Below are positions 1 to 34,904 of a DNA stretch of 34,904 nucleotides, piece by piece. Position 1 is the stretch's first letter; every line of letters starts with the position of its first letter. The notes under the pieces were generated by a model. That model was not told where the DNA came from, did not search any database, and saw nothing but the letters and a program-made list of their open reading frames with translations. Position numbers and translations under genes: made by a program. Origin of the DNA: Bacteroidota bacterium (GTDB lineage: Bacteria > Bacteroidota > Bacteroidia > Chitinophagales > LD1). The DNA is taken from positions 1 to 34,904 of the forward strand of contig JAOQAO010000208.1 in assembly GCA_025963485.1 (NCBI GenBank), given 5' to 3'.

Positions 1-2
1 GC

Positions 3-50
3 TACGATATCCGTCAGGTACTTATTGAGGTGCAGCAGAAAGTCCAGTAA
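3..50 (+). CDS. 3' end of an upstream CDS truncated by the window edge (…YDIRQVLIEVQQKVQ*)
   Basis: Open frame from the window edge to TAA at 48-50; too short to identify. Confidence 0.35.
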   Translation, partial: YDIRQVLIEVQQKVQ

Positions 51-135
51 GTGGTGTATTTGTTCCATGAAGGCGAAAATAAAAAAGTAATGGGTATTGA
101 TGGATATTATAATTGATATGGATTATATTTGAGGT

Positions 136-333
136 ATGAAAGGAATAAGTTATATAACTGACCGCAAGAATAAAAGAACAGCAGTGATTATTGATATCAA
201 AACGCTCCAAAATTATAATGAAGGAGTAGAGGATCTATTGGATGGAATAGTGGCCGAAAGCCGTGAGGATGAAGAAAAAGTTCCTTTATCTGCTGTTATA
301 AAGAATTTGAAGAAAGCCGGGAGACTGAAATAA
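136..333 (+). CDS. Putative type II antitoxin (RelB/Phd-like small protein)
   Basis: 65-aa ORF directly upstream of a RelE/ParE-like toxin, overlapping it at TAATG (331-335). Confidence 0.65.
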   Translation: MKGISYITDRKNKRTAVIIDIKTLQNYNEGVEDLLDGIVAESREDEEKVPLSAVIKNLKKAGRLK

Positions 334-590
334 TGCCTTATACAGTTGTCGTTTCCAGATCTGCTGAAAAGGAACTGCATTCACTTCCCAAGAATGCAGT
401 CGAGCGAATAATAAAGATCGTACTTTCGCTGCAGGTGAATCCCCGCCCTGTGGGATGCAAAAAACTAAAAGGCTTTCATAATCTTTGGCGTGTACGAGTA
501 GGCAATTATAGGATTATATATTCGATTGATGATGTCATTATGCTTGTCGATGTCCGCGAGATCGGAGATAGAAAAGACGTTTATAAATAA
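333..590 (+). CDS. RelE/ParE family toxin
   Basis: 85 aa; pattern YTVVVSRSAEKELHSLPKNAVERI…L…NPRPVGCKKLKGFHNLWRVRVGNYRIIYSIDD…V…IGDRKDVYK is typical of the RelE/ParE fold. Confidence 0.9.
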   Translation: MPYTVVVSRSAEKELHSLPKNAVERIIKIVLSLQVNPRPVGCKKLKGFHNLWRVRVGNYRIIYSIDDVIMLVDVREIGDRKDVYK

Positions 591-592
591 AT

Positions 593-1414
593 TTAGTGCA
601 AGCCCTCCATTAGCCTGACTACCTGCACCGCTTCCTTTACATCATGTACCCGCAGGATATTCGCCCCATTCATAAGCGCTACGGTATTGAGCGCTGTTGT
701 GCCATTCAGGGCTTCAGCATTTTTGATGCCCAGTGTTTTTGTGATCATAGATTTTCGGGATAACCCCGCCAGTATGGGGCAGTCCAGCATTTTGAATAAA
801 GACAGCCTTTTGAGCAATTCAAAATTGTGCTCATTTGTTTTCCCAAAACCAAAACCCGGATCGATGATGATATCTTTGATACCCGCATCTTTGCATTGAG
901 TGAGGCGTTCGGACAGGTAGTCCATCACTTCCGTTACGACATTCTGATAGGACGGCGCTACCTGCATCGTCTCAGGCGTGCCCTGCATGTGCATGATGAT
1001 GTATGGGACCCGAATCTGCGCGACAGTGGCGATCATATCTTTGTCCATCGTTCCGGCAGAGATGTCATTCACTATGCTGACGCCTTGCGCTACGGCCTCT
1101 TCGGCCACTTTCGCGTGAATAGTATCTATGGACAGGATCGTGTCCGGAAACCGCTTACAGATCGCTTTGACCGGTGCAATGACCCGCTCCAGTTCTTCTT
1201 CTATACTAATTATCGGGCTACCCGGTTTTGACGACATGCCGCCGATATCGATGATATCAGCACCGTCAAAGATCATTTCCTCCACATGAGCGATGATGCT
1301 ATCGATGCCGGTATATTTGCCGCCATCGTGAAAGGAGTCCGGCGTGAGGTTCAGGATGCCCATTACGCGTGGCTTTGAGAGGTCCATTAATGATCCATTA
1401 CAATTTATGGTCAT
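593..1414 (-). CDS. folP: Dihydropteroate synthase
   Basis: GILNLTPDSFHDGG, DIGGMSSKPG, NDISAG, GFGFGKT and GLSRKSMI motifs. Confidence 0.96.
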   Translation of the reverse strand: MTINCNGSLMDLSKPRVMGILNLTPDSFHDGGKYTGIDSIIAHVEEMIFDGADIIDIGGMSSKPGSPIISIEEELERVIAPVKAICKRFPDTILSIDTIHAKVAEEAVAQGVSIVNDISAGTMDKDMIATVAQIRVPYIIMHMQGTPETMQVAPSYQNVVTEVMDYLSERLTQCKDAGIKDIIIDPGFGFGKTNEHNFELLKRLSLFKMLDCPILAGLSRKSMITKTLGIKNAEALNGTTALNTVALMNGANILRVHDVKEAVQVVRLMEGLH

Positions 1415-1499
1415 TGCTTAACAGGTTGTGAACATAATAATTGTCAAAACTCTTCATTTTTTTCGTCACTTGAGTATTTTCGGATTAAAATCACCGGCC

Positions 1500-2045
1500 T
1501 TGACCAATACCTCTTTACAATACGATAGCCAAATAGCCCTTTGCAGAGATGTATTTGGCAAAAAAACCAAAGACTACGGTACTTCATGGCGTATCCTCCG
1601 CCCTAAGTCGCTCACCGATCAGTTGTTTATAAAAGCGCAGCGCATCAAAACGCTGGAAGAAACAGACGTGCGCAAAGTAGACGAAGGTATAGAATCGGAG
1701 TTTATCGGACTGGTCAACTACGCCGTCATGGGGCTCATACAAATGAAGATGGCTGATGATCCCCGTATGGAACTGACCGAGCAGGAGGCACTCGACCTCT
1801 ATGATGCAGAGGTCGCCGAGATCAAAGCGCTGATGATGGCCAAAAATCATGATTACGGCGAAGCATGGAGGGATATGAGAGTGAGCAGTTTTACCGACCT
1901 CATTTTGATGAAGCTGCTTCGCATCAAGCAGATAGAAGACAATAAAGGGAAAACGATCATCAGCGAAGGCATCGATGCGGGGTATATGGACATCGTGAAT
2001 TATTCCATCTTCGCCCTGATACAGATGAGCGAAGGCAAAGTATAA
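1500..2045 (+). CDS. DUF1599 domain-containing protein; TTG start at 1500 preferred over the track start 1428
   Basis: KTKDYGTSWRILRPKSLTDQ…EGIESEFIGLVNYAVMGLIQM repeated as KNHDYGEAWRDMRVSSFTD…EGIDAGYMDIVNYSIFALIQM; TTG ACC AAT ACC (LTNTSLQYD) gives the family-like N-terminus. Confidence 0.8.
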   Translation: MTNTSLQYDSQIALCRDVFGKKTKDYGTSWRILRPKSLTDQLFIKAQRIKTLEETDVRKVDEGIESEFIGLVNYAVMGLIQMKMADDPRMELTEQEALDLYDAEVAEIKALMMAKNHDYGEAWRDMRVSSFTDLILMKLLRIKQIEDNKGKTIISEGIDAGYMDIVNYSIFALIQMSEGKV

Positions 2046-2048
2046 AGT

Positions 2049-2615
2049 ATGTTTGTACTCAGGGTCAATAGGGAAATCACACTTCAGCTGCGTGACGAAA
2101 GCCATGCACAGGAGACCTTTGACCTGATCAAAAAAAACAAGCACCTGCGAGAGTGGATGCAGTGGTATGAGGTCGTCAAAACCCTGAAGGACTCTATCAA
2201 TAATATAGAGGGCAATATCGAGGACTGGGAGATGAAGACCGATTACCACCTGGGCATCTTCTATCAGGACCAGATGGTGGGAATGATCAGCCTCCATGCG
2301 ATCAACTACCTGGCCAACAAGGCCGCGATAGGATACTGGCTTGATAAGGATTACGAAGGCAAAGGGATCATCACCAGCTCGGTGAAAAAATTGATGGAAT
2401 ATGGATTTGATGAGCTGGGGCTAAACAGGATAGAGATAGGAGCGGGCGTGCCAAACCTGAGAAGCCGGGCGATACCTGAGAAACTGGGTTTCAAACTGGA
2501 AGGCATACTAAGGGAGAATATGCTGCTCAATGGTGTCTACATAGACATGGCGATGTACGGGATGCTAAAAAGTGAATACAAAGAATTAATAGAACTAAAT
2601 AAAAAACTACAATGA
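2049..2615 (+). CDS. GNAT family N-acetyltransferase, RimL-like
   Basis: IGYWLDKDYEGKGIITSSVKKLMEYGFDELGLNRIEI…NLRSRAIPEKLGFKLEGILRE. Confidence 0.92.
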   Translation: MFVLRVNREITLQLRDESHAQETFDLIKKNKHLREWMQWYEVVKTLKDSINNIEGNIEDWEMKTDYHLGIFYQDQMVGMISLHAINYLANKAAIGYWLDKDYEGKGIITSSVKKLMEYGFDELGLNRIEIGAGVPNLRSRAIPEKLGFKLEGILRENMLLNGVYIDMAMYGMLKSEYKELIELNKKLQ

Positions 2616-4009
2616 CAGTCTATACCTTATTTCTCTATATCGGCTTCGTGGCGCTGGTCATCACAGTCGTACGCTTTTTTCTGCAAGGCTATACCAGATT
2701 GCTTCTTTCTTTCCTTCAAAACTTTGTGGGAACGCTCTTCGTCTTCTCCGGCTTCGTCAAAGCCGTAGACCCCATCGGCACCAGTATCAAGATGCATGAG
2801 TATTTCGAAGCGATGAAAATCGAGTTTTTCAATCCCTTTTCTACTGCTATCACTGTAGCCATGCTTGTAGCGGAGTTGTCGCTTGGTATAGCGCTTCTGG
2901 TCGGTTTTAAGTCGCGCATCACGACGATCCTGCTCCTATTGCTCAACGTCTTCTTTCTTATGCTCACCGGTTATACTTATATCTCCGGTTTTGAGCCAAC
3001 GAATCCTTTCTTTATTATCGCCATCGTTGCTTTTATGTTTATCTGCATAGGCGCTATTTTTGAGCATGGCTATTTGCGGTTCTGGACCCTGCTCATCGGA
3101 TTTGGCACCATCGTCGTTGCGCTACTCCTGATGAAGTTCTCGACCCTGCTATTGACTAAACCTTTTGATCCAAAAGGAATGAAGGTGACAGATTGCGGAT
3201 GCTTTGGCGACTTCATGAAGCTCAAGCCATGGCAGACTTTTTATAAGGATGTTATTCTGACCTTTATGGCATTGATCCTTGCTGTCCGGCACAGGCAAAT
3301 CAAGCCTGCTATAAGCGTGCTACCGAGAACCGTGATCACTTATTTTACCGTAATAGCATCATTCTTTTTCTGCCTGTACAACTTTATGTGGAATGAGCCG
3401 GTCATAGACTTCCGCCCGTATGCGATAGGAGAGGACATCAATGCCAACAGGGTGACCAAAGACCCCGAAAAGAAGGATATGATTTTTACCTACAAAAATA
3501 AAAAAACAGGTGCTATTCGAGAGCTGAATCAGAATCAACTGACTGCTTTGACCGAAGATGATACCTGCCTGGCACGCAAAGATGTGATCGTCCATGAAGG
3601 TGTCCCTGCCCGTATCGGCAATCTGAATGTCTTCAATGAAGATGGCGCAGAGATCACTGACAGTTTGCTGCATGATCCTAATTATACTTTGGTAGTGGTA
3701 GCTCCGCTATTGGCCGAGACCAATGAAAAGGTCTTTACCGAAGACATCCGTCCCATCGCGCTCGGTTGTGACAAAGCAGGCATCAAGATATATGCGCTGA
3801 CCAAAGACCTTGACCAGGCAGAGGCCTTCCGCCACAAAAATCAGTTGGCTTTTCCTTTCTACACCACAGATGATGCAGCGATCAAGGCTATGATGCGCTC
3901 CAATCCGGGATTGATGCTGATCAAAAATGGAGTGGTCATCAATAAGTGGCACTACAAGAAAATGCCGAATTTCCAGCAGTTGAACAGTGCGTATTTTTCT
4001 CAAAAATAA
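2612..4009 (+). CDS. BT_3928-like membrane protein (DoxX-type transmembrane region plus thioredoxin-like C-terminus)
   Basis: SGFVKAVDPIGTSIKMHEYFEAM; multiple TM helices; CGCFGDF; ATGA overlap with the GNAT gene. Confidence 0.85.
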   Translation: MTVYTLFLYIGFVALVITVVRFFLQGYTRLLLSFLQNFVGTLFVFSGFVKAVDPIGTSIKMHEYFEAMKIEFFNPFSTAITVAMLVAELSLGIALLVGFKSRITTILLLLLNVFFLMLTGYTYISGFEPTNPFFIIAIVAFMFICIGAIFEHGYLRFWTLLIGFGTIVVALLLMKFSTLLLTKPFDPKGMKVTDCGCFGDFMKLKPWQTFYKDVILTFMALILAVRHRQIKPAISVLPRTVITYFTVIASFFFCLYNFMWNEPVIDFRPYAIGEDINANRVTKDPEKKDMIFTYKNKKTGAIRELNQNQLTALTEDDTCLARKDVIVHEGVPARIGNLNVFNEDGAEITDSLLHDPNYTLVVVAPLLAETNEKVFTEDIRPIALGCDKAGIKIYALTKDLDQAEAFRHKNQLAFPFYTTDDAAIKAMMRSNPGLMLIKNGVVINKWHYKKMPNFQQLNSAYFSQK

Positions 4010-4030
4010 AAAAGCACTAATCCCAACTCC

Positions 4031-4086
4031 ATAGGTTCTTCCCTCTCCTTGGGAGAGGGAAGATGCCGAAGGCAGATGGGTGAGGT
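4031..4086 (+). repeat. 56-bp double-hairpin direct repeat, copy 1
   Basis: ataggttCTTCCCTCTCC-ttg-GGAGAGGGAAGaTGCC-gaa-GGCAgatgggtgaggt; 54/56 identical to 5222-5277. Confidence 0.93.
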
Positions 4087-4089
4087 CAT

Positions 4090-5169
4090 ATGCTACTACT
4101 CAAATTCATATCCAAACGCATCCTCAGCGGATTGCTCGTCATCATCGGCGTGGTGGTTTTTATCTTCTTCCTGTTCAATGTCCTCCCAGTCAACTCTGCC
4201 AATATGACCCTCGGCCAGCGCGCAGATGCGGCGTCTAAGAAGGCCATCGAGCGCGAGTTCAGATTGCATATGCCATGGTATAGCAGGTTGGTGTATTATT
4301 TCAATGATCTGTCCCCTATTTCTATAAATCATCTCACGGATGACAGTCATCCTACCTGGATATCGCCGTCGCAAATTTCTTTCGTTAAGCTGTTCTCTGT
4401 TGGTAAGAGCACTGTCGTGCTCAAAGAGCCGAACCTCGGCCGTTCCTTTCAATCGCGGAGGAAGGTGACTGAGATACTGGCGGAGAATTTCCCCCCAACG
4501 GCCGTGCTAGCTTTGTGTGCCATTCTTCTCGCTTCCATAGTCGGTATAGTGTTGGGCGTATTCGCTGCATTGAAGCAATACACTTTCTGGGACAATGCCA
4601 TTTTATTTATCTCCAACATCGGTATTTCCCAGCCTTCTTTTTTCGCCGGCTTTATCATTGCGATGGTCTTTGGTTATTACCTGGGCCACATCACTGGTCT
4701 TAGCCCACAGGGCCCACTGCTCTGGGTCGATGACAATGGCAACACTGTTTATGTATGGCGAAACCTGATACTGCCGGTCTTCGCACTTGGCATCAGGCCT
4801 ATCGCCATCATCGCCCAGCTCACGCGCGGCAGCATGCTCGATGTGTTATCCATGGATTATGTCCGGACAGCCCGTGCTAAAGGGCTCAATTACTATGTGG
4901 TGATCTTTAAGCACACACTTCGAAATGCGCTCAATCCTGTCATCACTTCTATTTCCGGTTGGCTCGCGGCGCTTTTCACCGGGGCATATTTTATCGAGGA
5001 GGTGTTTAACTATAATGGACTCGGTTCGCAGACGATCTTTGCCATCCGCAATTTTGACTTCCCCGTAGTAATGGGCCTTTCACTATTCGTTGCAGTGGTG
5101 TTTGTAGTGATGAATATACTAACCGACATGCTCTATGCACTAGTTGACCCAAGAGTAAGAGTGCAGTAA
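4090..5169 (+). CDS. ABC transporter permease, OppB/DppB-like
   Basis: Multiple TMs; TRGSMLDVLSMDYVRTARAKGL EAA-loop motif; C-terminus …TDMLYALVDPRVRV. Confidence 0.93.
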   Translation: MLLLKFISKRILSGLLVIIGVVVFIFFLFNVLPVNSANMTLGQRADAASKKAIEREFRLHMPWYSRLVYYFNDLSPISINHLTDDSHPTWISPSQISFVKLFSVGKSTVVLKEPNLGRSFQSRRKVTEILAENFPPTAVLALCAILLASIVGIVLGVFAALKQYTFWDNAILFISNIGISQPSFFAGFIIAMVFGYYLGHITGLSPQGPLLWVDDNGNTVYVWRNLILPVFALGIRPIAIIAQLTRGSMLDVLSMDYVRTARAKGLNYYVVIFKHTLRNALNPVITSISGWLAALFTGAYFIEEVFNYNGLGSQTIFAIRNFDFPVVMGLSLFVAVVFVVMNILTDMLYALVDPRVRVQ

Positions 5170-5221
5170 TAATATCTATTGATTAAATTTATTCAAAATA
5201 AAATAGGCCAAATTTAAAGCA

Positions 5222-5277
5222 ATAGGTTCTTCCCTCTCCTTCGGAGAGGGAAGATGCCTAAGGCAGATGGGTGAGGT
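5222..5277 (+). repeat. 56-bp double-hairpin direct repeat, copy 2
   Basis: Both differences from copy 1 fall in the two hairpin loops (ttg/ttc and gaa/taa). Confidence 0.93.
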
Positions 5278-5283
5278 TTCATT

Positions 5284-5790
5284 ATGACTATTTTTCTCAT
5301 AGGCTTCATGGGTGCTGGTAAAACTACTTTGGGCAAAAAACTTGCTGTTAAGTTGGGGTATACCTTCGTGGATGTCGATCTGGTACTGGAACAGAAAGAA
5401 AACAAATATATCCGTGATATTATCGCGGATCATGGCGAGGTATATTTTCGTGAAAAGGAAACTGAAACTCTCAAAGAGTTAGATCTAACGGATAAAGTGA
5501 TTTCCACCGGCGGCGGTACGCCATGTTTCTACGACAATATGCAGTGGATGAATGATCATGGTATTACGATCTTCGTGGATGCTAATGAGGGAGTGATCTT
5601 CAGCAGGCTGGTGAATACGAACAGGGAGAATCGCCCATTACTCAAAGGACTCGATGATGAAGGACTAAAAAAGTTTATACATAATAAACTGGAGGAGCGT
5701 ATGCCTTTTTATACCCAGGCCAATATTAAATTTGACCCTATCAGACAGACTATACGAGAGTTGGCAGAGTTACTTCACAACTCAGATTAA
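5284..5790 (+). CDS. aroK: Shikimate kinase
   Basis: FLIGFMGAGKTTLGKKLA Walker A; FVDVDLVLE; YFREKETETLKEL; STGGGTPC; R..RPLL. Confidence 0.95.
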   Translation: MTIFLIGFMGAGKTTLGKKLAVKLGYTFVDVDLVLEQKENKYIRDIIADHGEVYFREKETETLKELDLTDKVISTGGGTPCFYDNMQWMNDHGITIFVDANEGVIFSRLVNTNRENRPLLKGLDDEGLKKFIHNKLEERMPFYTQANIKFDPIRQTIRELAELLHNSD

Positions 5791-6285
5791 GTAAGCCTCT
5801 GCCTTACCCGCCTTAGCCAGCTCCACGCGGATATGCTCCTGCATGGTGGTAGAGAGTGAAAGTCCTACGAAATCGGATGATACTGGAAATAGTTTATGCT
5901 GGCGGTCTACGAGCACCGCCACTTGTACCTTCTTAGGCGAGAACTCCATTACAGGCTTGAGGGCATAGTACATGGTTTTGCCAGTATTTGCTACGTCGTC
6001 TACCATCAGTACGACTTTGTTATCCAGCGAAAGTTTCGGGGCGTCTATGGTGATAGGTTTGGACAAAGGTTTCTGTTTGTCCAGTGAGAGAGCGTATAGT
6101 TTTATGCTTATTTCGCTTATAGACTCTATCTCTTTTTTGAGCAGCTGCGCGTATTCATGGCCTGTACCGTCTATACCGATCATAATGATCTCTTTTTCAT
6201 CGTAGTTGTCTTCTACTATCTGGTATGCGATACGGCGGGTTTTCTGGCTGATAGCTGCCTGGTCGAGTATGAGCGTCTTTTTCAT
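5782..6285 (-). CDS. Phosphoribosyltransferase family protein (PyrR-like)
   Basis: VVLMVDDVANTGKTMYYAL PRPP-binding motif; RIAYQIVEDNYDEKEIIMIGIDGTG. Confidence 0.88.
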   Translation of the reverse strand: MKKTLILDQAAISQKTRRIAYQIVEDNYDEKEIIMIGIDGTGHEYAQLLKKEIESISEISIKLYALSLDKQKPLSKPITIDAPKLSLDNKVVLMVDDVANTGKTMYYALKPVMEFSPKKVQVAVLVDRQHKLFPVSSDFVGLSLSTTMQEHIRVELAKAGKAEAYLI

Positions 6286-6395
6286 AAGGCTAAAATAAAC
6301 GTTTTAGCCACTTCCGTGTGAATAGAAATAATAATGCGTTTTTCTCAAAAAGTAAATTTTTGTAAATAGATTTATATCAACTAAACTCAATACAC

Positions 6396-6683
6396 ATGGA
6401 AGTGATCAAAGACGAAAGGCTATGGAAAATAGCCAAGAAGCGGGCAGGCTTTAAAAAGCACCTGGCTACATATATCATAGTCAATGGTTTTCTCTGGGCC
6501 ATCTGGTTTGTGACAGAGAGCGGTGAGGTGGATGTCAGGCACTTCTATAATGCATGGCCGATATGGACCACTCTCGGCTGGGGTATTGGCTTGGCATTCA
6601 ACTATGTGAGCGCCTATCACAGTGTCGGTGCAGATGACTCTGTTCAGCGGGAGTATGACAGGCTCAAAAACGACCGGAAATAG
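6396..6683 (+). CDS. 2TM domain-containing protein
   Basis: AKKRAGFKKHLATYIIVNGFLWAIWF…FYNAWPIWTTLGWGIGLAFNYVSAY. Confidence 0.85.
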   Translation: MEVIKDERLWKIAKKRAGFKKHLATYIIVNGFLWAIWFVTESGEVDVRHFYNAWPIWTTLGWGIGLAFNYVSAYHSVGADDSVQREYDRLKNDRK

Positions 6684-6778
6684 GTAGCGCACATTAAACA
6701 TGCGGAAAGGGCATTTCCTTGTTAATTGTATAGCAAATAGTGCCAATTTTGCTTTCTTTACGGGCTAAAATATAGTGC

Positions 6779-9196
6779 GTGATCAAAAGACTTTTTTGCT
6801 TCCTGGCCATTTTGCTTTCCATTTCATTTTCGTCTTATGCTATGACTGATTCGGTCATATGTCGCATGTCTGATGCTGATGGCCGGTATAGGGAGCACAA
6901 CTGTGACTTCACCAATATTACCCTGGACGTACGGTTTGTACCCAAAGAGGGCCGCGTCATCGGCAAAGAGACTTTGCTATTTACTCCGATACAGTCGCTC
7001 ATTGATTCGGTCTACCTGGATGCGCCGGGCATCATCATCAAAAAACTATTGCTCGATAAAGCTGCAGTGAATGTATCCTTTGATACCACGAAGACAGGTG
7101 TGATCGTCAGGTTCCCAAAACAGAAATTGAAATGGGATGAAAAGCACAGCCTCTATATAGAATATGAGGCTATACCCCGTCATGGCCTGTATTTCATAGG
7201 ATGGAATGACGAAAAGAATCTTTCCCGCAAACAAATATGGACACAAGGGCAGGGCATAGACAACAGGTATTGGTTCCCATGCTACGATGATGTGGATGAC
7301 AAGGTGATCACGGAGACGACGGTGACCTTTGACAAAGCCTATACTGTAGTATCAAACGGCAATCTGCTTGACACAAAGATCAATGCCGACAGCACAAAGA
7401 CCTGGCACTATGCCATGACTAAACCGCATTCGCCATATCTCGTGATGCTGGCTATAGACAAATATGCATACAAAGACTATAAGAGCGATGCCGGTGTCGT
7501 ATCGCGTGAATATTATTACGCCGATCATCCGGAGGTAGAGGCCCCGACATATCAGTACAGCAAAGAGATGATGGACTGGTTACCCAGGGAAATAGGCATA
7601 CCGTATCCATGGCAGACATATTCCAATACGCCCGTACAGGATTTCATGTATGGTGCGATGGAGAATACCACAGCTACGGTCTACGGCGATTTCTATCAGG
7701 GCGATAAACGGGCACTTCTGGAGAAACCCTACATGGGCGTCAATGCACACGAACTGACCCATCAGTGGTTCGGCGATTACATCACAGAGTATAGCGCTAC
7801 GCACCACTGGCTGCACGAGAGTTTTGCTACCTACTATTCCAAAATATTCCTCAGGCATATGCTGGGGGAGGACCAGTACCAGATGGCCAAACGTGGTGAG
7901 GCACTCTCTGCCATACAAGCGGATCGGGAGAACAGGTACCCAGTAGCGCACTCCAAGGCTGGTACAGCACGCCATTATCCCAAAGGCAGTTTTGTACTGG
8001 GTATGCTGCGTTATGTGGTCGGGGATGAGATATACAAAAGATCGATCGTACACTATCTCAAAAAACATGCGAATGAGAATGTCGATACGCACGACTTCTA
8101 CCGCTCTTTTATGGAGACGGCAGGCGTCAATCTCGATTGGTTCTTTGATGAGTGGGTATACCATAGCGGGGTGCCTTCGTATAACGTAAATTATGAGGCC
8201 AGGAATGATAAAACGATCTTCTATGTAGAGCAGGTCCATGCCACTGATTCGCTGATTCATTATTTCAGGATGCCCTTGGTATTTGAAGTAAATTATACAG
8301 ACCATACCAGGGATACAGTACGCGCCATGGTGAGTAATCAATATGATACTGTGATGGTACCTAATCGTGCTGCGAAGACTATCGCTTACACAGTGTTTGA
8401 TCCGGGCTATAATGTGCTCAGGACAATGCGCATCTCCCGGCCATATCAGGAACTCCTGGCCCAGGCCCATGACGCCCGTAATATGATAGATCGCTTTGAT
8501 GCCGTGCAGGCTTTGCGGGATACAGCAGTGGACAGGAAGGAGGCGGACCTGATCAGGATATTTGCTACAGAAAAGAATTTCAATATCCGTGCAGAGGTCG
8601 TGTATCAACTCCGCCATGATAGCACTCCGGATGGTATCGGCCTGCTGGGCAAAGCCCTGAAGGATGACGACTTCAACGTCAGGCGCGCTGCAGCAGAGAG
8701 GCTGGAGATAATACCCCGCACTTTGCTCGCCTCATATGAAGGACTGCTCGGAGATACCTCCTATGTGACTATAGAAATAGCACTCAGGAAACTGGTCGGT
8801 CAGTATCCGGAAAATAAAGAGCGGTACCTCGCCACTGTGAAAAATACGGTGGGGATATCAAAGAATGTACGTATAGCTTATTTGGAGCTGCGCTGTGCTG
8901 ATAGCCTGGCAGCCTGCAAGAGTGAATTGATCGACTATACCTCACACTCATATGAGTTTCGCACGCGTGTCAAGGCTATGGAGGCACTGGAGCGTCTAAA
9001 CTATAACGATGACAGGCTCATCATAAATATCACAGATGCAGTCCTCAATCCGAATACTCGCCTTTCCGGCCCTGCCGAGCGCACGCTTGGCAAGTTTCTC
9101 AAAAAGCCTGAAGTGAAAGAAGCCTTCAAAGTATATTACGAAGCAGGCAACTGGCAGGATTGGCAGAAGGAGAAGCTGAAAGGATTGATGGAGTAG
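6779..9196 (+). CDS. M1 family metallopeptidase (aminopeptidase N-like) with signal peptide and HEAT-like C-terminus; GTG start
   Basis: YGAMENTTATV (GAMEN-type) and HELTHQWFGDYIT…HESFATYY zinc site. Confidence 0.96.
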   Translation: MIKRLFCFLAILLSISFSSYAMTDSVICRMSDADGRYREHNCDFTNITLDVRFVPKEGRVIGKETLLFTPIQSLIDSVYLDAPGIIIKKLLLDKAAVNVSFDTTKTGVIVRFPKQKLKWDEKHSLYIEYEAIPRHGLYFIGWNDEKNLSRKQIWTQGQGIDNRYWFPCYDDVDDKVITETTVTFDKAYTVVSNGNLLDTKINADSTKTWHYAMTKPHSPYLVMLAIDKYAYKDYKSDAGVVSREYYYADHPEVEAPTYQYSKEMMDWLPREIGIPYPWQTYSNTPVQDFMYGAMENTTATVYGDFYQGDKRALLEKPYMGVNAHELTHQWFGDYITEYSATHHWLHESFATYYSKIFLRHMLGEDQYQMAKRGEALSAIQADRENRYPVAHSKAGTARHYPKGSFVLGMLRYVVGDEIYKRSIVHYLKKHANENVDTHDFYRSFMETAGVNLDWFFDEWVYHSGVPSYNVNYEARNDKTIFYVEQVHATDSLIHYFRMPLVFEVNYTDHTRDTVRAMVSNQYDTVMVPNRAAKTIAYTVFDPGYNVLRTMRISRPYQELLAQAHDARNMIDRFDAVQALRDTAVDRKEADLIRIFATEKNFNIRAEVVYQLRHDSTPDGIGLLGKALKDDDFNVRRAAAERLEIIPRTLLASYEGLLGDTSYVTIEIALRKLVGQYPENKERYLATVKNTVGISKNVRIAYLELRCADSLAACKSELIDYTSHSYEFRTRVKAMEALERLNYNDDRLIINITDAVLNPNTRLSGPAERTLGKFLKKPEVKEAFKVYYEAGNWQDWQKEKLKGLME

Positions 9197-9756
9197 TACT
9201 TTCCTGATAGGGGATCGTAACATCTGTACAATATTTTTGTTGTAATATTTCAAAAAATAAATTCGTATAAGATAAATTCTCTGTGTAGGTTTGGGATTCG
9301 AACCTGCTAAAACTACTGCACTTCTTGTCGCAATACCCATGAAAATCCCTGCTGACTGTGCACCGGCCTATGCCTCTGTTACTTCGTTTTAGTAGCATTC
9401 TTTCTTACCCTTTGGGGATTCTCTTTGCCTCTTTAGTTTAGTTTTTTGTTTTGGACCGGGAAACTCTAAACGCATAAGTGTTTGCCTTTTTTCTGACCTT
9501 CTATTTGTCATTAGACCTTTATCGTCTTTTGTAGCAACCCTATTACCTAACCCCACCTAAAACCCACGATAGCACCCCAAGGTTATCAAATGAAAAAACA
9601 ACACCCATAAAGCCCTTTTGACGGCATATACGGGCTAAAGCAAAACTGCTTCCGATGGAAGTGGAGTTTGCAGAAATGACCATTCTTACCGAGACCATAA
9701 TTTTTTCAAAACCTAAAATTTTGACCCGACATTTTATTGCAAAATGGGGGACAATT

Positions 9757-12700
9757 ATGAAATCAAAACTTTTACTGTTACTTATTTTGGGATCTGCATA
9801 TCTTAGTACATGCGCACAGGGGCTTAATAAAGGAGACGCAGTCACTACTGAATCCGGTGGTCCTTTAGGGGGCAGAGTAGTGAAAATATTTCCCGTAGGC
9901 AATCCGTCTACGAGTAGCCCTGCCGCCGCATATGGCGATAACTGGGGTCTCGCCGATCCTCCATATTCTGCGTGGGATCTACAGACCCTGGGCCAGGTAT
10001 TCGGTCTGGCTATTAATACCAATAGTGCAAACCATGTGATCTATACCTCTACTACGCAGGTTTATGCGAGGGTGCAACCATCGAGCTACTATAGCAATGG
10101 CTACGCGAGCTTTCCCGAGCCTATGGACTCAGGTGCTACTATGATCTGGGCATTAGATCCCGTCACCGGTACTGCGAGTTCACTGGTAGTATCTACTACC
10201 GATTTCCCACTGGCTACCAGTACTGGCAATGCCATTTTCAACCGTGGTACGACGATCGGCAATATCTGTTTTAATAGTACAGATAACATGATCTATGCCA
10301 CCAATATGGAAGACGGTATGATATATCGCATAGATGGAGACCCTTCCCATGTGGGTACCTATGGCAATGTACTTGATAGGTATGATCCTTTCCTTGCATT
10401 CCCTTATTTGGCTACGCCCAATGACACTCCGGTATTCGCAAAACGCGGAGACAGGCTCTGGGGCATAGCGTATAGCCATGGACGACTCTACTACGCTCTC
10501 TGGAATGAAGACATGGGAGACCGGTCAGCTTCGCTCGTCAATGGCGTTTATTCAATCCCGATATTGCCGGGTGGCGGCTTCAATGCTTTGCCGTCTGGCA
10601 GTTTGACCAATACATTTGTAGATCCGATTCCGCATCATGAGTTTGATATGCCTCCGTTTGAGCCAGGTATTTATTCCCCGGCTTTTTCCAATCCGGTATC
10701 CGATATAGAGATATCACTGGATGGTTATACCATGTTTGTAGCTGAGCGCACCATGCAGGATTCATATAATAATGGATCAGGAGCTATATCAGATTGGGCA
10801 CATAAAGCCAGGGTGCTGCGATATGATCTGGCGGGTTCATGGTCGCCGTCATCTAACCAGTATTTCGTAGGCAATGCTTCTGATTATAATAACTCCGCAG
10901 GAGGAGTGGATCTGGGCTATTCAGATACCGGCTACCAGTATGGAGACACCTTGAATCCCACGGATACCTGCGAAAGGATATTATGGGCGACAGGGGATGC
11001 TTTGAAATATCATTATGGTTTTGGTACCGGCCTGGATGATCCCAATCATGTGCAGGAATTTGTATATGGTATAGCAGGCATGCCGATATATGGCAACGAT
11101 CTCTTCGACGTTATTCCACCATACGACCCCTACGCGGTCAACTATAGTAGCTTATATCAGGACATATTTAATACGGCCGGCAGCGGTGGTATGTCAAAGT
11201 CCAAGGTCGGCGATGTAGACGTTTATAGGGAGCCATGTGCCTGTCATGTGACCGCCACATTGACTGTGACTCCCGATACGCCATGTGTGGGACAGCCCGT
11301 GGTCCTGCACAGCAGCGGAGGCCACTGGGGCAAATACTACATCGACAACGGCGCGGATGAGAGCGGGATCAAGCCTGAGCCTATAGGAGGTTCCATAGAC
11401 ACCCTCCCGCCTGTAGATGCCACCCCTGGTGTGCATACGGTATGCTATGTAGCCTATTCAGATAATCCAGACTCCAGTGTGGGCTGGTGTTCGGATACAG
11501 TTTGTGTCACCTTTGAGATCAGGACCTGTATTTGCGATGTCCATGCGACGTTTACGGCGAGTGCGGACACTGTCTGTATAGGAGATACGCTTTACCTTTA
11601 CACCGGAGGGGGTACCTGGGGCAGGTATATATTAGATGGCAGTTCTCATGTATCGCCTTATGTGCCTATGCCTATGTCCGGCCGGATAGATTCATTGGAG
11701 ATTGGTGACGAGGATAGTGTAGTAGGGCCGCATACCTTATGCTTTGTAGCGTACTCTGCCAATCCTGATTCTGCGGGAGATACCTGGTGGTGCTCGGATA
11801 CCATATGTATTACTATTGTAGTCCGCAACTGTTGCGTGAGACCAGACGCCTTCTTCACTATCAACGGCGATTCACTGGGTAATGACACAATATGCTATGG
11901 GCAGGTAGTGGCGCTATATGCTACAGGTGGTACCTGGGGCAAGTACTATATAGATAATGGCCTGGATAGTAGCAATATTATGGATGTGCCTGTGGGCGGG
12001 CGTTTTGATACTCTTCCGCCGTTTCTGGCTACAGTAGGTACCCATACATTGTGTTGGGTAGCATTTACAGCCAATCCCGATTCTACTCCAAACTGGTGCA
12101 GCGATACGATGTGCCTCACCTTCACTGTCAAACAGTGCTGTGATAGCCTCCACGCGGGACTTGTTTTTCCCGATTCGATATGTGCAGGATCTGTATATCT
12201 GATCAAGGTAAGCGGAGGAGCATACGGTCAGCTGATACTGGACGATACTATGAGTATTACCGGGATTGTTCCTGCGGCCGACTTCCCTCCGGGTGGTATC
12301 CCTACCAGTCATATAGAAGATAGCCTCATAGGAACTACGCACAAGCTGTGCTATGTCGCGTATTCGGATACCACGCCGGGTGCCTGCACTGATACCGTTT
12401 GCAAATATGTGAAAGTCGTGCGGTGCAACTGCGATAGCAATTTCATAGCGATAGCAAATACGCCTACAGGCCCGATGAGTTATGCTTTCTCCAATGTAGG
12501 CGACCAGATACCAGACTTCGTACAATGGTCTGTAGATGGAGTTTACCAGACTCAAACCAATGGTATGGATCCGTTCAATTATACTTTCCCGACCGGAGGC
12601 TTCCATGAGGTCTGCCTGCATGCAGGGTATTTGCAGCCTACTACAGACGGTCATGCCATATGCTGCTACAAGGATAGGTGCGATACGATAGATATCGACC

Positions 12701-13521
12701 GCTGCGATATATGGAGGGCTACAGATTCTATCACCTATACATATGATTCGCTGGACTATCACACGATACATTTCACATACACCGGCCTGACTCCGACATC
12801 TATCATCTGGGACTTTGGTGGTGGTGATGTGGATTATAGTTCAAACAGCCCTACAGTGACACATACTTTCAATGATGGCTTCCAGCACGCGTGTATTTAT
12901 GTAGTGTGGTCACTGCATGATTCTGCCAACTGCTGCTGCCTCGATACGATCTGTGTGAACTTTAATATCAATCCATGCAGCGTGACTACCTTTGACATTT
13001 CTACTACTCCTGTAGTACCTGGTGAATATGTGTTCCAGGTCACACATACCGCGGGCTTCGTTACTTTCGGGCCTATACAATGGGTGGTCAACACCGTGAC
13101 ACAACCTGGTACAGGCGTGATCCTTGACTATGTCGTGCCATCAAATGGTATTTATGACATTTGCGCCGATTTTAATTACAACATTTCTACAGATGGCGGC
13201 TCGTTCCAATGCCATGCCAAATGGTGCATACAGGATACTTTGACGGCTGCCGGCGCGCCTGCTGGCAGGTTCCGCGCATATCCTAATCCTACCAGTGGTG
13301 CCGTGGTCGTAGAGATCACAAATTATGGTGACGGAGGCAAAACTGCGAAAGTCGATGTAGTGGATGTGACAGGACAAGTGGTGATGAGCAAGGCGATAAA
13401 CGATATCCCCAAAGGTATATCTCAAAACTACATGAATGTTTCTCAGCTTCCACTTGGTGTGTATTCACTCAGGATGAGTATGGATGACGCCCATGAGATC
13501 AGCAAACTGGTCAAAAAATAA
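9757..13521 (+). CDS. Large secreted protein: N-terminal propeller-like region, tandem Cys-rich repeats, PKD-like repeats, T9SS C-terminal sorting domain
   Basis: Signal peptide MKSKLLLLLILGSAYLSTCAQ at internal ATG 9757 (track start 9655); C-terminus YPNPTSGAVVVEI…LPLGVYSLRM…KLVKK. Confidence 0.88.
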   Translation: MKSKLLLLLILGSAYLSTCAQGLNKGDAVTTESGGPLGGRVVKIFPVGNPSTSSPAAAYGDNWGLADPPYSAWDLQTLGQVFGLAINTNSANHVIYTSTTQVYARVQPSSYYSNGYASFPEPMDSGATMIWALDPVTGTASSLVVSTTDFPLATSTGNAIFNRGTTIGNICFNSTDNMIYATNMEDGMIYRIDGDPSHVGTYGNVLDRYDPFLAFPYLATPNDTPVFAKRGDRLWGIAYSHGRLYYALWNEDMGDRSASLVNGVYSIPILPGGGFNALPSGSLTNTFVDPIPHHEFDMPPFEPGIYSPAFSNPVSDIEISLDGYTMFVAERTMQDSYNNGSGAISDWAHKARVLRYDLAGSWSPSSNQYFVGNASDYNNSAGGVDLGYSDTGYQYGDTLNPTDTCERILWATGDALKYHYGFGTGLDDPNHVQEFVYGIAGMPIYGNDLFDVIPPYDPYAVNYSSLYQDIFNTAGSGGMSKSKVGDVDVYREPCACHVTATLTVTPDTPCVGQPVVLHSSGGHWGKYYIDNGADESGIKPEPIGGSIDTLPPVDATPGVHTVCYVAYSDNPDSSVGWCSDTVCVTFEIRTCICDVHATFTASADTVCIGDTLYLYTGGGTWGRYILDGSSHVSPYVPMPMSGRIDSLEIGDEDSVVGPHTLCFVAYSANPDSAGDTWWCSDTICITIVVRNCCVRPDAFFTINGDSLGNDTICYGQVVALYATGGTWGKYYIDNGLDSSNIMDVPVGGRFDTLPPFLATVGTHTLCWVAFTANPDSTPNWCSDTMCLTFTVKQCCDSLHAGLVFPDSICAGSVYLIKVSGGAYGQLILDDTMSITGIVPAADFPPGGIPTSHIEDSLIGTTHKLCYVAYSDTTPGACTDTVCKYVKVVRCNCDSNFIAIANTPTGPMSYAFSNVGDQIPDFVQWSVDGVYQTQTNGMDPFNYTFPTGGFHEVCLHAGYLQPTTDGHAICCYKDRCDTIDIDRCDIWRATDSITYTYDSLDYHTIHFTYTGLTPTSIIWDFGGGDVDYSSNSPTVTHTFNDGFQHACIYVVWSLHDSANCCCLDTICVNFNINPCSVTTFDISTTPVVPGEYVFQVTHTAGFVTFGPIQWVVNTVTQPGTGVILDYVVPSNGIYDICADFNYNISTDGGSFQCHAKWCIQDTLTAAGAPAGRFRAYPNPTSGAVVVEITNYGDGGKTAKVDVVDVTGQVVMSKAINDIPKGISQNYMNVSQLPLGVYSLRMSMDDAHEISKLVKK
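11236..12423 (+). repeat. Four tandem 96-102 aa Cys-bounded protein repeats
   Basis: Units start at 11236, 11527, 11830 and 12136; shared G(G/A)xWGxYYIDNG…TxGxHTLCYVAYSxNPDSxxxWCSDTxCxTFxV. Confidence 0.9.
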
Positions 13522-13550
13522 CCGATACTGCTATAAGTCCTCGAAAGAGG

Positions 13551-13580
13551 AAAGTGCCATCCCTATGGGGTGGCACTTTT
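13551..13580 (+). terminator. Rho-independent-type hairpin after the T9SS repeat protein
   Basis: AAAGTGCCATCCC-TAT-GGGGTGGCACTTT(T), 13-bp stem with one G-U pair; U tract is short. Confidence 0.75.
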
Positions 13581-13652
13581 ACGTATGGCCATCGGCACAT
13601 GTAATTTCTTAGCTGAAATAAATCGCCACTTGCTACGCGATCATCTTGTGGC

Positions 13653-14318
13653 TTATTTTTCAAAAACAACTGTATCAGGTGATACTCCGGCTGCATGGAG
13701 TATACCGGAGATATCGCTGATCATCTGGTCCGGACCGCAGATATAGAAATGCTTCGTGAGATCGGTGATATTCTTTCTGATATAGTTGGCATCGATGCGG
13801 TCGTTGGTGTAACCTTGCTTTTCCTCTTTGGTTAGTATAAAGATCGCGCGATCACCAAGTATGTCCACTAATTCCTTTTCGTAGATAATATCAGCTGAGG
13901 TTTTATTGGAGAAGATAAGCGTATTGCCTTTGACCTGTCCGTCCTTATGTAGTTTCCGCAAAATGGAAATGAATGGGGTAATACCGGCGCCTCCGGCTAT
14001 GAAGTATCCGGGGCCCTGATATGATATAGCGCCCCAGGGCTCGCCGATGAGGAGTTCATCTCCGGGTACCAGTTGGTGTAGTTTATCCGTCACGCCGTGA
14101 CGATCTGCATATCGTTTGATAGTGAATTCCAGATAAGGTTTTTCGTTCAGCGCTGTATAGGTGAATGGCCTGAGTTCCTCCTCCAGTCCCTGCTGATTGA
14201 TAGAAACATCTGTAGCCTGCCCGGGCGTAAAGCTATAGCCCTGGGGCTTCTCTATCCTGAAGCACTTCACGTCCTGGGTGACAGGATGTATGTCGAGTAT
14301 ACGTGATCTGATCCTCAT
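13653..14318 (-). CDS. FAD-binding oxidoreductase (ferredoxin/flavodoxin reductase-like)
   Basis: RPFTYTALNEKPYLEFTIKRY; GGAGITPFISILRKL; HFYICGPDQMI. Confidence 0.92.
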   Translation of the reverse strand: MRIRSRILDIHPVTQDVKCFRIEKPQGYSFTPGQATDVSINQQGLEEELRPFTYTALNEKPYLEFTIKRYADRHGVTDKLHQLVPGDELLIGEPWGAISYQGPGYFIAGGAGITPFISILRKLHKDGQVKGNTLIFSNKTSADIIYEKELVDILGDRAIFILTKEEKQGYTNDRIDANYIRKNITDLTKHFYICGPDQMISDISGILHAAGVSPDTVVFEK

Positions 14319-14584
14319 GATGCTTTTTTGGTTATAAAGTTAAGATTATCCCGCCGCATTAATCGTCACCCCTCCGGCTGCCCGGAGCGGCTAAGGGTAT
14401 TTGCATAGAGAGTAGTAACAGCTATTCCCGGTAAAGTATGCAGAGGAAAGGCCACCGGGATGTATACCTGTTAAAAACCATTGCTTACCTCATTCCGGTT
14501 CTGAGTCTTTCTTGGTTTCTTATTCTGTTTCAATGTCTTACGGATGTGTACTCATTTTGCAAAACAGCATTATGAGGCAAAACA

Positions 14585-14615
14585 TTTGTTTGGGTAATAA
14601 ATGATAGTAGTTTTG
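14585..14615 (+). promoter_or_regulatory. Bacteroidetes-type promoter upstream of the M43 protease
   Basis: TTTG (14585-14588), N19, TAGTTTTG (14608-14615) matches the TTTG/TAnnTTTG consensus; 31 nt upstream of the ATG. Confidence 0.6.
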
Positions 14616-14646
14616 AATTAATAACTCTCCAAAATCACCTAAAAGA

Positions 14647-16722
14647 ATGAAAAGAATACTACTCGGCGTTATAGCCTTGTCGTCGCTTTTTTGCGCCACA
14701 GCGCAAAGGACATGTGGTACAGTCGATGTACACAACCGCCTCTTGCAGACCGACCCTCAGTATGCAGCCCGCAGGGCAGCACTCGAGCAGTTCACTCAGC
14801 ACTATGCCGCAAGTAGTGTAGCGCAGAATCATCGCAGCGTAATAACGATACCCGTAGTAGTGCATGTGGTCTACAGCAACGCAGCCGGCAATATCAGCGA
14901 CGCGCAGGTGCAGTCACAGATAGCCAGATTGAATCTCGACTATCACAAAATGAATGCAGATACAGCGAACGCGCCTGCTGTGTGGGACAGCCTCATCGCG
15001 GATTGCAATATCCAGTTCTGCCTGGCCCAGCGCGATCCCAATGGGTTACCCAGCAATGGTATAGTCAGGACCTCTACTACCGTGACATCCTGGAGTACCA
15101 ATGATAATGTCAAGCATACTGCGCAGGGCGGCGATGATGCATGGCCTGCTGCTTCTTACCTCAATATATGGGTCTGTAATCTCGGCAGTGGCCTGCTGGG
15201 TTATTCGCAGTTTCCGGGAGGATCAGCGGCTACAGATGGTTGTGTCATACTCAATACGGCCTTTGGCGATGGCATAGGCTCTGTGCAGGCACCGTACAAT
15301 GGTGGCCGCACTGTGACGCATGAAGTAGGCCACTGGCTCAATCTCTTTCATACATGGGGCGATGACGGCGGATCGTGCATTGGGTCAGACCAGGTCGGCG
15401 ACACACCAAATTCAGCTGATGCTGTCTACGGATCCCCGACCTTCCCGCTCCTGGATAATTGTGCTACCGTAGCGCCTGGTGTCATGTTTATGAATTATAT
15501 GGACTATACAGAGGATGCGGCCATGTATATGTTTACCAAAGGACAGAATGTGCGTATTCAAGCCAATTTCGCCGGAGGCGGAGGCCGTGCATCTATCCTC
15601 AACTCTCTCGGCTGCGTATCTCCCGGTGGAGGGCCGTATGCCAATTTCACGGCTGACAAACTGAATATATGCGCAGGTGACCAGATACAGTTTACCGATG
15701 CTTCTTTTGATACACCGACTGTGTTCCACTGGGTATTTGCCGGAGGTACACCTGATACATCCAATGATGAGAACCCGCTGGTGACGTACAATACCCCCGG
15801 GCTGTATCCTGTATCGCTCACCGTGTGGAAGGATACTAACAGCAATACCAAAACACAAACGAGCTACATCAATGTCAAAGGAACTACGCCTCTGCCGCTG
15901 ATGGAGGATTTCGAGAGTGCCACATTCCCGCCAGCGGGATGGTCACTGACCAATCCTGACAATCAGACCGCCTGGGCCCATACCACCACCTATGGAGGTT
16001 TTGGCCAGTCATCATCCAGTGCCTGGCTTGACAACTATACGCAGTCTAATATCCGTGGCCAGCTAGACTACTTATACACGCCTGTCTTTGACTTTACGAT
16101 GGGGCTGACGGCTGACAGCAAGCTGACCTTTGACTATGCTTATGCTCAAAAGCGGACAACATCTGTGGATAGCCTTATCATCAAATACTCTACAGACTGC
16201 GGAGCCACATGGATAACCCTATGGGCCAATGGCGCTGCAGGTATGTCTACTACAGGCTCATTAGTGGGCAACTCTGTATTTCATCCTACTGCTACACAGT
16301 GGCACCGTGATTCATCAGTATCGATGTGGCCTCTGGCTGGCTGGCCTGGTGTGCAGTTTGAGTTTATCAATAAAAGCTATCATGGCAATGCCATCTACCT
16401 GGACAATGTGAACATCAACGTCGATACATCGCTCATACATCATGGAGGAGTAGGAGTGCATGACCTCAATGGGAATATGAAGGTCAGCGTAGTGCCCAAT
16501 CCTACGTCGGATAAGTTCACTTTGTTCCTCGATATGGATGAGGTGCATAGCGTGGAGGCTGCGCTCTATGATATGATCGGCCAGTCAGTATGGAGCCGCG
16601 ATCTGGGTACAGTGAGGAGCACCTCAGAATCGGTTTCTACCGCTGCATTGGCACCGGGCATATATGTCCTGAAGGTCAAAGCAGGGGAGAGGTCATATAC
16701 GACGCGAGTGGTCAAACAGTAA
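14647..16722 (+). CDS. M43 family (cytophagalysin/pappalysin-like) secreted zinc metalloprotease with PKD domain and T9SS sorting domain
   Basis: THEVGHWLNLFHTWGDDGGSC; ANFTADKLNICAGDQIQFTDAS PKD; VVPNPTSDKFTLFLD…LAPGIYVLKVKAGERSYTTRVVKQ. Confidence 0.94.
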   Translation: MKRILLGVIALSSLFCATAQRTCGTVDVHNRLLQTDPQYAARRAALEQFTQHYAASSVAQNHRSVITIPVVVHVVYSNAAGNISDAQVQSQIARLNLDYHKMNADTANAPAVWDSLIADCNIQFCLAQRDPNGLPSNGIVRTSTTVTSWSTNDNVKHTAQGGDDAWPAASYLNIWVCNLGSGLLGYSQFPGGSAATDGCVILNTAFGDGIGSVQAPYNGGRTVTHEVGHWLNLFHTWGDDGGSCIGSDQVGDTPNSADAVYGSPTFPLLDNCATVAPGVMFMNYMDYTEDAAMYMFTKGQNVRIQANFAGGGGRASILNSLGCVSPGGGPYANFTADKLNICAGDQIQFTDASFDTPTVFHWVFAGGTPDTSNDENPLVTYNTPGLYPVSLTVWKDTNSNTKTQTSYINVKGTTPLPLMEDFESATFPPAGWSLTNPDNQTAWAHTTTYGGFGQSSSSAWLDNYTQSNIRGQLDYLYTPVFDFTMGLTADSKLTFDYAYAQKRTTSVDSLIIKYSTDCGATWITLWANGAAGMSTTGSLVGNSVFHPTATQWHRDSSVSMWPLAGWPGVQFEFINKSYHGNAIYLDNVNINVDTSLIHHGGVGVHDLNGNMKVSVVPNPTSDKFTLFLDMDEVHSVEAALYDMIGQSVWSRDLGTVRSTSESVSTAALAPGIYVLKVKAGERSYTTRVVKQ

Positions 16723-16746
16723 TTGTACGTATCAGATAAAGAATAG

Positions 16747-16773
16747 AAAGGCGCTTAACTGGTGCCTTTTTTT
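16747..16773 (+). terminator. Rho-independent terminator
   Basis: AAAGGCGC-ttaactg-GTGCCTTT followed by TTTT. Confidence 0.75.
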
Positions 16774-17478
16774 ATGCGCTCCGACTATTCATTATCGATT
16801 TTCAATCGTACATTAGATGTAAATCTAAAGCCCGTGGAAAAGACCTACACGATAAACGAAGAAAACGGTAATCTCACTATAGAGCTCAATCCCCGCAAGC
16901 CTGCGAGCATTTTATTTGGGTTGGCAGCGTTGGCCGTATTTTATGCGTTTACCGCTTTCCTGTATATCTACCTGTTGCATGGCTCTCCTCCATCCATGAG
17001 CGACATCGGCTCGTGGCTCATACCGCTTATAATATTGCTGGTATATACAGGGTTTTATCTCCTGATCTCGCGTGCATTTATCCGCAGGCTATCCCAGTAC
17101 GAGATCGTCACTGTCACGGGCAAAACACTTACTATCACCGACAAGTCCATTCTCAGCAAAGAAATAAAGCGTTTTGACCTGGCGCATGTCCGGGAGATTT
17201 ATTTCGCAGGTACGGAAAACTTCACCAAGCATCCGCTCGATGGCAACTACAGCGATATCGGTTTCCGTGGTATGGAAGGAGTGGTGCAATACCAGATCCA
17301 GGGCGGCACGATAGAACTGCTCTACATCGGTCAGCAGATCCGTTTCGGCCGCAATATTCCCTCGTGGGATGTAGAGGACGTCATCAAAGCCATTGAGAAA
17401 TTCACTGGTAGGTCATTCAATCCTGAGAAAACCGTTGTGAAGGAACCGGAAGTGAAAAAATACCGGGGAGGGATGTGA
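16774..17478 (+). CDS. Hypothetical membrane protein (two TM helices); ATG 16774 preferred
   Basis: The track's GTG start at 16762 lies in the terminator hairpin; ATG at 16774 follows its T tract. Confidence 0.75.
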   Translation: MRSDYSLSIFNRTLDVNLKPVEKTYTINEENGNLTIELNPRKPASILFGLAALAVFYAFTAFLYIYLLHGSPPSMSDIGSWLIPLIILLVYTGFYLLISRAFIRRLSQYEIVTVTGKTLTITDKSILSKEIKRFDLAHVREIYFAGTENFTKHPLDGNYSDIGFRGMEGVVQYQIQGGTIELLYIGQQIRFGRNIPSWDVEDVIKAIEKFTGRSFNPEKTVVKEPEVKKYRGGM

Positions 17479-17537
17479 TGAAATAAGGCACAGATTCTAT
17501 GTCTCTCTGAAATTGTATTCCAATCATACATCATACA

Positions 17538-18479
17538 TCATACATCAGAAATAGGAAGCACATTCCTGTTCTTCGGATTGATATCTGATGGCAGTGACCT
17601 GATGATCTCCTCCTGTATCCTCTGTAGCAGCACCCCTCTGGGGAAGGTCGCCTTGGTCACCAGGCTGATCTCCCGCACAGGTTTGGGGTTAGAGAACTCC
17701 CGCACCTTTTTCTTTTGCGAAGGTTTGAGATTGAGCACTGCCAGATGTGGTATGATGGTGATACCGTCATAGCGGTCAACCAGATTGATGAGTGTCTCTA
17801 TACTTCCTGCCTCGTAGTGTAGTGTATCAGACTCGCGGGACTGATGTTTTAGTTCGCAGAGGTTATATATCTGGCTGCGCAGGCAGTGGCCCTCCTCCAG
17901 TAGCCAGAGATGATCAGGATTTATCTGTTTAGGCAGCAGGTATTTTTTATTGGGTAGTTTCTCACTGCTGGATACATAGGCGTAGAAAGCCTCATAGAAA
18001 AGTACATGCTCAGTCAGGTTTGGCTCATTCACCGGAGTAGCCAGTAGTCCCATATCTGTCTTGCCTGCTTTGATAGCGGCCACGATCTCATCTGTGATCA
18101 TCTCCCGGACATGCAGCCGCAGCTTCGGAAATCGCTCAGAGAAATTTTTCAAACACATGGGCAGCAGGTAAGGGGCCAGTGTGGGGATGATACCTATATG
18201 GAGGTCCCCGGTGATCTCGCCTTTGAGTTCCTGAGAGTAGTCGCGCAGGTGTGCAGCCTCTGAGAGGATGGCTTTGGCGCGGCGTATTATTTCTTCACCC
18301 TCCTGTGTCGGCTCTATGGGGTGCTTGCTGCGGTCAAAGATCTTCAGGCCTAGTTCCTCTTCGAGTTTCTGGATCATCATGCTGAGCGTGGGCTGCGTCA
18401 CAAAGCTATGCTCCGCCGCCCGCGCGAAGTGCCGGTGCTCATCCACCGCGATGATATATTCGAGTTGTTGAAGATTCAT
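17538..18479 (-). CDS. oxyR: LysR family transcriptional regulator, OxyR-like
   Basis: MNLQQLEYIIAVDEHRHFARAAEHSFVTQPTLSMMIQKLEEELGLKIFDRSK; divergent from catalase; EGHCLRSQIYNLC resembles the OxyR redox region. Confidence 0.9.
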   Translation of the reverse strand: MNLQQLEYIIAVDEHRHFARAAEHSFVTQPTLSMMIQKLEEELGLKIFDRSKHPIEPTQEGEEIIRRAKAILSEAAHLRDYSQELKGEITGDLHIGIIPTLAPYLLPMCLKNFSERFPKLRLHVREMITDEIVAAIKAGKTDMGLLATPVNEPNLTEHVLFYEAFYAYVSSSEKLPNKKYLLPKQINPDHLWLLEEGHCLRSQIYNLCELKHQSRESDTLHYEAGSIETLINLVDRYDGITIIPHLAVLNLKPSQKKKVREFSNPKPVREISLVTKATFPRGVLLQRIQEEIIRSLPSDINPKNRNVLPISDV

Positions 18480-18602
18480 TTTATTGTTTATCGCTGTTAT
18501 TGTATTCCTCTGCTTTCTATTCTGTCCTCAAAATCTCTGTTACTCAGGGGGAAGTTTGTATTTGTATTCAATCCGAAATCAAAAATCCGCAATCCGAAAT
18601 CA

Positions 18603-18617
18603 ATAGATTTTGTCTAT
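18603..18617. promoter_or_regulatory. Candidate OxyR half-operator ATAG-N7-CTAT
   Basis: ATAG ATTTTGT CTAT in the oxyR/catalase intergenic region, upstream of TTG(18639-18641)-N20-AATCTTTG(18662-18669). Confidence 0.5.
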
Positions 18618-18707
18618 GCTAATATAAATAATATCAGTTTGATTTATGACATGGAGATGACAATCTTTGCGTGGTAAATGATTTGCTAAACCATAAACTC
18701 ATATACT

Positions 18708-20231
18708 ATGTCTCAAGAGAAAGAAAAAAACACAAAGCTAACCACCGCTTCCGGCAGGCCATATGCGGAGAACGAAAATTCTATGAGCACTGGTGCCCGT
18801 GGTCCGCTATTATTACAGGATTACATCCTGCATGAGAAAATGGCCCACTTCAACCGGGAGCGCATACCCGAGCGCGTGGTACATGCCAAAGGTACCGGCG
18901 CCTTCGGTACATTCACTGTCACGAATGACATTAGCAAATACACCAAGGCCAAACTGTTCAGTAAGATAGGCAAAGAGACCAAGGTGCTTTTGAGGTTCAG
19001 CACAGTAGGAGGGGAGAAAGGCAGCGCCGATACCGAGCGCGACCCGCGTGGCTTTGCGTTGAAGTTCTATACTGAGGAAGGCAACTGGGACCTCGTCGGC
19101 AATAATACACCGGTCTTCTTCGTCAAAGACCCCAAAAAATTTGGCGATTTCATTCATACACAGAAGCGTGATCCGCGTACTAACTGCAAAAGCCCTACCA
19201 TGATGTGGGACTTCTGGAGCCTCAATCCCGAGAGCCTGCACCAGGTCATGATACTCATGAGCGATCGCGGCACGCCTTATGGCTATCGGCACATGAATGG
19301 TTTTGGCAGCCACACCTTTTCGCTTGTCAATGATAAGAATGAATTCGTCTGGGTGAAGTTCCACTTCAAAACTCAGCAGGGTATCAGGAATTTCACTAAT
19401 GATGATGCGGCGGCGATGAAAGGCCATGACCCGGATTTCGCCCAGCGCGACCTGGTGGATGCTATTGACAGGAAGGACTTCCCTAAGTGGGACCTGAAGA
19501 TACAGGTGATGACTCAGGAGCAGGCTGCCGGGTTCCGCTTCAATCCTTTTGACCTGACCAAGATATGGCCGCATGCCGATTTTCCCCTGATAGATGTCGG
19601 CGTGCTGGAGCTCAACCAGGTACCTAAGAACTATTTCGCCGAGGTTGAGCAGTCTGCTTTTGCTCCCGCGCATGTGGTGGATGGTATCGGCTATTCACCT
19701 GACAAGATGCTCCAGGGACGCTTGCTTTCCTATCCTGACGCACATCGCTACCGCCTTGGAGCTAACTATGAGCAGATCCCGGTCAACCGCTGTCCATATA
19801 TGGTAGCTAACTATGAGCGTGACGGTGCGATGCGGATTGATGGCAATGGAGAAGATGCCCCAAACTATTTCCCTAATAGTTTCGACGGCATATATGCTGA
19901 CCAGTCGTATAAAGAACCCACACTACAACTGGATAGCCAAACGGCCGATTGGTATGACAGGAATGGAGCAGGAGAGAATGACCACTATACACAGCCTGGC
20001 TGGCTATTCAATAAAGCAATGAATGACTATGACCGCCATAACCTGGTATCTAATATAGTAGGTGCAATGGGCGGTATCTCAGGTGAGAGGAAAGACCTCA
20101 TCATAAACAGGCAGCTATGCCACTTCTTCCGGGCAGATGTCAAACTCGGTATGGCTGTCGCCAAAGGCCTTGGAGTAGATGTAGAATCAATAATGGCTGG
20201 TATGAAGCATGAAAATGCAGAAACAGCTTAG
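18708..20231 (+). CDS. katA: Catalase (monofunctional heme catalase)
   Basis: RIPERVVHAKGTGAFGTF; RFSTVGGEKGSADTERDPRGFALKFYTEEGNWDLVGNNTPVFFVKDP; RLLSYPDAHRYRLG. Confidence 0.97.
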   Translation: MSQEKEKNTKLTTASGRPYAENENSMSTGARGPLLLQDYILHEKMAHFNRERIPERVVHAKGTGAFGTFTVTNDISKYTKAKLFSKIGKETKVLLRFSTVGGEKGSADTERDPRGFALKFYTEEGNWDLVGNNTPVFFVKDPKKFGDFIHTQKRDPRTNCKSPTMMWDFWSLNPESLHQVMILMSDRGTPYGYRHMNGFGSHTFSLVNDKNEFVWVKFHFKTQQGIRNFTNDDAAAMKGHDPDFAQRDLVDAIDRKDFPKWDLKIQVMTQEQAAGFRFNPFDLTKIWPHADFPLIDVGVLELNQVPKNYFAEVEQSAFAPAHVVDGIGYSPDKMLQGRLLSYPDAHRYRLGANYEQIPVNRCPYMVANYERDGAMRIDGNGEDAPNYFPNSFDGIYADQSYKEPTLQLDSQTADWYDRNGAGENDHYTQPGWLFNKAMNDYDRHNLVSNIVGAMGGISGERKDLIINRQLCHFFRADVKLGMAVAKGLGVDVESIMAGMKHENAETA

Positions 20232-20255
20232 ATTTGCAGCCATAACAGTAAACAG

Positions 20256-20357
20256 ATGGTCAAGCTCTGGCTAAAGAGGATCGGCATAGTGGGGTTCATA
20301 TTTTTTATGGTCAAGGGACTAATTTGGCTTGCGGTCGGGTATTTTGTCCTAAAATAA
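20256..20357 (+). CDS. 33-aa single-TM small protein MVKLWLKRIGIVGFIFFMVKGLIWLAVGYFVLK
   Basis: Intact ATG–TAA ORF missed by the track; basic N-terminus then a hydrophobic helix; 24 nt after the catalase stop. Confidence 0.6.
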   Translation: MVKLWLKRIGIVGFIFFMVKGLIWLAVGYFVLK

Positions 20358-20501
20358 GGCCGTTTTGTTGTTGCTGGTTTTGCTCTTTTAATCAGGGTAA
20401 ATAGGCTGTCTAAGGTTTTATGGTCATTTTAATGAAAATAAACATCTAAAAATCAATTAGTTGCAAAATGTTTCGTTTTTAGTGAACTTTTTTCAAAAAA
20501 A

Positions 20502-20534
20502 ACCTTGACAAAAGTGTAACCCAAACCTATCTTG
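20502..20534 (+). promoter_or_regulatory. Promoter of small secreted protein A
   Basis: accTTGacaaaagtgtaacccaaaccTATCTTG; 31/33 identical to 32784-32816. Confidence 0.7.
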
Positions 20535-20559
20535 TAATCATAACAGCAAAACAAAAGTT

Positions 20560-20775
20560 ATGAAAAGCATCCTCCTCACTATCTTCTTCTTCGCAGCCAT
20601 CGCTTCAGCTAAATGTGAAACTCCGGCTACTGAGACTACAAAGACAGATGTGAAGACTGAAAAGACTGCTACTCCTGCTAAAGAAGAAATGAAAGATGCT
20701 ACTGCTAAATCTAACTTCGTAGGTACTTCTGAACTGTATCTGAATCTGATCCGCGAAGGTGTAAAGCGCGCATAA
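20560..20775 (+). CDS. Small secreted protein A (71 aa) with conserved C-terminal motif
   Basis: Signal peptide MKSILLTIFFFAAIASA, T/K/E/A/P-rich linker, C-term NFVGTSELYLNLIREGVKRA shared with 32848-33117. Confidence 0.85.
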   Translation: MKSILLTIFFFAAIASAKCETPATETTKTDVKTEKTATPAKEEMKDATAKSNFVGTSELYLNLIREGVKRA

Positions 20776-20808
20776 TCGTCCAAGAGCTAACTCAAACCCC
20801 CTTATAAG

Positions 20809-20832
20809 CCACGACCTCGGTCGTGGTTTTTT
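20809..20832 (+). terminator. Rho-independent terminator
   Basis: CCACGAC-CTCG-GTCGTGG-TTTTTT. Confidence 0.9.
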
Positions 20833-21038
20833 GTTTTATAAAGCCGATGCCATACCTTGTACAATATATACCTTGTGGTCCCAGGTGTCTTGTCAACAGT
20901 CCTGGATACTTATCTGCTCCCTTCCTTTTGATATACAGCAAACTGGCTTTGGCAGACAGTCCTGTTTTAGGTGTTTATTGTTTTTTATCGCTGCGGCGAT
21001 AATTTTGTGGCAAGCCATTGTTATCTTGACTCCACATT

Positions 21039-21863
21039 ATGGCTCTAATAGACCTTACCGGACCGGATATTGAGTTGTTGCTAACTACGCTCTATCGGCA
21101 GTATGGATATGACTTCAGGCAGTATTCCGAAGCTCATGTCCGGCGCAGGATAATGAACCGGTTCATATTGTCGGGTTTGAATAGTATGACAGATATGCAG
21201 GCCAGGGTGCAAAATGACAATAAATTTGCCGCCCTTTTGCTGCAGGACCTGTCCATTACAGTTACTGAGATGTTTCGTGATCCGGAGTTCTACAGGTCCC
21301 TCCGGGAGAAGGTCATTCCTATATTAAAGACCTACTCTTTTATTAAGGTATGGCATGCCGGCTGCTCTACAGGAGAGGAGGCATATTCTATGGCGATCCT
21401 TCTCAAAGAAGCAGGACTATATGACCGCACTACGATCTATGCTACCGATTTCAATCAGCAGGCACTGGACCATGCCCGCGAAGGGATATTTTCCAACGAA
21501 CTGATCAAAGACTATACGATCAACTATCAGCGATCGGGAGGACCCGAGTCATTTTCCAGCTATTATACGTCGCAGTATAATATGGTCATTATCGACCAGT
21601 CTTTGAAGAAAAACATAGTCTGGGCAAATCACAATCTGGTGACAGATAGTGTTTTTGCAGAAGTGCATTTGATCCTTTGCCGCAATGTGCTGATCTATTT
21701 CAATAAGGACCTGCAGAACAGGGTACAGACACTTTTTTTAGATAGCCTGATCAATGGTGGTATGCTTTGCCTCGGTACTAAAGAGAGCTTGCGTTTTGGA
21801 GAATTTGAGGACCGGTACCTGGAGATAGACAGGAAGCAGAAAGTTTTTAAAAAGAAGTATTAA
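21039..21863 (+). CDS. cheR: CheR-type protein-glutamate O-methyltransferase
   Basis: LSITVTEMFRDPEFYRSLREKVIPIL; VWHAGCSTGEEAYSMAI; LILCRNVLIYFNKDLQ. Confidence 0.94.
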   Translation: MALIDLTGPDIELLLTTLYRQYGYDFRQYSEAHVRRRIMNRFILSGLNSMTDMQARVQNDNKFAALLLQDLSITVTEMFRDPEFYRSLREKVIPILKTYSFIKVWHAGCSTGEEAYSMAILLKEAGLYDRTTIYATDFNQQALDHAREGIFSNELIKDYTINYQRSGGPESFSSYYTSQYNMVIIDQSLKKNIVWANHNLVTDSVFAEVHLILCRNVLIYFNKDLQNRVQTLFLDSLINGGMLCLGTKESLRFGEFEDRYLEIDRKQKVFKKKY

Positions 21864-21874
21864 TATATCAATAG

Positions 21875-22459
21875 ATGAGCGACGGGGGTAAATATGACGC
21901 AATAGTGATAGGTGTATCAGCCGGTGGTTTAAAAGCGCTGAGGTTCCTGATACCCGAATTGCCTGTGGGCTTTCAGATACCTATTGTCATTGTCCAGCAT
22001 ATCAGTGCGCATTCCGATGGCTCGTGGATCCACCTCCTGAGCAAAGAAGGGAACCGGATAATAAAAGAAGCAGATGAAAAAGAGGAGATCAAAAAAGAGG
22101 TGATCTATGTCGCACCTCCCAATTATCACCTGATGATAGAAAGGGACAAGACATTTGCACTCGACATAGATGAGAAGGTGAATTATGCACGGCCCTCCAT
22201 CGATGTGCTCTTTGAGTCGGCGGCAGAGGCTTATCGCGATAGGCTTATAGGCATCATTTTGACCGGATCAGGCGCCGACGGAGCTAAGGGGCTGAAAAGG
22301 ATAAAGGATAGAGGTGGCCTGACCATAGCGCAGGATCCTGCGGAGGCAGAGTCTGCCAGTATGCCCACTGCGGCCATTGCCGCTACGCAGGTGGATCATA
22401 TCTTGTCTCTCCGGGATATCGTTGATTTATTAGTAGAAATAGAAAATACACATCAATAA
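21875..22459 (+). CDS. cheB: CheB-type methylesterase domain protein (no receiver domain)
   Basis: VSAGGLKAL, VIVQHIS, YVAPPNYHL, IILTGSGADGAKGL; Ser/His/Asp catalytic positions present. Confidence 0.94.
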   Translation: MSDGGKYDAIVIGVSAGGLKALRFLIPELPVGFQIPIVIVQHISAHSDGSWIHLLSKEGNRIIKEADEKEEIKKEVIYVAPPNYHLMIERDKTFALDIDEKVNYARPSIDVLFESAAEAYRDRLIGIILTGSGADGAKGLKRIKDRGGLTIAQDPAEAESASMPTAAIAATQVDHILSLRDIVDLLVEIENTHQ

Positions 22460-22467
22460 AATTGATT

Positions 22468-25400
22468 ATGAAATTTACACTTGATAAAAAGATACTTGCC
22501 GGATTTATTGCCTGTTGCCTGCTGCTACTCATTGTGGCAGTGATCTCCTTTCGCAATAGTGAGAAGTTTCTCGCGACCAACTATTGGGTCAATCATACCC
22601 ATCAGGTCTTATATGAAATGGAACAGGTCCTGCAATACTCCGTCGATGCCGAGACCGGAGAGAGAGGCTATATTATCACCGGAGAGCCGGTGTACCTGGA
22701 GCCGTTCAATAATGCTAAATCGAAAATGAAGGAGCACATGGCAAAGGCGCTGGAAATGACAGCAGATAATCCCACCCAGCAGAAAAACCTTAAAGAGCTT
22801 TCGGTCAAGGTAGATGATCACGTCAGTTATTTGGAAAACAGTATTGATCTGAGAAAAAAGAAAGGCTTCTCTGAGGCAGAGAAACTGCTCGCAGAAGGAG
22901 AAGGTAAAAGAAAGCTGGATGAGATACGCAACCGCGTAGCAGATGCCAAAAGCATCGAAAATACATTGCTTCTCGAACGGGAGAAAACCAGTCAGCAGGA
23001 TGCTCAGGGATTTACGATCGTTTTTATAGTTCTCCTGTTGGTGATCGCCATCGTGCTCATTACGGTATACTTCATTATCAATGCCAATCTGAAAGCACTG
23101 CGGGTAGCCGAGTTGGAAAGCGAGAATAAAAACTGGAACCTCACCGGTTCAGGAGAGTTGACCCTGAATATGCAGGGCAATAAAACGGCCGCACAATTAT
23201 CGCAGATCATCATCACCTATCTCTGCAAATACCTCAATGCGCAGATCGGAGCTATCTATCTTATAGAAGAAGATGAAGCCCATTTGAAACTGGAAGCAGG
23301 CCACGCCCTGGATAAAAGAAAATGGGAAAGCAATGTGATCCGCATAGGTGAGGGCATAGTGGGGCAGTCCGCAGCGGAAGGCAAGATCGTGATGCTGAAT
23401 GATATCCCAAAGGAATACTTTAATCTTCATTCCGGCTTTGGCGAGATAGTGCCACATCATATCATTGCTGCACCTTTTATTTTTGAGGATAAAGTGCTGG
23501 GAGTGGTCGAGATCGGCAGTATTACCGGGTTTAGCAAATTGCAAAAAGATTTCTTGCCTATAGTACTCAGCAATATTGCTATTGGTATCGCATCCGCTCA
23601 GGCCCGTGAGAAGATGAGGATATTGCTCGAGGAGACCCAACGCCAGTCTGAGGAGCTGCAGACACAGCAGGAAGAGCTCCGCCAGCTAAATGAAGAGCTC
23701 GAAGAGCAATCGCAAAACCTCAAACAGCAGCAGGAAGAGCTACAGATGACCAATGAGGAACTCGAAGAGCAGACCCAAAACCTGGAGGCAAAAAATAAAG
23801 AGGTCGAAGCTGCCAGCCTGGATATAGAGCAAAAGACAAGGCAGCTGGAGATAAGCAGCAGGTATAAATCAGAATTTCTGGCCAATATGTCTCATGAGCT
23901 GCGGACCCCGCTCAATAGTCTCCTCATCTTGTCCAAAGATCTCGCTGATAATAAAAGCAAGAATCTCACAGCGGTCCAGGTAGAGAGCGCGGAGATCATC
24001 AATAAGAGTGGAATGGATTTGCTGGGATTGATCAACGAGGTGCTGGATCTGTCCAAAATTGAAGCAGGGAAAATGACACTCGATCTGGAGCGTCTTGATC
24101 TGAAGGAATTTGTCAAAGACCTCAATCGAGATTTCAAACATCAGACGGAGAATAAAGGGCTAAAGCTCAATATGACCATAGAGCCTGGCGTACCTGATGC
24201 CATCAGGACGGATGCCAAGAGATTGGATCAGATCGTGAAAAATCTCATGTCCAATGCTATCAAATTTACCAGCAAAGGATCAATAAGTGTCATCATCCAG
24301 AAAAGTGATGAGGAGCATATAGCCATATCTGTCAAAGACACTGGTATCGGCGTAGCTCCAGACAAGCAGATGGCTATTTTTGAGGCCTTCCATCAGGGAG
24401 ATGGCAGCACATCCAGGAAATATGGTGGTACCGGATTGGGATTATCTATTTCACGGGAGCTGAGCAGATTGTTGGGAGGTCAGATCAAATTGACCAGCAA
24501 AGTAGGAGAGGGTTCTACTTTCACACTTATTGTGCCCGTAGAGATAAAGGAAGAAAATGCCATGAACCTGTCACATGTAAGGCAGGAAGGATTGGGACGC
24601 CCGGTACCGGTTTTCGAAAAGCAAAGCAATCTGTATGGACATCCTACTATAGCCGATGACAGGGACAGTATCAGCGAAGGTGATAAAATCGTTTTGGTGA
24701 TCGAGGATGACCTGAAGTTTGCCAATATACTCCTGAAGCAGGCGCACACCAAAGGATTCAAATGCCTGTCTGCTTCTACCGGAGAGGATGGCCTGGCCCT
24801 GGCGGAGCAGTATAAACCCAATGCGATCATTCTCGACATAGACCTGCCGGGTATCGATGGTCATCAGGTATTGGCAGAGTTGAAGAGCAATCCTTCTACC
24901 AGGCACATTCCCGTTCACATTATGTCTGTCGATGAGCGGAGTATGTCGCCGATCAAGGAAGGTGCGATCGAGTACCTCACGAAGCCGATCAATAAGAATG
25001 ATCTGGAAGAAGCCTTTAACAGGATCGAAAATTTCATCGAGCGCAAAATGCGTAATCTGCTCATCGTCGAGGATGATGACAATTCGAGGAAAGTGATAAA
25101 GCTGCTGATCGGCAATGGGGATGTCAAAACCTTTGAGGCGGGCAGCGGTGCAGAAGCCCTGGCCGCATATGAAGCAAATCGTATCGATTGTATTGTGCTG
25201 GATCTCGGCCTGCCGGATATGAGTGGTTTTGAGCTGATCAAACAGCTGGAAAAGGTCAAGGACGGCACTATGCCGCCGATCATTATTTATACCGGCAAAG
25301 AGCTAAGCAAAGCGGAAAACGATGAACTGCAGAAATATGCCGAGACCATTATCATCAAAGGAGTGAAGTCGGAAGAGCGGCTTTTGGATGAGACAGCCTT

Positions 25401-25854
25401 GTTTTTGCATAGGACGATCAGCAGCATGCCTGCTGCCAAGCAAAAGATAATCGCCGGGTTATATGATAGGGAAAGTACCTTTGTCAATAAAAGGATATTG
25501 CTTGTAGATGACGATATGCGCAATGTTTTTGCCTTGTCCAAAGTGCTCAAAGAACGCGGAATGGAGATAAGCAAAGCGGAGAACGGCCTTATAGCGCTCG
25601 ATATACTGAATAAACAACCTTCCTTTGACCTGGTATTGATGGATATTATGATGCCGGAGATGGATGGCTATGAGACGATGAGGAATATCAGGGCACAGAT
25701 TCAGTTCAGCAAACTACCCATTATAGCGCTCACTGCAAAGGCCATGAAGGATGACAAACAAAAATGTATCGATGCAGGAGCCAATGATTATATCACTAAA
25801 CCCGTTGATGTAGAGCGCTTATTGTCCCTGATGCGTGTATGGTTAAGTAAATAA
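22468..25854 (+). CDS. Hybrid sensor histidine kinase: CHASE3-GAF-coiled coil-HisKA-HATPase-REC-REC-REC
   Basis: VDAETGERGYIITGEPVYLEPF (CHASE3); FLANMSHELRTPLN; GTGLGLSIS; three REC blocks (VLVIEDD, LLIVEDD, ILLVDDD). ATG 22468 preferred to the track TTG 22462. Confidence 0.95.
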   Translation: MKFTLDKKILAGFIACCLLLLIVAVISFRNSEKFLATNYWVNHTHQVLYEMEQVLQYSVDAETGERGYIITGEPVYLEPFNNAKSKMKEHMAKALEMTADNPTQQKNLKELSVKVDDHVSYLENSIDLRKKKGFSEAEKLLAEGEGKRKLDEIRNRVADAKSIENTLLLEREKTSQQDAQGFTIVFIVLLLVIAIVLITVYFIINANLKALRVAELESENKNWNLTGSGELTLNMQGNKTAAQLSQIIITYLCKYLNAQIGAIYLIEEDEAHLKLEAGHALDKRKWESNVIRIGEGIVGQSAAEGKIVMLNDIPKEYFNLHSGFGEIVPHHIIAAPFIFEDKVLGVVEIGSITGFSKLQKDFLPIVLSNIAIGIASAQAREKMRILLEETQRQSEELQTQQEELRQLNEELEEQSQNLKQQQEELQMTNEELEEQTQNLEAKNKEVEAASLDIEQKTRQLEISSRYKSEFLANMSHELRTPLNSLLILSKDLADNKSKNLTAVQVESAEIINKSGMDLLGLINEVLDLSKIEAGKMTLDLERLDLKEFVKDLNRDFKHQTENKGLKLNMTIEPGVPDAIRTDAKRLDQIVKNLMSNAIKFTSKGSISVIIQKSDEEHIAISVKDTGIGVAPDKQMAIFEAFHQGDGSTSRKYGGTGLGLSISRELSRLLGGQIKLTSKVGEGSTFTLIVPVEIKEENAMNLSHVRQEGLGRPVPVFEKQSNLYGHPTIADDRDSISEGDKIVLVIEDDLKFANILLKQAHTKGFKCLSASTGEDGLALAEQYKPNAIILDIDLPGIDGHQVLAELKSNPSTRHIPVHIMSVDERSMSPIKEGAIEYLTKPINKNDLEEAFNRIENFIERKMRNLLIVEDDDNSRKVIKLLIGNGDVKTFEAGSGAEALAAYEANRIDCIVLDLGLPDMSGFELIKQLEKVKDGTMPPIIIYTGKELSKAENDELQKYAETIIIKGVKSEERLLDETALFLHRTISSMPAAKQKIIAGLYDRESTFVNKRILLVDDDMRNVFALSKVLKERGMEISKAENGLIALDILNKQPSFDLVLMDIMMPEMDGYETMRNIRAQIQFSKLPIIALTAKAMKDDKQKCIDAGANDYITKPVDVERLLSLMRVWLSK

Positions 25855-25869
25855 TGTAAATCTGTTGCT

Positions 25870-27000
25870 ATGAATAAGAAACCCAAAATATTGATCGTAG
25901 ATGACAAGCACGAAAATCTCGTGGCCCTGGAGACAGTACTGAGAGACGTGGATGTGGACCTGATCCGGGCATACAGTGGCAACGAGGCTTTGACGGCCAC
26001 TCTTCATCACGATTTTGCTCTGGCTTTGCTGGATATACATATGCCGGATATGGATGGCTATGAGCTCGCAGGTATATTGCGCGAAGAAGAAAAGACCGCA
26101 CGCCTGCCCTTTATCTTTATTTCCGCAGTGTATACAGACAACCTGAATGTTTTCAAAGGATATGAAAGGGGAGCATTTAGTTTTATTACTAAGCCCTTTC
26201 AACCCGAAATACTGATCAACAAGGTGAAGTTCTTTATAAATATATACCGGCAGGAAGCAGAGCTAAATCAACTGAATGAAGACCTGAAAAATAAAAATAT
26301 AGATCTGGAGCTGAGCAATAAGGAATTGGAAGCCTTTACTTATTCCGTGTCGCATGACCTCAGGGCACCTCTGCGGGCTATGAACGGTTTTGCCAGGATA
26401 CTGACTGAAGATCATGCAGGGCATCTCGATGCCGAGGGCAAACGACTCTTAGACAATATTGGCAAAAACTCGGAAAAAATGGCCTGCCTGATCGACAACC
26501 TGCTGGAATTTTCGCGCCTGGGCAAACAGGATATCAGGGAGATGATCGTCGATATGAATAAACTCGTAAAGGACGTACTGGAAGATCTGCATACGGCAAA
26601 CAATAGCAACAAAACTGAATTGAATATTCAGGATCTGCCGAAGACCAGGGGCGATAGTGATCTGCTAAAACAAGTATTTGTTAATCTGCTTTCCAATGCA
26701 ATAAAATATTCAAGCAAAAAAGAGAATCCTGTCATTGAGGTCGGATCTTCCACATCTGGTCAGGAGACTACTTATTGGGTGCGGGACAATGGCTCAGGCT
26801 TCGATATGAGATATAAAAGCAAGCTTTTTGGAGTTTTTCAACGACTGCATAGCGATAAGGAATTTGAAGGAACAGGCATTGGGCTTGCCATTGTTCACCG
26901 TATTATTTCCCGAAGCGGTGGCAAGGTATGGGCCGAAAGTGAGGTAGACCGGGGTGCTACTTTCTATGTTTCGCTACCATCTGTTAGCAACGTATCGTGA
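25870..27000 (+). CDS. REC-HisKA-HATPase hybrid kinase
   Basis: ILIVDDKHENL…LALLDIHMPDMDGYEL; YSVSHDLRAPLRAMNGFARIL; GTGIGLAIVHRII. Confidence 0.94.
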   Translation: MNKKPKILIVDDKHENLVALETVLRDVDVDLIRAYSGNEALTATLHHDFALALLDIHMPDMDGYELAGILREEEKTARLPFIFISAVYTDNLNVFKGYERGAFSFITKPFQPEILINKVKFFINIYRQEAELNQLNEDLKNKNIDLELSNKELEAFTYSVSHDLRAPLRAMNGFARILTEDHAGHLDAEGKRLLDNIGKNSEKMACLIDNLLEFSRLGKQDIREMIVDMNKLVKDVLEDLHTANNSNKTELNIQDLPKTRGDSDLLKQVFVNLLSNAIKYSSKKENPVIEVGSSTSGQETTYWVRDNGSGFDMRYKSKLFGVFQRLHSDKEFEGTGIGLAIVHRIISRSGGKVWAESEVDRGATFYVSLPSVSNVS

Positions 27001-27234
27001 GGATATAGTTGGCAGGATGGGGCATCATTTCTACAACATGAATATTGTATTTGCGCTATCTCCAAAGTCATTTCATCTGGCACTCAAATTGAAGTTTCAT
27101 TTTTTCTCTTTGATATACAATAAACTGTAACTCGCAGGTATTATTAATATATCATTTGTTATTTTTTCAATATAGAATTCGAGAACTTTACGAGAGTAGG
27201 AAAGCACTATAATATCATATAAAAATCAGCGCCT

Positions 27235-29406
27235 ATGAGATTCAAAAATATACTTCTTAGCCTTTGTTTTTTCTCTTCCTTTTTGCTCCAGGCGCAGACT
27301 GATTCCGGCGCTTCAGCTACGAAACTTGCTGAATTCTCTCTGGAGGAGCTGATGAATATTCCGATATACTCCGTATCAAAATCGGAAGAATCGTCATTTG
27401 ATGCTGCTCTTTCTGCTTCCGTAGTGACGCGGGAAGAGATAAAAAGAGCAGGTTGCACTACTATCATGGAGGCAATGCGGCTCGTACCGGGAGTCATAGT
27501 GCGCGAGCAGACCAATGGCAGCTATGATATACATATCAGGGGGCTGGACAATGTGCCTCCAAACCTCGGTTTGTACTTTTTCGGCAATTCCACCACACTG
27601 GTGATGATCGATGACCGGCCTGTTTATAATTACCTGCATGGAGGTACTTTTTGGGAGACCCTGCCCGTCGATCTGAATGATGTAGAAAAAATAGAAGTAG
27701 TGAGGGGGCCCTCCACGGCTATGTATGGCCCCAATGCCGAATCAGGTGTGATCAATATCATCACCCGCAGGCCTGAGAAGAAAGGATGGTATGCGGTAGC
27801 CAACGGCCAATATGGAAACTACAACACTGGTATCGCCAATGCGTCTTTTGGCTACAAGGTCAAAGATAAATTCAGTGCAGTTGTTTCGGGCAATTTTCAA
27901 AACAGGAACAGAACTCAATCTGATTATTATGATCCTGCCAGGGACCAATTTGAACCTCTTGATACCTTCATAAAGAATGACAGCGTCAGGAGCGCCCGGT
28001 ATCCCCATCCGGATATTGCCATGCGTAAGTATGGCTACAATATTTTCCTAAACTATAAGATCAATAAACATGCCTCTATCGATGTAGAGGGGGGCGGGCA
28101 ACACTCTGAGATACAGGATATTTTCGCATCCAACTTTTTGACAACTGCCCTCGCTACCAGCTACTATGGCAATCTCAAGGCGCAGGTGTATGGTGCCGAT
28201 CTGCAGGTCTCCTACCTGACCGGTACCCAGCAGCCACAGGCTGGCTTATATCAGGGCAAATGGGATTTCAATACGACAGATATAACGCTGGACTATCACA
28301 TCACACAGGTGAAGCATTTGGTCATTACGCCCGGCCTCAGCTACCGCCGCGCAGCCTATGATGACAGGAGGTATGTAAATGAAGCAACAAGGGAAGGGCT
28401 TTTCAATGGAGAGGTAGTGTCACAGACTTATGCAGCTTTTCTCCGCGCTGATGCCAGATTCTTCAAAGAAAAACTCCGCCTGATCGCTGCTGCCCGCATG
28501 GACAAATTCAACAAGCCTTCGAAGCTTTATTGGTCATGGCAGTTTGCCATGACGTATAAGGTGAGTGATAAACATATCCTGAGGATAGTTGAATCCCGGG
28601 CCAATAGGGCGCCTCTCTTTTTGGAATCTTATTACAATCTGTCCGTACCCTTCAATCTGCCCGGCCAGCCCGGCACGATTCAGTTATTGGGCGCCAACGA
28701 TATCAATCTGCTGACCACAGACATGCTCGAGATCGGCTATAGGGGCAAGCTGAGAGATAATCTGGAAATAGACCTGGAGGTATTCGGCACCAGTACAAAG
28801 AATTTTTCAAATGAAATATTTACGCGCATAGACTCCTCTGCTACCAGCAAAGACTATATCTATACTTTTACAAATATTCCACTTGTAGCCAGGCAGTTCG
28901 GGGCTACTATTTCTATTCATTATATAGTAGGTAAATTCCAGTTCAAGCCGTTCATCACCGTTCAGCGTACCACGCTTTTTAATTATTCACCTTACACCGT
29001 TTCACCTACGGCCCCTGTCTCTGTTTTCTTTGCTCCTTCTCCTGCTACGCAGAATATCAACTCCGGTATGGGTAAGCAGATGACACATATTGCCACGCCG
29101 ACAGTTTATGGAGGTGCCTATATCAACTATGCTATCACCTCTCATCTAAACGTCAATATCACTCCATATTTCATGTCCGCCAGCACACAACTCGAGGCGG
29201 CCAATCTCGTGGCGAAAAATGGAATAAATGGGGTCGAGAATATTAATCCGAAATTCATTATGGACGTGGTCGCTTCTTACACTTTCTTTAAGAAGCTGAC
29301 GCTATTTGCCAATTTCAAAAACTGCTTTAGTGATAAGACAAGAGAGTTTTTCAGGGGGGACATCCCGGGTTTCAAAGTATCGGGTGGTATTAGTTTCGAA
29401 TATTAA
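27235..29406 (+). CDS. TonB-dependent receptor
   Basis: Signal peptide; FSLEELMNIPIYSVSK; plug region VVTREEIKRAGCTTIMEAMRLVPGVIVRE…VEVVRGPSTAMYGPNAESGVINIITRRP; terminal aromatic residue. Confidence 0.95.
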   Translation: MRFKNILLSLCFFSSFLLQAQTDSGASATKLAEFSLEELMNIPIYSVSKSEESSFDAALSASVVTREEIKRAGCTTIMEAMRLVPGVIVREQTNGSYDIHIRGLDNVPPNLGLYFFGNSTTLVMIDDRPVYNYLHGGTFWETLPVDLNDVEKIEVVRGPSTAMYGPNAESGVINIITRRPEKKGWYAVANGQYGNYNTGIANASFGYKVKDKFSAVVSGNFQNRNRTQSDYYDPARDQFEPLDTFIKNDSVRSARYPHPDIAMRKYGYNIFLNYKINKHASIDVEGGGQHSEIQDIFASNFLTTALATSYYGNLKAQVYGADLQVSYLTGTQQPQAGLYQGKWDFNTTDITLDYHITQVKHLVITPGLSYRRAAYDDRRYVNEATREGLFNGEVVSQTYAAFLRADARFFKEKLRLIAAARMDKFNKPSKLYWSWQFAMTYKVSDKHILRIVESRANRAPLFLESYYNLSVPFNLPGQPGTIQLLGANDINLLTTDMLEIGYRGKLRDNLEIDLEVFGTSTKNFSNEIFTRIDSSATSKDYIYTFTNIPLVARQFGATISIHYIVGKFQFKPFITVQRTTLFNYSPYTVSPTAPVSVFFAPSPATQNINSGMGKQMTHIATPTVYGGAYINYAITSHLNVNITPYFMSASTQLEAANLVAKNGINGVENINPKFIMDVVASYTFFKKLTLFANFKNCFSDKTREFFRGDIPGFKVSGGISFEY

Positions 29407-29415
29407 GATGACTAA

Positions 29416-30000
29416 TTGAGCGAAGTGAGGGGATGGATACATAAAAGAGCGGAACGAAAGTTCCACTTCGGCAAGAAGGTTCAGATAGCTGTCTCTCTCT
29501 TTCTGCTATTATTATTGTCGTGCTCATTCGCTACTCCCGCTCAGGAGGAGGATGAAGAATATAACCTCAAGGCCGCCTTTATATACAAGTTTACCAACTA
29601 TATTGAATGGGGGGCGCCGTCATCCGACCATGAATTTGTCATTGGCATCGTGGGATCTTCTCCTATCAGTAAGCAGCTGATAGAGATCGCGAAAACAAAA
29701 ACTGTAAAAAACAAAAAGATAGTCATTCGCCAATTTAATAAGCTGGAAGATATTGGACCCTGCCAGATCCTGTTTATTCCGCAAAAAACACCGATCCGCC
29801 TGGATGATATACTGGCTAAGACAGCAGGGAAAGGCACTCTCATCATAAGTGAGAAGGCTGGATATGCTAAAAAAGGGACGGGTATTAATTTTATTGAAGT
29901 GGATAATAACCTCAAGTTTGAGGCTAATGCCAAAGGCATAAGTGCCGCCGGGCTGAAGGCTAGTTCACAATTATTAAAACTAGCAATCATAGTAGACTAA
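29416..30000 (+). CDS. YfiR family protein (DUF4154), periplasmic; start codon uncertain (TTG in track)
   Basis: EYNLKAAFIYKFTNYIEWG…FVIGIVGSSPISKQL…GKGTLIISEKAGYAKKGTGINFIEVDNNLKFEANAKGISAAGLKASSQLLKLA. Confidence 0.92.
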   Translation: MSEVRGWIHKRAERKFHFGKKVQIAVSLFLLLLLSCSFATPAQEEDEEYNLKAAFIYKFTNYIEWGAPSSDHEFVIGIVGSSPISKQLIEIAKTKTVKNKKIVIRQFNKLEDIGPCQILFIPQKTPIRLDDILAKTAGKGTLIISEKAGYAKKGTGINFIEVDNNLKFEANAKGISAAGLKASSQLLKLAIIVD

Positions 30001-30004
30001 CAAT

Positions 30005-31459
30005 ATGGCTGAAGTTAAAGACATATCGATCCGGAAAAGGCTGATCATGATTCAGGTAGCCACTGCTTTTATAGCTGTGCTGATATGCTGCACGATCTAT
30101 GTGTTCAATAATATCAAATTATTTAAAGACACTTCCGTATCGAGTAAAAACTCTATCGCAGAGATCGTAGGGATCAATGCGGCGCCGACCATTCAGTTTC
30201 TTGATAATGATGCTGCAAAGGAAATGCTGCAGAAACTAAAGAGCAATCCTTCCATTTTAAATGCGACCATCATAGACAAGGATGGGAAAGAGTTCGCCCG
30301 GTATGATAAGCAAGGGGAAAAGGAATTCCTCTTTCCTGCCACTGGCAAAGAAATGCAGACTCAGAAAGGATTGGGCAAGACCTTTCTGGTGAGTTACCGT
30401 ATCGTAGATAAGGATTTCCTTGGCACTGTTATTCTCAGGGCTGAACTGACGGGATATACGGATATTATCCTGAGTTATGTGAAAATTGCCTTGTTGATCT
30501 TACTCGCGAGTTTGGTTGTAGCACTTATTATTTCCACGCTGTTTCAGCGGACGATCACGGACCGTCTTTTATCACTCGTCAATACTACCAAGGAAGTAGC
30601 CAGGACCGGCAACTATTCCAGCAGGGCACCGATCAGTGGCAATGATGAAATAGGCGTACTGTCAGTGGCATTTAATGATATGCTCGATCAGATAGAGCAT
30701 ACAAAAAAGGACCTCGATGAAACCAATGCTGAACTGGAGGATCGGGTAAGCAAACGTACCGAGCAACTCGAACTGGCAAATAAGGAGCTCGAAGCATTCT
30801 CCTATTCTGTCTCCCATGACCTTCGCGCACCGGTGCGGGCGATCAATGGTTTTGCGCAAATACTCATGGAGGATTATGGATCAAAATTAGATGCCGAGGC
30901 CACGCGCATCACGGGTACTATTTTAAAAAATGCCAAGAAGATGGGCCAGCTCATAGATGATCTGCTTGCTTTTTCGCATCTCGGCAGACAGGACCTGGCC
31001 AAAAGAAACGTTTCTATGAAGGAGATGGTAGTAGGTATTTGTGAAGACTTGAACAACGAACCCCGTCGCACTTCCACCACCGAGTTTAAGATCGGTGAGC
31101 TTCCGCTTGCTTATTGCGACCCCGTCACTTTGAGGCAGGTCTGGACCAATCTGATCTCAAATGCTGTCAAATATTCGAAGCTAAAGGAAAAACCTGTCGT
31201 CGAGATAGGCGCCGAGACAAAAGGAGATGAGATCATCTATTATGTCAAAGACAATGGCGATGGCTTTGATATGAAATATGTAAATAAGCTCTTTGGGGTA
31301 TTCCAGCGCTTGCATACCGATGGCAAATTCGAAGGTACCGGAGTGGGACTTGCTATCGTCCATCGTGTCATCTCCAAGCATGGCGGCAGAGTGTGGGCAG
31401 AGGGCAAAGTAGGAGAGGGGGCAACATTTTATTTTTCTTTAAACAGGCACTTAAACTAA
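30005..31459 (+). CDS. Sensor histidine kinase: TM-CHASE8-like-TM-HAMP-HisKA-HATPase
   Basis: SIRKRLIMIQVATAFIAVLICC TM1; AEIVGINAAPTIQFLDNDAAKEMLQKLKSNPSILNATIIDKDGKEFARY; HAMP; YSVSHDLRAPVRAINGFAQIL; GTGVGLAIVHRVI. Confidence 0.93.
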   Translation: MAEVKDISIRKRLIMIQVATAFIAVLICCTIYVFNNIKLFKDTSVSSKNSIAEIVGINAAPTIQFLDNDAAKEMLQKLKSNPSILNATIIDKDGKEFARYDKQGEKEFLFPATGKEMQTQKGLGKTFLVSYRIVDKDFLGTVILRAELTGYTDIILSYVKIALLILLASLVVALIISTLFQRTITDRLLSLVNTTKEVARTGNYSSRAPISGNDEIGVLSVAFNDMLDQIEHTKKDLDETNAELEDRVSKRTEQLELANKELEAFSYSVSHDLRAPVRAINGFAQILMEDYGSKLDAEATRITGTILKNAKKMGQLIDDLLAFSHLGRQDLAKRNVSMKEMVVGICEDLNNEPRRTSTTEFKIGELPLAYCDPVTLRQVWTNLISNAVKYSKLKEKPVVEIGAETKGDEIIYYVKDNGDGFDMKYVNKLFGVFQRLHTDGKFEGTGVGLAIVHRVISKHGGRVWAEGKVGEGATFYFSLNRHLN

Positions 31460-31465
31460 CAAAAA

Positions 31466-31912
31466 ATGAATAGTATGATCCAGGGAGTCGAGATCCTTTT
31501 AGTAGAGGACAATGAAAATGATGCAGAACTAACTATTCGTGCCTTGAAAAAAAATAACCTGGCCAATGGCCTTCTGCATCTCTCGGATGGTGAAAAGGCG
31601 CTGAACTTTATTTTTGGCGAAGGGGAATATGCCGGGAGGCATATCGAAGAGCGACCCCGGGTAATAGTACTGGATATCAACATGCCCAGGGTAGGAGGCA
31701 TCGAGGTGTTGGAGAGATTGAAATCGGATGAGCGGACCAAACTCATACCGGTCATCGTACTCACTTCGTCCAAAGAGAGCCCCGATGTACACAGATGCTA
31801 TGAACTGGGAGTAAACAGCTATGTAGTGAAACCAGTAGAATTTGAAGATTTCTTCAAAGCGATCGCATCTCTCGGATTCTTCTGGATGATAGTGAACCAG
31901 CCACCGGCGTGA
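31466..31912 (+). CDS. Response regulator, single REC (Rcp1-like)
   Basis: ILLVEDNENDAELTIRALKKNNL…RVIVLDINMPRVGGIEVLERLKSDE…VIVLTSSKE…YVVKPVEF. Confidence 0.94.
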   Translation: MNSMIQGVEILLVEDNENDAELTIRALKKNNLANGLLHLSDGEKALNFIFGEGEYAGRHIEERPRVIVLDINMPRVGGIEVLERLKSDERTKLIPVIVLTSSKESPDVHRCYELGVNSYVVKPVEFEDFFKAIASLGFFWMIVNQPPA

Positions 31913-31918
31913 CGATCC

Positions 31919-32566
31919 CTACTTTTTCAATAGCTTAAATGCATGGGTCCACTGATTGCTCAGGAATCCGGGTATACACCAAAGCATGCACAATGGCTCA
32001 ATAGCACGGGCTGCCTCCACTTTGCCCATATCCTCTGTTTCATAGCCAAAGAAGTCCAGTATCTCTGTGACCTCTGCCTTGGCTCCTTCATTATTACCGC
32101 ATATAAACATAGTAGGCTTGCCTCCTATAAACTCAGGATTGACCATCACGGCATTTCCCACAGAGTTGAAGGCTTTTACAAAGTGTGCATCGGGATACTC
32201 TTTCTGCAACTCTTCCATCAGAGACGAGTTGGGTGAAGTGAAATATGATAGCACTCCATTAACCGGAGGAGCCGTACCGATCGGGTTTGTCGTATCTATG
32301 ATAGTCTTGCCGTCCAGGTGCTTCTGCTCAGCCAGGGCCAGCGCTTCCTTAGCGGCTGTGCCTTTGACTGTCAGTACCAGGATGTCCCCGAAAAAGGCCG
32401 CGCTTGAAAAGGAGCCTACTGAGCCATTTTCTCCGGCCTGAGCTAGCCAGTTATCCAGTTTCGATGTATCGCGGCTACCGAGGCGCACCTGGTATCCATG
32501 TTTGATAAAACCATTCCCCAGGGCTTTTGCGACTGCTCCTGATCCTATGATGCCTATCTTTTTCAT
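31919..32566 (-). CDS. NADPH-dependent F420 reductase-like / NAD(P)-binding oxidoreductase
   Basis: KKIGIIGSGAVAKALGNGFIKHGYQVRLGSRD Rossmann; DTTNPIG; KAFNSVGNAVMVNPEF. Confidence 0.9.
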   Translation of the reverse strand: MKKIGIIGSGAVAKALGNGFIKHGYQVRLGSRDTSKLDNWLAQAGENGSVGSFSSAAFFGDILVLTVKGTAAKEALALAEQKHLDGKTIIDTTNPIGTAPPVNGVLSYFTSPNSSLMEELQKEYPDAHFVKAFNSVGNAVMVNPEFIGGKPTMFICGNNEGAKAEVTEILDFFGYETEDMGKVEAARAIEPLCMLWCIPGFLSNQWTHAFKLLKK

Positions 32567-32783
32567 GATTTTTATGTTTTGGGTTTAATATGATGTCGTG
32601 CGGGAAAGGCTGATTATTTCATTTCCTACAGGGAAAATGCAAAAATAATGCCCGTGCAAGCCTCCAAGCAGCCCTTAATGTATCCTTTTACACAATATAT
32701 CCTCTTCAAGGCCGTTCTAAAATGAAAATTATCGCATTGATAATCATATAGGTTACATGAGATATGCTTTTTTTTGAAAAGAT

Positions 32784-32816
32784 ACCTTGACAAAAGTGTA
32801 ACCTAAATCTATCTTG
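32784..32816 (+). promoter_or_regulatory. Promoter of small secreted protein B
   Basis: accTTGacaaaagtgtaacctaaatcTATCTTG; near-identical to 20502-20534. Confidence 0.7.
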
Positions 32817-32847
32817 ATACTATAACAACAACGAAAAACGATAAGTT

Positions 32848-33117
32848 ATGAAAAGCCTCCTGATAATAGCACTTACACTGATCACCTTCGCTACCGCAAA
32901 TGCTCAGACTCCAGCTGCTAAAGAAACAACAAAGGCTACTATCACCAACGTATCAAACGCTACGGATGTACAGGCTCCGGTAGCTGCTCCAGCTACAGAA
33001 GAGCAAACTCCGACTAACGACGCTACTGCAGGAAGCGCTCCAAACGTATCCGCTAACTATGTAGGAACAAACGACCTGAACCTCCTTCTTCTTCGTCAAG
33101 GTGTAAAAAAGGCTTAA
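32848..33117 (+). CDS. Small secreted protein B (89 aa), paralogue of 20560-20775
   Basis: Signal peptide MKSLLIIALTLITFATANA; A/T/P/E-rich linker; C-term NYVGTNDLNLLLLRQGVKKA. Confidence 0.85.
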   Translation: MKSLLIIALTLITFATANAQTPAAKETTKATITNVSNATDVQAPVAAPATEEQTPTNDATAGSAPNVSANYVGTNDLNLLLLRQGVKKA

Positions 33118-33150
33118 TAAGCCATCAAGATATAGCCAACCCCTATTTAG

Positions 33151-33178
33151 GCCACGATATGAAGATCGTGGCTTTTTT
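33151..33178 (+). terminator. Rho-independent terminator
   Basis: GCCACGAT-ATGAAG-ATCGTGGC-TTTTTT. Confidence 0.9.
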
Positions 33179-33330
33179 GTTTTTGGGACAACGCTTATTT
33201 GTGGCTGGTTTCCCTAAATTGATGAATATCAATGTTGTCACATAGGTCTTTTAACAAAATCGTTTACCACCGCTTACAACCATAGTTGTATCTTGCCTCG
33301 TCTCAGAAATACACAATCCATAATTAACAC

Positions 33331-34904
33331 ATGAATAGACCATTACACTTCCGGAAACTCCCCACCCTTAGATATTGTCGTAACCTATTCTTCTTTTCAC
33401 TGATCCTGCTCTTTTCCACCTCAGCACGTGCATCTTGCAATGCGGGATGGACTTATAGTATTCACGGAGATACAGTATTCCTGCAGAGCGCGGACACGGC
33501 ATCTACCAATCATCACTATTGGAGTTTCAACGGTGTCTTCAATACGAGCAATCAAACTACGCTCTATCATGTTTATCCCAATTATGGTACTTACCATATT
33601 TGCCAGTATGTATATACAGTAGGAGGGAGCTGTTCTGATTCTCTTTGCCAGGATATTACGATCCAGGCCACTACCCCTCCCTGCAATCTGAATACATCAT
33701 GGACCTATACCATTCACGGCGATTCTCTTTTTGTCACAGCATCAGATACCAACAGGCTCAATCATCACTATTGGACTTTTGGCAGTACTACATCCACATC
33801 CAATAGTCTGACAGCGACATTTGTATTTCCTCAGCAGGGTATCTACCGGGTATGCCTGCACGAGTATACCCCTCAGACCAATTGCGTGGATTCCTTTTGC
33901 CAGAATATCACCTACACCGGCGCAGGTACCACCTGCCACCTCAACACTGCCTGGACCTATACGACGCATGGCGATACGGTCTATGTCACAGCAGCCGATA
34001 CCAATTCTGCCAATCATCACTATTGGACATTTGGCTCATATACCAATACCGCTAATAGCCTCACAGCTTCTTATGTCTTTCCTCAGCCAGGTACATACCG
34101 TGTGTGCCTGCATGAATATACCCCCGGCGGTAGCTGCGCAGATTCACTTTGCCAATATGTGACCGTCCAGAGCACCACCCCATGCAACGTTACAGCTGCC
34201 TGGCAGTCACTAGTCCATGGCGACACTGTTACTTTTTATGCTGTTGTCAATAATAATACGACAACGCATTATTACTGGAACTTCGGCGATGGCAGTGCGT
34301 ATGGCACAGGCACTCAGCCTACGCATGTTTACGCTACTGCGGGCACTTACCATGTCTGTCTTTATGAATACATTCCCAATACGACCTGTGCTGATTCTTC
34401 TTGTCATGATGTGACAGTCACTACTGTCCCATGCCATGTGAGCGCAGCCTGGACCTATACCATTCATGGCGATACCGTATTCCTCCACAGCACAGATACC
34501 AGCTCTATCAATAACCACTATTGGACATTTGGGAGCGGTACCACCTATGCGAGTGGCGTTTCGGTATACCACGTTTTCCCCAATTATGGTGTAAATCGCA
34601 TATGCCTGCATGTATATACTCCAGGCACTTCGTGCAATGACTCATCGTGTAATGTGATCACACTGCCTTATCCTTGCCACATATCTGCGGCATGGACATA
34701 CTCTGCCTCTGGCAATGTCTATCATTTCTATGCCGCTGATACCAGTACCAATGTTCAGCGCGTTTGGACATTTGGCGATGGCAGCTCAGGCTCAGGGACC
34801 AATCCCGTTCATACCTATACGACTGCCGGTACATACCATGTATGCCTCAGATCTTATGGTATAGGTAGCAATTGTGTAGATTCATTCTGTAGTACGATCA
34901 CGGT
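33331..34904 (+). CDS. Secreted PKD-repeat protein, 3' truncated by the window end
   Basis: Translated codon by codon from ATG 33331 with no stop to the window end; signal-like N-terminus MNRPLHFRKLPTLRYCRNLFFFSLILLFSTSARA; six repeats with WTFGxG/WNFGDG and GTYHVCL. Absent from the ORF track because it has no stop. Confidence 0.9.
   Translation, partial: MNRPLHFRKLPTLRYCRNLFFFSLILLFSTSARASCNAGWTYSIHGDTVFLQSADTASTNHHYWSFNGVFNTSNQTTLYHVYPNYGTYHICQYVYTVGGSCSDSLCQDITIQATTPPCNLNTSWTYTIHGDSLFVTASDTNRLNHHYWTFGSTTSTSNSLTATFVFPQQGIYRVCLHEYTPQTNCVDSFCQNITYTGAGTTCHLNTAWTYTTHGDTVYVTAADTNSANHHYWTFGSYTNTANSLTASYVFPQPGTYRVCLHEYTPGGSCADSLCQYVTVQSTTPCNVTAAWQSLVHGDTVTFYAVVNNNTTTHYYWNFGDGSAYGTGTQPTHVYATAGTYHVCLYEYIPNTTCADSSCHDVTVTTVPCHVSAAWTYTIHGDTVFLHSTDTSSINNHYWTFGSGTTYASGVSVYHVFPNYGVNRICLHVYTPGTSCNDSSCNVITLPYPCHISAAWTYSASGNVYHFYAADTSTNVQRVWTFGDGSSGSGTNPVHTYTTAGTYHVCLRSYGIGSNCVDSFCSTIT
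33436..34904 (+). repeat. Six tandem ~81-84 aa Cys-containing PKD-like repeats
   Basis: Unit starts (Cys codon) at 33436, 33682, 33934, 34183, 34432 and 34675; periods 246, 252, 249, 249, 243 nt. Confidence 0.9.

Follow-up and report, generated by a model that had tools for sequence, protein, structure and literature searches.

A genus-restricted family of small, putatively exported proteins with a near-invariant promoter in uncultured Bacteroidota

Two paralogous genes and their transcription units

The stretch of DNA analysed here, below called the window, comprises 34,904 nucleotides of contig JAOQAO010000208.1 (assembly GCA_025963485.1), from a bacterium of the Bacteroidota. Two short ORFs on its forward strand have been confirmed, one encoding 71 aa (copy A; 20560-20775) and the other 89 aa (copy B; 32848-33117). 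Judged by their sequences they are paralogues with a common layout: a signal peptide ending in AxA, then a linker rich in T, A, P, E and K that is predicted to be disordered, and then a conserved C-terminus. In copy A the putative signal peptide occupies residues 1-17, the linker 18-51 and the C-terminal block, which ends NFVGTSELYLNLIREGVKRA, residues 52-71; in copy B the corresponding parts are 1-19 (with AxA followed by Q), 20-69 and 70-89, the end being NYVGTNDLNLLLLRQGVKKA. Whole-length alignment gives 51% identity, and 12 of the last 20 residues are identical, a level reached in none of 200,000 shuffles (shuffle maximum 9). The initial annotation's picture of the 71-aa protein, as a signal peptide and a low-complexity linker ahead of a C-terminus like that of the 89-aa protein, has thus held up. 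A third paralogue lies on another contig of the same genome (L006; G000:C180:8005-8268), and was detected first by its promoter and only afterwards by the protein profile.

Positions 20502-20832 hold the whole transcription unit of copy A, namely a promoter-like element, leader, ORF, short 3' region and terminator, and the 89-aa gene is laid out in the same way. The promoter of copy A (20505-20534, forward strand), TTGACAAAAGTGTAACCCAAACCTATCTTG, is of the Bacteroidota -33/-7 type with a 20-bp spacer; that of copy B (32787-32816, forward strand) is TTGACAAAAGTGTAACCTAAATCTATCTTG. The intrinsic terminator of copy A (20809-20832, forward strand) consists of a hairpin at 20809-20826, CCACGACC-TC-GGTCGTGG, and then six T to 20832, and that of copy B (33151-33178, forward strand) of the hairpin GCCACGAT-ATGAAG-ATCGTGGC and a run of six T. 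Each copy comes with a promoter and a terminator of its own, the terminators being at the corresponding place in all. The stretch between stop codon and terminator (20776-20808, 33118-33150 and its equivalents at other copies) retains a motif, approximately AAGATACAnCC-CCCC, that can still be recognised between paralogues with far-diverged synonymous sites.

The promoter is near-invariant across the 13 family genes considered below. All 13 have TTGACAAAA[GA][TC]G[TA]AACC, 5-6 bases and TA[TC][CT]TTG, with the two elements 19-20 bases apart, in agreement with the published -33/-7 consensus for Bacteroidota housekeeping promoters, TTTG/TANNTTTG (PMC6847099). In this genome the promoter 17-mer, with up to two mismatches allowed, occurs at the three family genes only, and the exact 17-mer is found within the genus at family genes only. 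A wider regulon under this promoter was rejected since all exact matches belong to family genes; matches outside the genus had no family gene downstream and were discarded. Such an element could be of use for driving strong expression in related Bacteroidota.

The chromosomal order of copies A and B, on either side of a shared set of signalling genes, is preserved between this genome and two relatives (G021 and G025). The third copy shares a site in three relatives and is at a different one in this genome; with no firm position in the tree, it may be a separate duplicate. A LysR regulator, a catalase, chemotaxis-type genes and two-component genes are among the neighbours of the various copies, and no fixed neighbour gene was found to accompany all of them. 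Between A and B, the signalling run at 21039-31912 encodes CheR, CheB, two histidine kinases with receiver domains, a TonB-dependent receptor, a YfiR-like DUF4154 protein, a histidine kinase and a response regulator; in relatives, the corresponding place showed no equivalents of the genes for the receptor, the YfiR-like protein and the second kinase. Upstream of copy A, at 17538-20231, a LysR-type regulator near OxyR (NCBIfam OxyR model, E 1.7e-64, below its cut-off) is divergent to a catalase that was not seen there in three relatives, whose regulator gene is close to copy A. A link of the family to this divergent regulator was dropped: the regulator adjoins copy A in two relatives, yet here the catalase gene comes between them, as do other ORFs in a third relative, and a further genome has the regulator without the family. 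Towards the ends of the window, two short overlapping ORFs at 136-590 resemble a type II toxin-antitoxin pair, the second with a weak RelE/StbE-like match (E 1.9e-4, below cut-off), and a PKD-domain protein with a signal-like start (33331-34904) runs past the window end.

Distribution in the genus and constraint on the protein

Profile searches yielded 13 members in all, from five of seven genus genomes (among the seven are the named MAGs UBA1941, SZAS-56 and SZAS-58) with one to three copies each: three in each of four genomes that are 91-97% complete and one in a fragmentary genome (77%). The family was not found in the genus genomes G022 (73% complete) and G026 (96% complete), and since one of the two is so nearly complete it is not essential to the genus. 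Two weak matches within the genus, L012 and L019, proved to be other proteins and were discarded. Further afield, none of 23 genomes from sister genera had the family by profile search, and no member was found in some 790 genomes sampled from the order and the phylum, the order-wide sample giving weak matches only, in long reading frames, and the phylum-wide one nothing. The weak matches outside the genus, mostly long reading frames, lacking the C-terminus, or short partial matches, were set aside; with a profile of the C-terminus alone the score drops from 55.9 bits within the genus to 19.5 bits outside. Plasmid records gave no family match and literature searches no description of it. Over this sampling the family is restricted to one genus of uncultured Bacteroidota, and the earlier expectation of a Bacteroidetes-wide family has to be given up. 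That no named family would claim it was correct: for the two window proteins Pfam gave no match at E up to 10, and there was none in NCBIfam above cut-off or in Rfam.

How is constraint apportioned along so small a protein? The signal peptide was called from its features on inspection of the 13-member alignment: Lys at position 2 in all, hydrophobic residues at about positions 4-14, and AxA before the likely cleavage site in 13/13. The basic n-region, hydrophobic core and AxA associated with Sec export and signal peptidase I cleavage are thus all discernible on the alignment. The linkers had been described as differing in length and sequence, and they do, but the opening TPAxxE[TN]T and a DATA[GK][ST] block are conserved in them; with TPAxxE and DATA largely retained, the linker too is under constraint. 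At the C-terminus, with consensus VGT[NS]xxxNLxxxREG[VI]KxA, the residues V, G, T, L, R, G, K and the final A are invariant in all 13 members and N is nearly so.

Among the 89-aa type proteins (group B), pN/pS is 0.12 for the signal peptide, 0.25 for the linker and 0.08 for the last 20 residues; the corresponding values for the third-copy group (group C) are 0.40, 0.40 and 0.08. Without the copies of this genome the C-terminal value is 0.03 in either group, so that overall 0.03-0.08 for the C-terminus stands against 0.14-0.40 for the linker. These low values, together with well-diverged synonymous sites, show that selection acts on the protein, and it is strongly purifying at the C-terminus of the 89-aa type. 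The initial annotation would have been contradicted by a block limited to this genome and free of purifying selection; what was found is a block in five genomes with the pN/pS just given. In the 71-aa group (group A) C-terminal pN/pS is 0.35 with this genome included and 0.14 among three close relatives, the linker being at 0.19 both ways. The notion of a C-terminus conserved above the rest therefore stands for two of the three groups, where it is the most constrained part and so probably functional, and does not for the 71-aa group, where it is no more conserved than the linker. Given this divergence, the three copies may not share one partner.

A further peculiarity of this genome is that NYVG...RQG appears in copy B as well as in the third copy, the two having NFVG...REG in relatives. 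Gene conversion, a duplication of recent date or a shared response to an altered partner could be responsible.

Abundance, export and candidate roles

Codon usage sets the family apart. With S12, S7, EF-G, S10 and L3 of the same genome as reference, a small set of five genes, the three copies here have a CAI of 0.82 (A), 0.76 (B) and 0.67 (third), while 22 other window genes range from 0.44 to 0.63 and EF-G itself is at 0.76; none of 1000 codon shuffles keeping the amino acids reached the values observed for the copies. By the same reference the ten other members are at 0.67-0.78 against regional means of 0.53-0.57. All 13 copies, in short, use codons like those of ribosomal proteins and EF-G (0.67-0.82, compared with about 0.55 for neighbours). 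Codon adaptation is a proxy, and an indirect measure, from which we infer that the proteins are abundant.

AlphaFold models of both copies have a signal helix, a linker with pLDDT of about 35-50 and a C-terminal helix with about 69-81, this helix being at residues 58-70 in copy A (pLDDT about 80) and 76-88 in copy B (about 70-75). Overall confidence is low (mean pLDDT 53-54, pTM 0.19-0.23), and the very low values in the linker are as expected for its predicted disorder. The suggestion that the C-terminus is an amphipathic helix found no support: the hydrophobic moment is 0.30 for B (44% of shuffles are as high), 0.52 for A (9%) and 0.39 for the diverged A type (23%), so does not exceed that of shuffles, and this counts against simple membrane insertion.

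Our preferred reading, held tentatively, is of an abundant, Sec-exported small envelope protein in which a disordered tether carries a C-terminal helix that docks to a partner, the role being a structural or spacer one. Each of the approximately three paralogues per genome would form a transcript of its own, driven by a strong housekeeping-type promoter, and would be highly translated; the precursor would be exported via Sec and its signal peptide cut off after AxA; and the mature protein of 54-70 residues would remain in the periplasm or reach the surface. Most of it would be the disordered T/A/P/E/K-rich tether, with the last 15 or so residues forming a short helix whose invariant polar residues dock onto one conserved partner, and, present in large amounts, the protein would lend the envelope structure or act as a spacer in it. 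Docking is what we would read from the constrained C-terminus. Together with the export features, the ribosomal-protein-like codon use, the solitary strong promoters and the disordered tether, that short C-terminus accords with a bulk component of the envelope more readily than with a signalling peptide or a toxin. A bolder form of the proposal, to which we give only slender credence, is that of a lineage-specific, non-lipidated bulk component comparable to Braun's lipoprotein (Lpp), with several near-redundant, very abundant exported peptides whose disordered tethers differ in length and carry one helical docking motif for a common outer-membrane, peptidoglycan or secretion-system partner.

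Might the N-terminal hydrophobic stretch instead stay uncleaved, as an inner-membrane anchor, with the C-terminal helix displayed on the periplasmic side to a partner in the membrane? Bacteria commonly have small membrane-anchored proteins and the N-terminal helix of the models is 12-15 residues long, yet AxA followed by Q or K is at the expected place in 13/13, and the hydrophobic core, at about 12-15 residues, is on the short side for spanning the membrane stably, so that an anchor is unlikely.

A matured peptide had also been proposed, and in its fullest form a protease would, after export, free the C-terminal 18-20 residues as a secreted signal or pheromone passing between cells. Congenial to this are the C-terminus being under the tightest constraint of any part in groups B and C, the several paralogues with variable linkers, and the histidine kinases and CheR/CheB between copies A and B. 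It is nevertheless distinctly improbable: ribosomal-protein-level codon usage and housekeeping-type promoters suggest production in bulk rather than of a signal, the C-terminus has not diversified between species, the third copy is in other surroundings with no exporter or processing gene alongside all copies, and nothing points to such processing.

That the transcript rather than the protein matters, as a very abundant small RNA (with the 3' region containing approximately AAGATACAnCC-CCCC) bearing an incidental ORF, or as a dual-function RNA, would accord with the recognisable conservation from stop codon to terminator between paralogues and with the separate promoter and terminator at every copy. 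Substitutions within the ORF follow a plainly protein-coding pattern, its codons are those suited to efficient translation and Rfam has no match, all of which make an RNA role highly unlikely. A secreted antimicrobial or toxin peptide would be small and exported with a basic C-terminal tail, as here (charge +1 to +2), but it is very hard to sustain in the face of vertical inheritance, the conserved position of copies A and B, strong purifying selection, and the lack of a double-glycine leader, of an adjoining immunity or exporter gene and of amphipathicity above shuffles. Scarcely credible is a C-terminus that is a captured or mimicked Clp N-domain repeat (NYIGTEHILLGLIREG) binding Clp clients or adaptors: the family profile matches many ClpC N-domains (E 0.0012 for the best whole sequence) and about 10 of 16 residues agree between family consensus and ClpC repeat, but the best single stretch has E 0.29, or 0.78 with the C-terminus alone, a reversed control profile reaches 0.8, Pfam Clp_N (PF02861) matches none of the 13 members, the genome's own Clp proteins are missed by the C-terminal profile, and an exported protein would not meet Clp. 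Kinship to Clp_N was dropped as the reversed-profile control did equally well for a single stretch among PDB sequences; the likeness is best regarded, with caution, as chance-level similarity made to look repeated by several related matches.

Comparison with known systems

A conserved C-terminal block after a variable body, with basic last residues, recalls the sorting tags (LPXTG, PEP-CTERM, TIGR04183), and an export or sorting tag had been among the options of the initial annotation. As a general tag it fails, for against the proteins of this genome the C-terminal profile matches the three paralogues only (next match E 2.1). Unlike LPXTG and PEP-CTERM tags, which recur on many otherwise unrelated proteins of a genome, the block is carried by one family only and lacks a 15-20 residue membrane span before its basic end, only about six mostly hydrophobic residues in a row (LNLLLL) preceding REGVKKA. 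The T9SS type A sorting domain TIGR04183, a C-terminal profile of about 72 residues, was likewise rejected with no NCBIfam match above cut-off; as a positive control, the window proteins at 9655-13521 and 14647-16722 do match it. Nor is this a double-glycine leader bacteriocin or pheromone, a class marked by a GG or GA/GS processing site behind the leader and by a linked ABC peptidase-exporter: the N-terminus is of Sec type, the alignment has no such leader and there is no linked exporter among the neighbours.

Lipoproteins were dismissed too, the lipobox [LVI][ASTVI][GAS]C being absent: the conserved Cys of group A sits in [ST]AKC and group B has no Cys near the site. Braun's lipoprotein is an abundant small envelope protein with a lipobox, a heptad-repeat coiled coil and a cross-linked C-terminal Lys. 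In general terms the family is like it in being very small, exported and apparently very abundant, with its own promoter and terminator. It differs in lacking the lipobox and the heptad-repeat coiled coil (its linker is predicted to be disordered), in having no sequence relation, and in ending with an invariant Ala rather than the cross-linked Lys.

On the best reading, then, what has been found is a new orphan family belonging to a common class, the genus-specific small exported proteins. The global smORF catalogue GMSC contains very many genus-specific small protein families, to judge from the portion of its description available (PMC11364881), and the present family resembles them in being under 100 aa, without a Pfam domain and confined to one genus. 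Families of this sort are so common that the sequence finding alone would be ordinary, and the interest comes mainly from the apparent abundance. If the codon bias does reflect abundance, these would be among the most abundant exported proteins of the genus, from a family without known relatives or function, and a good case in which to examine what small proteins limited to one genus add to the cell envelope. Triple copies, ribosomal-protein-level codon usage and a private promoter, which that portion of the catalogue's description does not report for its genus-specific families (PMC11364881), set this one above the average of its class.
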